Under the pieces are notes generated by a model. The model did not search any database and was not told the DNA's origin. It worked only from the letters and a program-made list of their open reading frames with translations. Position numbers and translations under genes: made by a program. Positions 1 to 64,000 of a stretch of DNA of 64,000 nt are shown piece after piece; position 1 is the first letter of the stretch, and the number at the start of each line of letters is the position of its first letter. Source of the DNA: Ceratodon purpureus (taxonomy: Eukaryota; Streptophyta; Bryopsida; Pseudoditrichales; Ditrichaceae); assembly GCA_014871385.1 (NCBI GenBank), contig CM026426.1:52872478-52936477 (forward strand), read 5' to 3'.

Positions 1-960
1 TAGTCCATGATAGTACAAAACTACATGGTGTACAAGCTTTTGAGGCTTTGGTAGCACAAACTTTCGCAAGGTGCATGCATGTTATTCCACTAAGAGCACA
101 ATAATATGCACTTGTTGGATGTGCTAATGCCATACTTTCAAATTTTGAAGGTACTTTGTACTTTATCTACCATTTTTGTAGCTAGAATCTCTATGTAGTA
201 AGTCTCTTTGACCTAATAATGTGCTCAAGCTATACATTTGCAATTTTGCAAAGACTCAAATAACATCAACATAATAGTTTGTGATTTACAAATAGTTTAG
301 AACTTCATATCTTGATGAAGATTATATTTTATTATAAAAATATATGTTTGCATTTTTAGCATAAATGCAAAAGACATGCTTAAACTTGGACTCAAATGTC
401 CAAACGCCTAGCATTCACTATTTATCTTCCACATAGGGGTGTTGGCAAGCTACGCCTATGGAAAAAGTATGTCAAAAAAGTACATTTTACGAAGTACCCT
501 TCATATTGTAAATCTTTTCTTTAGGAAATAAACATAGTTCTGAGCTGCTTATTATAAAATTAGCTTCGTCCACTGCTATGCATTGTTGTTTAAAGTCAAA
601 GATCAAGAGAAAAGGTTTGGGCAACTCTCTTTGTAATACTTTTCCAAATTTTTAAAGTATGCCAGATTGTAGAAATCTTGACAAAGTACTTATTTTCTTG
701 CAACTGGAGTTTTGTATTGCTCTGATTTTCTTGCAAGGAATGTGGCTTCTATGTCGCTACAGATCTCTATAAAGAAAGTAACCAAAAAATGAAAATCCGT
801 GGCAAAAATTTATGAGGTGGGTGTTTTTATTTTGCAGTCCAAAAGTCCACAAAAAAATGGACGCAAAGTTGGTTCTTCTATGCAGGCGGCATTCCTAAAG
901 TCTGCTCTTTGTTGGCTAACGACTCGATCTTCTATAAATTCTATTTTTTGTGGACTTTAG
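1..960. other. AT-rich stretch without a recognisable gene
   Basis: No open frame longer than about 60 codons with protein-like composition was seen on either strand. The stretch lies upstream of the GTAC-rich zone that may mark the left edge of DDE-SET element copy 1. Confidence 0.5.
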
Positions 961-1030
961 GATCTCATGCGGCCGCCATTAAGAGTACTATGCGGGGTAC
1001 TTTCCAGAAACAGAAGTACTTAGAGTACTT

Positions 1031-1950
1031 TATAGCGTAATCACCATCGTCCAATTTTGATGCCTTTCGATCTCAGCCGTACACGTCATGATAAGATCCG
1101 AATATATTGGATCTGGGCTGTTTGAGTTTCGGTGAAGTTTCTATTCATTCATGCTACGGATGACGTTTCTTCTTTTCTGTTCATCTACTCGTGGGTCGTC
1201 TTGCATGCGCACAGGCGCATGCAAGGATTTGCAACCTCGTCTCTATTCTTCCTTCAGTGTTCCAAATGGTGTAAGCTGCGGCGCTGCCGTTTCAAGGGTT
1301 TGCAACACCAATGTTAGGGGAAGGCTGTCCGTACAACCCATCATTAGTTTAGTCCCAAATCACGTCGTACTATGTAGTTAGAGAACCTCCTCAGCTTGTC
1401 CAACAACGAATTACTCACTACTTCCCTGCTTGCAATGGTGTCGATGAGGAGATTTAGAGTGTAGGTCAACAGTTTATCGCCCCTTCATGCTATAGTCCAA
1501 ATGATGATGTGTCAAGCAGTTCGCACATTTCAGGTACACCAACTTCACGGCTTGGAGATATTGCATGGTACCTCCATAGTGGAAACCAAGCAGTACATGC
1601 CTGTGAGCATCTTGTCCGGAATTTGAAGACTCTGTTTGGGTCAGAGGTCACTGAAGACGCAGTGCCTCCTGAGGACTTCACCGCATAACCATCCACAACT
1701 CCTTCCCGTACGCGCTTGGTGAATTTCATTCCCTTCATCATTCTGTTTCATTGGCTTGAAGTTCTTACTCTAGTTTTGATTCCTAGTTTTAGCTGTTGCA
1801 GACAACATGTTCCACATGTTGACAAATGTTTTTGCTCGTAGGTTTTCGACATGGGTCTTTGCAGACTCTATTTTCCCAGACTGTCTCCTCCTTCTCTAAC
1901 CGCGTAGTCTCTCCTTGTTGGTGTTCGCGGCTGTCTGGGGCATTTGTAGG
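1031..1950 (+). other. Leader region of DDE transposase copy 1
   Basis: This stretch corresponds in position to the region before the transposase start in copy 2. One frame is open from 1458 to a stop at 1688 (about 76 codons, Ser/Thr-rich at the start) without a convincing ATG. It matches by position the short ORF at 47306-47653, but sequence similarity is not clear. The 3' edge ends in a splice-acceptor-like tag just before the ATG at 1951, as in copy 2. Confidence 0.3.
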
Positions 1951-2739
1951 ATGGGCGACAAATCCCGAACACAGAGGTTGAGCATGCGACGGCCTGGTCC
2001 TGCGGAGACGGCGTCAATAGAATCTGCAGAGGCTGCACGGTTAGAGAAAGCGGAGCGCAATCGTGTGTATAAGCAATGCCATCGAGAGCACTCTTTGGAG
2101 CGTTCGGAAGGAGGGGAGAAGGAGATATCGACAAAGGACACATCAATTGATGAAGTCGATGAGATTTCGACTAGGGTTGCATCCAGAGTTGCTCAGAAGA
2201 TTGTCACAACCATATCTCATGAGCTGAATGCTCTCCCTGGCCCTCAGAGTTGACAAACTATGCTTCAGAAGGTTCTGCGCCATAATCAAGTTTGGCCTCT
2301 CTTACACGACTACTACCCTCATCATTTAGAGGCAAAAAGTATCCATTACTTGATTCAAAGTTTTAGATCTGAGTTACATTCCCTATCTATACCATTTTCA
2401 AACAATATGTTAATTAGAAAAGGTGCCTTGTTAGATGCTGCTGTTAGTGGCAGTGTAGATGGTGTTAGGGCGCTTGCACGTGTTTTGGGAACTAAACAGG
2501 AAAATATTCAAGCTGCCTTGGAAAGGAGAGAAGAATACAGAGAGGGAGCTCATCGGTTTGTACCACTACGCAGGCAGAAATGAGTAGACACTACGACCAC
2601 GTACACAGTTGAGTCAGTGAAGACTTGGTGGCACAGTCACACTAGAGTTAGCCCGAACAGGAAGGACGTGGTCAATAAAGGCGGTGGTGTGAAGAGGGGA
2701 GGAGAGACACATGCTAAGCACTACTTGACTGTCACGCTA

Positions 2740-3347
2740 GTATGGTTTCAGTACATTTCAATTACCCATTGCTTCACCGTATATATGCTAAGTATTGCCA
2801 TGTACTATGAACTCCCATCGTTGGGGTACTTTGATACTGCTAGCAGTTCAACTACTAGTAAATAAGTACTTCAAATACTGTGGATCGCCTTGTGCAGTAC
2901 ATTTTTGATTTCAAACTTGAGATAGTATGTTACCTGATGACTTGAATTCGTACCTGTAGTAGAGTGTGTATTAGGTTTATTTGAAGTGTACTTGGTTAAG
3001 TACAACTTCATAGGGGGAATTTACGTGCAATGTAATTTAGATACTGCATGGTACAATTTACATGTATGTGTTAGAGTACACTCTGTACTTGAACCATTTT
3101 GTATTGTTGCCATAATACATTTTTCTCAAGCGATGTACTTCTATTTAGTAACTCATTGTAGAAGAGTACTTCGAAGAAGTATGACAACAACTAATGTAGT
3201 ACTTATAGTGTTTCGGCGTACGTACATTCTGTACTTTGTATAAGTACTTCCATTCCAAAATGTTTTTCAAGGGTCACCTTCGTGAGTACCGCAGTACTAC
3301 TAATACTTCACATCGGTGGCTTGTTATAGACAACCTTCTATCTGCAG
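2740..3347 (+). other. GTAC-dense intron in DDE copy 1
   Basis: The donor is GTATGG at 2740 and the acceptor is CTGCAG ending at 3347. A hand count gives about 20 GTAC tetranucleotides in 608 bp, against 2-3 expected for random sequence. The intron sits at the same point of the protein as the intron 48630-49450 in copy 2, which is similarly dense. Confidence 0.7.
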
Positions 3348-4389
3348 TTCAAACACGCTCACCCGGAGTGCAAGATAGGCCAACAAAGCTTTGAGAATCT
3401 CAAGCCTTGGTATGTGAAACCTCTAAAGGACCGAAATGTTTGTTGCTGTATCTACAACATAGAAATGGATCTCATGAGGGTAGGTTTCAACACTCTACAA
3501 GAGGAGAAGAGGGGACTGCATGCCCAACAGGGTTGCTCCTGTACATGTCAAGTTTGTTCTACTGTCATGGAGGGTGCATCGGAGGAGAGTGTAGGCTGTG
3601 ATGCTCATTACAGTGTATACAAGCGAATCACTCTACTGTGGGAAGCGTGCCTTTGTCCAAAACCGGAGTTGGCTGAATGGCACAAACTAAAATGTTTAAT
3701 GGGTGAATGTAAGGACTGTGGGGTAGGTACACTCCCAGTTTGCCCACACGAGTTGTCTTCGGAGAGTGAGCCGAAGCTACGTTGGAAGCATTTCTCTTAC
3801 GTTCAGATTGGGGTGGATCGAGAGACAGGAAAGCCAAAGAAACGTTTGCAGGAGGTGTACCAAGAAACAAGTCCAGTACAATTCATCGACTACATCAAAC
3901 CAAATGTGGAGGCTTTCATAAAGCACAACTTTATTGCCAATTGGCAAGATAATTAGTGCAAGGAAATGATGGAAGGTTTGCTTGAGGGAGTTTTAGTTTC
4001 CCACATTGATTTTGCTGAGAACTATGAATTCCAGATTCAAAATGAAGTCCAAAGCATGTACTATATGTCTGAGTATATGTCCTTGTTGGTCCACATCACT
4101 TTGCAGAGAGTCCTTGATGTGAGTGGTGATTTGATCACCAGAAAACATACACACTACTATATTTTGGATGACAAGAAACATGACAATTTGTTTGTTCAGC
4201 ATTGTCTCATGCTTCACTGGAGGTGGTTGAGTGCTAACGGGGAAAAGCCGAGGGAGCATTGGATATTCTCTGATGACTTTGCAGGTTAGTTTAAAGGGGC
4301 TACTGCGATGTATTTTGTTGCTAAGTATCCCAGTCTCTCTAGAGGCTGCTCTATGATCTGGAACTTTTTCGCAACTGGACATGGAAAAG

Positions 4390-4601
4390 GTACTTGTTAT
4401 TCAGTACTTTTGTGTTGCTTTGAGCTGAGTTCCCGTAATTTTGTACTTTTATTAGTGGAGCGTATGTACTTATGTACTTCTTGAGTAGAGACAGTGTACT
4501 TATGTACTTTTTTGAATGAAGCAGAATTTTTATTACGGGATGGGGATGATGTGCTATGCAGTCAATATGGATTTATTCAACAGTATTGGATGCAATTGTA
4601 G
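4390..4601 (+). other. Copy-1-only intron in the DDE gene, GTAC-rich
   Basis: The donor is GTACTTG at 4390 and the acceptor TTGTAG ends at 4601. Removing it joins GHGK to GEWDGAG. Copy 2 reads AHGKGEWDGAG without interruption. The intron holds about seven GTAC motifs in 212 bp. Confidence 0.75.
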
Positions 4602-4791
4602 GTGAATGGGATGGTGCAGGAGCCGTAGTGAAGCGTGCTTTACGCATCGAACAAATTCGTAACCCTGAGAGGCAGCTGCAAAACGCACTCCAATGTGTTG
4701 AGTTCTTACAGCAAGGCTTCTCTTATAGAGAGCCTTCTTCGTATGCAGGGACCATTAGGAGAGATATTCACCGTACCTTTTGGCACGGAGG

Positions 4792-5660
4792 GTAGCTTAT
4801 ACGTGAGCAGAGATTTGGAGAGCAGAGAGCACAAAATGGGGGACTGAATCTAAAAATAGAACTTTTAAAACTAAAACTAAAATATAAAATTAGAAGATTC
4901 GAATATTCTCAATATATTTTTAGAAATAACCTTATTTTAGTAATTTCATTGACCCTATAGCCGTGGACTAATTATAGTATTTTCATTGAATTTGTAATTC
5001 GTTTTCTACTTTCTTGGTGATTAATTTTTTGACGCGCACCAATTACTATGCTCCAGGTCCCTCTAACTAGTTCAGGCATTCATAAATTCCCCTTATCCCC
5101 TCACATTTATATGCAAATTACAATTTAAAATGTACTGGAATTGAACCTCTTAGGCGATATTAAGTAACCTTTAATATCGTAACATTTTCTTAACATTACT
5201 AGAACTCATCCATTCTAGTCTACGTGCCTTTACACTTTTTCTTAATTTTATTTGTAATTATCTAGTATTTTTTATTAACTGCTTCTATTCTATCTATCTT
5301 GTTAAAGGGGTCGAAAGAGTCCTTTCATTTAATTTTATCTTTCAATTTATTTTCTCTTTCATTTTCTTAATCTCCTTCATATTCTTTTCAAGCTTAATAT
5401 TTTTTTTTGCTTTTATTTATTTTTATTTTTTTAATTTCATTTTTCATAAATGTTTTTTTCTTTTTTCTTTTATAATATCATTTTTAAATTTTTTTTTAAA
5501 TTTTTAAATTTTTAAATGCTAAATGACTTCTAGACAATCATCTTCCTTTTTCATTATGTTTAAGGGGATGACAACTTTTAAATGAAGGAAAAGCCGATTT
5601 TCAAGGGCGCCAAACATCTTCTTGAGTGATATTTAAGTTAAGATTATGGAATGTCTCTTC
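4792..5660 (+). repeat. Left long terminal inverted repeat of the 21.7-kb block
   Basis: The tip GTAGCTTATACGTGAG leads into purine-rich GGAGAGCAGAGAG and then AT-rich sequence. The reverse complement recurs at 25690-26522 with long stretches of roughly 85-90% identity (for example around 5030-5110 against 26160-26260). The outer end abuts the DDE gene cut at FWHGG. Confidence 0.8.
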
Positions 5661-5714
5661 CTCTTTTGTGTTGGTGTTTTGTGAAGCTCTTTTCTGTAGT
5701 GGCGGACAGCGGTT

Positions 5715-6164
5715 ATGGAAGACGTCAGAGATATTGTTGTTTCACTCGCTGACGATGTTTGCCCATTTCAACCATATGTTGAGGTGGAGGAGGAGGAGGT
5801 AATGGCCAACAACCAAGGGCGTTATTTGACAACGGATGTGGATGTACAATCGGATGTGAGAGCTGACCCTCCACGTTCAGATAATTTGGATGAGATCATA
5901 GTGCTGGAGGAGGACGCAGACGTGCCTTTGCAACCTCATGCATATTCCAAGGTTGGAAAGATCCCAAGGGGAACCTATTCCAGGGAATCAGTGAATCGGA
6001 GGCGGGGAGGTGGGCCATTGCTGAAACGTTCATACCAAGGACACTTGCCTAGTGTGGGACCGAAAGCGAACGCGAATGTAGATTGTCAAGTAGTACAGTC
6101 AGCGGCTGGCAGTCCTGCTGATAGTGTGGTAGGCAACCCTAAACGTGTTAGGTTCGAAGATTAA
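5715..6164 (+). CDS. Acidic protein of unknown function
   Basis: This is a 149-codon uninterrupted ORF that starts just inside the left inverted repeat. The first half is acidic, with a run EVEEEEV and the stretch DEIIVLEEDADV. The second half is basic and ends in NPKRVRFED. No family is recognised. Its position next to the terminal repeat suggests transcription from the repeat, as in many Mutator-like elements, but no clear TATA box is seen. It could be an accessory gene of the block or the first exon of a longer gene. Confidence 0.45.
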   Translation: MEDVRDIVVSLADDVCPFQPYVEVEEEEVMANNQGRYLTTDVDVQSDVRADPPRSDNLDEIIVLEEDADVPLQPHAYSKVGKIPRGTYSRESVNRRRGGGPLLKRSYQGHLPSVGPKANANVDCQVVQSAAGSPADSVVGNPKRVRFED

Positions 6165-6837
6165 GACATCTAATAAAAAGTATATGTTTGCTGTAATAAA
6201 GGGTACATGTCAGAGGATACGAAGTATATAGTGCACTTGTTGAAGATAGAATGTTTTGAAATAGAATGCAATCAATGTGAACAACAAAGCCTTTATAAAT
6301 GTAAAAGTCAATATAGCTTCCGTATTGCTGACTTAGTACATGGGATATTACTACATTAATATATACATTAATACATACCATAATATACTATAATAAATAC
6401 CACATCATATACTGTAGTGAATAAATAAAACTATGGTATATTCTTTTATATAATTACAACACTACATTATTGCATTAACGTTTACCATGCTAAAATTTGT
6501 TTTGATTTGTTTGTACTTAACTCCTTAATGCTACAACTAATTGGTATCATTTGTTTGTTGTTTATTTAAAACTCTCATCTACTTCACATTATCCATCCAA
6601 TTAATTTTAATTGATACAGTAGTAAGAATCCAACCAAAGTCCACGTCTTACATGTTTTACAGTCATCATCTGCTTTTTTATTCATGTTTATATTATTATT
6701 AATATATCAACAGAAAAGAAATGTGAGTCATCATATTTTAGAACTTGGTAACTCACTTCCAGGTCGTCATCTGAGAAGCTTTCCTGATGGTAGACTTGAC
6801 CATCACAAATGATTTCATCGCAAGTCAATACTCCAAA
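6165..6837. other. AT-rich gap without gene
   Basis: Only short frames are present. The sequence is AT-rich with TATATA-like runs, lies downstream of both neighbouring genes and may hold their 3' ends. Confidence 0.4.
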
Positions 6838-9800
6838 GAATTCGAGGACGACGCAAGATTCCACACTCTAGGACTAGCTTGACCTTGTTGATGCTAAAGG
6901 AAGGCGCATGGATGAAAAGCTTGGCTTCGGGATCACGGTTGCAGACCTTCAAGAGTATGTAATACATATTGTGCTTTCAGTACGTGAACTGAATCCTGCC
7001 TCAAAACGTAGTCATTGTCTTCTTGAATGCTGGGCAAGTGCAACCAGGGTAAGAACTGATGGTAATCTGGTACTGTGAGATGTGCGGAGCAACGCCCGAC
7101 TCTAGCCCAATGATGCAACCATGGCCTGGCTGAGGTATCATGGTGAGAGAATGGAGGCGCACCTTAAGAGACTCGAAGGATCCCATGGAGAGTCGCTGCG
7201 CCGGAGTAGGACGAGTGGTAGTGCGCTTCACAATCTTGCCGTCTCTCTTGCCTGGGTAGCGATCAGCGTCTGGAGGAACTGGCACCGAGTTGAGATTTGC
7301 AGGTGGCGGGGCAGAGGAGAAGAGGCGTCTTGGGGAGACCGGCTTCTTCTGCGGAAGTTGAAACCCTGCTGCTTCGATGGCAAGAATCTCAGTGAGTTTT
7401 AGGTTTGTAGAATTAGTTTTACTGGGCAGACCTCTGGAATCGAGGGCACTTCCTGGTCCTTCGAGTAGTGTGCTACCCACCAGCGCCTTGTGCCTTTCAC
7501 GCATCGCACAATATCATCAGAGCACAAGAAGAACTTTGTCCTCTCAGCTGTGTTCCTCCGATCGTTAGTCCAAACCCCAGTGTAGGTCGGTACAACAGTG
7601 CAATTGGGCCCTCTGACAATTCTCTCAGTGCACCTATTTTTTGTTCCAGCTCTTTGGGCCCAACAACACTTTGCAGAAGCTTTGTTAAGTCTCGATATGT
7701 GCCACTCCTTCACATCGACCTTGGTTTCTTCAACCGCGTTGACATGACGAATGCCGGCCTTCTTCACAGGTGAAGGTAAGGGGATTCAACTTCCCGGGCA
7801 GGAGATTGTGTACCTTCTACGTCATTGTCATGTTCGGAGTTGTCTTCCAGAATGATGGGCATCTGCACGGTGCGAGCCCGGACGGCACGTCTTGGGCCTT
7901 TCAGGCAAGAGAAGTTTGTCTTGTCCGGGCGTTGAGACTCCTCCTCAGCTCCAATGGGAACGTCGGCTTTTTGCTTTTGTGATCCAAACACTTCCGCTCC
8001 AGGCATGATAGGTTGACGGGTGCTGAACTCTTCCGCTCCTTGCATATCGAGCATGGAATCTTCGAGCAGTGTAGGATTTGCTGTTTTTTTTGCCCTGCGT
8101 TCCGCCATCCTGAGCTTGAGTTCCTTCTTCATTGGTCCTGTTCCGCCAACGTCCAATTTTGAGGAACTGGTAGTAGTTAACAACCTGTAGAAAAGCTCAA
8201 ACAAAATCGTCTACTGTGGCAACGTAGAGGTCATTATCCTTGTTTCCTGAAGCTTGGAGCCACTTGTTATGAACTGTTTCGGCGAGGTTGCAGGTCGGCA
8301 TCTCTGTGAGTTCTTCTTCTGTGAATTTTTGCAGTGTAGACAGTAGGAGCCGTTAGATTAAACAAATGGAGTTTTGTAGTTTAGGAATAAGAAAAAGAGT
8401 CCGCCTCTGCCATCCTGGTCGCGGCCCTGAACTGATTGCACATCTTCTTCTGCTGTTCCCAGAGTTCTTTGGGGAAGTGCTTCTCCGTATACTGGACCAT
8501 GTTCTGTGTCTAGTGGAACAAGCACGACCTCTCGCGGTCCTCCATTGGGTCCTCTTTGTTGCCATTGCCGTAGACGATACGCACTGCATTCCAATTCGCT
8601 TGTGCGTTGTCCGCCATGAACCCCTTGAAGTTTGGCGTTGCAACGCCATTGTTCTCCATGACCAAGTTCAGGTTTTTCCAGAAGACGAGCTGGGCCTCTG
8701 TATCCTCCGACTGCATGTCGCAACTAGCGATTGTCATCACGCGACAGTAGGTGGCGTCGTACACATGGCAGGCCATCGTCGACCACTCTTTCATGCGTTG
8801 CACATGGTCGAACATGATCCAGGCATTCTCCAAATCTCTGCTAGGTTGCATTTTGCTGACCAAGTCGACACCACTTCCCGGCTCGACCTCCGACATCTTG
8901 AAGACAAAGACTTTGTCACGCATAGCTCCCTGACCAGGAAACTTATTGTCTTGGACAAACGCCCACAGACTGTTTCCTCGGAGCTTGGTGATTCCTTCCA
9001 TGATTCCGTACCTTCTGATGATTTTGAAGGTCACGACTTTGTTGCGGATGTTTGGTGACGCCATGTCTTTGCATCGATCCAGAACAGGAACCAGCTCCTC
9101 CATTGTCAGCTTCCTCGGTGGTGCGTCCTCAGGCTGTAGTAGGTAGCTCCCGATGAGGTGTTTGCTCGCCTCCAAGACAACGGCGCTCTTCGTTGCTTTG
9201 TTATTCATCTCTACCTGCACTTGTATTAAGCTACTAATCTCTGCTTTAGAGTCTCTATAGTCCCCAACTTTTACTGGGTGATCATGTGTTCCTGTGAGAA
9301 TACATGCTCTTGTCTGATTCGCTTTGCCCACTACGTAATAAATTTTTGCCTCGCATGTAGCAACACATGATGGAGGTTCTTTACATACTTTGCAAACTAG
9401 CGCAGAGTCGGATGGAGGAGGCTGCAACAAGGGAATAGCTTGGAGAGTACATCCTTCAAACTCGGTCTCGTTAACCTTTAAAATCTTAGGTATACGCTTA
9501 AGGAAGTCGCACTCCTTGTTGATGCAGCGCAGCCATTCAACGCAGGTCGAACTTCAAAAAGAGAGTCCGAAGTCGTTCTTGATGTTTGTTGTGATGGTCT
9601 TGGTCCATAAGTGTCCGACGTATCGTTTGTCCATTCCTTGCATTGACTTTTCGGCAAGCTTAGAGGGTTCTGCAACAACTGGGGGCAACTCAAATAGAAC
9701 CGGACCATCGAACTTCGTAGGCAAGTACTCTACTCTCTTGTATCTAATTGTGGAGTAGTCTATCTTCTTCAAAATGTTTTTTGATCCACGCTTCATTGCA

Positions 9801-10369
9801 ACCTGTTTGAGGAGCGGAACTATGCTAACTGTGACCTCGGACAATGGAGGAGAGACATTGGAAGGAGGAGCATCAGCCTTGACCTTAGGCACCAACTTGA
9901 CGGGACTGACTTCGTCATCAGAAGAAAGTGATATGACGTACGGAGGAGGAGGTTTCTCTACATCAGAAGTCTCGGTTCCAGGCTCGACTTTGACCTTGAC
10001 ATCTCGAGGTATGGGAGTCTGAATTGTGCAAGTAGAAGAGCGACGGGGGGTGAGGATCTCCGTGGATGCAGCCATCAGAGAATCAGTGAGACTATAGACT
10101 CTATAGGATCCAGGGAGAAGTCTCTACTACAACGTATTGTTCTCATCTCTCAGTGAAAGTTGCCTGAGGGTGTGGGTAACCTCGGCAGTAACGTCATCGA
10201 AGATCTCCTCCTCTATACTGATGGTATCCTCACAAAAATGGAATCTGAGACTCAGGCAAAGAGAGGACACTGTAGCTAGACCATCGTCATCCACGCAAAT
10301 CCTAAGAGGGATTCCCATGTCTTGGACATACAGACAGACCATACCCTGGTTCGCAGGGATCTGAGCCAT
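6838..10369 (-). pseudogene. Mutator-like (MULE) transposase with SWIM zinc finger, broken
   Basis: Reading starts at MAQIPANQGM (10369), an 80-residue leader, then the same frame resumes at MAASTEIL (10075). The order is a Ser/Pro/acid linker; a Cys/His zone with CKVCKEPPSC, YVVGKANQTRACILTG and HDHPV, like the zinc finger before MULE cores; the core with VYDATYCRVMTIASCD (first Asp) and FKGFMADNAQANWNAVR (second Asp), followed by CLFH and TQNMVQYTEKHFP; and, near the 3' end, a SWIM-type motif SYPGCTCPAF with KH about 20 residues on and IFLKVCN-like text. About six or more stops and frame changes break it. In one, CLFH is followed by TAG where this family usually has Trp. It is a good candidate for the enzyme that moved the surrounding block. 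Confidence 0.8.
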
Positions 10370-10441
10370 AGCGGAAAGAAGGAAGTAGTGAGTGGACAAT
10401 CGATGCGGTATTGGGAAAGCAAAGTGAGAGGAATGATGCAT

Positions 10442-10938
10442 CGATGGTGATCCTTTTATTAAGGTCAGTCTGGACGACTAGATAATAATTCATTATGTTA
10501 GGTAACGAATGTATGATTAAAGAGAGACGGCGCTAACTAATTAGAATCCAGCTTTTTGGAGGCCCAAGTATACTAGGTAGGAGTTTTTAGAACTACGCAT
10601 TTAATATTTGAATTGTGGAACCGATTCTATTTGTTGTGAAGTTTGGTAAGATTAGAGTGAGCCGTCAGATGCTTCCATATTTAAAACAAGTATGCAAGTG
10701 CTTAATTCAAATCTTTTATTATTTTGTGGGCTTGGATTTTTTTCTACCAATATAGATTGATCTCATGAGCTTTAATTCAAAATGCATTTATTTATAGTTT
10801 TTAATAATTTAAGTAGGTTAAGCATAAGGTAAGTAGTTAGGACTGAGTCAAAGGGGTTGAAGGTTTGGGATATATAAGATGAAGGGAAGTTAGAAGGAGA
10901 GCTATATTGTGAGGAGAGTTCTCTTGTTAGTTAGACAC
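10442..10938 (+). promoter_or_regulatory. Intergenic region with TATA box
   Basis: The region separates divergent genes. A TATATAAG motif at about 10870 lies roughly 70 bases before the ATG at 10939, at a suitable distance for a TATA box with a short leader. Nothing else was recognised. Confidence 0.4.
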
Positions 10939-13581
10939 ATGAAGGAGAGTGGAGGGTCAGCTCCCTCCACTTATGTCACTCTTAAACCTAGTCTAAGAAA
11001 ACCATATGGTACAGATTTTACGAATAGGAGAGCGAGGAAGAGGAGAGAATCACGTAGAAAGGCGAAGTTAAAAGGCAACCTCTTGAGTGCACCTCTGAAG
11101 GTTCAAGGAGCTGGGCTACCTTTGGGAATTAAATTTTGTAGCATTCGTAAACTCATTCTAGAGTCTATAGTAGAGGTAAAAGAGGAGGTTTTAAAGGACA
11201 ACGTAGTTGAGCATCAGGAGCATGAGGTAATAAGTAGCGGGGAAAAACAGATAGAGATGACGGAAGAACTAGGGTTTAATTCCAGTCCGACTTTAGAGAC
11301 ACCACAACCTTCTTTCGGTTTTAAGGACTGTTTGACAAGAGGGACGGATTCACAGTCGGGCGACCATTCTAACACGGAGGTGGTAAGCTTCATAATCAAT
11401 ACATTTAAGTATGCTAAATGTAAATTATGTCTTTTCGTGGGGTCTATTTTATTAAGTTAAATGTAATGTCTTCGCTGCGGGTATTCTTTTTTACTTTTTA
11501 GAATTATGATGCCGCATCAGCCCAAATGGTTGTTTAGAATAAGGGAGCCAAAGTAGTAATACTCGTCATAGTCTTAAATATTTGCGCAGATTGTCGATCG
11601 GTTTAGGATTGAACAAGAGGTTGTAGAGGAGAAGACGCCATTAGTGGATGCGAGCGAGGATTCAGATACTGAGACATTGAGAAAAGTGGCTCGGAGAGCG
11701 AGACGCAAAATTATGGAGGCAGGCGAAGGTAGGGAGGCTATGGCTGCAAGAAGAGTAGGGCGAGGGGACCCGGGAAGTCCTTCTCAGAAGAGTGTGGAGG
11801 AGGACCAATCACAAGGGAGCATGGGGGGCCTCGTAGCCGACCGCGAGTGTGAAGAGTGTGAGATTGCGGATCGAGGGAGAGGAGGAGGTGGTCCAGGGAG
11901 AGGGAGAGGTAGAGGTAGTCGTGGGAGGGATACTGTTGAGGCCACTTCACAACTCCAACTTGCGGCGTCGGAAGTGGACGCTACTGCTGGGAGAATGGCC
12001 GGGCGTGGAAAAGATCGTGGGGAGCAGGAGATGGAGAGCGCGGGCGGCGAGACGGATCGGGTTCAGCCACAGAGGAGGTAAGGGTTCGGATTTGGAATTT
12101 TGAGGATGCGGGGTTGTTGAATGTTGCAAGGTGTGAGGTTCGGGATTTGTAGTTTGCTATCCTCAAGGTCGCGGATTGTGAGGTTCGAGTTGCAAATCTA
12201 TTTGCAGCTCTGTGTGCGAGAGCGGAGGTCGGAGATTGGCATCACACAGCAGCCATGGCCGCGATGTTTGAGCTAGAGGTGGCATTGGTTTCTGCAGCCA
12301 TTGCGGAAAATCGTAACATGAGAATTGCGAATCTTGTCGCAGCCCTAGCCACAGGGTGTGTGGAAGGGGTTACCAAGCACTCTGCAGCAAAGTAGGAGGT
12401 GGCTACAACGAGTCTTGTAGTAGTCCGGGCCATGAAGTGTGTGGTGCGGGTTAAAATCCTACTAGCTGGAGGGACCGCAATGTATGAGGTGGAGGTTGTG
12501 AATCTTTTAGCAGCAAGTGCCGTGAGGTTCGAGACTGGGGTTTCGATGCAATTAGTAGCAATGTGCGCAAAATGCGAGGTGGGGAATCCAAAGATTGATG
12601 CAGCCACAGGTTGAGAAGAGGAGGGGAATGTGGGGGAAGAAGGGGGGGTGGAGGAAGTGGGAGGCGCAGTGGCCATGGCCGCGGGAAGAAGGTTCCCATT
12701 CACAAGGCATTTGGTGCCGAAAGCCATTGGAGAGGAGGAGGGGAATGTGGGGGAAGAAGGGGGGGTAGAGAAGGAGGGAGGCGCAGTGGCCATGGCCGCG
12801 TGGAGAAGGCTCCCATTCACAAGGCATTCGGTGCCGAAACCCATTGGAGTGGAGGAGGGGAATGTGGGGGGAGAAGGGGCCGTACTCATGGGGAATTATT
12901 TGATTGGATTGCAACTCTTTTGCTTCATTTTGTTCATTGATGTTTTCTGTTCAATTCTTATAATTTGTATTCCGTTTGTTTTGTAGGAGTTCACAGAGCA
13001 ATTCCCCATGTGACTTTGATGGCCCAACTCCTGCAAATATTGAGGTAAGTACTTTAATCTTATTTGCTTTTTGTCTTGAACATACTCTAGTAGATTAACC
13101 TTCCTTCATTATTTATAATGTCTTTTGAAAACTAAACTGGGAAATTGACGTTGTCTTTGTTCTTCTGCTTCTAGGTATTCTCAGATGCACCCTTGGCCAT
13201 CAGTTCCCCAATCACAGTGATCAATGTTTCTGACCTCTCGGATTCATTTGATCAGCCCTATTGTAGGTGTGATTTAGGAAACCCTGTAGGTTTAGGTAGT
13301 GGACCTCTCGAGGTCCACTCTCCTCAGTACATGCCTACGTCTCCTGTCTATGAGCCTACATCCCCGGGTTATGTGCCTTCTTCTCCACGACTTGGTACCC
13401 CGCTGATGTCTCCACCTTCTCCTTCTTCGCCTAGTAGAGTGAGGAGGCCAGCCCATGTTGTCTTCGCCCTTCCGGCGATACTGCCATGCCCTGTCCAACA
13501 GACCAGGCGATTTTGGAGGAGGCGCCGTCATTGGAACTGTAGACAGGCTAGGGAGTATTATAGTCGTGCACCACGTACATA
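10939..13581 (+). CDS. Spliced gene with RNA polymerase II CTD-like heptads; probable 5' part of the ParB/methyltransferase gene
   Basis: Four exons join with consistent phases: 10939-11382, 11590-12077, 12987-13044 and 13175 onward. Exon 1 encodes a basic patch (NRRARKRRESRRKAKLKG) and an acidic tail. Exon 2 encodes basic and Arg/Gly-rich sequence (RGRGRGRGSRGR-like). Exon 4 encodes an acidic Ser stretch and then three near-perfect heptads, YMPTSPV, YEPTSPG and YVPSSPR, followed by Ser/Pro-rich text, ending at a stop at 13579-13581. The heptads match the consensus YSPTSPS of the Pol II large-subunit tail. The next exon (13736) starts 150 bases on, so this may be the N-terminal part of that gene, with a donor inside exon 4. 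No member of this protein family is recognised. Confidence 0.6.
12611..12890 (+). repeat. Tandem repeat, about 117-bp unit, in an intron
   Basis: The text GAGGAGGGGAATGTGGGGG, followed by a segment around GCAGTGGCCATGGCCGCG and a segment ending in GGTGCCGAAACCCATTGG, occurs about two and a half times. It lies in the intron between exons 2 and 3. The preceding 12100-12600 reads as a degenerate Ala/Val-rich repeat (CEV, NL, AALA motifs) with stops and may be decayed coding sequence. Confidence 0.6.
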
Positions 13582-13735
13582 GTGGCCTCTGTACTACTTA
13601 TTGCTCTTGCTGATGACTAGCTTTTCAAAAAGATGTATCAGTCCAAGATGCAATTGTTCTATTATTCTTCATAATTGTTTATTTTCTTACAATCCTTGTC
13701 TTGGAATGAAGTCTGAAAATGTATGACTTATGGCA

Positions 13736-16560
13736 GGTAACTCAGACACAGGATATGTTGCCAGCGCCATCTTGTCCTACTGATTTGACGAATGCAGTGG
13801 ACAGTGAATTGGGACATCGGAAACAGCACAAAGTGGACTCCATAGGCGTCATCAACAACCTCCGAATACTCCCAAAGACAAAGTCGCGTATCCTTGTGCC
13901 CCTTTGTAGGATGCTCTCAATGGCAAAAGTGCGTCCTGTAGGAGAAATGGGAGTTCAACATTTTGAGCGTGAGTTTGTCAAAGGCTATAGAGATGGAGAC
14001 CGCGTTATGTACATTTCCATGTACAACCACAAAGAGAAGACAACTGATGTCACTAAAGAGATCAAGGCTGAGTGGAGCTCTGTTTGGCAAAAAGTGAATG
14101 CTAGTTTTGAAGATGAGCTATTGGCCGACTCAGATTAGAAGGAGTTCTCTGGTAAGATGTTCTATGTCTGGGAAGGTAACCATTGCCTTGCCGCATGGTT
14201 CAGACATATCAACAACCATCACAATGAAGATCCAGCGTGGCACATCTTTGTGCATTGCATTGTTCTTGACCCACGCGGTCATGTGGGAAACCTTCTTCAT
14301 GCCATGTACGACATCAACTGGTAAGAATTAACTCCCTCTATTTTGTCCACACCTCTTGTACGCTGATTCAACTCGTACTTTATGCATTTTATTGACTACT
14401 GTCTATTCGTACATGTCTACAGAAAATGATCACGTGAAGAGTAATCTTCCGGCAAAACTTTTTCGTATTCGCTCCTTTGGTGTGATGAAATTGGAGGAAT
14501 TCAAGGATCTGCTCACAACAGAGGAGTATCAATTACCTTTGACTCACAAACCAGCTATTCCTGGATGGTTTACCTTGCCAACCAAAGTCTTCATTGCGTT
14601 TCTTTATCGTGTAAGCACTTGTTTTGCCCTCCCGCACGCTTCTATTTGACAATTGATTTACGCTGCTTTATAAACTCACTAAAAAATAACTTGGTGTTCT
14701 ATTGAGAAATTGTGGTTGCTTCTTACGAAGCTCCCAGGATCTACAAAGAGAAAACAGCCACTGAAGACCAAACCTGGACTGGTGTTTGGGATGCCATGAC
14801 TGCAGCTTCAAACAACATGGTCGAATCCATTAAGAAGAAGGACTTCACCAAGTACTTGGCAATTGCAAATCCCAAGAATGGTGACGACTTCCTCAATGAG
14901 GTGAGACCCTCACTGTGGTTGAGTTCAGTATTTCGTTTCAATACAACATTTTTGGTATTCATATTTTCTAAAACTTCTCCATGTGTTGCAGATTAATCGA
15001 CATTTTAGTGACTTCCCTAAACCTGAGATGTCACTCGATAAGCTTCAGAAGATTGTTCCAGCGGCCGTTGAGGCCAAATACAAAGCTCGTTGGTTGAGGT
15101 GGTGGAACTCATCTTTGAGTTCCCGACTATCTTACAGATTTCTACCACCTGAATTCAAGGATACCAAATTCGACCCTTGGTTGAACAAGGCCTCATTCTG
15201 GGCTGGGGTATGGTTTCGAAATATACCATTCCAATTACAACATGATTTCTTATGTTACTAAATTCTTTCTCGTTGGTACTTATTTGAATTCTGTATTACA
15301 GTTGGAGGAAGCCGTCATCAACGAAGTCGAGGACATATGCAAGGCGGAGAACCTCGTTATCAATTGGAAGGCATTTCCTGATGTCCAACAGCCGGGCGAT
15401 TATGTGGAGAGTTCACGTATTCTGTTATGGGACAAGGCCTTCCCTACGTTCATTGGAAGGCTGAGAAGGTCTTCGGCAAGAAGTCCAATTTCGCTAAATT
15501 CACTGGAACCGCTCAGGTTGTCAAGCAGGTTACTCACCGGTACGTTACTTACCTTTATCAGATTCTAATTCCATAATGAGCTCTCTATATCTTTCTGATA
15601 CTAACCTTCTACAAATTGGTTTCCTTAGGTACTTCAAGCGAGAGCTTGTTTTGAAGGGGGCCATCAAGGTTCAGTAGCTCCCTAAGTACTTTACTGCTTG
15701 GACGCAGAGAAGCTCGGACCAGTGTATCTATACTCCTCAGCAGTTGAAAAGGTACAAAGCTCCTCACTTGGAAGCTGGATGCTGGTATCTTGATTGTTCT
15801 CGTGGTTTCACGATTGACTTAGAGGCGGACGTCAAGACTTTACATGATGGGGGTGAGGTAGTGGTCAAAGACTCGGTGGATGATGCAGAAGATCACGAAG
15901 GACAGCATGATCAATCATCTGCTCCTCCACCGAAGAGAGGGAGAGGAAAGCGACTGAAGTCTCTGCGTTCTCAGTCAGAGGCATCACTACAAACTGGTGC
16001 GGAGTCTTCCGCGCCAGGTCAGAAGGCACCGGAGCCCTCTCCAGGCCATGTCGTTACAAAGCCTTCTCCAACTTCTTCGTTGGCTCCTTCCTCGATCACT
16101 GCTTCCGAGATCACCAGAAGTCTCTTTGAGCAGAGGAAAGCCAAGTAGTTTCCGCAGACTACTTTCCGCTCGAACTCCGCATTCCACACAGGTTTATGTC
16201 ATCAACTCCTCTGTGGATTCAGTTTTGCTTCGACACAAGGAGCTCTTTAACATGGGTGGCGATCACAAATGGAACAAGGCTCTAGACATCGTTCGAAAGG
16301 TATGATCCATTGCTTAGTGCTTTCCCTTCGATATACAATATTGTAAATCTTATAATGTCTAACTCTGTTTTCTTGTTTACTCAAGTTTGGAGGAGGCCGC
16401 TAGAACCGAGTTCCGCCAAGATGCGAAGATCAGAATCACTTGGGATTCAACTTGATCGTTTCCAACATTCCTGAGAATCTTCCCGTCCCTATGGTATCCA
16501 ATCCCCTCTACGTCATTCCACCTTGGAACTCTCGTTATCCAGAGTACAGTCTAGAGTACA
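13736..16560 (+). pseudogene. ParB-like domain plus DNA-methyltransferase-like gene, copy 1 (3'-truncated)
   Basis: Exons are roughly 13736-14320, 14423-14610, 14712-14899, 14992-15207, 15302-15539, 15629-16299 and 16386-16560. The first exons resemble a ParB/Srx fold: a region with ILVPLCRMLSMAKVRP, then FYVWEGNHCLAAWFRHIN (the GNHR-type box of ParB), then HIFVHCIVLDP and LLHAMYDIN. A helical middle part (AKYKARWLRWWNSSL; CIYTPQQLKRYK; AGCWYLDC) precedes a Ser/Pro/Lys linker. The last exon holds NHLG and SNIPENLPVP, equivalent to motif IV of the methyltransferase domain that copy 2 has complete. Similarity stops after PPWNSRYPEY. A handful of stops and frame changes show that it is no longer functional. 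ParB plus methylase fusions are known from bacteria and phages; a cellular role here is inference. Confidence 0.6.
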
Positions 16561-16646
16561 GTCGGATCATAAGAGGTTTGTTCATTCTAGAGGAATAGTA
16601 TGAAAGTGACAAAGCTATAAAATAACTGGTTTATTTGCAATAACTA

Positions 16647-17472
16647 TTACGTATCGTCATTTTCCCACATCTGTGCTAAAGCTTGTCTCACACCATCGAC
16701 TACTTCTGAGGAGATCTTATAAACTAGATCCCCACCTTTGAGGCAGTATGGGGCGAGTTTCATTCTGAACTTGCAGGCTAAAACGAGGTGCGATGAAATA
16801 TGAGCTACGACTAACTTTTCAAGATATGTGTAAGTGTATTCACCCCGGCCAGACTTTTTGTAATAAGTGCCTTCAATGACGAAATCCTCTGCTTCAAATT
16901 CGGCACCCCAAGGACACACAAGAAGAGTCTATAGTTTATACTTTCGTTGTTGGCATTGCAAGATATAGAAGTCGACACCCTCTTCAATTGATTGTTCAGC
17001 TGGAACCACAAAATTGTCACCAATGTCAACGACATCGTCTAGCCCCTCTCCTCAATGAACCTCAATAAATTTGTACATTCAGAACCTCATATTATTCTTC
17101 ATGTGTGCAACCAAGATCCGAATTTAAAAAGTCTGAATGAGATGAAAAAAAAAAACATTACAACCTTAATGCTATTACAAAACAATACCTGCTCAGTAGG
17201 GTCGTCATCCAGGGCCTCGAACTCCTTTGATGGCGCTTTGGACTGAAATTGTACTGCCCTCCACCTAGGGACATGAGCCGTTTGCTCACAATTCTCCCAG
17301 TCTTTATCTACACACGATGCAGAGAAACATGACAAAGGTCTAACCAGCAAACATGTGTTATTGTTGGTAGAATTCCCCATAATGGAATGGAGAGATCTTG
17401 AGCCTGCAATAGTGTGACACGCCATCGATGACTCCCTACTAATCTCGTTCTCACCTACGTGCCAAAAGGGGA
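16647..17472 (-). pseudogene. DDE-type transposase, displaced 3' fragment
   Basis: On the minus strand this begins FWHVGENEISRES and continues with HSIMG, LSCFSASCVDKDWENCEQ, CPWGAEFEAEDFVIEGTYYKK and SSHLVLACKFRMKLAP, ending near ALAQMWENDD. It aligns along its length with the C-terminal third of the copy at 47832-51358. It begins at exactly the point where the copy at 1951-4791 ends: both contain CCTTTTGGCACG then AGG, a 16-bp overlap with one mismatch. The two may be halves of one gene, separated and inverted, or TE fragments that share a breakpoint. One frame change is visible. Confidence 0.75.
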
Positions 17473-17640
17473 AAGTTCCTATGTGAGCGGAGAGCACAGA
17501 GCAGAGAATGGAGAGCAGTGAATTGACATTTAGCCAAATTTTCAAAAGTAAAGTAGACCCTATGACCGTGGAAAAATACTAAAATAAGGCATGACTTTGT
17601 TACTTTTTTTAGTAAAGGAGTAAAATTCCGTGGAATTCAG
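17472..17640 (+). repeat. Related terminal-repeat end
   Basis: The stretch ATGTGAGCGGAGAGCACAGAG and, inward, GACCCTATGACCGTGGA and ACTAAAATAAGG match motifs of the long repeats at 4792-5660 and 25690-26522 but are more diverged. It abuts the inverted DDE fragment, so it marks an element end facing right. Confidence 0.55.
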
Positions 17641-18007
17641 GGTTTAGGGTGGTAAAAATTTCTTACATTTATTTTTAGAGGTACAAATTAGGGCTGATGT
17701 CATGATGATGTCATGCATACAATCCTTTAGATTTGGTTTCATATTGGAATTAGATACGAGTATTCCAGCATCATGTTTTTAGATCACAACTGTAAATATT
17801 GAAGAGATAATATAGAAAATTATAGGAAAAAAAAATTTCACAAAAGCTAAAGTTAATGGTCTGAAAACTTCGTGGAATATTTCAAAGTTCGTGTACATTA
17901 ATCGAGCTGCAGAAACCAAGATGTATACCATGTCAGAGTGCTTGTCTTCGTCGAAGATTCTTCGGCCTTTAGATAAGACCATTGCTAGCTTAAGTGTCAA
18001 CCAACGA

Positions 18008-18020
18008 TCTATATAAACCT
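18008..18020 (+). promoter_or_regulatory. TATA box
   Basis: CTATATAAACC lies about 40 bases before the ATG at 18052. Confidence 0.45.
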
Positions 18021-18051
18021 TTGCAGAGGTCCTTGACGTTGTATTAGCTCA

Positions 18052-18615
18052 ATGAGTTCTGTAGAACTTAACCTTGTACTTGCTAGGGAGTTGTTTGAAG
18101 GTATGGGCGATTCGTTTGAGGTCGTTGCTTGTGAAACGATTTTACAGGATTTGCTTAAGCAGATGGCGGATAGGCCTAACCCCTGGGATCATATAGGTAG
18201 TACTACAACGTAGGGTTGGACTCCTTCGACGGTAATCACGTTTGAAGATGTCGAGAACGCTCGTGCTGTGTCGAAGCTGTGGAAGCGTGAGATTGGCAGC
18301 AGTCCTGAATTCGCATGCCTTCGGCTAGCGAGGTGGGATTACTTTTCGTACGAGGGTCACCATTGGAGTCCGAAGAACAAATACGAAGTTAATCGGTTCA
18401 ACATTAACTGGATTTTTTTTAGAAGTTCTTGGATACTTGCAAATCCAATTAACAACGAGAGGTTAGAGACAGCGTCCCTTGGAGAACTTAGTTGCCTTGA
18501 GTTAGATCAATTGAGGTCATTGCTATGGGCCAATGGGAATCAGGTCTTGGATGTGCCGGAAGGAGAGAAAATTTCTCCGAGAGATGGAATATGGATCTCT
18601 CCCAGGAATAGATAA
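18052..18615 (+). pseudogene. Unrecognised 187-residue protein with one internal stop
   Basis: From the ATG the frame encodes MSSVELNLVLARELFEGMGD, runs through one TAG, and resumes in the same frame (GWTPSTVITFEDVENARAV) to PRDGIWISPRNR and a stop. The second half is rich in Trp, Phe and Asn (FNINWIFFRSSWILANPIN) followed by a Leu-rich acidic helix (ELSCLELDQLRSLLW). No known family is recognised. A TATA box sits at a suitable distance. The TAG may come from a change of TGG or CAG, or may mean that the 348-base 3' part is the real unit. Confidence 0.45.
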
Positions 18616-18966
18616 TATGGCTATGGTAATGTGAAATGTTGTTGATTGATAAAGAAAGTAATTAGAGTTTTCTATATATTTTGAGCATTTCAGTTGTTCA
18701 CAATAGTGTTGTCTAGTGTACTGGATATAATTAGCAAACGAAAATAACTTCATAACTGAAGTGGTTTTCCCTTTAAACACATGAGAATTGAGAGCCAAAA
18801 AGTCTTGTAGTTGTAGACCTTTACATACACGAATATAAAATGAAAATGAGAATCATAAATACTTTAAGTGGTTTGCAATAGAGTAGACAATGGATTATGT
18901 AATCCAATCCAATGAAACCAAATCAAATCAGATGAAAACAATGATAGACCGAAGCCTAATTCAGAC

Positions 18967-21565
18967 TCACAACATGCTACAATCGCTACTTCCACTCTCA
19001 GACCTCGATGACTCTGAATCTCCTTCTACAGCTTGTGCATTGACAAATACAAGGGCCCTAGGAACAAAACAAGTTGGCCGAGTAGGAACATATCGAAAGG
19101 CACCAGATTGAAGCGCTTGTGCTAAGTCCTCTGCATACTCCGGAAGTATATAAGGCTGAATCGGACTGGAATTCAGACGCCACGATGGAATGGACACGGC
19201 TCTTGGCCTACGTGGCGGTGTTGCCGCAACTACTCTGCAATAGAAAATCGGTAGTGGTTAGATCGAGTAGGTAGAGTTGCAAACAGAAGCAGTGCTAAGA
19301 TAAATTGCACAAAAGATAGAGAATCTAGAGTAAGACTTACACCACTTAGAGGTCTTGATTTCTTCATCGGTGCTTCCTCTATTGCTGCCGGTCTAGGATG
19401 TTTAGGAGGGCCCATGGCGGATGGTGTTGCCATGTACGGTTTGAGAATGGCGTTGAATATGGCTTCGTCATCCTCAAAAGCTATAATGTGACGACCAATA
19501 GCCTGGCAAGCCTTAATGGAGGCCCCTGAAACTCAGAGAGTAACGAAGAAGTGAGAAACTGTGGGAAAAATGAGAGGAATAATTAAGGAGACACATGTAA
19601 TGAATGGTTACCTGTTCCTGCCTTCCACTCCAAGACTATAACGTCGGGCTTGGACAGCTCTCCAATTATGCTCTGCATCATCTCATGGGCTTTCTCCCTT
19701 GGCCCTCTCCACGGAACGTCCCCATTCATTTGTTGTGACTCCACATCGGTCCAGTTGAAAATGGCATTACTCTCAGTTATGTTGAGGACCCCATGTATCA
19801 TCTGATATTTCTTCGTTTGGAAGGAGAAATTAGATGGCGCGTGGCCACCACGAACAAAGACGCGAATCCAGAACTGATTAGTCTGCAGTCAAGCAAAACA
19901 AGTGAGTGTAAATATGCAAAAGGATTATCACTAAGTGAAGAGAAGGAATCGTTACGATGAAATTACCAAGTTCTTGGGGTTTGTAGGAGAAGTCACGCCG
20001 AGTACATTGACGCCCCACCAGTCCTTGTAAAGCACGAACTCACGACCCTCAGCTTTTTCCTTGATATCCTTAGCCAGCTTTTTATCATTGTTGTAAATGA
20101 TGTAGACGGCACCATCTTTCTGCAAGTAACGATCTGCAAAATGGAAGATGTCGTACACATAATCTGGATAACGAGAGTTCCAAGGTGGAATACTGGTGGG
20201 GGAATCGGAAACGGAAGGAACGGGAGATTTTCAGGGATGTCCGCAATGATCAAGTCAACTCCCAAATGGTTCTCTTCTTTGAATCGGTCCGGAACTTCGT
20301 TTTGGCGGCCAGCTCCAAACTTGAGGAAAGAAGACAGAAGAGTTAGACACCATAAAAGCTATAGAAGTGGATGTATTCATGAAATGTCTAAAGAATGGAA
20401 CATACCTTGCGAATGAAGTCTTGAGCCTTGATCCATTCTGGATCGCCACCCTTGTCATAGAGCTTCTTATTTCGACGCAACATCGAATCCACAGATGAGT
20501 TGAAGACGTAAACATGTGTGGATATCGAAGCTCCAGCAGAAGAAGTGGTTTGGAGAAAGTGTTTGGCCTTCCTCTGCTGTATGAGACTTCTGGTGATCTC
20601 GGAAGCACTAATGGATGAAGGCGCATTCGCAGTGGTCGAAGATGGCTTTGGGACGTCTGTAGTTGGAGAAGCGTTGGGTGTCTCTTTCCCTAGTGCGGAA
20701 GACTTCGCACCAGTATCCTGTGAGGCCTAGGACTTCGAACGTAGAGTTCGCAATCGCCGCGCTCTCCCTCTCTTCGGTTAAGGTGCCGATGATTGATCCT
20801 GCAGGCCTTCGGCCTCATCTGAACCGTCCCCAGAATCCTCGATAACCGCCGATCCTCCTTCAAGTTCAGATTTTAGCTCCGCTTCTGACTCAATAACAAA
20901 TGAACGAATGCAATCCAAATACCAACAACCAGCTTCAAGGTGCTGAGATTTGAACCTCTTCAACTGCTGAGGAGTATAGATACACTCGTCAGAGCCTTTC
21001 TGAATCCACACTGCGAAGTACTTGGGGAGCTTCTCAAGGGCAAATGCACCATTTAAAAGCAGCTCTCTCTTGAAGTACCTAATGAAGTTCAACTGCCATA
21101 GATCAAAATCATTCTATTAAAATTGTTTTAAAGGAAAAAACAAGAAAAATACGAAGACGTAATTCATAATTGTCATACCGGTATGTCACACGCTTGACAA
21201 CATCTACAACTCCCGGAAATTTGGAAAAATCAGACTTCTTATCGAAAGCCTTATTTGCGCGGGTACCAAAGAATGAGGGGAAAACCTTCTCCCAAAGGAG
21301 AATACGCCAACTCTCCACATAAGCGTCGGGCCGCAGCACTCCCAGGAAAGACTTCCACTTGATGACAAGGTTCTCGATCTTATAGATTTCATCAAACTCC
21401 TGTGTAACAGCTTCCTCCAACTGCAACAAAAAGGTAAAGTTGTTGAGGTGAAGATTGATAAGGGACAAAGAATGAGTGCATCTAGTATTCACTACAAAGT
21501 TTGAAGGTACTATACCCTTACCAAGAATGCTGCTTTGTTCAACCAGGGTCGAGGTTTAGGGTTCT
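18967..21565 (-). pseudogene. ParB/DNA-methyltransferase-like gene, copy 2 (5'-truncated, methyltransferase domain nearly whole)
   Basis: Minus-strand exons: a short piece around 21530-21560 (PWLNKAAF), then 21180-21420, 20400-21092, about 19960-20335, 19612-19883, 19341-19527 and 18967-19230. The methyltransferase part has FGAGRQNEVPDRF, GVDLIIADIPENLP (motif IV position; Asp-Ile-Pro-Glu in place of Asp-Pro-Pro-Tyr), DGAVYIIYNNDKK, DWWGVNVLGV, and near its end RGPREKAHEMMQSIIGE, VIVLEWKAGTG (motif I position) and ASIKACQAIGRHIIAFEDD. The order, motif IV before motif I, is that of the beta class of N4/N6 methyltransferases. The last exon is a Pro/Arg and Ser-rich tail (SRSESGSSDCSML). About three breaks are visible. 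The altered motifs suggest weak or no catalysis. Confidence 0.6.
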
Positions 21566-21616
21566 TTAAATTCTAGGGGCAGAAATCAGTAAGATTGTCG
21601 TGAACTAGGTGAGGAG

Positions 21617-21697
21617 TTCCACCACCTCAGCCAACGCGCTGAATTCCACCACCTCAGCCAACGCGCTGAGTTCCACCACGTCAGCCTGCACTGCCCC
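21617..21697 (+). repeat. 27-bp tandem repeat, three copies
   Basis: TTCCACCACCTCAGCC followed by AACGCGCTGAA recurs at 21617, 21644 and 21671. Beyond it, to about 21890, a longer module with GGGGCCATGGTRTCGGCACCACCCACC appears twice. Confidence 0.75.
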
Positions 21698-21899
21698 TGG
21701 GGCCATGGTATCGGCACCACCCACCATCTCCTTCAAGCCGCCTCCCCCCACATCTGCCACCTCCTCATGGGGGGCTTTCGGCACCGAATGCGCCCCAGCC
21801 TGCACCTCTGCCCCGGGGCCATGGTGTCGGCACCACCCACCGATCATTGTGAAGGAGCCTCGTGGCCAAGGGGAATCATTCTGCTTCATCTTTTATCAG

Positions 21900-22559
21900 T
21901 CCTGGTACTGAGATATTCACCTTTGCAAGTGTGGTGGGAAGGTAAGGTAGTACATCAGAATGGAGTACTTGCTCTGAAGTAGGAAGAATTTGAGATATTC
22001 TTTGTGGGTGAGGGTTTGAGTATCGTGAAGAGCAGCAGGTAAGGTTTTGAACAGGGGAAGCAGCGCAAGCGCTCATGGAGGTTAAGAGCGTTGGGGAGGA
22101 TGAAGAGTCTGGCAACTGTGTTGCTAATGGGTACAGGGTTTAAGCGCTACAGTTGCGAATAAGTGTAATAGGAAGGGAGTAATTTTGACGAGACTGTTGG
22201 AATAATCTAAGAGCGAGGAAGCCATGTCCAGTTCACTCGACACCATGCGCATGTACTCCCACCTTTGCCCCCGGGGCCATGGCCACTACAACACCCATTA
22301 AAAATATCGATTGCTGGTTGCGGAGTTAGTTTGGTTAGTTGCAAGGTGGGAGGATTGGGAATTCAGACCAGGAGGCATGGGGCCGTGGTGGCTGCGCTTC
22401 CGGGTGGGGATCGGGAGGTTGCGTTGCGGCGGACTGGGACATTGTCGCCCGCCAGTTCGGTGAGCCGGAGTGTGGTAGCGGCGGCGGTGAGGACGGTGGT
22501 TGAGGAAGAGGTTCCTCTGTTTTTGTTGGAGGAGGCTTTTGAGAAGGATTCATTTGATC
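21900..22559. other. Gap without recognisable gene
   Basis: Open frames here have no recognisable domain. A GC-rich part at 22370-22560 lies directly before the ABCF5-like sequence and may include an older exon or leader of it. Confidence 0.3.
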
Positions 22560-23941
22560 GTATCCCATGACAGAGCTTTCCTCGATCACTTGTGTACAGA
22601 AATTGTAGACGGACATGGGTGTGGCACAGACTTTCCCGGGGAACTACAGTGAGTACGTGCTGGCCAAGGCAGCGTGGGTTGAGGCCCAACGTATGGCTTG
22701 GGAGAAGCAGCAGAAAGAGATTACACAAAACTGAGGAAATGATTCAGCGGCTCAGCAGTGGAGCTAACTCAGGTCGTGCTACATCAGCTGCAAAGGTGTA
22801 TTATCACACCTCTATGTCTACTACTCTTTTTTACAGGGAAACATATAGATAATTGATGGTTGAAAATGATGTTGACCTAATGTGAATATGCACTGTTGAA
22901 TTACAGCAATTGGAGAAGATGCAAGATGAAGGGCAGATAGTTGAGAAGCCATTCGAACGTAAGCCCCTGAAGTTCCGCTTCCCGGAGCTTGAGCGCAGTG
23001 GAAGAACTGTTGTAGAATTAAGAAATTGGGTTTCCGTTACAATGACAAGGTATCCATCTCTTCTAAGCTTGCTGCAATCATTTGAGACATTTGTATTATA
23101 CATATATTGCTTAATGATGATGCAGGAACATTTAACACTTCATAATAATGCTCATTTGTAACGATGCATGCTTTGTAGGGGCGTGGGTTTTTAAATTCTG
23201 CGTAATTAGAATTGTAAGCATCTCTGCAGCATTTGAGGATGATAATTTACCCATGGTATTCTGTAGGTTCTTTTCGAAAATGCTTCTCTGCTTGTGGAGC
23301 GGGGTGAGAAGTTGGCAGTGATTGGTCCCAATGGGTGCGGGAAGAGTACACTCCTTCGAATGTTGATGGGGATGCAAACGGCAACTTTTGGGGAGATAGC
23401 TCATGGTGAGTAAGCTCAGAGACTACAGTCGCGATTACAATGTATGTTCTCTATCTCACGATTCTTTGTAATCCTTATCTCTTGCATTCGATATTGATTT
23501 CTGGCACGATGATCTAGCCGCCAAGAAAATATTTTTCCGAGTACTTCATGTATAGTATTTTCGAACTTCTTTACCGGTTTCTTAGACTTACATGTTCTCC
23601 TTTCATTCAATGCCCTGCAGTACTATTTATAGCAGAATATGGAAGCTCGACAGAGAGAGCTAGACCGCGAAGAGGAACTTGAAATGAAAGGTCCAACTGT
23701 GAAAGCCAAGTCAAAAATGTCCAAGGTATGTATGTAAGCTTCTTCAACTTGTCCCATAATGTCATCTATGTGAATGCTGGTTGCACTAGTAAGCCCGCAG
23801 ATCTAATGAATGCATCAGTAAGAGCCCATTTGTTTTGTTTATCAGGCTGAGAAAGAGTTACAGAAGAAACAGAAAGCCCAAGCCTTTACACAGAGCAAAG
23901 CGAAGGGAAAGGTGACCAAGAATGCGAAGCGCTGGAATTGA
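22560..23941 (+). pseudogene. ABCF5: ABC transporter F family member 5-like gene, truncated and internally deleted
   Basis: Only the second half of an ABCF protein is present. Pieces in order: LDHLCTEIVD and FPGNYSEYVLAKAAWVEAQ to GANSGRATSAAK (to 22795); QLEKMQDEGQIVEKPFERK with FPELERSGRTVVELRN (22907-23049); [27 protein letters not shown] (23268-23406, Walker A of the second ATPase); and a tail RELDREEELEMKGPTVKAKSKMSK then AEKELQKKQKAQAF to KNAKRWN (to 23941). Splice sites are intact at most borders. The stretch with Q loop, signature LSGGE, Walker B and switch His is absent, and there are frame changes in the first two pieces. The KNAKRWN end is characteristic of plant ABCF5. It looks like a captured host gene fragment. 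Confidence 0.85.
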
Positions 23942-25689
23942 AGGGTTGACTTAACCAACAAGGGTTTAACTCTCAATATTTGTTGACGGACTCTCAATAT
24001 TTGTTGACAAACTCTCACCTTGAGGTGTAGCTCGCAAGAAATCTTGGTGACAGATTATTCCAATGTTTAACTCTACAATGCAGATACGAATTGCTGATGA
24101 TCAATTTGTTACATCTTTGACTTTACTCCAATGGCTCCATTTAATTTATTGCATCCTTTGACGCAACGTGACGAAGATCAATTGAATCCTCTAGAGCTTA
24201 TCAACTTGTAAATTGTAGGTTACATACACATTTTAGTTTCCCACTCTTGACTTGACTGCAAGGGTGATGATAGTGCAGAAGAGCCACTAAATTGCGTTGG
24301 CAATATGTGTATTTTTATTTTCAATCTCTCTTATATTGTTATTTATTGTGGAAGTAAAAGCGCAGGAATACTGCTATGTACAGCTTCAATGAAGTAGCGA
24401 TTGTTAGAGTATGTGTATGGCTCAGACGTTGAGCGGTTGTGATTGATATGAATTATTTTTTGTCAGAATGATCGTTCCACACTTAAAGGAGACAGACGCT
24501 CTCAAGCAAAGCGGAATAAAGAAACTTAGAAAATACTCTGAACATTGCTGGCGAACTGCAGACCAGTTGCAGACGAGTAGACGATGTGTCGGACAGTGAA
24601 CGAAAGAAATTGTTGTGAAAAGAACAAAAGAACCTTCCTGCAAGTCTTCGATAGAGATGTTGTCGTCAGAAAACTGAGAACTAGGGCAAAGGGTATAAGG
24701 TATCCCAACTTATTTCCGCTCTTTTCCTATTTCCGCCAGCCAGCTAGAAATGACTAGAAGCCACTGACAACAAATCTAATTACCACCAAACTCATGTGGT
24801 CAGTGGTTTAGGCTTAGTTAATGGCGAAAATGGGGTTTAGATTGGGTGCAAATGGAGTCATGGAGTAGTGGTAATGACAAGGAAAGTGAATCTACACTAA
24901 AATTTGTCAGAAACATGTGGTGGAAATAGACTTGGTGCATAGTGGGAGGTAGTAGAATGAAATTTGGGTGATTGTGCCTGCATTATAGGGTGATTACTGA
25001 TTGTTGTTTGGGTTGTAAATGGACTGGTCTACATGTGATTTTGGACCTTTTGCACATATTCCCTTCAAAAATCAATAACTAATTCAAATTTCATTAGAAA
25101 ATTATGATTTTACTTGTATTGGTTTTCAAACCTTGACAAGTATCACTAGGAAATTGTTGCAATTTTATAAATTCCTCTAAAAATGGTTTATTCCTTAAGT
25201 TGGTGGAAATAGGCTAGGTTACCTTAGTTGTTATACTAAGTTTTCAATCATATAGCCACGTGTATAGGATCAATATGGTTCCCATGCCTTTGCTTTATAT
25301 GTATAGGACATGAATTAAGCAAATGAGACTCATATGGAATTGATTCTAGTAAGAACCATATGGGAATTGTGCCTCTTATAAGAACTATAGTTTAAATACA
25401 TTATTCCAAAGCTCCTATTGATTATGTATTGACTTATTTCAATATGGTATCTTTACTCAAAATCTACGCACAATGATTTTAGTGTAAAAATTGTAAAAAG
25501 TTAAAAATTTGACAGAGTTATCATATAGTTTTTATATTGTTTCTACTACTACTGGATTGATCTAGTGCATAAGTAAGAACCTTCCGAAGGTCATGCACTT
25601 AAAGAGTAGTGTTGTGGAGTATTCGTGAGGAGAAAGAGCTGTGGAATATTGATGGAGGTGGCTATCTAAGAAAGAGGGGATTTGGGATT
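23942..25689. other. Gap without gene
   Basis: The first part holds 3'-UTR-like sequence after the ABCF5-like stop; the rest is AT-rich unique-looking sequence. No ORF with recognisable content was seen. Confidence 0.4.
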
Positions 25690-26522
25690 CGAACATTCCA
25701 TAATCTAAACTTAAATATTCCTGAAGAAGGTGCTTGACGCCCTTGAAAATCGGCTTTTCCTTCATTGACAAGTTGTCATCCTCCTAAACTTAATGAAAAA
25801 GGAAGAGGGTGGTGCAGAAATCATTTAGCATTTAAAAATAAAAAAAATCCAAAATTAAAAAAAATGAAATTAAAAATAAAATAAAAAATAAAAGCAAAAA
25901 AAAAATATTAAGGTTGAAAATAATATGAAGGAGATTAAGAAAATGAAAGAGAAAATACAATGAAAGATAAAATTAAATGAAAGGACTCTTTCGACCCCTT
26001 TAACAAGATAGATAGAATAGAGGAAGTTAATAAAAAATACTAGATAATTATAAATAAAATTAAAAAAAAAGATTAAAGGCACGTAGACGAGAATGGTTAA
26101 AGGTTACAATATTAAAGGTTACTTGATCTCTCTTAAGAGCTTCAACATTAGTACATTTTAAGCACTAATTTGCATATAAATGTGAGAGAATAAGGGAAAT
26201 TCATGTATGCCTGAACTAGTTTGAGGGAGTTGGAGCATAGTAATTGGTGCACGTCAAAAAATTAATCACCAAGGAAAGAGAAAACGAATTACAAATTCAA
26301 TGAAAATACTGTAATTAGTCCACGGTTATAGGGTCAATTAAGTTACTAAAATAAGATTATTTCAAAAAATATACTAAAAATATTTGAATCTTCTAATTTT
26401 ATATTTTATATTTAGTAAAAAAAGTTCTATTTTTAGGTTCAGCCCCCCATTTTCTGCTCTCTGCTCTCCAAATCTCTGCTCACCGCTCTCCGCTCTCCGC
26501 TCTCCACTCACGTACAAGCTAC
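25690..26522 (-). repeat. Right long terminal inverted repeat of the 21.7-kb block
   Basis: The reverse complement begins GTAGCTTGTACGTGAG and then GGAGAGCGGAGAGCGGAGAG, and follows the left repeat (4792-5660) to TTAGATTATGGAATGT with small indels. The outer purine-rich part is expanded relative to the left copy. Confidence 0.8.
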
Positions 26523-26780
26523 GTCTTGATCCAACAAAGATGATCTAGCATTTCGAGCAAATATAGAGATACTTTTGAGGAGGACATGGGAGCACGGCAT
26601 TATAATAGTTTTCTTACTTGCATGAGTAAGGACGTCCTATGCTCAAAAAAGAACATGGATCTTGGGAAACAATGTAGAATCAGAAATTTGTCTAAGAAGA
26701 GAGTGAGGCTTACTGCTAAAGAAAATGACGCATTCTTAATAAAATCAAGAGCTAATGGCTTGCACAAAGAACCAGTTAAA

Positions 26781-26975
26781 ATAAAAGAAAAATGTAAAAG
26801 AAATAAATAATCAGTTAAAATAAATAAAAAATAAAAGAAAAATGTAAAGGTTAAAGAAAGGGAAGACGTGATGGTATAAGAATGGGATAAAAAAATTAAA
26901 AAATAAAAGAAAAATGTAAAGGTTAAAAAAAGGGAAGATGGGATGGTATGAGAATGGAGTAAAAAAAAAATTAAT
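26781..26975 (+). repeat. AT-rich tandem repeat
   Basis: ATAAAAGAAAAATGTAAAGG and what follows starts at 26781 (shorter unit), 26831 and 26903. The last two copies are 72 bp apart and nearly identical. Confidence 0.7.
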
Positions 26976-26989
26976 GTACTAACTTTTTT

Positions 26990-28400
26990 TACATGTCAAA
27001 GACAAAAAAGGATATGATGGATAAATAAAGGAATGACAAAAGCTTTTAGAAATATAATAAATGTATTCAACTGCGAAATAAAATCAAAACAAAATATGAC
27101 TCATGTAGGTAATAATAATATGAATGGAAATTGGCATCTATACAAGAGCATGTAAAAAAAAACACAAATAAATGAATTAATCCAAACATTCAGTAAAAGA
27201 ACATATTTTAAAGCAATGGAAAATATTGAAGTTATACTATATAACAAAATTCCTAAACTGTATCTTATGGTGACATTTATAAAACTAGAAAGGAATGTAC
27301 AACAATGGGGTCAATATAAAGACAACGTGTATGTCTAATTCTGACGTTCAATCAATATATGGTATATATTCAATTCAAAAGTAATCTATCAATTGACACG
27401 ATGCCATTTATCTTGCTCCGTGGTGGAGAAATCTAAATAAAAATATAATAATACTTTATAATGTGCATGTCTTGAAAATTCACTACAAATTCAATATTCA
27501 TATTAAATCAGTAATTGCATTTAATGATGAATCTTACAAAGAAAGGACTCATGAAGGTGAGAGTTTCCATTGAACATCAAATCCTAGGAAGAAACATGCA
27601 TTTGATGACTTATGTGCTGAAATTAATTACAACTTCACGTATGGAAAAGAATAAAACTAGAGTATTGAAAATGGTGAGCCTTAATTGAGGCAACTTATTA
27701 GGATAAGCATTTTTAACACATGAAATGAAGACAGTGAAGTAAACTTAAAACTAATGTATTCTGGACATAATATGACTTACCAAATATTGCAACTAAATTT
27801 GTAAACGAATCTATAAATAAGAAACGGCTACATGTGGCGGGAGATGCAGAAGCGGGAAGGTTTCTAGGTGAAGGAAAAGGATTCTTTTTAAAGGTAAAGG
27901 CCCGAGCGGGACGGAATCACGGCAGACCAACTTCCCCCTCAAATGTGTCCGTTCAGAAGCCATTGAGGAAGATAGAGGAACATCATCGGCTCAGAACTAG
28001 AACCTGGTCTAGATATGCTTCTCTCACCTCTTTCTCCCCCTTCAGCTGCTTCTTTACTATCTAACTTCTCCGAACAGTGCATTGAGATTTTGATGGTTCG
28101 GTGTTTGTAGCATAAAGATTTTGTGACCCTAACTTTCCGAATCCAATGAATTTGTATCCGTTCAAGCGTGCGTATTCTGTGTTTGTTGAGGGACTTAAGT
28201 GAATGCGGCTTTAGTTTTGCAGGAACCGGTTTCATACAACCTTGTCTTCCGAGAATTGTGGACTGTATGTGGCACTCTCTTTAGAATATTTTGTATACCA
28301 TAATGTTTAGAATTCAAAACAGTAGGGGTGAAGTCTTTTCAGGCCAAGCTCAGTATATTCAAAATTAACGTTCTATGTATTCAGACCATACAAGACTAGT
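26990..28400. other. AT-rich gap, possible 5' exon relic near 27800-28100
   Basis: Most of this stretch is AT-rich without genes. Near 27805 TCTATAAATA resembles a TATA box and is followed by a 76-codon ORF at 27834-28064 with no recognisable domain. Neither is supported by similarity. Confidence 0.25.
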
Positions 28401-28412
28401 GTTACTATGTAC

Positions 28413-28661
28413 TCACGTTTGCTTGCGGCGCCTGACTGGTTTCTTGCATGCTTGACTCTTTGTTTTCTTCCTTGTGCTCCTTCTTAACAACCTGGTTGGC
28501 TTCTCTATTGAACACTTCCTTGGCTTGTCACGTTGTGACTCTAATGATGGCTTGTTTCCCTGGTCCCGACACTTCCTACTCCTGCAGGTACAGCTGAAGC
28601 CGGATATATCCCAATCATCGGACTTGAAATCCTTGCCATAGTCTTGCTACACCCGTCCCCC

Positions 28662-28704
<43 letters not shown>

Positions 28705-29940
28705 GTTAGTAATAGACTTGTTATCCTTCAGCTTAGAAATTGAGAAAATAAATTTTTCTTTTTGAAGGAAGATAGTCAGCGCCTCCTGATCGGTTTAGGA
28801 TCCTTACCCATGTTAACTCTTCTACTAGGTAGATGTCTCGATTGGCAAAGAATGCCACATGGTAGATACGCTCATCTCTGGAGTCCACTCGCGTAGGCAT
28901 GTCGACGACGTTAGCTCCCTCACACCTGAAACATCCGCAGTCACAATTTTCGTAGTTAGGTTCACTACTGGACCTAGGCACTGTATTTGACTTAGCATAA
29001 AACAAGTTGAGCTAGGACGGTCCATGCCTGTGATTCAAGAATCTTGCAACATTGCCATAGTGAGTGGCATCGATACAGAGAGAGTTGTTGTCATTGGCCA
29101 TTACTTCAGACCGCCAACAAGCATCCAATTGGAGAGTGTAGGTTTGACGATAACCAAGTAGCTTGTGTATGAGGTGGTTCCGCTCGATGAGTTCACCATT
29201 AGTCACAATGTCCCCGGCGAGCTCAAATAGAAACTTACCTGCCTTGATGTGCTCCACTGTTCGGACACCCCAGCCGTGAGAAGGAATCATAAAAATCTGC
29301 GAGTGATATTTTACGTGTTAAATAATGTGAATATTAAAAAAATACATCAATAACAAAAATGAGATCTCTCTAAAATAAAACAAGGCTTACATGTACCTTC
29401 ATTGTCATGCCATGTTGGATAACGCGGTTCCCACACTTAAAGTGGCATGCACACATATAGTTACATTCTGTAACGAAGGTCCTTGGTTGGTGACCACGAC
29501 TAACAGAGGTTTCACCGCTACTACTGTCTTCAATAGGGAGATTTGCAAAGAAACACCCGATCCCTTTATTACAATATTCCAAAGGAAGTTTGTCATCCTA
29601 ATCCTTTATGATGTCAGCCTGAAGGAGGCCAACTATATTGTATGCGAAATCCCCCGATTGAAGAGCGCACACGCAAGCAGACTTCCCGGTAGTCAGACAA
29701 TCTGTACCACATCCTTTACAACATGCTTTTGGTCTGAAAGACTTTCTCACACTTCTCCACAAGTCGCCACCTCCCCCCTCTTCAACAAGTACCATACTCT
29801 CTTTAATGTATCCAAATTCTGGTGGATAAATAATGGATCTATCAGGACTGACCACTTGTACAGGATACCGCTCCAAACCATACGAAAGATCTTCAACCAA
29901 TATAGTACCTTGTTTTGACAAGGTAGGTGAAATCAGCAAT
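28413..29940 (-). pseudogene. SET-domain histone lysine methyltransferase, copy 1
   Basis: Exons on the minus strand: about 29940-29398, 29296-29019, 28926-28808 and 28646-28413. Pre-SET cysteines are CCKGCGTDC and CVCA, then ECNYMCACHFKCGNRV. The SET part has HGWGVRTVEHIKAGKFLFELAGDIV, GNVARFLNHR joined to CEGANVV, and FFANRD with EELTW joined to QDYG. The post-SET is FSCTCRSRKCRD, then a basic tail with RRSTRK. This matches the copy at 52294-53405 and plant SUVR-type H3K9 methyltransferases. An in-frame stop lies in the pre-SET region, and the intron after NHR has a GC rather than GT donor. Two of its introns (29297-29397 and 28647-28807) are absent in copy 2. Convergent to the DDE gene in the family layout. 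Confidence 0.8.
28664..28702. repeat. 39-base cytosine homopolymer
   Basis: An uninterrupted C run lies inside the intron 28647-28807 of SET copy 1; the sense strand carries G39. Confidence 0.9.
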
Positions 29941-30185
29941 TCAAATGGAGACTTGTGTGCACCTCAAATGTTTTTTGCAAGTGATGGAATACATACAAAA
30001 ATGTATTCTACAACAGTACGATGCCATAGACCCAAAGGAGCCTAGGTATGTACCTCTCACAATACAAAGTAGAGTGTGCAATTTAACTTTGGCCACACTT
30101 TGAACTGCCTACACAATCCTATACAACCCTACAGAATCCTAGAACATCAGTTAGTCAGAGGACGCCAACACAAATTTCACCAATT

Positions 30186-31740
30186 TTAACTTCTTTCCAC
30201 TAGGGCTGCCTCTGGGACTTGCAACATCGGGGCGGATTCAAATAGTAGGGGTCTCTTTTGACTTCCTTTTACTTGATTTCTTCTGCCTAGCCTTCTCCAC
30301 CGCACCATCGTTTTTCTGCTTCCTTGTCTTGGCCTTCCGCTGGGTTGCCAAATCCTCACCTTCTCCTCTGTGTAGGTCATCTCTAGCATCCAAGGACCTT
30401 CTGCTAGCCCGAGTCCTCTGAGCTGGCCCTTGCTCCATATCAACTCCTCTTACCATATACTGACCTTCCAGCTCCTCTTGGAGCCTCCTTCCCTCCTCCG
30501 ACTTCCTCTTCCCCCTGAAATGTCTAACCTCAGCAGGGACCTCGACTGTTGTGGCCCCGACTTCATCCTCTCGCATCTTTTTCTTTGGCTATCCATCAAG
30601 CCCTCCAGACTTATGCTGAGTCTCCGAAGTCAGCGGCTTCCTCTGTATGGGGCAGTCGTTATCCTGGTCGGCAGTCGTCTCCGTGGCCATGTTGGACTGG
30701 ACAAGCGCTGTCCAAGGCCTGCCCCAGATCTCCAAGCTTTCTTGTTCGAGCTCCACCTCTTGACTCTCATCTAATCCCTCCTCTATGCCCGATAGCTTCA
30801 CAACCTCACCGCCCCTCCTTGCCTTCCCCTTGCTCTCCCCTTCTCCTTCCACTTCACTATTTAACTCCATATCACTCTCCTTCTTTTCTAATACCGGCTC
30901 TCTAACTTCCTCACATCCCGCCCCCCCTACTCCTTCTACGACAACTGTAAGCATAGTCACATGTTGTAATTCCACGACCTCTAGGTCCTGAGGTATCGAC
31001 TTCTAAACTGGTAGAGTAGTTAAACCCCCTTCCCTAAACCTCTTCTCCACCTCTAGCTTTCTAGTATTCTCCCCCTTACCTACTTCTTCTACTCTCCCGT
31101 CTGTTTTGCGACACTGACCATTGTTTCCCTCGTCTCCTTCATCTTCACTAGCCTCGCTGCCCACGCTGCCCTTGCTGCCACTGCCACTAACTGTAGTCCC
31201 GGATGTAGATTTTGAATCGGGATTATTATCTACAACAAATCCACCATCACAATCAGTCGTCTACCGTCCCCAAGAAGGGTCATAAATTGCCCAAAATATA
31301 AATCGTCAGTTCTAACTATCTACAATCAGGACTATATACTACCGGAAATCAGACATAGATCTCTGGAAACATACCTTCTTCTTGAGAGTCTTCCTCGTTC
31401 GAAGATTCTACAAACTCGGGCTCCATCACCTTTGCCTTCCCTCACCAATCTTCCACAAGACACTCGAAAACTTTCTCTGGATGCAGCTGCGCATGTGGCA
31501 GACGTTTTCTTCCATCTGCTCTCCCAATAGACGTGCCAGACCTTGTGGACGCGTTCTTCACCTTCTCTGGACTATCCACCACAGTTATCCGATTTTCCTC
31601 CTCTTTGATATGCATAAGGCTGCTAGTGAATGTCTCAATAGCAGCTAAGTCTCGTAACCGAGTTGAGCAAACTGCTTGACTTTGCTCACCAAAACTCCCA
31701 AGCCCGTGAAAAAGAGTAGACATAGGCTTCAACGACGAGT
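30186..31740 (-). pseudogene. RP gene copy 1, second part (acidic/basic low-complexity)
   Basis: It is joined to the RING-like part by the phase-1 intron 31741-31997, giving TDSSLKPMSTL, which matches DGSSLRFASPK of copy 2. The first exon ends ESSNEEDSQEE at about 31378. The next begins DNNPDSKSTSGTTVSGSGSK, matching SSSGTTDSDGSS of copy 2. The rest is acidic Glu/Gly-rich, then basic, ending RQKKSSKRKSKETPTI. About two internal stops occur. It is low complexity, so conservation lies mainly at splice joins and composition. No enzymatic motif is seen. Confidence 0.6.
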
Positions 31741-31997
31741 CTGCAATCACAAAAAATAATCTGAATTAACAAGCTGTTTAGAATTACTTCTACTATTGCA
31801 AAAAAAACTAATAGTACAATATTATGAATTGAACCTCAATGGTTGGCTACTACAACCTTTTACATTGTACCTTTTTAGTAAAACGTAGTACTATTACATG
31901 ACGTAAGTACTATTAGTACCGAACGACCCAAGTACTAATACTACCTAAATCAACAGTACACAATGAAATCAGGTATTAAGTTGTAATATGTACTTAC
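31741..31997 (-). other. GTAC-dense RP intron, copy 1
   Basis: The donor is GTAAGTACAT and the acceptor is GATTGCAG on the minus strand. About eight GTAC motifs occur in 257 bp, one expected. It is in the same position and phase as the intron 55257-56278. Confidence 0.75.
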
Positions 31998-33861
31998 CTG
32001 TGTTGGGACATCGTCGACGTGCTCGTTCAGCTCGTTCCGAAAGTAAACACGCCACCTCATCGTCACACACAGTCATCTGGGCAGCTACATCTTCAACGAC
32101 AACACTCCCTGGACCTCCCCACACAAAGCTACGATGCGAGTCTAGATCTACAAGTTTATCACTACAGTTTGCCGCGACACATTTATAACCACTCTCGTTA
32201 GTAACCTTCGCGGAGAAAGGGTGATACATGTGCTTACAAGATGCAATCACAATGTCACTCTTGGAGAAATTAAAACCGCAAAGGGCACATTTAGTGATTT
32301 TTAGGAACCTGCGTTTGGGAGAGTCGTCCTCTCCAAACGCACTGTCAGGGTACACGAGTGGAACTTGGTTGAGGCTAGCAGCGTGTCTTCCATACTTAAT
32401 GCGTTCAATTTTGACCTTCACCCCTTCGCACATCTGGATCTTCTGCTCTCTTAGGAGCCGACACTCTGTTGCTCCTAAGTCTTTCTCCAGCGCCTCGGGC
32501 TCCTTCCTTGCTAGGGCTTGCTTTTGATCCTCCAGAAGCTCAGCAAGCACATTCTTCTTTCCTTCATTTCTTGGGTGTTCCACGTCACTGCTATGAAGTT
32601 GAGCCAAGTTAGCCTCGTAGGATTCCACCACCAAAAGCGCCAGTCGCTTGTCTTATGCTGCTGATTCCTTAGCCTTCACCACCACCTCCTCGTCCATCTT
32701 CAATCCCTCTATCTCCATCAAGAGTATTGTATTGCATTGTATTGTTTAGATTGGATTTGCAATGCTAAGTCTGAAAGAAATGACCATGTAGAACCGGGAA
32801 ACCCTTCAATTTTTTCATTTAAAATTTTGTACGCTGTATTCTTGACTCTATAAGTATACAGACAAGTATCTCAGAATAACAGTACTCAAATGATACAAAC
32901 AACAAACATTTCACATTAACACTAATCAGATTACCTAGACAACTCTAATCAACTAAGACATACAAATTAAACTTGGTCGAGGTAGTGTACTTACCTTTGT
33001 CCGCGCTGCATCCTCCACCCTAACACCCGGCTCCAACTTGACCGCGGCATCAACCTTCAAGCTCTTCCAAGTGCGCTTTGTCACCGTAGCCCCCGTGTTG
33101 ATAGCAAATTGCAGCTTTGAAAGATCCTGCTCATACTTCCTTTGCTGGGAGTTGTTTGTCTCTTGACCATACAACTCCCAATTCACGGAATTCTTTTGTC
33201 ACTCTAACACGACATCGACTGCAAACTGCTTCGTCACGGATCGGGGAATCTCATCTGGTCCGTGCTGGTACACAATTGGATGCAGGTACCTAATGTGGTT
33301 GACGATCTCTCCCACCTTGCAATCGGACCAAGAGTATCCGCCGCGACCCTTAACACCCTCCGGCCTAAATCCTAACTCCTGCATCGTCTTGTCCGAGATA
33401 TCCTTGTCTTTCCGACATTGATGCGGGTTGATGGACTTAGGGCTACACTCTAGGTTGTATCTGTCGCGGAAGTCCTCCCAAATTAACAAATCTGGAGGGG
33501 CCTTCAAAATCACTATCAACTCCTGCAAATCTTTGATGGTCAGGAAGCGCTCCTCTTCCTTCACAGAAACCTCAACAACCTTGCTACCCCCAGACTTAGT
33601 CATCCCCACCTTTGCTCCCAACCCAGATTCCACATTCCCTTTAGACTTAATCTGTCCATCTGGAGAACTAGTTTTCACTCCGTCTCCCCCCCCCCCCCCC
33701 CCCCGGACTTGGACCTTTTTGACATTGCGAACACCCAACAAATTGACTAGCAACGTAAACCTATTGAGCAAAACTTTGAAGAAAAGAATCCAACCTGAAA
33801 CCCTAGACCAACAGAGGAACCATATCCTAAATACTCGCGACAAACTGAACCCTAAGCGCAA
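31998..33861 (-). pseudogene. RP gene copy 1, first part: conserved domain, coiled coil, RING-like finger
   Basis: The likely start is near MTKSGGSKVVEV (about 33600); the frame is open further upstream through a poly-Gly run. The first domain has LELIVILKAPPDLL-like helices, then GGYSWSDCKVGEIVNHIRYLHPIVYQH, matching SGFYWQGCEVQEVVDRVKYLHPILYQH of copy 2. After an intron of about 350 bp (32641-32993, not in copy 2) a charged helical part leads to CALCGFNFSKSDIVIASCKHMYHPF and CVAANCSDK with HRSFVWGGP, a C-x2-C ... C-x-H-x2-H ... C-x4-C pattern like RING or FYVE-type zinc fingers. One in-frame stop follows VVLE, and one finger Cys is Ser (YHPFSAK against YHPFCAS). Confidence 0.65.
33686..33704. 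repeat. 19-base cytosine run
   Basis: It lies in RP copy 1, where the minus strand reads as a short poly-Gly run. Confidence 0.9.
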
Positions 33862-34399
33862 TACAAGTTTCTAACCTTACACCAAAAACCCTCAATCTCC
33901 ATCTCTTATATGCTCAATTCCCAAAAACAATGCGACTTTCCATCACTCCAAGACCCTAAGCGATAGCACAATACTCAAAAAAACCAACAACATTCTGAAC
34001 CCGAAGCTCAACACATGTATCTCACACAACCTCAAGCCCTCTAACTCTGTATCTCTCTATCTCACCCTAAACCTCTAAGTTCCCTCTACTTGAACTTCCG
34101 CAAAAACAAATAAATCAAATACTCCTCTCCATACTCCGAAGCCTGAAGTATGATGCAAAAGCATAACACCAACGAGATGAAACAACCACCACCGAGACAA
34201 GCAAACACCAAGGAGTGTAACCACAGAATTCCAACGAGACCCAGGGGACGTTATACGTGCGAGACGAAGACTACCGGAGCAGGTAGCACCCAATCCAGGT
34301 ACCTACAACCACCGGTCAATTGATTCCTTATTGGTTGATCTGAGCTTCGGCGCCGGGTGCTCGCATCGATGATATGGACGGCTACGATTATCCAGAAAA

Positions 34400-34600
34400 A
34401 GTACAACACCTACAAATGGGAAAAAATGTACAAGTGAAGTACTTATGAAATTTGCCCAAAGTGTACCCGGTGTAGCTTGCCAACACCCATAGACGTCCAA
34501 GAATGGTACATTGCCAATTTAAAGTAATTAGGCACTTGAATATCATCATTGCTTTCTTGACATTGGTCAATGCTCAACTGTATAAACCTTTGTACATTTG
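34400..34600. other. GTAC-rich zone at the presumed right edge of element copy 1
   Basis: Five or more GTAC motifs occur within 200 bases, as in the subterminal zones of copy 2. The next feature to the right is an unrelated transposase relic. Confidence 0.4.
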
Positions 34601-34649
34601 ATGTGCATTGCTAAATTGCATAAGTATAAGAAAAACACTCATCAAGACT

Positions 34650-36640
34650 TTAATACCGTTCCAGCACATTGCCATTGTATCCTAAAGCATAGAATGGATT
34701 GGCATATGGTATGAAGCAAAGGTCAAGGGAATATTCTATAGCAAGTATGTTGAAAAGTGATGTATCTTGCTGCAGTAGAAGGCATACAGGGAATTCCTCA
34801 TTAGTCTCTCTAAGGCACGGAATACCCTGCACAACGATGAGATTGTGAAGTTTGGATCTCTTGGCTATAGGGTAGTTGAGTAGAGTGCGTAGGCACCATA
34901 GTTTTGTCTGTGAGTCAACATTCTCGTACATGTTATAAGAATTTGACCAAGACATGCTGTTGCGTTTGTAATACGTTGCATCCAGGGGATTGCTGATTTA
35001 GATGTGTCCATCTAGTCGTGTATGACGCATAGGAACTCTGTTGGATTCTATATAGATTGCGTTGACCACCCATAATGAATGTTGCAACAAGCTGGTTGAT
35101 AGTTTGAGTGCCTATTCCTATCCTCTGTCAAGCTCTGCCACTTGTCCAATCCTCTAGGATACTTTGCAATGAGTTCAACGAGGAAGTCACACTCAATGCA
35201 CTTGGAGAAATTACTTCCTACCGCCTTCACCTTGACATTTAGAAAGTATTCCTTCCTCATTTGACTAACGAAAGACTGCAAAATAGGCTTTGCATTGCAC
35301 TACTCATTTACTTGGAGAGAACATAGTCAAGACAGTCAGTTGGCGAGGTTCTAAGCCCGTCAGCGGGCCGATGACGACAGTAATGAGTAAACCTGTGATG
35401 ATCCAATGACATTATGGACTGAACGTTACATGAACATATACTGCAAAGCATGAAGAGCATGAACTTACGACATTGGCCATTTCGCGTATGTGATTCCAAT
35501 TCATCACGGACGAAAGTACTTTCAGTGCACCTACTCTCTTCTTTCCAATCATCCCAAACTCGTTAGGCATTTGGTCCGCGTACTTGTTCACAATTGTAGT
35601 GAGCGTCACACGCACTTGTATCGCGTCATTATGAGGACGATGTGGTCCAACATTGCCGTGACTTCCATTGACGCGGCCACTTTTTGCAGCAACTTTGTAG
35701 CTGTAGTATGCGGATTTTGGAATTCCGTGAATAATATACCATGCTACCTTGCAGACATCAACGTTGGCAAGAGTTACCAAAAGCTTCCGCTTGCCAGGTA
35801 CAGTGTGCAATTGGTCTTGCACACCAAAGGACATCTTGCACCTGGCCTGGAAGGTAGTGGTGTAAAATCTACGACGGATAAGCACTGTATCTTTCCACTT
35901 AAACGTCTGACAACACCGTTCCTTGCAACGCCTCTTTGAACTAACTAAGCGGCATTCGGTAGGCACAAGTAGACGATAAAGCTTACTAAAGGAGACTTTG
36001 TCTTTTTTGCAAACTTTTTGTCGGATGAGGCAATAAGGATTCTTAGGAACACCATCCAAACCATCCACCTCATCGCTGTTTGTAATTTCTCGGAGCAGTA
36101 CATGACGATAGCAGAGAAAAGGTGACACTCTTTCAAGTTGAGTGTGAGTCAACTGCCATCTAAGAGTAGTCATCTACAGGAGCTTGTCTTTAGAGACGAA
36201 CAGAACTCCAACTTCTTCTTCACATGTTTTGTCCGGTAAACATACATGAATCATCTCCCTACCACAAATTGATTATCATTCAGAAGCTCATAGTACATTT
36301 TCCTCCACAAGTGGCGGTCGGAATACGCACTATAAGATGTCAGAGGGGAACCCAAAGTCGCTGATTCCAGTCCCCCAGTATGTTCATCAGTTTCTAAGTC
36401 GTTTTCCTCCGAGCCAGACTCTTCATCATCACTCAAACGATTTCTTTGAGACCAAATATCTTCAACATAAGTCCTTTGATCCTGTTTGCTTGCATCCGAG
36501 TGGCATTCATCAATTTCTTCAATGTCATTTCCAAAGTTGAGTTCCATTGACTGTCCGCCAACAGGATATGTGCGTGCATTGGTGGTGTTTATAAGGGGAC
36601 ACACCTTGTATCCACTCTAGAGAATCAAAGGCCCCATAGC
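34650..36640 (-). pseudogene. DDE-type transposase relic of another family
   Basis: The minus strand shows an acidic leader (DDEESGSEENDLETDEH), then KWKDTVLIRRRFYTTTFQARCKMSF, CKVAWYIIHGIPKSAYYSYK, GSHGNVGPHRP and MPNEF; further on KVKAVGSNFSKCIECDFLVELIAKYPRGLDKWQSL and, past breaks, FLCVIHD before MDTSKSAIP, and NYGAYALYS with PRDPNFTI. The blocks CxEC followed by a VIHDKMDxSK-like motif are, from memory, typical of plant transposase-like genes with an RNase H-like core. Many stops and frame changes are present and the 3' end is missing. Its Cys/His and Asp layout resembles the main DDE family, but the residues differ. Confidence 0.55.
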
Positions 36641-38225
36641 ACGGCCAAGCGTTAACACATCTAATAACTCCCAAAAAGCTGTTGTATCGGAAAATTCATG
36701 ATTGACAGCTCACACTCTCACTAGTAGAAAAAAGTTGTGGAGAATCAAGAAACCTTCCCAGGTTCCATTTGGAGAGCACTCGGAAATGACTCTCGTGACA
36801 ACACATCGCCTTGTATTCCCGGATTCTTGAAGAAGCGCGACTTCCATCTGCTTTGCAAGGTCGAGGAACTCCTAAATGGGCTTGACATCTTCTACAACTT
36901 TTGTCGGTTGCCCGCCGACGATTTTGACGACATCTTCATCAACTTTGGCGTAAGGCCTAAGATCTTCCGCCTCCCAAAGTATCATGCGCCCTAAGCAGTC
37001 GCTCAGAGACTTGAAACCCTCCTCCGGAAATGGTACATTCATTTCCATGTTGTCTGAAACCTCAATCACCTTTATCATAACCAATATAGGATCTCGAGAT
37101 TCTATACAACCAATTCCTGCTCTCCTAGCAAAATAGAGCCCATAATGAGTGAGGGCCACGACAACGCCCTTTCCAACCTTCCACCGCCCGGATCAGCCAT
37201 TCTTTAGAAAGAGTTGTATTGGCTCTAATTCCATTGGTTGGAGTTAGACGTTGGCCTCGGCGGACCGCCAACAGAGCCTTAATGAAGTGCACCCACCGAC
37301 AAGGATGACTCTATCCAGTGATAAAATCAGGGCCTTGGCGGGCAGCCGACGTGGATCCGACAATTCCTTTCGTCTACAGTAATGTCATTTGCCGACTAGG
37401 ACTAATAGTTCCGCCAACAAATATTGGAGCAAATATGTCTTACACTACATATATACTCCCCTAACATGTCCAATCTGAGGCGATAGAAGAAGTTTGGGAT
37501 ACAGAAGCAGAAGGGGTTGAAGGGTTATCCACATCCAAAAATAAAGACAGTCCTCTCTAAAACGAGTCAATGAGGAGCCCTCTCAGAGTGAATCAGAAGT
37601 GCAATGACTAGATAGAATGAAGCATGCGCCTGTGACAAGAGGTTAGTTAGGAATTTCCTTCACTAGGATTTGGCGCCAGAATAGAATTCAAGTTCACCCT
37701 CCTTGTTTAGATCAAGATTCCATCATGGTGGCAAGATATTGTCGCCGTCAGAGAACAACGTAAACTTATCATTACACATATCAAATGTGGCAATTGGACA
37801 AGCTGTCACATTAATCACCCACAACGTTGATGACCATCATGACTTGATGCCCAGATCATAGTAAATTACAATCACGTCCTACGTGGCGTGATTGGACAAA
37901 TGTGTTGTATGGCCATCCATTCATGGATGGTATATACATGGACATACATCATGTACCCATCAGGCGTGACGATTCTGTCTCGGGGGGTGGGGGTCTTCAA
38001 GGTATACACCCGTTCCTCCCGACTTTTCTTCCTGATTTCTAGCTTTCACTCTTCGAACTCTCGTCGTTCTCCTCTCAGCTCTTCGCAAAGTTTGTGTCTG
38101 CTGCTGGTTTTACTTCAATTGTGACTTGTTTTTAGTAGGGTCCAGTCGAGGACATTACACCCACCGACAAAGAAAAGTCATCCGCCGGCGTTATGGCAAC
38201 TTCACACGCAAGGTATGTGCTCTAG
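36641..38225. other. No confident gene
   Basis: A minus-strand ORF at 36872-37159 (95 codons) has a protein-like sequence (PILVMIKVIEVSDNMEMNVPF; EEGFKSLSDCLGRMILWEAEDLRPYAKVDEDV) but no family was recognised. It may be an exon of a decayed gene. Several CCGCCAAC or CACCGACA words occur at 37180-37420, as in the repeat field at 38226-38540. Confidence 0.3.
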
Positions 38226-38540
38226 TTGATTGTCCACCGACAAATCTGTTTAGTTTTTTCTCTGCTTGTTGGGGAGGGAGTGACGCCTTGTCGTTTGTCC
38301 GCCAACGGTTGTGTTTAGTGTTTCCTTTGTTTCTTGGGGCGGTACTGTCCGCCGGCGATTGTGTTTAGTGTTACCTTTGTTTGTTGGGGAGGGACTTTTG
38401 CCCCGTCGGCTGTCCGTCAATGAGGAGGGAGTCACATTGTCATCAGCTGTCTGCCAATGGGGAGGAAGTCATAGTGTCATCGGTTGTCCATTGATGGGGT
38501 TGATTCATCTTGTGTTGTCGACTGTCCGTCAACGTGGGGT
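38226..38540 (+). repeat. Diverged repeat array with TGTCCGYCRACG core
   Basis: Words like TGTCCGCCAACGG, TGTCCGCCGGCGA, TGTCCGTCAATG, TGTCTGCCAATG, TGTCCATTGATG and TGTCCGTCAACG recur about eight times at spacings of 35-65 bases. The early units share GTTGTGTTTAGTGTTTCCTT, and the later ones GGGAGGGAGTCA with CATTGTCATC. Confidence 0.65.
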
Positions 38541-38594
38541 GGGGTTTTCATCTCTTTATACTTCTCTCTTGAGATTGATCATTGAAATAAGAAA

Positions 38595-41075
38595 ATGGAT
38601 GCTGTAGCCGCTGTCTTTCCGGTCAAGACGGGCACCCACAAATTGTGCAGCAATGCAAACAACAAAAGCATGAATTTTGCAAGTGGCAACTTTGAAGATG
38701 TTTAGGATTTCCTGGATGTTTTTGGCCTGCTCACGGCTAACAGGGATGAAGTAAACCAGCAAGTTTTGGCTTCTCTAAATAATGCTTCAAGGCGTGCTAC
38801 AAAGAATAGAGCTCTTCAAAAATTTGTTGTGGATGCAAGAACAAATAATGTCGCTTCAGAGATCGGAGAGATGTAGGAGACATGGGAGTTGATGAGGAAA
38901 AGGAAGGGGAAGGGTGCAACTAGCGAGGGCACGGGTGGAAAAGCCAAACAAAGAGGAAAAAATGAAGAGAAGGAGTAGAGCTTAACGGAGGCTCTGATTC
39001 TTGCAAACAATCTGACAAGGAAGACAAAGGACACCAACGCTGACGTTAAGTACCAAACGCTTGAGGAGGGTCTTAGACAGTGTTTTCCATACGGGCAACG
39101 TGCTCTAAGGGACCGGAATCCGGCAGAAAAGATCCACATAGTTCCCAAGCATATGAAGTACAAAGTTTTGAGCTGTACTTCTTTCCATTGAGGTGCAACC
39201 CAATCTTGAAGGATCTAGAAATGGCTGCGGTCAAAATGGCTAGCCTTGAAACAATTTGGGATCCTCTTCCATTAAAAGACCAATGTCTTCTATTGGGCGA
39301 GGGCGAGGGCGAGGACACAAAAAAGATACCTTGGTATAAGTCAAACTATTGCCATTAGTGTATTATTGGGGGCCAATACATGTACAAGGTTTGTCATGAA
39401 TTGGAAGAAAAGGAACCACTGGGATCAAAGGCTCGGGAAGACTACCTCATGTACGATCTAATTCTTGTTTTTGCCAAGGACGGAGACACCCTCATTGAGG
39501 TGTTTAACGCCTTGAACATTGAGATCAACAACAAGGGCGCAGAAGGAAATTATTGGCATCGACTAGACCAGATGCGCAAAAAGTGGATCGAGAATGAAAA
39601 GATCCACTAGAGGCTTGACTCAAAAGGATGGAAGGTAAGATACAATATCTTCCCTTATTGTGGTGCATTCTAAGGTCAATCCTGTTGGTGGGAAGTCAAA
39701 GTTCATATGGCTATCCAGTTCATACCTGAAGATTATTACTGATGTGTTGATCCATTTCTGATGTGCAAGAATTCTCTAAGGAGTATCTCAGTCCTATCCT
39801 AGGAAAAGCACCTCAGGCAAAAACATGGAAATTGCCCCTTGTATTTTTATTTGACAAGACGTACGAGGACTGGCAGGCAATCCTCAATGCATGGAAGGAG
39901 GGGTCTTTCATTGGAGAGGATGGATTGAAGCGTAGAATGATCAAGAAGCCTGCTCGGCGGGACATAACATTGAGCAACTTGCAGTGGGTGATCAATCTCC
40001 ACGACCACAGATGTAGGAAGCTTGCGTAGGAGATTATCAACCTTGATGTCTACATTGAGGTAACTAGCAAGGAGGATGTCCTGCGGGATGGAATCTTTTT
40101 GTATACATGTATGAGAAAAACAAGATGGATTACATCATTTGAAACGAGTTGATTCTCCTGTACAGGAACTACCTGCTTTGCAAACGGGGGGATTCAAAGA
40201 GACAAAGAGTGGAGTATGTCTGAATAGGAATCGCTTCAAAATGAGGAGTTTCACAACACCATGATTAGCAACATCCGGACCGAGGTGTTTGATAGCAAAG
40301 TAAGATTTGATTGGCTATTGAGGTGGTATAATGGCTTGACTTCGTTGACTACATCAGCTCTAGACATATTCAAGGAGGCGGTTAAAAAGTACTCCAAGCT
40401 TGAGCTGGCGGATTTGATGCAATCGGGGATGCAATTTGATGCCCAAGTCGCCCTCACTCTTGACGAGGTCAAGAAGGTACTTGATGACAAAGGACCCTTC
40501 ACCTTCGACCTCTGCGTCTCTAAGATTTTTTTAATCTTTGACTTTGACAGAGCGGGGAACACTATGTACATTCTACAAAAAGAGGTCAAGCTGCTTGTTG
40601 GCCGGAGGGTTTCGCAAGAGGTGGAGGAGGAGCTATACAAGGAAGATAAAGACCAGCCACCAACCAAGGTGACCACCGTTGTTAGTTCCTCCTTATGGCT
40701 TCTGGATTTGGAGTCAAATCACTCCCTTTGGGAAGAGGTCAGACTGAACAATAGCCCATGGAAGGTGCATATGATGCAATACATTGTGGATCACGCCAAC
40801 GGATTTCAAAGAAGCTCGCAAATTGATTGAAGGCCAAATATTTTAGCTTCCATTATGTATGGAACGTCCTAAGTGCCGGGAATGCTTCCGCCACTTCTTA
40901 GAAATCACCGGCTTGAAACGGCCGTTGCCGCCTTGTTTGGAACGAAGCGGCTATGAAGACTATAGAAGATTGGGCTGGCAACAGGAATTGACATGCAAGC
41001 TACTCGTACCTCTTGCCACTCTTGGAGCCAGCAATGGAGTTACCGGACGTTAGGGTTATCAACTTCTGGGAGGTG
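38595..41075 (+). pseudogene. Second ParB-like gene, no methyltransferase seen, broken
   Basis: The frame starts MDAVAAVFPVKTGTHK after a TTTATA-like box near 38555. It continues through DEVNQQVLASLNNASRRATKNRALQKFVVDARTN, a Lys-rich linker, NPAEKIHIVPKHMKYKVLSC, then MAAVKMASLETIWDPLPLK, IPWYKSNYCH with CIIGGQYMYKVCHELEEKEPLG (a GGQ/GNH-type box as in ParB), YDLILVFAKDGDTLIEVFNALNIEINNKGAEGNYWHRLDQMRKKW. After an intron near 39640-39765 comes EFSKEYLSPILGKAPQAKTWKLPLVFLFDKTYEDW and on to ALTLDEVKKVLDDKGPFTFDLCVSKIFLIFDFDR. The motif order VHxLxx, G(G/N)(Q/H), acidic strand, FNALN/LLHAMYDIN parallels the ParB part of the gene at 13736. Around eight stops or frame changes. The protein family was not identified otherwise. 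Confidence 0.45.
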
Positions 41076-41836
41076 AAAACGTCATGGCCATGGCTCTACT
41101 AAGTCAATGTTCTCTTTTTCTCTTATGTAGTTATTGTTCCTCACTCGTCATTGGCATTCAGCCAACCCTCACTGCATCTGACCTACGTCTACTCTCCATA
41201 ATTACGCTGACCTTTCCATCCTATGCTTTTGCAAGGAAGCCAACTCTACAAGAGTTAAGTGGTCATTTTGACAAAAATATGACAAAAGTCTGTTAATTTA
41301 GGTGTCAATTAGGGCACCTTGATTTGGTCACTTTGTTGGCAAAGTTCTGTCAAATTTTTAGTCAATTCTGCCATTTATACACGTATTTTATCAAATGTCT
41401 ATAATCTTGGAGGAAATGTACATATCGTAAATTCACCACTCTATACATTTCAGAATTGTCCAAAATAATTCAAGTCTTCAAATTTAATGAGAAAGTATAG
41501 ATGTCACAAGTCTTCCATTTTGTAGATTTGAGAATACCTCAAAAAATTTCAGAATCTATATATGATATGTTGATTTCAGAATGCTTGAGATGGGTACATT
41601 TTGAGGACCAAAATGGTGTGAACCCAGAATGAGCTCAACCTCTTGCTTTTCATTCATCTCCTAACTAGCAAGCATATGCAACCTTTTGTTTGAACTATTC
41701 ACTACTTTAATCTAGACTAATTGTTAAGCAAAGAAGTTTCCCAGTGAATTTCTGAGGACGCCAATTTGGTACAGTTCAACCTCGGCCGACGTCCACAAGA
41801 ACTTGTCAGTTGTCAATCTTGCGACCATCAGCTTGC

Positions 41837-42371
41837 TTATATGCAGCTGTCCACAAGCAGAGGAGTTAGAAAAGTAAAAAAGAAGTCATCGCAATATTTA
41901 GAAGGTGCAACATCCGTGAACAACACATTATCTCTGTGAAAATAATTATTTTTACCTGGAATTATGAGGTGGGACATGATAACGTTTTGGAGTCTTGGTA
42001 TGAAATCGACAAACTCTTTCAGCCATAGAAACAAAGGGCAAACTCTGAACAAACAGTGTAGTGTAAACGTGTGAATCTCAAGCATTAAAAAGACTAGAAC
42101 GAGGTACAATCTCTATAATAGAAAATTACTTCATTCATTTGCATGCAAGCGAGTGTTAACTTTTGAAGCAAACCTTAAGTTGATCTCCTTGGTGAATAAG
42201 CGCCCTTTCCTCAATCCGAAGATGAAACTCATGAGGTATTATCAACGTTGGAGGATTTTTGAGTCTCGGCAATCGATCCTTCACGTAGAGTATCTGCATG
42301 TAGTAAAATACAACAAAATTGAGCAATGCTAAGCAGCAAAATAGTTCACGTGGATAGGATTTGTCGTTCAA
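41837..42371 (-). other. Possible exon pair of an unidentified gene
   Basis: The minus strand reads ILYVKDRLPRLKNPPTLIIP then HEFHLRIEERALIHQGDQLK, followed by GTTTGCTTC, and after about 100 bases VCPLFLWLKEFVDFIPRLQNVIMSHLIIPGK. The composition is that of a helical host protein and the borders resemble splice sites. No family was recognised. A Lys-rich stretch GSKFDKQAKKKQKLEGGR at about 42410-42470 on the same strand may belong to it. Confidence 0.3.
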
Positions 42372-43274
42372 GAAAGATTATTCATAAAAGTCAAGCACAT
42401 AACTGCCGAAGCCTCCCTCCCTCTAGCTTCTGCTTCTTTTTGGCTTGCTTATCAAACTTGGAACCAACCATTGCCAGCTTTTTGCTGGTCAAATCTTGTT
42501 AGGATCACAAGTGTTATATATACACATACATCCATATACAGCAAAGCTTCTTGAATAGAGTTGGACAGAGTCGAATAGAGTTGTTTACTGGAAACTAGTG
42601 TTAACACAAGCGTGCATTTTGCTCATGCATACTGCAAATCAAGCTAACAAAACAGCTGGTACCAGAGGAATTCGCTTAGAACACCAAATAAAGTTCCACA
42701 GAAAAATGTCAAACCTCGAGAATGAGAGCTTGATCTTAGAGAGCAAGCAAGGTTCGTGTTTAGGAAAAGGTGGCTCCTTCCATGCATCTGAATACAACCG
42801 TTTCAGTAGAAAACTTCTTGGAGAGATGATAAGGGCAGTCAGTGCAGTAGGAGGTGTTCGATTTGCATTGTTCTCAATCACTCCCGTAATTTCTCTGCCT
42901 AATGGTGTGTAAGGTTCATCTTGAAAGCAAGCAGTGCTAGGGACTGCAATGAAGGAAAAAACCAAGACAAAATTCCAACAGGTGATGCGCTGTTGACGTC
43001 AAGAAGCTTGGAAAAAGGATTGGCATATCCTTCACAGCAGCTTACTTGGCAAGTATTCGATCAAGAAGCTCCCCACCTTCACACAACCTAAAGAGCAAAG
43101 TTAAAAAATACAAAATAGTATGAGAAACGAGAGGAACAAAATCAAAACCCTAAACCGTGCGTGTTTCTAAGAAAAATGATTATTGAGAGAAACTGTAGCA
43201 CCCTCTCATGCCTGAACCGTAAACCGTCCTAATGATTATCATGTTATTCATGTTATTAACTAGAAATTAAACAA

Positions 43275-43640
43275 TTAATCACGCTCAGGGTTACAAACAT
43301 GTTTCTTCTCTATGGTCTTCACCGCAACCTTCTCACCCGTAGCCTTCTCAATGGCGACATAAGTGTAACCGAACTGGCCATGGCCGAGCAACTTCCCAAG
43401 AGTGTAATTGCTCTTGAAATTGCGCTCGTAGCCAAAGTTGGTGCGCTTTCTGAGTGGCACCATCTCTTTGTTGTCCTCGATGTTGCCAGCCTTCTTCTTG
43501 GTGGGAGCTTGCGAGGATGGCGATTGTCTGGGCGCCTCTACAGGCTTAGGGTTATGGTCTTCGGGCTTCTCAATTTCCTTGCTTCTGGGCCGCCGAGGCT
43601 GACTCAGGAGGGACAATTGGAATACAGGAGCAAGCTCTGG
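43275..43640 (-). pseudogene. Calcium-dependent protein kinase (CPK16/18/28 type), N-terminal exon fragment
   Basis: The minus strand encodes a Pro/Lys-rich variable region, then RKRTNFGYERNFKSNYTLGKLLGHGQFGYTYVAIEKATGEKVAVKTIEKK and a stop shortly after. GHGQFGYTYVAI is the glycine loop and VAVK carries the ATP-anchoring Lys. The FGY and YTIGKLLGHGQFGYTYVAI text is diagnostic for plant CPK16, CPK18 and CPK28. The myristoylation start MGxCxS is missing upstream (an ATG is followed at once by a stop), and the rest of the kinase and EF hands are absent. It is a gene fragment, probably captured or left over. Confidence 0.8.
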
Positions 43641-43899
43641 TGATGAGTTTAAGGATGATGATTACATGGCTTTCCTTTGCCAGCTTGGATTTTTTATCAC
43701 CCCTCTTTCTTCCACCTTAGACTACCAGCTCGGCATTTTTCTCCTTGCACTGCCAGCTCGTCTTTTGGTAGAATATTTGGGACTAAAAAGTTGACAAAAA
43801 GTTGGCAGGAATTAAAACATATGACCGAATTGACAAAAATACAAAGAACAATATGGAAGTTATCATAATGGACATTTTGCTTTCACAGTTCTATCAATT

Positions 43900-46444
43900 C
43901 GACATAGTTTTTCTTGTAGTGCAAGCAACGGTAGTTGAAATTGTGCGGAGCGAGGACGAGAAGTATAACGCACACCGCCTGGTGTCGAAACACGGAAACT
44001 CAACTAACATCCGGATAACACTCAAAACGAGCGTAAACTCCCGTATTGTCAACTAGGTTCCGAGTATCGTCCAGGGATTCAATAGTGCTTTGTCCGGCAG
44101 TTACTTTTAGTCGTTCTCAGCCTCCTTATTGCTCGGATAGTATTTCCGGGACGTAACTCTTCTACTCTCTTCTCTGTTACTTCGGGTGTTTCGTCAACAA
44201 ACCCCAACGTCTCGGAAACGATGCTACCTCACAACTGAATTAGAACACTCTGGTTAGCAGGTCACACAGGCGGCCGCTTCCGATCCGTGAGACTACAACG
44301 ACAAACCGATCCGGATTTGAAAGAACCAAGATCTGGTTATCCCTAGGTGACCCGTACCACTTTCCGAATCTCCCTCTCACAGAGTGCGGAACCTCTTCAG
44401 AAGTTCAAGGAGCCCGATCAAGTACCCCTCGATCCGCTTCGACCTTAGTGACGGCTATTCCGCGTGAGGCTGAATTGGGGACGGAACAGTGAGGCTTCAA
44501 CTCCTACGACAACCCGCTCAATCTTTCCGCTCAATCTCAGTACCATTCCAATTTGGGTCTTGTCACAACTCCCATCACCTTCCTATCCGAGCTATAGCGG
44601 AACTCTCAACACCCTCTCAGATCATTCACACTTGGCTAGAAACCACGCACAGTACTTGCAAAACACGAATACTTTACTAATAAGGAATATAGGGAGAAAA
44701 CATGCGAAACGAAGACCCGGCTTGCATTGCCTTCCCCGTTTAAGTAAGCAGGGGCTTTCACAAAAGCGGCGGCGCCGAAAGTTCAATCAAAAACTCTAAT
44801 TCCTAATCATCTACCTTGAATTCTACTTTACGGTTAATCCGGATCTCGCCGGTACGATACCTACTCCTATAAATCCGGAAAGTGACTGGTAGTTCCAGTG
44901 CGAGGAATCTATCCCGTCTTCGGCTTCTTGTGGCTCTCCTGCTCCTTCTCCTTCTCCTTCCACCGGGGCGTTCGGGGCTAGGATCCTCCTGCCTTCGCTG
45001 CCGGATCCGCCTAACGTCTAACTCTCCGTTCCTCCTTCGATTCCTTTGACTTGGTATCCAAGGAAGACCGGGTAACGACCCGAGTCTTGGGAGACTTGGG
45101 AGTAATTCTCGAGGGAGGAGTTCCGGATGTCGGGTCCGAGTCTCAGTTCCGGCTGTCCCTACCGGGGAACTCCCGTGGGTATCCGAGTCAGATCCGGAAA
45201 TTGTAATCGGTCCCTTCTCCTCGGGATCCTTCCTCTTCCTCAGAACCATCTTAGCACCGGAAGAGTCGGCAGGAGATTCCGCGACGGGCGTTACGGTTGG
45301 GGTAGGAGTCACGGTCTCGGTCCGGGCCGTGGGTGAAGGGGTGAGTGTCCCCTCCTGAGTCACTCGGATACGTCTGGGTGGCGAAAGGGATCTCCTCCAT
45401 TCACTTCCGGCTACCTCTCCTTGGTGAACCGGAATAATCATCATTGGACCTACCGTCCGGGAAACGATCGGCTGCACGGACCGGGTCACTTCTTTCATAA
45501 CCGTCTGCTCCTCGGATCGCCTGACAGTGACTGTAGTTCCCGTAACCTCTACCTGCCCAGTGGGAATCGCGCAGCTTTGCTGAGCCACACTGGCTCCGGG
45601 TGACGCCTCCTTGGCCACAACCTCTCGGATCAGATCCGCGATCGTCCGAGCCGGTGCGAAAATGTCCGAATCAACGGCCCTATCTTCTTCAAACCAGAGA
45701 TGTCGCTCCTGTGGGGTCCTGAACTTCGCCCCACAAGATTCCCCTACCACTGTCCGAGAGGGAGATCCGGGAAGTCTCGTTCCGACGATGGGACTTCCGG
45801 TTCCCGGATTGAGCAATTTCTTCATCAACTTCAGGGTCTTGTTCATCGCGAACTCGCACCTGGACAAGATCGTGATAATCCTCTCCCTATTTTCTAATTG
45901 AGCCGGCTCCAGCACATTCTCATCGAACAACTTGGCCTTGTTGACTACATCACTCGGAACTCCCTCCAACTTCCGGATCTCATCCAAAGTCTGCTCCTGC
46001 TCGGCATAGAACTTACGGATCTCCTCGCTCTTCGTTGCCAGTTCCGAGGAAATTCCTTGATCTGAAGCTCCAGTCGTTGCTTCTCGCTCCATAACTTCCG
46101 TGCATCCTTCAGAAGCTCCACCTCTCGGATAACCTCCTCCAGTAAACAGCCCCCTAGCGATGTGCAGACTCTCCGGAACAATGACTCAATCCGATCGTAA
46201 GTGGCCTGGGCCCGATGAGTTTCTTCCCTAAGTGACCGGAACGGGTCAACCGGAAATCCTCGCTCGGAACTGACCTCCTTCCGTACCGTGTCATCTCGGG
46301 CCGTGGAGGGTTCAGCGTGCTGCGATGTGGCTCGTTCCGATCGTGACTTGGAATGGGCCTTCGTTGCGGTGGGATTCAGAATTATCTCCGTGTTGTCTCC
46401 CCCTTCCATGGACGCCGTATCCGAGTCGTCCTCGTGATGCTCTA
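43900..46444 (-). mobile_element. Retroelement-like gene, 3' part (fossil), cut by the DDE-SET element
   Basis: On the minus strand the main open stretches are 46092-46440 and 44803-46092. They encode a charged coiled-coil region (KSEEIRKFYAEQEQTLDEIRKLEG), a Ser/Pro/Thr-rich part, and an Arg-rich tail (RRRRRSRRATRSRRRD). There is no protease, reverse transcriptase or integrase in view. Codon use is rich in CGG/CCG, unlike the AT-rich neighbours. The other part of the same gene lies at 61194-61853. Classification as a gag-like protein of a plant LTR element is an inference; about one break is seen here. The downstream stretch 43900-44800 has the same composition and probably belongs to it. 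Confidence 0.45.
46441..46444. repeat. Target-site duplication TCTA, left
   Basis: TCTA directly precedes the left terminal repeat and is repeated at 61190-61193 directly after the right one. Confidence 0.75.
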
Positions 46445-46462
46445 GGGTGGAAGTACACTAGA
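46445..46462 (+). repeat. Left terminal inverted repeat, 18 bp
   Basis: GGGTGGAAGTACACTAGA; its perfect reverse complement is at 61172-61189. The following 400 bases hold about 11 GTAC motifs. Confidence 0.85.
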
Positions 46463-47305
46463 CGAATGTACTTTTTGAGTCACAGTACAATATACATTGA
46501 AGGCATAAATTTGTACTTGCAATTACTTGTACTCAAAAGCTTTTTCCTTGGTTTTTGTTTTGTTTTTCCAAATACTACATATGTAGAGATCTCCTGTTCA
46601 TTATTAAATCAGTTAGAAAAGCAAGTTAAGTGTGTTCAATTAGTACTATTGTGCAGTAGTACAAAAAAGTCAAACAGTACTCGTATGTGAGAAAAGTACA
46701 AAAGTCTTCAACATCAAAAGCTCTAAATCTGTTTTTGTTTTTTGCAAAGGAGATAATAAGGAATAGCCTATTGGAATCTATCCTTGATTTTACAAGTACA
46801 TAGTTAATTTGGTCTGTACATGGAAGTAAGTGCTGGTTTCAGTTGCAACGGAATACGAAGTGGAAAATTATGATTTTTTGTAATCGGAGGCATGATTTCT
46901 GACAGCGGCACACATTTCTACAATGGCCTTCTCTCAAATAAAGAGAATTGTCATTTTTCCGTTACTTGACCCTCAACGTGTTCCTGCGTGCTACTTGTAC
47001 AAAATGTACGCATGAGTATATGATGTACATGGTATCTGTCATAACTACTGCCTCGTTGTTTTCAACAGATCCTGTTTTCCCGGGCCGCCATGCCATGAAG
47101 GCGCCGCCACCTCTTGATTTGTCCACGTCATCGTCTCTCTCGTTGGTTCCTCTGATCGCCCATGCAGCACACTGTTGCGGCTTTGCTGTAGCATGCTGTT
47201 GCTTGCGAATTGAAGATTATGCTTGGTGCTGTAGTTTAGCTTGTATGCTGTGGGATAACTCTTGTTCAAAAGTTCAAGGGCGGTTTAGGGTTTCCTCTGT
47301 GAATA

Positions 47306-47653
47306 ATGTCAAAGTCCACGCAGCGGCAAGTTGTTCTTATTCAGAAACTGATAACATCATACTTTACTACAGATGTGATCACTGAGTTCAGTTCTTCTTG
47401 CTGCCATTCATTCTGTGAGGTTTCTGATTCGGATTATGTTGAAGAAACACCAGTGTCAAAGCAAGGGAATCGTGACTTCTATCTAGGTAAGTGCAACAAC
47501 GTAGATGAGTCTCCTAGGCGGTCTTTATTCATGAGTCCAGTTTCGTTATGTTATTCTGGAAGTAGCTTTGACAACACACCTTCTCTTTCTGAGGGAAGGC
47601 TTTCAGTAGGGTCTCCTACTGCTTCTTCTGAATCTATTGCGTTCAAGAAGTGA
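47306..47653 (+). CDS. Short ORF upstream of the transposase, unknown function
   Basis: This is 115 codons from ATG, Ser/Thr-rich, with SDSDYVEETPVSKQGNRDFY and a C-terminal part rich in Ser-Pro pairs (SVGSPTASSESIAFKK). A GGTAAGTG donor lies within it (47487), so it may be a spliced leader exon instead. The transposase ATG follows 180 bases on, behind an acceptor-like TTTTCCTAG. No family is recognised. Confidence 0.35.
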   Translation: MSKSTQRQVVLIQKLITSYFTTDVITEFSSSCCHSFCEVSDSDYVEETPVSKQGNRDFYLGKCNNVDESPRRSLFMSPVSLCYSGSSFDNTPSLSEGRLSVGSPTASSESIAFKK

Positions 47654-47831
47654 GAAGATTGATATTCTACGGTGAGTTTTGGTTGCAATCTCATGAAAGA
47701 GTAACTCTGTCTTTTTCTTCTATAAGCTTATCGTGCATCCTGAACTCGTCGACCATGAATTCTCATTCAGTTTTTGATAACTAATGTGTGTTTCTTGTTT
47801 TCTACGTCTATTATTTTCCTAGGTTCCAGCG

Positions 47832-50800
47832 ATGGGTAACACTGCTAAGAGGCAACGCTTGCGACAGGGTATCAGCCGCCCAAGTCCAGCAGCGAGGCTT
47901 GCTGAAGCTCGCTTGCAGGAGGACTTACGGGCAGTAGTTACAGAGAGGGCGAGAGAACGGAAGGCCCTTCAGAGAGCACGAGATAGACAAAGACACGAGG
48001 AAACATTGGTGTTAGCTTCTGTGCCGCCGGATCATGAAGTCGAAGATGCTCTAACTGCGCGGGAGTTGAACCGAATCTCCCTTCGCATAGCACAGTACAT
48101 AGTCGAAGAGTTGAGAAGTTGTCCCGGTCCATCTAGTAGGAGAGATGTTATGGAGAGGGTCATGCGTCATAACACTATTTCCCCTTTGCTACCTGTTTAC
48201 TATGCTCGGCCACAGGTAGCAAAAGTTATTCATTCTTTCATTGAGAACTTCAAGAACGAGTTACAGTTAGTGAAGCAGGCTAACTCTAACGAGCTGTTGG
48301 CAAGGAAGAGTGCCTTGTTAGATGCCGCAGTTAGCCAGGGGATCGAAGGAGTTAGGCCGTTGTCACGTGTTTTGGTTACAACACAGAAGAGCATCAATAT
48401 TGCGTTGAACAGAAGGGTTTACGCCGCCGACAGTCAAGACACGGTTTGCAGTCTTCGCTTAAATCCGAAGAAGAGAGCAGGGCTATCTGAGTATATCAAA
48501 CAATGCATTCATGCATGGTGGAATGGTCAAACAAAAGTATCACCGAACAAGAAGGACATCGTCAAGCACAGAGTAGGTCGAAAAGACTGGGCCGAGCCTC
48601 ATCCAACACATTACTTGTGCGAGCCTCAGGTGAGTTGTAACTTATTGATATGAGTTTGTGTAATATGATTAGTCCAAATACTTAGTCTTCACACTTTCGG
48701 TATCTCACAGGACAAAAAAGATATCTAAAGATTCTAGAGAAGTCGAGAACAGTTACTTTGTAGTTTTTGTACAGCATGTTTTGCCTAGGCTGCATACCAT
48801 GGTACATAATTTGGATCAAAACATTGCAAGACAAATTACTATATATAGTCAATTTTGGGTGTGTACTCTTTGTAATGTTAACTTCTATCAGGGTCCTGTT
48901 GGAGTGAAGTATAAACTGTACTGGTTCTGTAATTTGGAGGCAATATATGATATAGTAATTCTGAGGACTACAAATTAGAAGTGGAGAAGTGGTACCATGC
49001 GTACTTTACGTTCATAGTAAGTCTTAGATGTGCGTCGTGATGTACTTTTTGACTTGGGACTTCCACTAGTTGCGATGTAGCAGTACAAATGTCCATAAGA
49101 TGGTTCTTCATTGTACTTATTGTACGAGTAGAATTTCACTTTGGTACACAGTTTACTTGTTTCTATTTTTTTAGCTACTTTTGAAAACTTATCAATAACT
49201 TAGAATATAGTTCAGTACTTGGAGTCATGTTGATACGTGGCGTTGCGATGTATTGTACTTTCTTAGTATACAATTTATACTTGCATCAATGTCAAAAGTA
49301 CTGAGGAGTACCCACTGTGATTTTCTGTGTTTTTTGTAGAGTAAGGGTGTTAGTTTTCTACAATTAGTACATTGTGTTGTATGTTTTGTAAGAGGTTCTG
49401 AAATGAGGGTCCTAAATTGTACCTGATGTATACTTGTGCGTGATTGGCAGACCTCGTTCTTCTTGCGCTTCTAAGAGGTCCATCCAGAATGTACTGTGCG
49501 GCAAAGGGCTTTTGAGAGGTTGAAGCCTTGGTGGGTGCGAAAACTGAAGGAGAGGAATACCTGTTGTTGCATATACCAGGTGGAGATGGACATGATGAAG
49601 GCTGGATTGAGCAACCTCAGAGACAAAGTCAGGGGGCTCCATGTGCATACCACCTGTGATTGTGCGTGTATAGTGTGCACAGGCAGTAAGGAAGGGACTT
49701 GTTGTGCACATGAGAATACTTTCAAACGAATAACTCTAATGTAGGAATCATGTGTTTGTGCAAAGGGAGAATTTGATGTGTGGCACAGACTTGAATGTCT
49801 CATGGGCAACTGTTCTTGTTGTGGTTTCCAGCTCTTTCCTATTTGTCCGCATGAGTTGTCTGGTTCTAACACCTTTCTTGTTAGATGGAAATGTTTCGAG
49901 TACTACCAGGTGGGAGTGGATGCTCACTCTAGAAGAGTGAAGAAACGGCTTAGAGAGGCTTTCAGAGAAACAGCTGCTAACGAATTCCTATCTTATATGG
50001 AGAAAACAGTGACCACCTTTATCACGCACAACTTCAAGGCGCGATGGCAAGATGAGCAATGCCAATTGATGATGAAGAACGTTCCGGAGGGGGTTGTTGT
50101 GTCACATATTGACTATGCAGAGAACTACACTTTTGCCATCCAAAACGAGGTCCAGAGCTTGTACTACTTCAGTACTAGTGTGACCATCCTGGTGCACATT
50201 ACGATGTGGAAAGAAGGAGAGTAGACCATGAAGCAGACTCACTTCTACATATCTGATGATAAGGCTCACGATTCAGCTTTTGTTCAACATTGTCTGACGT
50301 TGCATTGGGATTGGCTCGGTGATTCAGGGTTGACACCGGAGGAACATTGGGTCTACAGTGACGGGTGTAGTTCCCAGTTTAAGTGCGCAACAGCGATGTA
50401 CTTTGTTGCACGCTACCCAGCGCTCACGGAGGGCTGCAAGATGCGGTGGAACTACTTCGAGTCGGCTCATGGAAAAGGAGAATGGGATGGGGCTGGTGCT
50501 GTGGTGAAGAGGGCGCTTGCTGCTGAGCAGATCCAGAATCCACTCAGGCCCTTACAGAATGCCGCTCAAGTGGTGGCGTTCCTGGAGGAAAAATACACAA
50601 AGCGTGTTGCCAGCTCATATGCTCATGCCAAAACTTCCCCTCTTTCACGTGTATTTTGGTTGATAGGAAATACAGAGGTGGATCATACTGATAAGAGTAT
50701 CAAGTGTAACACTTTGCCCAGCTCAAAGAGTCTATATTCTATTATGGGCTTTTCTAGGTCTGATCCTACTATGCTTAGAACTCGAGAGTTGTCATGCTTC

Positions 50801-51358
50801 TGTGTCCCGTGTATTGATGGTGATTGGACTGAGTGTGAGAATCTGTCGCATGTGCAGGAGTGGACTGTACAGAGGCTCTGTCCATAGAGTGCAGGGGCCG
50901 TAGCACAGCAAATTGAAGAAGTTGACGACGAGGCTAACTGGGTGTATGACGGCATTTCAGAGGAGGTCGGTGATTTGGTGGACATCAGCGACAATTTCAT
51001 GATTCTAGCAGAAGAAGAGAACGAAGACGGGGTGGAATTCTACATTCTCCAGTGTGAAGCAAAGAAGTTTGTGTTAGCAGAGCCCATGACTTGCCCTTGG
51101 GGGGGGATATTTAGGGCTGGAGACGTTGTGATCAGAGCAAAGTATTACAAGAAGTATGGACGTGGTGAGAAGACATATGTACTCTGTGACAAAGCAGTTG
51201 ATGCACATGTCAATGCCCATCTGGTTAGAGCTTGTAAATTCCCTATGGTTCTAGCTCCTCACAGGGTTAAAGGTACTCCTGTATACACAATGTCTAGTGA
51301 AACGCAAAGGATATGTGAAGATGCCTTGCGAGAGTGGTGGGCGTTCAATGAAGATTAA
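47832..51358 (+). pseudogene. DDE-type transposase, copy 2
   Basis: Exons are 47832-48629 and 49451-51358. N-terminal 266 residues: basic and helical (ARERKALQRARDRQRHEETL), then a conserved block RHNTISPLLPVYYARPQVAKVIHSFIENF with LLARKSALLDAAVSQGIEGVRPLSRVL. Exon 2: zinc-binding clusters CCCIYQVEMD, CDCACIVCTGSKEGTCC, CLMGNCSCCG with ICPHEL; core SHIDYAENYTFAIQNEVQSLYY (Asp 1), FYISDDKAHDSAFVQH, WVYSDGCSSQFKCATAMYF (Asp 2), SAHGKGEWDGAGAVVKRAL (acidic residue 3); then CFCVPCIDGDWTEC and a beta-rich tail with MTCPWGG and YYKKYGRGEKTYVL. Four in-frame stops: one is TAG where copy 1 has TGG. Near-complete otherwise. It likely drove movement of the element. Confidence 0.85.
48630..49450 (+). 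other. GTAC-dense intron in DDE copy 2
   Basis: GTGAGT donor and TTGGCAG acceptor. About 17 GTAC motifs in 821 bp by hand count, against about 3 expected. Confidence 0.7.
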
Positions 51359-52293
51359 ATACAAGTTGGCTCACTATGTACACAGATTTCAGGATTGTTT
51401 CTCATTTGACGTTGGTTTTAGTAGTACTGGTCCCGTGATGATACAAGTCAAACAAATGCTTGGGTATTTGTTTGACTGAAAGTGAGCTCCAGAGATATCC
51501 CGCTATCCAAGTGCTCCCCCTTTTTTTTGCTACAGTCATCTATTGTCTGGCATAGTAGTCTGTGATTAAGAGAACCTGCAATCCCTTTCTTTTTTTTATT
51601 CTTTATAATCTTCTTTTTATAATTTCATTTTGTACCTTGTAATGTCACTCTCTTTTACGTTTGTGCCTCTTCAGTGTAGTATCACCCATTCCGTATTTCT
51701 TTTTTCATTTTGAGTCAGGCTGGACGATCATGGTTCTACATTTTGCTGGATATTAGATACTGTAGTTTTTTTCCTTTTTGTTTTGGGCCTTCTACAGGGA
51801 GCACTGGATAGTGGTATCTCAAGAGCTCATGTCTGAGGATAGCTATTCAGACTAGCCAAACAGTAGCATTGAAACATAGAACTAAGATTACTCAAACAGT
51901 GCCATCGAAACATTCATTCTAAGAATTAACAAGTGAGTTTATAAACTCAACTTCAAGCTTCCAGATCCAGATTTTGAATGGTTGTATATTTATCTGAGTT
52001 GTTCTATGTTTGCTACACAATAGTTGAAGTTCCAAGAGTCAAAAAAATCCTTGCCTATGGCCAACTTGTACATGTCTCGAGCTCCAAAAAATGTACAAAG
52101 AGTATGTTCTAAATACACACGGTACTACAAACAGTACATGGGCTGAACCATTCTTCAAAATCTTTGCATTTCGCTTGTTTGTACATGTAGTATATCAAAA
52201 ATGTACAAATAGTATGTTGTAGATTTATATACGGTAGTACAAACAGTACATGGGCTGAAATATTGTTCAGAATAGCACAACACAGATGTGAAG
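51359..52293. other. Intergenic region between the converging genes
   Basis: No gene. T-rich runs after 51580 may be the 3' end of the transposase transcript. A direct repeat of about 100 bases with TGTACAAAnAGTATGTT and GTACAAACAGTACATGGGCTGAA occurs at about 52090-52150 and 52200-52262, again GTAC-rich. Confidence 0.5.
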
Positions 52294-53405
52294 TCATCTT
52301 CTCCTAGGTGGTTTCCTGGTTGACCTTCGGATGGCAAGTGGTAAGGCATTGTCTCTACACATTTTACTCTTACACTTACAAGAAAACTGAGGTAGGTCCG
52401 GATCATCATTGTTAAAATTAGTGCCATAGTCCCAAGTTAGTTCCTCTCCAGGCCGTATGATACGATTTGCAAAAAATGCTACATGATAGAAGCGGCGATC
52501 CACACTCTCTATCAAGACAGGTACATCCACTAGGTTAGAATCTTCACACCTGTAATGAGAGAGGCCCACCGTCAGGTCAGATTGAAAACGTGAGGACAAA
52601 GACCGCTGAGTATATAGAATATGGTCGCAAGTTCTAACCTGTGGTTCAAAAACCTGGCCACATTTCCAAACCGAGAAGAGTCCAAGCATGGTGCATTGTG
52701 GTCGTCCAGTTTCCGCTCACTGGCCCAGTCAGCATCAAGTTGCAAGCTATAGGACTGACCCCTAACTACCTCCAAGTTCCTAACCATTTGCTCAGCATTT
52801 GTTAAAATCTCTCCCGTCAACTCAAAAACAAACGCACCTCTAGGAATTAGCTCAGTCGTCCGAATCCCCCACCCCGTAAGGGCTGTACGAAAAACCTCTA
52901 CTTGATACTTCATCCCCTGCTCGACAACACGATTGCCACAATCACTATGACACCTACACTTGACATTGCACTCCTTAACGAAAAGACGACCCACATAACC
53001 CCGGCACACTGAATCTCCATTAAAACATCGTGCTGCCTTCTTACAGTAATGTGCATCTTCTTCGTTGCGTGGCTCCAGGTACGCGTCCTCCACTTGGCCT
53101 CCTTCAGTGTATGCAACTCCACCGACTGGACTGGATTGGCATGCACAAGTACCATTCGCCCCCAAGCATTCCGAGGAACAAAGACAGAAGTCCCCGGGGC
53201 GGAGGCTTTCAAGGGTGGTAGGCACGACTGCTTGGTCAAAGACCACACTAGAATTCATGTATTGAAAATATGTCATAGCAATTTCAGACTGACCGACAAG
53301 GACAGGAATCCTCTCGAGTCCCTTGGACAAGTCTGCTGCATCATACCAAGCTTCAGCCTGGTTGAATCCCATCCCAACAGACCACCTTCCCCTCGTCATG
53401 GTCAT
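52294..53405 (-). CDS. SET-domain histone H3 lysine methyltransferase (SUVR/SU(VAR)3-9 type) carried by the transposon
   Basis: Two exons, 53405-52639 and 52549-52294, join at NHR and CEDSN with consensus splice sites; 340 codons without a stop. Residues 1-75: family-specific leader with DLSKGLERIPVLV. Residues about 76-175: pre-SET Cys cluster (CLCSSEC, CACQ, CKKAARC, ECNVKCRCHSDCGNRV). Residues about 180-310: SET with GWGIRTTELIPRGAFVFELTGEIL, RFLNHRCEDSN (cofactor-binding NHxC motif), FFANR, GEELTWDYG (ELxxDY motif). Post-SET FSCKCKSKMCRD, then basic RRSTRKPPRRR. Known relatives methylate histone H3 Lys9; the substrate here is inferred. It lies 267 bases after the RP stop and converges on the transposase. 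It is not a captured fragment, because a diverged copy sits in the same place in element copy 1. Confidence 0.88.
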
Positions 53406-53671
53406 AAAAATAGAAGAGACAAGTTCTAAGACTGCAGGGGAGGACTACAAATAAAGAAATAAAAATCAGGGCGGCAACTAGAACAACCGCATGGGGAAAA
53501 AAACAGACAAGCCTGGAACCTTCCCTGTAAGGAAGACCTCACTCATGAGGTAAGATACATTGATATACCTGCAAATCCATTCTATACAGGCATTGTACCG
53601 CAGCTCAATAGATCAAAAAACAAAAAAACTAACTACAAAAGGCAATCCTACAGATTGCTCAAGCCTGTATT

Positions 53672-55256
53672 CTATGTGGCACCACCTCTCCGCCGTTTCT
53701 GTGAGAGATTGCCACCTACCTTGCCGCCCTTCACCTTCTCCTTCTTTCTCCCCTTCGCCCTAGTCTTCTCAGCAGATTCCTCTGCCGCTTGCTCTGCCTC
53801 CTTGGCGGTGCGTGCCCTGGTCCGCACATTGACCTCAGGGACAGCCGCGGGACTCCCACTCACTCCAACAATCCCAGCGAGCTCCTTGTATGTGGTCTTG
53901 TCAGCTGAGTACACATTCTCCACCGCCGCACATTGTCCCGCGCCAACATCATCCTCCACCTCCGGCCCCTTTGCCCTCTTTGCTCTCAGCTTGAAAGGAG
54001 ACCGGGGCGAAACAGACTTCATCACCTGGGCTCCTTCTCCCTCCGATGCTCCCAACGAGGCCACACCAGCCGATCCTTCCACCGCGGCTGAATCCTCTAC
54101 GGCTGCCTCTCCTTCCAAGCAGACTGAAGCTTGCACATCCAACCCCCCCTTCTCTACACCAGTCCTCCCAGCATCGCCCTTCTCCTTTGGAGCCTGCTCC
54201 TTCTCCTTTAAAGTACCCTCAGACCTCCTTCTTGATACCGCCATAAATTTTGCAGCAGCCTCCTCCGAAACCAGTGTCTCTACCAAACCCCCAACCGTGG
54301 TCCCCGCTCCATCCCGAGGAAGTTCTCCCCAAAGCGCTCTTCCCTTGCGTCCCGGGAGGCATAGTGACCCCGGCTTGGCCATTTCATTCCTCTGAGGTTG
54401 CGGCGGCGTGTCCTTCCCCTTCACTCCCTGCGGTCCCTTCTTCTCCTCTGGCAGCACCTCCGCTCCCTTCACTCCATGTGGCCCCTTCTTCTCCTCTGCC
54501 ATCACCTCTGTCCCCCTCACACCCTGCAGTCTCTTCTCCATTCCCGTCACCGCTTCTCCTTCCACCTCTGCCCCCTCCTCTACTGCCTCGGCCTTCTTCT
54601 TCCCGCTCCCAACAACCCCTGCAGTCTCACTCTTCTTCTTCCCGCTCAGACCAACCACAACCCCTCCTTCAGCCTTCTTCCCGCTCCCACTGACAACAAT
54701 ACCAACAACCCGACCACCCTCACCCCCTTCAGCTTCCCCTGGACTCATCACTTCGACCAAATCCTCCTCTTCCACATCTCCTTCCCCACGGTCTTGGCTG
54801 TCTGGCTGTTGTAGGCTGCCTTCTCCACCGGCTGCCTGTGAAGGCTTGAACTCCATACTGACAACGCCGTCTCCTCCATCCTCTGTCTCCTCATGTGAGC
54901 TCGCATCATCTTCCGAGCTCCCATCCGAGTCGGTAGTGCCGGAGCTCGAACGTTCCGGGACATCTTGGGATGGGGCTCTTCATCATCTGAAGACTCCTCT
55001 TCCGACCCTAGATCTGGTTCAAACCCCTTCAAGTGAGTGCCCTCAACGAGAGCCTCCATGACCACCTTCTGCACCGGCTTCTCCAACCTTGGTGCCTCTC
55101 TTGAAATTATGCTCTCCCCTCTCAGAATCCGCGGTGGCACCCCACCAAACTCTTGAGGCACGCCTCCAGAGCATGCTGCTTGGCTTGTTCCCCAATCGAC
55201 TGCTCCTCCCGCGCTGTTGAAAGCCTTCTTAGGTGATGCAAACCTGAGGCTAGACC
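53672..55256 (-). CDS. RP gene copy 2, second part (acidic and Lys/Glu-rich low complexity)
   Basis: The exon starts after the acceptor TCGTGGCAG at 55257. It reads GSSLRFASPKKAFNSAGG, then acidic EPDLGSEEESSDDEEPHPK. A frame change or short unrecognised intron near 54960 leads to SSSGTTDSDGSSEDDASSHEE, then SQAAGGEGSLQQ and a long stretch of imperfect repeats (EEKKGPxGVKG; SGKKKAE; EGAEVEGEA). The tail is basic (KTRAKGRKKEKVKGGKVGG, QKRRRGGAT). Composition suggests a disordered chromatin- or nucleic-acid-linked region; no catalytic motif. Copy 1 retains the same joins but little sequence, so function is unknown. Confidence 0.65.
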
Positions 55257-56278
55257 CTGCCACGACACAGGACATTAGAGTCTTTACACATAGTATTAAA
55301 TGTAATTGTAGTCAACTAGCACAAATGAACCAGTACTGTCACTACCTATTGGATTTGAACTGGTGGACCACTTGTACAAGTCTGCAATTCAGAATGTACT
55401 GTAGGACCTGGACTCAATCTATATTTACCATGTAGGACTTCTAGTACCAAGTTAAATAAATACAAGAAATACCTGTTGTAGCTCCGTCAAGTACAGTGTC
55501 GTCTGTGTACAGCACCGTAAGTACATTTCAACCACAATGTAGTACATAAGATACTTGCTCTAAGTAGCCGCATGTACCTGAAGATTAGGCCTACTATACA
55601 AATATGACTTTTCCAGCACCTAACCAAAGTCACCAAGTACTATGCAATACACAATAATCTATGGAATTTAGTGAAGCAACTTCTTGTACACATGTTGCAT
55701 TTACTGAATTTAACACTAATATACAAATATGACATTTCCAGCGCCTAACTACTACCTGCAAGTACTATGCAACACACAGAAATCTATGGAATTCAGTGAA
55801 GCAACTTCTTGTACATATGTTGCATTCAGACTTTTACACTGATATACAAACATGACATTTCCAGCGCCTAACAGAAATCACCAAGTATTATGCACTACAT
55901 ACTAATCTATGGAATTCATCAAAGCAACTTCTTGTACACATATTGCACTTAGACTTCGACACTAAGGTATACATTCAGTCACATGCCGTTAGTGAAATTG
56001 ACCTTCTTATACACTGTGCAAGCTTAACTTCTCTAAGATGACGATCAGATGAGTGATCGCAACCACAGGTATGGAGTGTACAACCTTACTAGCCAATGGG
56101 TGTACTGGTTATACTTCCTATAACAAACTTCTAGAACTCACAAGAAGTGGAACAGTCGCATACTACAATCTGAGCTACGTAGTACAGAAGCTCTGAAATC
56201 CCTACAAAGCACAACATTGACTATTCAAGTAACAAGACACATAATAAGAGTCTGAAAATTAGGTTTAAGCAAACTTAC
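55257..56278 (-). other. RP intron copy 2: GTAC-dense, with a tandem repeat
   Basis: Donor GATG then GTAAGT (56278), acceptor at 55257; phase 1, as in copy 1. About 17 GTAC motifs in 1,022 bp. Holds the 124-bp tandem repeat at 55595-55965. Confidence 0.75.
55595..55965 (+). repeat. Tandem repeat, three units of 123-125 bp
   Basis: Units start with TATACAAAYATGACWTTTCC at 55595, 55720 and 55843. Each contains CTATGGAATT and GCAACTTCTTGTACA at the same offset. Identity between units is roughly 80-85%. Confidence 0.8.
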
Positions 56279-58103
56279 CATCTGAAGGCACCTTGGCCAT
56301 AGCCTGGTTTGTTCTCTCTTCCATCAATCTCTTCCTTTCTTCGGCCAGTCCTAGCATCCTAGCCTTCTCCACCAAATCTGCATGTGGCTCCCCCCAGCCA
56401 AAACTTCGGTGCCAATCCGGGTGACACATCTCCCCACACCCTGTGGCCACGCACTTACAACTTTGTACGAAGACAACTGAAGCACAAAAAGGATGATACA
56501 AGTGTCTACAGGAGGATACAACCATGTCATTCTGTGGAAATGGGAAGGAACACAAGCAACAAGTTGTAATCCTGATCTGCGAGGGCTCATCTAAAAAATC
56601 GACCCCGGGCAGAATTGATTCCCCAGCCGCATACACCATTGGACTTGGAGCGAAGTTCAGATTGCTCCTCCCCTGTTTCAATTGAAACTTCTCTGCTGCA
56701 AGGGCATCAAACTGCAGCTGGCCCAAGTCCAACTCCCTCGTCAACGCCTGGATCTCAGCCTCGGCAGTCCGCAGCTCCTTTGCGGCCGCGACCATCTTCT
56801 CCTCCTCTGCTAGCTGCTCCTGAATTCCCTCCATCTTGATCTTCTCCTTATATACATCCGCTCCTTGCGACTCATGTGTTCTTATCAATGCCGTCTTCTG
56901 CTCCTCCTGTTTCTTCAGCTGGCCCATGCCCCATTCAGACTGTTTGGTGCTACAAACGGCGCGGTCAAGCCGTTGAGCCGCCTCCTTCTTCAGCTCCCGC
57001 TTGTGCTTTTGCTCCAAATGGATGGCCTGCATTAGTCCCTCCACGCATTGCAGCCGATCCTCCACTGCCCCCTTGGCCAACCTCCCTCTACCCTGATCAC
57101 ATGCCTGCGCATCCTCCTGCAAACACACACCCAAGGCCATGGCTGATTCAAGTCCCCCCCTTGATTCACCCCGTGCCCCACGACCCCGCACCCTCACCAC
57201 GTCCCCTTGCTCCCCCTTCCCTTCCCAACCGGGCTCAACCTTGATGCCGCGCCACTCCTATCCTCGCACGTCCACCTTCTTCTTCCCCTCTTCGCACTTG
57301 GAATCTGCGATACTCTTCCTCAGCTCCTCCAACTTCCCTCGATCTAACTTGTACCGACTCCTTTGTCGCTTGTTAGTCTCCTCCCCGAATGCACACCAAT
57401 TCACCCGACCTCCACCCTCTTCGTACTCCAAAGCAACTCCTTCTGCAAACCTGATGGTAATCAGGTTCAGATTCTCCTCTTCTTCGTGTTGGTACAGAAT
57501 CGGGTGCAAGTACTTCACCCTATCCACCACCTCTTGAACCTCGCAGCCCTGCCAATAGAATCCGCTACGGCCCCCATCCCCATACGGTTTACCGAATAAC
57601 CTACGCACCGTGTCGGAGGAGACTGTTCCGCGACGAAAGTGGTGGGGATTGTCTCCCTCGTTGGAGATTCCATACTCTGCTGCAAAATCTGCCTTCTTCA
57701 GCTCCCGTGGAGGCTTCTTCAACCTGTCGATTTCTTCATCAACGTCCTCCACGCACAGGAAGGCCTTCTCGGACCGCACCGGTCCCTTTCCCTTCTTCTT
57801 TGCTGTGGACCTCGAGCCTGCGGCTGGTTCTCCCTCCTCCGCGTCCCGGCTTGGTGCCCTCCCTCGGCTCGTTCCTCTCCCCTTCTTCTCGATCTCCTCG
57901 ACAGCAGGCTCGCTCGCAGATGTCCCTCCTCCGGCTCCCTCCCCTCGTGCCTTCTTCCGCGGACCCTCCCTTCCCCCTTCATCTTCATCGCTCCCCACAC
58001 CTCGACTTCTTCTCTCTCGCGCTCCCTTACTTCTCCCCCTCCTCGCGCTGTCCCTGTCTCCAGAGCGCGCGCTTCGGCTGCGCTCCATCGCTGCCCCACC
58101 CAA
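56279..58103 (-). pseudogene. RP gene copy 2, first part: conserved domain, coiled coil, RING-like zinc finger
   Basis: One frame from ATG 58103 to the splice donor at 56278, 608 codons, with a single TAG at 57258-57260. Residues 1-125: Arg/Ser/Gly/Glu-rich. About 135-280: domain also found in copy 1, FLCVEDVDEEIDRLKKPPREL, SGFYWQGCEVQEVVDRVKYLHPILYQH, FAEGVALEYEEGGGRVNWCAFGEE. About 340-480: coiled coil (KKQEEQKTALIRTHE; EKIKMEGIQEQLAEEEKMVAAAKEL). About 510-570: CCLCSFPFPQNDMVVSSCRHLYHPFCAS, CKCVATGCGEMC, HRSFGWGEP, a C-x2-C/C-x-H-x2-H-x2-C/C-x4-C zinc-finger layout resembling RING. Ubiquitin ligase activity would be inference. Single stop aside, it looks intact. Confidence 0.7.
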
Positions 58104-58479
58104 TTCCTCGAGCTTGGTTATGTTTGGGTATCGAAGATGGTTGCCTAGCTCTGTGAGCTTCCAGCTGAGGCTAAAACAAACCTATCAATCGCCAATTGCT
58201 CTCACTACATGCAGTATCGTAAACCACTCCCACCATAGCCAAAACCTCTCCACATCAATCCCACTACCAGAATCACAGCTTCCCCTCCCCAGCTCCTCCA
58301 ACACTCTCATGTAACCACCACAACAATTCCACTTCCACAACTAGGGCTCACACTCTTTCTGCCTACCTTCAACACACCGTCACGGCGCCAAGCTAACCAA
58401 CACCCGCCTAAACCCTCACAATCCAAGCCGACCAACACCCGTAGAAACCCACATTACGGCTAACTAAAACCCTAAACCA

Positions 58480-58700
58480 TTACCCCTAGCAATCCCCACC
58501 CGCCATCCCTGGTTGAGGCGCAGCTCGCAGACTCCACAAGCATGGCAGACCTCGACCCCCAACTCGGGAGGTGCGAGACGAAGGTGACCCCCGACCACCG
58601 GTCACCCAGCAAATTTCACACCTTCCCGACCGCCGGTCACCGGTCACCTCCACATTCTCCATCGACGGTAACCGGTGACCGCCGGTCACTCAGGTGGGTA
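58480..58700. promoter_or_regulatory. Cluster of CCGGTCACC / GGTGACCG words upstream of RP
   Basis: In 58590-58695 the words ACCGGTCACC, GACCGCCGGTCACCGGTCACC, GGTAACCGGTGACCGCCGGTCAC recur in direct and inverted orientation, about six near-copies of GGTCACC/GGTGACC in 110 bases. They lie about 500 bases upstream of the RP start and could be a regulator or transposase binding field. Confidence 0.4.
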
Positions 58701-58799
58701 ATCACTTCCTGCCGTTTTCTAAGCCGTCACTTCAAAAATTTCCAGCTACCGTTGCGTGTTAACATCAATTCACATTTGGTGGTATACTCCCACACTTAA

Positions 58800-60850
58800 T
58801 TCTATCTTATCCTAAATCTGACTAATTTACTTAATTACCATTCTTAAAAAATCCCCAAAAATTTAAAAATGCCTAAAATATTTCTTGTAACTTTAAACTT
58901 ACATGTGAAGCTTTAAATAAATTTTCCGCGTTTTCACAATGACATTATACACTACGGTGAGGGTTTCCAAGAATAATAAAATATTTACTACACATAATCA
59001 AAATTTCATAAGTAGATCGCCACTCGAATGATGAGAAAATCTCTCAAAGTATTATTTCATCTTAGAATTAAATTGGTCTAATAACGTTAAAAAAAAGCAC
59101 TTTCAAATGAATTTTTTCATTCATCCCTTCAATTTTTTATTTCTTTCCTTTTTGCAAAAATGAGATTCAGGTATCTAAATTGTTACATCAATGCGTACCA
59201 CTTTTTTATTATTTTTCCTTGAAGTAGTCGTAAATGAAAACCAACTAAAATACTTTTACTTCACTTTGATTTCACAATTACGCCACTCTTCAGTAACTTC
59301 TATTTTTGTCCTTGAAGGAACGTTGATTTTTTTAAATTAATTCTTTTCTAGTTTTTCATCTTATTTAACGTGGGGAAGACAACAAGATTTGTCTATTGAT
59401 TTTTTTCTAATTTCCTATCATCAAATAAACTTAAAATAGATCTCGTTTTCTTTTCCATTTTTAAATGAACAACATATATAAAGCAATCTCTACAATATCT
59501 TGATCTTTTGTCTTTGGAAAAATGTCCTTCTCAATTCTTTCACTTCTTCTGTTTCTTTAAATGTTTCATATTTTATTTAAAGGGGGGAAGAAATAATCTT
59601 GGTCTATTATTTTTTCTAATAATCTTGATCTATTTTTTTTTCGTTCTTCTTTTTTGATATATCATATCAACTCTTAAGAAGGGGCGCACAAAATGACGTT
59701 CATTCATTTATTTTTTAAATTTATCTCTCTATTAATAAAATATCTTAAAGTAGTTGCACATGTTAAATGAATATATTAACTATCTCATAGTTTGATTTTG
59801 CACGCTATACTTTTTCCATCATGCTAATTTCTAACGTCTCATGCCTTATTTAAAGAAAAAAATACATATAAACAAATCTACCTTTATTTTAGAATATTCT
59901 ATTTTCAAATTGCAATGACAAGAATCCATTGGCACCCATAACTCTAGGGAATTCACTTTCATTTCTCTATTACATCACACTTCAATATAGTATTCCTTCA
60001 TCCTTTAACTAATTTTTTTCACTTTTTATAATTTTTTCCCCTTTGTTCTTTTATCACCATATTTCATATTTGTCTCTTTTTTTAATCCTTCTACTATTGT
60101 TATTTTTTTCTTCTACTTTTTTCCATTTTACTTATTTTTCTTCCTTCTTTTATTATCGTGTTTCATATCTGTTTCTATTTTATTTATCCTTCTATTATTT
60201 TTATTTTCTTCTTCTATTTTCTTTTTCCTTTCAATTTTTTCCTTCTTTGGTCTTAATATTTAATATGTTATTTTAGGGGGGGAGGAAATGATGTCCATAT
60301 TTTAATTTTAATTTTTATATTATTATTAAAACAACTTCAAAAAGCTATACATGAAAAAAATTAAAAAACCAAAAATTAAACATGTTGTATAGAGTACTTT
60401 CTTGCATTCTCCTTTTCCCACCATGCTAATATCTTAACTTCTCATGTTCTCTTTTATAAAATGATGAATTCTAGGAAGAAATCTCAATTCAAGTACGGAG
60501 GTTTATTTTCAAAATACTAAATTAGGAACCATATACAATTCTAAAAAAAGAAGTGTATAAATAATCGATACTCATGGTTTTCAATTTATATTTTTTATAA
60601 CAACGTATTAAAAAGAAAATTTTATTAGAGCCATGCTATAATTTAATTTCAAAAGCTTGCATAATATTTTGGAATGCTTCAAACAACCAATCACTTGACT
60701 GAACTAGACTTCATCCCAAGTTCATCTAAAAAAAATCTGAAGTGGAGACAAGTCCATAACTTTGAGACCTTTAACGAATATACAATTTTCAAGAGCAGGA
60801 TGATTGCACATTAGAAGGATGATTGTAATCAAATGACCAATCTCGGAAAC
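58800..60850. other. AT-rich non-coding interior of the element
   Basis: No protein-like frame. Pyrimidine-rich (TTTTC, TTCTTTT) low-complexity dominates, particularly 59100-60260. Confidence 0.5.
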
Positions 60851-61171
60851 CGTATCTGTTCAAGGCTAGGATGCTAAGTGCTTCAATGAATTGCAGATCC
60901 TGCCGCCGAGGCTGGACATCAACTCCCGCCACTCCATGTATTTGAATTCCGCCACATGTCATGTCGAGATGTGCTGGCCCATATGGATCTAAATCAAAGC
61001 GAATCCATAGTGTCAGAATAGACTATCCTGATTGGCTAATCCCAATCGCCTAACCTCTCTTCTCCCAAGGAATTTCAACGGCTCAGATTGAGTAAGGCAG
61101 AGTACTTATTGTACACTTTAGTACTAAAAGGTCTCAATGGTACACTGGAGTTTTGCCAAAACTGCACTACC

Positions 61172-61189
61172 TCTAGTGTACTTCCACCC
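61172..61189 (-). repeat. Right terminal inverted repeat, 18 bp
   Basis: TCTAGTGTACTTCCACCC, the perfect reverse complement of 46445-46462, preceded by a zone with four GTAC words in 65 bases and followed by the TCTA duplication at 61190-61193. Confidence 0.85.
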
Positions 61190-61193
61190 TCTA

Positions 61194-62340
61194 CCTCAAA
61201 CCCCGCCGGAACCTCCTGGAAGGTGAGGAGATTCTTCGCAATCGTGTACTTCACCTCCTCGTGATCCATCAGCAAGCCACCTACATGGTAGAGGTGATAG
61301 AGGTATGGGGTGATCGGAGTTGGCTTCTTTCCGATCGCGGGTACCAACTTTTGCACGGTTTCCGCTATGAGTGCAGCCCAGTTCACCGGACGCTGACCCG
61401 TGTAGGCTCCGAAGATGGTGTTTCCGACTGTGATGGTGACCTGTTCCGGTTTCAACGGATACAGAATTGGAATGAGGAAGGCTAGGACATGTCTCTCCCT
61501 CCTATCCTTGTAGGCGTCTACCACGAATCCGTTCTTCTGATGGATCTTCCCGTGGAACCTACCTTGCACGTACTTCTCCGTCTGGGTTGCTTAAAGGTGT
61601 CCTTCCTGCACGAAGTCGTAACACTCCGCCCATACTTCCGCGCTCCACTGAGTAGGCCGGCCTCGGATTGTGTTATCCCACCTATTATCCGGACCTTCTA
61701 GGATTCCGTCACCATCACCTCATCCCTCAGCAACCAAGGTCGCGTAAGTAACCCCTCGCACCTCATCCGGGTGAGATCGTCAATCAACTCGTTCATTTCC
61801 CGCTCAACCCTCGGAACTGCGGGGCTGAGAACTCTACACTGAACGGGCGCCATAGCTACGTCTCAATTCTCTCCCTTTGCGAGCCGACAGCAAGAAACCC
61901 GGCAATCCAACTGCTAGTGAATCGGAAAAGACAAAACACCTCACCGCTCTTTCACTCTCTACTCCCAGTCCGCAAAAGGAACTCCAAACCCTAACACTCC
62001 CGCCTGTGTACTCAGGGAATCATAAACGCTGCGGCGGCATGTAATAGCAGCCGCCACCGTACCGAGCTCAGCGTTATTCGAGTCATGATGACTTCCGCGT
62101 CATTTCGGATCCCGAACGCTGTTACAGTAACGGTCAGTTCTCGGAATGTCAACCCGATCCGAGTTTTCTCTTCCGAGTTCCGGGATCAAGGTTCCGAGAA
62201 TATCTCCTGTGTTAGCTGTTTTAAGGATTCTAGAGCATCGGGTTTGTGCTAACTCTTAATGCGGCTAGTGTCTAGCTAGTTTTTACCTAATTAACCAAAA
62301 AAATGAAAAATTAATTGAATCCTAACTCCAGTTGGGGCTT
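61194..62340 (-). mobile_element. Retroelement-like gene, 5' part (fossil), cut by the DDE-SET element
   Basis: The minus strand from ATG at 61853 encodes an N-terminal region (MAPVQCRVLSPAVPR), then, past a break, MQGRFHGKIHQKNGFVVDAYKD, a helical core with LIPILYPLKPEQVTITVGNTIFGAYTG and PVNWAALIAETVQKLVPAIG, ending PAGFEV at the target duplication. It has the same CGG-rich style as 43900-46444, in the same orientation. The stretch 61860-62340 is of the same composition and may be its leader or long terminal repeat. About two breaks. Family unknown; gag-like is inference. Confidence 0.45.
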
Positions 62341-62377
62341 TTCCGGTTTATTCTGAGTTTCTCGGATCCTACACCTG

Positions 62378-62680
62378 GTGATGAGCATGACCTTCATCTT
62401 GGGCTGGTACGACGTATCAATGGAGAATCCACTCTTAGGAACCCAAGACAAAGTTGGCCCGTTGGTCCCCTCCACTGCCACGACATTTGGGGCAACTCTC
62501 ACACTAGTTGACTTGGGTGTAAATGCGGACGAGGCCTATTTGATCAGGAAGTGCGGATCTCTTGGTGTTGGAAAGTCTGCCAGGGTTCCATTGAGGTTAG
62601 AAGATTCTCATGCCAAAGACGAGAAGCCAGAGAACTTGGACAAAGATGTAATTGAAAATCAAGTTCACCTCGAGGAATGA
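62378..62680 (+). CDS. Unrecognised ORF of 100 codons
   Basis: Starts MMSMTFILGWYDVSMENPLLG and continues PSTATTFGATLTLVDLGVNADEAYL to an acidic tail NLDKDVIENQVHLEE. No family was recognised. The frame continues with stops to about 62940, suggesting a decayed longer gene. Confidence 0.25.
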   Translation: MMSMTFILGWYDVSMENPLLGTQDKVGPLVPSTATTFGATLTLVDLGVNADEAYLIRKCGSLGVGKSARVPLRLEDSHAKDEKPENLDKDVIENQVHLEE

Positions 62681-62979
62681 GAAGCTGCGGCCCAAAACAT
62701 CAACAAGGATGAGGTGGACTAGGAACCGCATGAACTAGATGGCGCATTGGAAATATTCTAGGATGCAAATAGAGGATGTTGGTTTGGTTCACTCTTCATC
62801 CGCTGTATATAAGCCCGTAACTACTTCTGTGGAACCTCTAGTTCAGGTTGACCAGTTGAGGCCGGCATCAACAATGCAAGTACCTCTTATATCGAGGCCC
62901 GAACATGAGAATGTTGTTTGAGTTGCACCTCTTCATAAACAGGCACTGGGCAGTGAGCATTAAGGGGCAGGGGCATGGG

Positions 62980-63560
62980 GCACCTGTCAGCGGCCCGCCA
63001 ACGCGCTAGGAGAAAACTTCATCCAATCTTGCGAACAAGGGCGCCTCGAAGTTTTCCTTCATATCGGAAGGTGTCAAGGGCGTACCCCAGCGGATTGGGC
63101 CAGATGAGAACCCTGATCCCAAAATTTGCTCTGCGAAGAGAAATAAGGTCGCAAGTCCATTGCAGACATTAGGAGCAGTTTGGGGTCTCCAACGGGCCTT
63201 TTCCATGCTTTCCGTGCCAAAGTTTTGGGCATGCCCGTGCACTTTACCTGCTGGCACCAACTGTGCCAGCAGGTCGCCAAATGCTGCCAGCAGTGACAGC
63301 AGTTGGCATTTGGGGGGTCCAGCCAATCGCTTCCCTTCCCCACCCCACCCCACCCCACCCCCCCATTGGACAATATAAGCAGTAATGACACTGTCACCGA
63401 CCGTGTGCCCACTGCTATCACCCCATTGGACAGTACCGGATCCTGTTGTCAGCGGATCCTCCTGTCAGCGAATCCTGCTGTCAGCGAGGCGAATTTTGTT
63501 GTCAGCGGGCAGGATATCGACCAATGAGATTTCGAAGAGAAGTGTCAGCGGGCAGGAAGC
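62980..63560 (+). repeat. Repeat field with TGTCAGCG words and hairpins
   Basis: CTGTCAGCG or GTGTCAGCG occurs near 62986, 63447, 63464, 63479, 63499 and 63542. CACCCCATTGGACA occurs at about 63361 and 63420. Two hairpins: TGCTGGCA (63249-63256) with TGCCAGCA (63264-63271), and CCAAATGC (63277-63284) with GCATTTGG (63306-63313). (CCCCA)n follows at about 63337-63360. No gene is seen. Confidence 0.55.
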
Positions 63561-64000
63561 TCACCTAATCCGGGCTGTCTTACAAGGCCCGTTGGAGACC
63601 TGATTTTTCCCCTAATGCCACTTCTCTTCAGGGCAACCTTTTATGCAAGCCTATAGGGGGGCAAGAAGGAGAAGAGTCTTCTAGGACAAGAAACAAAAGG
63701 CTTCTTCTAAGAAGGGCACATATGGGGAGGCGCACATGAGCCCAAATCACAGTGACGCTCATGATGTTGAATTGTTGCCCTAGCCAAAATCCTCTAAAGG
63801 TCCTAAGCTTATAAAGACAAGAGGAGGTTGGTTTATTCCGGAGTGGCCCCGTCCATCTTTTAAGAGCCTGTATTGAAAATGTAGTATAGGATGCAGCCAA
63901 TAAATTTATGTCAGATGTATTAAACCATGTTTAAAAAAAAGTGTGGGTAAATGGCCATGTCTAAGCTTTCGCTTTCTTTGTTGTTCATTAGATGTTGGCA
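63561..64000. other. No recognisable gene
   Basis: Only short shadow frames are present. The window ends without a recognisable boundary. Confidence 0.4.

Follow-up and report, generated by a model that had tools for sequence, protein, structure and literature searches.

Transposons are usually viewed as targets of H3K9 methylation, and the published accounts, in the parts of their text available, describe several elements that are close to the locus reported here. In Phytophthora, HarbingerS and MuDR elements carry a SET histone methyltransferase gene (PMC12730594), and proto-Helentron-Pi carries a Clr4-like SET protein (PMC4067079); the association of SET with a transposon, of which the initial annotation could name no plant case with a separate SUVR-type gene, is therefore already in print. 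The Sola superfamily shows a 4-bp target duplication and terminal inverted repeats of 11-1124 bp (PMC10741241), and one of its members, Sola1-1 of Ectocarpus, is 21.5 kb long and carries a ParB/DNA-methyltransferase gene (PMC10741241, PMC12477816). VANC21 binds its own transposon at a short motif that lies in introns, between genes and in the noncoding DNA of the termini (PMC5735166). Among the matches listed from the literature on SET-bearing transposons, as far as their available text goes, we found neither a transposon that combines a 4-bp duplication with a SET gene nor a GTAC array.

Here we compare these systems with two copies of an element, A and B (Table 1), both within one window, the whole 64,000-nt stretch of DNA that was analysed. 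As described in the available text, the Phytophthora elements are, like A and B, DNA transposons with SET as an element gene, and proto-Helentron-Pi is likewise a transposable element with a SET related to an H3K9 enzyme. The former, however, use Harbinger and MuDR transposases and the latter is a rolling-circle element, whereas A and B have inverted ends, a 4-bp duplication and a transposase with no Pfam match above cut-off in the four of five A pieces that were scanned. In primate SETMAR, SET also stands beside a transposase, but in a fused, domesticated host gene, while the SET of A and B is a separate transposon gene. With VANDAL21/VANC, as far as described, A and B share arrays of a short motif, partly as tandem repeats, enriched in introns, between genes and in the noncoding DNA towards the ends; VANC leads to loss of DNA methylation, whereas A and B encode a methyltransferase and their word is GTAC.

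The best reading of the element is a giant, tentatively Sola-like transposon, judging by its 4-bp target duplications (TCTA and ATAG) and terminal repeats of 18 and 17 bp, which lie within the Sola range. Giant size and an epigenetic enzyme gene opposite the transposase strand are further points in common with Sola1-1 as described, whose enzyme is a DNA methyltransferase rather than a SET protein. Sola transposases have DDD as catalytic residues; the candidate motif seen here is D..D..D/E. Harbinger elements make a 3-bp duplication, and Pfam contains Harbinger models as well as a KDZ model. PIF/Harbinger (HarbingerS; the Harbinger duplication in Ectocarpus is TNA, PMC12477816), MuDR/Mutator (7-12 bp, PMC10741241) and KDZ/Zisupton (8 bp for Zisupton, PMC12730594) were rejected on the 4-bp duplication and the lack of a Pfam match above cut-off in the four of five transposase pieces scanned, all from A. 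Helitrons and Helentrons were rejected as well, since A has inverted ends and a target duplication and Helitrons have neither (PMC10741241).

Table 1. Coordinates of the features of elements A and B in the window.
Feature	Position	Strand	Details
Element A, DNA transposon, 14,745 bp	46445-61189	.	Perfect 18-bp terminal inverted repeat, TCTA duplication, 298-codon frame at empty site
A left terminal inverted repeat	46445-46462	+	
A right terminal inverted repeat	61172-61189	-	
A target duplication TCTA, left	46441-46444	.	
A target duplication TCTA, right	61190-61193	.	
A left subterminal GTAC array	46445-47044	.	14 sites in 600 nt
A transposase exon 1, 266 codons, start codon assumed	47832-48629	+	34% identical to 1951-2727; donor GTGAGT at 48630
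A transposase intron 1 GTAC array	48630-49477	.	17 sites in 848 nt
A transposase exon 2	49478-51358	+	In-frame TAG at 49742, 50222, 50885; candidate motifs HIDYAENY, YSDG, HGKGEWDGAG
A GTAC sites, transposase-SET interval	51359-52293	.	11 sites in 935 nt
A SET gene, intact, 340 aa, start codon assumed	52294-53405	-	Exons 53405-52639, 52549-52294; SET E 1.2e-20, Pre-SET E 7.3e-9
A RP gene, coiled-coil and RING/PHD-like	53672-58088	-	Exons about 58088-56280, 55256-53672; TAG 57258-57260; frame break in exon 2
A RP intron GTAC array	55257-56279	.	17 sites; 123-bp tandem repeat at 55591-55965
A right subterminal GTAC cluster	61089-61189	.	5 sites in 101 nt
Element B, diverged, disrupted by later insertions	437-34488	.	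17-bp perfect terminal repeat, ATAG duplication
B transposase, N-terminal and core part	1951-4790	+	In-frame stops at 2251, 2581, 3954, 4287
B transposase intron 1 GTAC array	2761-3359	.	19 sites in 599 nt
C-terminal transposase part	16665-17488	-	One in-frame TAG at 16931
B SET gene, outer limits approximate	28416-29963	-	Three modelled exons and post-SET stretch; one in-frame TAG
B RP gene, limits approximate	30238-33720	-	
B RP intron GTAC array	31741-31997	.	8 sites in 257 nt

The terminal repeat of A, GGGTGGAAGTACACTAGA, stands in perfect form over 18 bp at 46445 (+) and 61172 (-) with TCTA on both sides, as the initial annotation had reported, and no other site within four substitutions of it occurs on either strand of the window. 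The chance level of such ends was gauged in 20 Markov shuffles by counting perfect inverted 16-mers 5-40 kb apart, of which the real window holds 185 against a mean of 0.65 per shuffled window; many of the 185 pairs overlap one another within the repeat pair 4803-5654/25693-26483, and an 18-mer pair flanked in addition by identical 4-bp words far exceeds what the shuffles produce. Excising A together with one TCTA opens a minus-strand frame of 298 codons across the junction, which agrees with the earlier view that A had split an older gene; with A present, the frames over the two junctions have 170 and 171 codons. When 0 to 7 bases were dropped at the join, three of the eight joins, all in the same frame, opened the long frame (299, 298 and 297 codons), so that the A boundary is supported, but the 4 bp are not fixed by the frame alone.

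The second, diverged copy claimed earlier is also present, and its ends, missing from the initial annotation, are new here: B is bounded by the perfect 17-bp repeat GGGTGTTGGCAAGCTAC with ATAG on both sides. Its joined flanks open no long frame (53 and 48 codons). In both copies the order is transposase (+), SET (-), RP (-), with tblastn placing all three genes on the same strands inside B (transposase 1951-4783, SET 29891-28557, RP 33546-31990). The isolated C-terminal transposase part most likely belongs to B, from whose transposase a presumed inversion, with matching target sequence at both breaks, would have separated it. Ten pieces of nested and flanking DNA gave no Pfam match above cut-off, and Rfam and tRNA scans returned no matches.

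The label DDE transposase keeps the backing of a candidate D..D..D/E motif and of its position, but gains none from Pfam, PDB or fold: no credible PDB match was obtained, and the AlphaFold2 models have pLDDT values of 33 and 32. Relatives in viral contigs were sought in three scans, which gave 53, 4 and 5 pattern-matched stretches with none confirmed by tblastn, and a single scan of bacterial and archaeal genomes matched 97 stretches, again with none confirmed; the patterns behind the 53 and the 97 did not include the HGKG motif, and HGKG..DG as a DNA pattern had 0 matches in viral contigs. The initial annotation overstated the working state of the element: the transposase is broken by in-frame stops in both copies, neither of which would now seem able to make it in full.

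The SET protein carries Pfam Pre-SET and SET domains above cut-off in both A and B, and in A the motifs NHRC, LTWDYG and CKCKSKMC complete the feature set of the SUV39/EHMT class (pre-SET, SET, post-SET, NHxC and the catalytic tyrosine region). Searched as a single sequence against PDB, SET_A matched SETMAR best (E 5.2e-23), ahead of EHMT1 (E 6e-21), while a two-sequence SET profile matched EHMT2 best (E 7.5e-39), the F of EHMT2 LGFDYG aligning with W in the SET protein. In the best 60 of 115 profile matches, the first 27 are EHMT1/2, SETMAR, SUV39H2, SUVH, DIM-5 or other H3K9-specific chains including Clr4, and ASH1L and others come after them. On these matches SET_A is a member of the H3K9 (EHMT/SUV39) and SETMAR class; the earlier designation SUVR-type is not established, SETMAR and EHMT2 being the nearest solved structures. 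The H3K9 specificity of the enzyme is not settled, because its best single-sequence match, SETMAR, has H3K36 activity as described in the available text (PMC4593633).

For the RP protein, the description as RING-like is weak: the best RING match, zf-RING_16, falls below its curated cut-off (E 0.012, 15.6 bits against 27.4), and one RP cysteine of A is a serine in B. The best PDB match, chromatin remodeling protein EBS, was not significant (E 0.084). Ten further pieces, four of them from RP, gave no Pfam match above cut-off, and the transposase and RP pieces scanned with Pfam contained no known DNA-binding domain.

Over aligned codons, A and B are 43% identical in SET, 38, 55 and 49% in the parts of the transposase and 37% in RP. 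Synonymous sites are near saturation (pS 0.74-0.84) with far fewer amino-acid-changing differences (pN 0.32-0.44) in all three genes, and we therefore read SET and RP as genes that, by their substitution pattern, are inherited and selected inside the element. A dN/dS ratio is not quoted, because dS, at 3.26 in one of the five gene comparisons, was infinite in the other four. Together with the two bounded copies, the common order and orientation, the similar depth of divergence and one SET intron position common to A and B, this upholds the earlier claim that the methyltransferase belongs to the element. Ectocarpus does have non-autonomous giant transposons with unrelated genes, likened to plant Pack-MULEs in the available text (PMC12477816), and SET and RP might by analogy be captured passengers; given protein-level constraint on both genes and the same order and orientation in copies sharing just 38-55% of transposase residues, this already disfavoured explanation is very unlikely.

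Stops in A number 3 in 2.7 kb, against 0 in 1.0 kb for SET_A, and as nonsense changes make up about 5% of single substitutions, the stop codons suggest that A has accumulated a few per cent of mutations. The absence of changes between the two A ends is compatible with this figure, so that we make no claim on timing or on special protection of SET_A, and its intact frame is weak evidence. Every in-frame stop of the modelled A exons (RP exon 2 excluded), four in total, is TAG, and two B TAG codons face glutamine in A, as would be expected if the host decoded TAG as an amino acid and the A transposase and RP frames were open. That explanation is hardly credible: the A TAG codons face different B residues, with tryptophan (TGG) opposite the one at 49742 and arginine opposite the one in RP, while no clear B counterpart is seen for the remaining two, no aligned site was seen with TAG in both copies, CAA/CAG outnumber TAG by 77 to 4 in the modelled A exons, and TGA stops are also present in B.

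The noncoding parts of both copies are rich in GTAC, with 68 occurrences in 7,649 nt of A (8.9/kb) and 58 in 4,851 nt of B (12.0/kb), against 101 in 33,947 nt of control (2.98/kb), an enrichment of about 3-fold and 4-fold, respectively. Among the 136 four-letter words GTAC ranks first in A and first in B but 90th in the control, the first rank holding both by ratio to control and against a second-order model. Under that model the excess shrinks, the expected counts being 43.6 in A (z 3.7) and 41.8 in B (z 2.5). The density in low-GC control windows is 2.82/kb (n=17), with a maximum of 3 per 500 nt; under a first-order model a mild excess appears also in control stretches (z 1.4-1.8) and in A coding parts (z 2.2). 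In both copies the peaks fall in transposase intron 1, in the RP intron and near the ends, although the GTAC-dense introns of A and B do not align with each other. Towards the right end of A, the 3.1 kb from 58089 to 61189 contain just 8 GTAC, 5 of which lie in the last 101 nt. A 9-bp spacing of GTAC pairs was not significant (5 pairs in A, P 0.051; 4 in B, P 0.53).

The subterminal arrays could serve transposase binding alone. A GTAC core is the binding target of plant SBP-domain proteins, and since the arrays extend to both ends, the whole set may be plain transposase sites or sites of a host GTAC-core factor, unrelated to a SET that is a separately useful accessory. Dense intron arrays far from the ends, which both copies have, are not needed for transposition, and the Pfam-scanned pieces contain no SBP match; we regard this explanation as somewhat unlikely.

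The arrays are a candidate address for the element's own SET, and to the idea of self-marking in the initial annotation they add such an address in the noncoding DNA of both copies, with recruitment as a conjectural step. Our best overall explanation, drawn from two copies in one window and held tentatively, at rather less than even confidence, is that A and B represent two ancient branches of a single giant cut-and-paste family, marked by a 4-bp duplication and by ends of 17-18 bp that begin with GGGTG, which normally encodes a transposase, a zinc-finger/coiled-coil RP and an H3K9-class SET methyltransferase, and whose GTAC arrays address SET to the element. It starts from the observed boundaries, the three-gene unit, the amino-acid constraint on all three genes, the intact SET_A frame and the GTAC arrays that both copies have in corresponding introns and close to their ends. 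Either the transposase or RP, as the DNA-binding protein of the element, would bind the arrays and bring in the SET enzyme. This enzyme would methylate H3K9 on nucleosomes of the element itself, with the mark limited to copies that bear GTAC arrays. The most likely benefit would be self-restraint, or the steering of new copies into silent chromatin. The specific form in which the element's zinc-finger protein reads GTAC in introns and ends and recruits SET, giving copy-specific heterochromatin that coevolves with the arrays, is possible but carries less of our confidence.

The observed selection is compatible with any benefit to the element, including a counter-defence in which SET hinders host silencing, for example by acting as a decoy or through methylation of a silencing protein of the host, and so keeps the element active. 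Transposons do carry anti-silencing factors such as VANC (PMC5735166) and enzymes that alter epigenetic marks (PMC12730594), as far as the available text of both describes; yet H3K9 methylation, a silencing mark, is what most of the nearest enzymes write, and the pre-SET, SET and post-SET motifs of SET_A look complete, and we consider counter-defence unlikely.

With an element family that has its own selected methyltransferase and a candidate address motif in distant copies, it becomes testable whether transposons control their silencing themselves. If the GTAC arrays recruit SET, the family would represent a compact natural device for sequence-addressed H3K9 methylation, a writer counterpart of VANC.

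The initial annotation described a precisely bounded DNA transposon at 46445-61189 (element A), and these limits were confirmed: both 18-bp ends are perfect inverted repeats, TCTA stands on either side, and excising the element with one TCTA unites two minus-strand junction frames, of 170 and 171 codons with the element in place, into a single 298-codon frame at the reconstructed empty site. Eight joins were tried, three of which opened a frame, all three the same one. Allowing up to four substitutions, the 18-bp end has no further match in the window. Markov shuffles of the window (n = 20) gave a mean of 0.65 perfect inverted 16-mers 5-40 kb apart, compared with 185 in the unshuffled window, many of them from one overlapping repeat pair. 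The 18-bp pair, the matching 4-bp duplication and the opened frame together rule out chance. The gene split by element A lies at 44806-46444 and 61194-61590 on the minus strand; its scanned pieces of 429, 171 and 152 aa had no Pfam match.

The second, diverged copy (element B, 34 kb) is likewise bounded, by ends absent from the initial annotation. The longest inverted pair flanking its genes, GGGTGTTGGCAAGCTAC at 437 and 34472-34488, is perfect over 17 bp, and ATAG borders it on both sides. Both elements start with GGGTG and have 4-bp duplications; in the excision join test the empty site of B opened no long frame, so that B is without this additional proof of its boundary. The transposase of B breaks off at about 4790, a C-terminal part lying in reverse at 17488-16665, and CCTTTTGGCACG, with AGG one base further on, is present at both breaks, a pattern expected of a gene that was interrupted by a single nested insertion and had one of its halves relocated afterwards by an inversion (or by a misassembly). 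An unrelated repeat forms an inverted pair within B (4803-5654 / 25693-26483, 83% identical), whose ends are apparently part of the insertion that interrupts the transposase gene. Another inverted pair (15084-16546 / 20160-21640, 69% identical over 1.5 kb) adjoins the displaced C-terminus, and a 117-bp tandem repeat (12613-12879, 92% matches) lies in the nested part. Runs of 39 and 19 C on the plus strand (28664-28702 and 33686-33704), in the SET and RP regions of B, are possible sequencing or assembly errors affecting the frame.

Exons of the element A transposase and their identity to element B
Feature	Position	Strand	Identity to B
Transposase of A, exon 1	47832-48629	+	38%
Transposase of A, exon 2	49478-51358	+	55% (aligned part)

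HID.AENY, SD....QFK and HGKG are unchanged in both transposases, GEWDGAGAVVKR carries on in both, and the conserved motifs provide candidate catalytic acids. Independent proof of them came neither from Pfam (four of five pieces of the A protein scanned) nor from PDB searches nor from the predicted models, which were of low confidence. Three TAG codons interrupt the A transposase; the aligned parts of the B transposase contain two TGA and two TAG, and the displaced fragment one TAG.

The SET gene of A (SET_A) is a clean 340-aa frame in two exons, with Pre-SET and SET above the Pfam cut-off and CKCKSKMC as post-SET, while that of B (SET_B) matches across three exons with one TAG; an intron inside the codon after NH is common to both. 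A two-sequence SET profile found EHMT2 as the top PDB match (E 7.5e-39), and among the best 60 of 115 matches the first 27 were EHMT1/2, SETMAR, SUV39H2, further H3K9-specific chains (Clr4 among them), SUVH and DIM-5, followed by ASH1L, KMT2A, SETD2 and NSD-type chains. H3K9 specificity of the element's SET is only likely, because SET_A alone finds SETMAR first (5.2e-23, then EHMT1 at 6e-21), to which PMC4593633 assigns H3K36 activity, and because W stands here in place of the F of EHMT2 LGFDYG. As for RP, which had been called RING-like, the zinc motif is RING- or PHD-like, yet it scores below every cut-off in Pfam and PDB searches. In both copies a GTAAG donor closes the RING-like exon, so the stop past this part is intronic and RP extends into an acidic, low-complexity exon. 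The A copy has one TAG and, in its low-complexity exon, a frame break.

Codon comparisons between A and B covered 203-389 aligned codons each (SET 284; transposase 259, 389 and 203; RP 387, its low-complexity exon excluded). Synonymous differences are close to saturation (pS 0.74-0.84), nonsynonymous differences amount to 0.32-0.44, and the depth of divergence is alike for all three genes. Judged from these codon alignments, this is the pattern expected from joint descent within one element under protein-level selection, which random capture would not give, and it upholds the earlier proposal that SET belongs to the element.

The word GTAC, first spotted by eye in introns and tested afterwards, occurs 68 times in 7,649 noncoding nt of A and 58 times in 4,851 of B, the noncoding limits depending on predicted splice models and the comparison covering two copies, compared with 101 in 33,947 nt of control (nested insert and DNA outside the elements; Poisson P 1.5e-14 and 5.3e-18 against the control rate). 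The control DNA was taken from this window too and perhaps contains pieces of B, which renders the comparison conservative. Without its two repeat arrays, A retains 55 in 7,023 nt (P 4.2e-10). By ratio to control, GTAC heads the list of 136 words in each element; under a second-order model it again ranks first in both and 90th in the control, with a smaller excess (68 observed vs 43.6 expected in A, 58 vs 41.8 in B). First-order z was 2.2 (A) and 0.8 (B) in coding parts and 1.4-1.8 in four control stretches. AT-rich control windows have 2.82 GTAC per kb, so base composition is not the cause of the excess. A and B have their peaks at the same places: transposase intron 1 holds 17 sites in 848 nt in A and 19 in 599 nt in B, the RP intron 17 in 1,023 nt and 8 in 257 nt, the left 600 nt 14 and 7, and the right end 5 in 101 nt and 5 in 201 nt, the AT-rich right part of A having few except in its last 101 nt. 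A 123-bp tandem repeat with GTAC lies inside the RP intron of A. The GTAC-rich introns of A and B gave no mutual match in the window self-comparison at E 1e-5; common to them is thus the word, not the sequence.

Transposons with SET genes are a kind already known, as the Phytophthora HarbingerS and MuDR elements (PMC12730594) and proto-Helentron-Pi (PMC4067079) show, and a 21.5-kb Ectocarpus Sola1 has a ParB/DNA-methyltransferase gene on the strand opposite its transposase (PMC12477816). In the length of the duplication (4 bp), in TIR length and in size, A and B fit what is described for Sola (PMC10741241); being likened by these features and not by transposase homology, the family is termed Sola-like, not a Sola. 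VANC21 of VANDAL21 is reported to bind, within its own transposon, a short motif that lies in introns, between genes and in the noncoding terminal DNA, some of it in tandem repeats, with loss of DNA methylation at those sites (PMC5735166). Element A has the same anatomy, including the GTAC-bearing tandem repeat in the RP intron, but its SET product would probably write a silencing mark. From this precedent and the matching anatomy, and starting from the observed GTAC arrays and constrained SET gene, we propose that one of the element's own proteins, either RP or the transposase, would bind the DNA of the arrays and bring SET to them, where the mark it would deposit may benefit the element.
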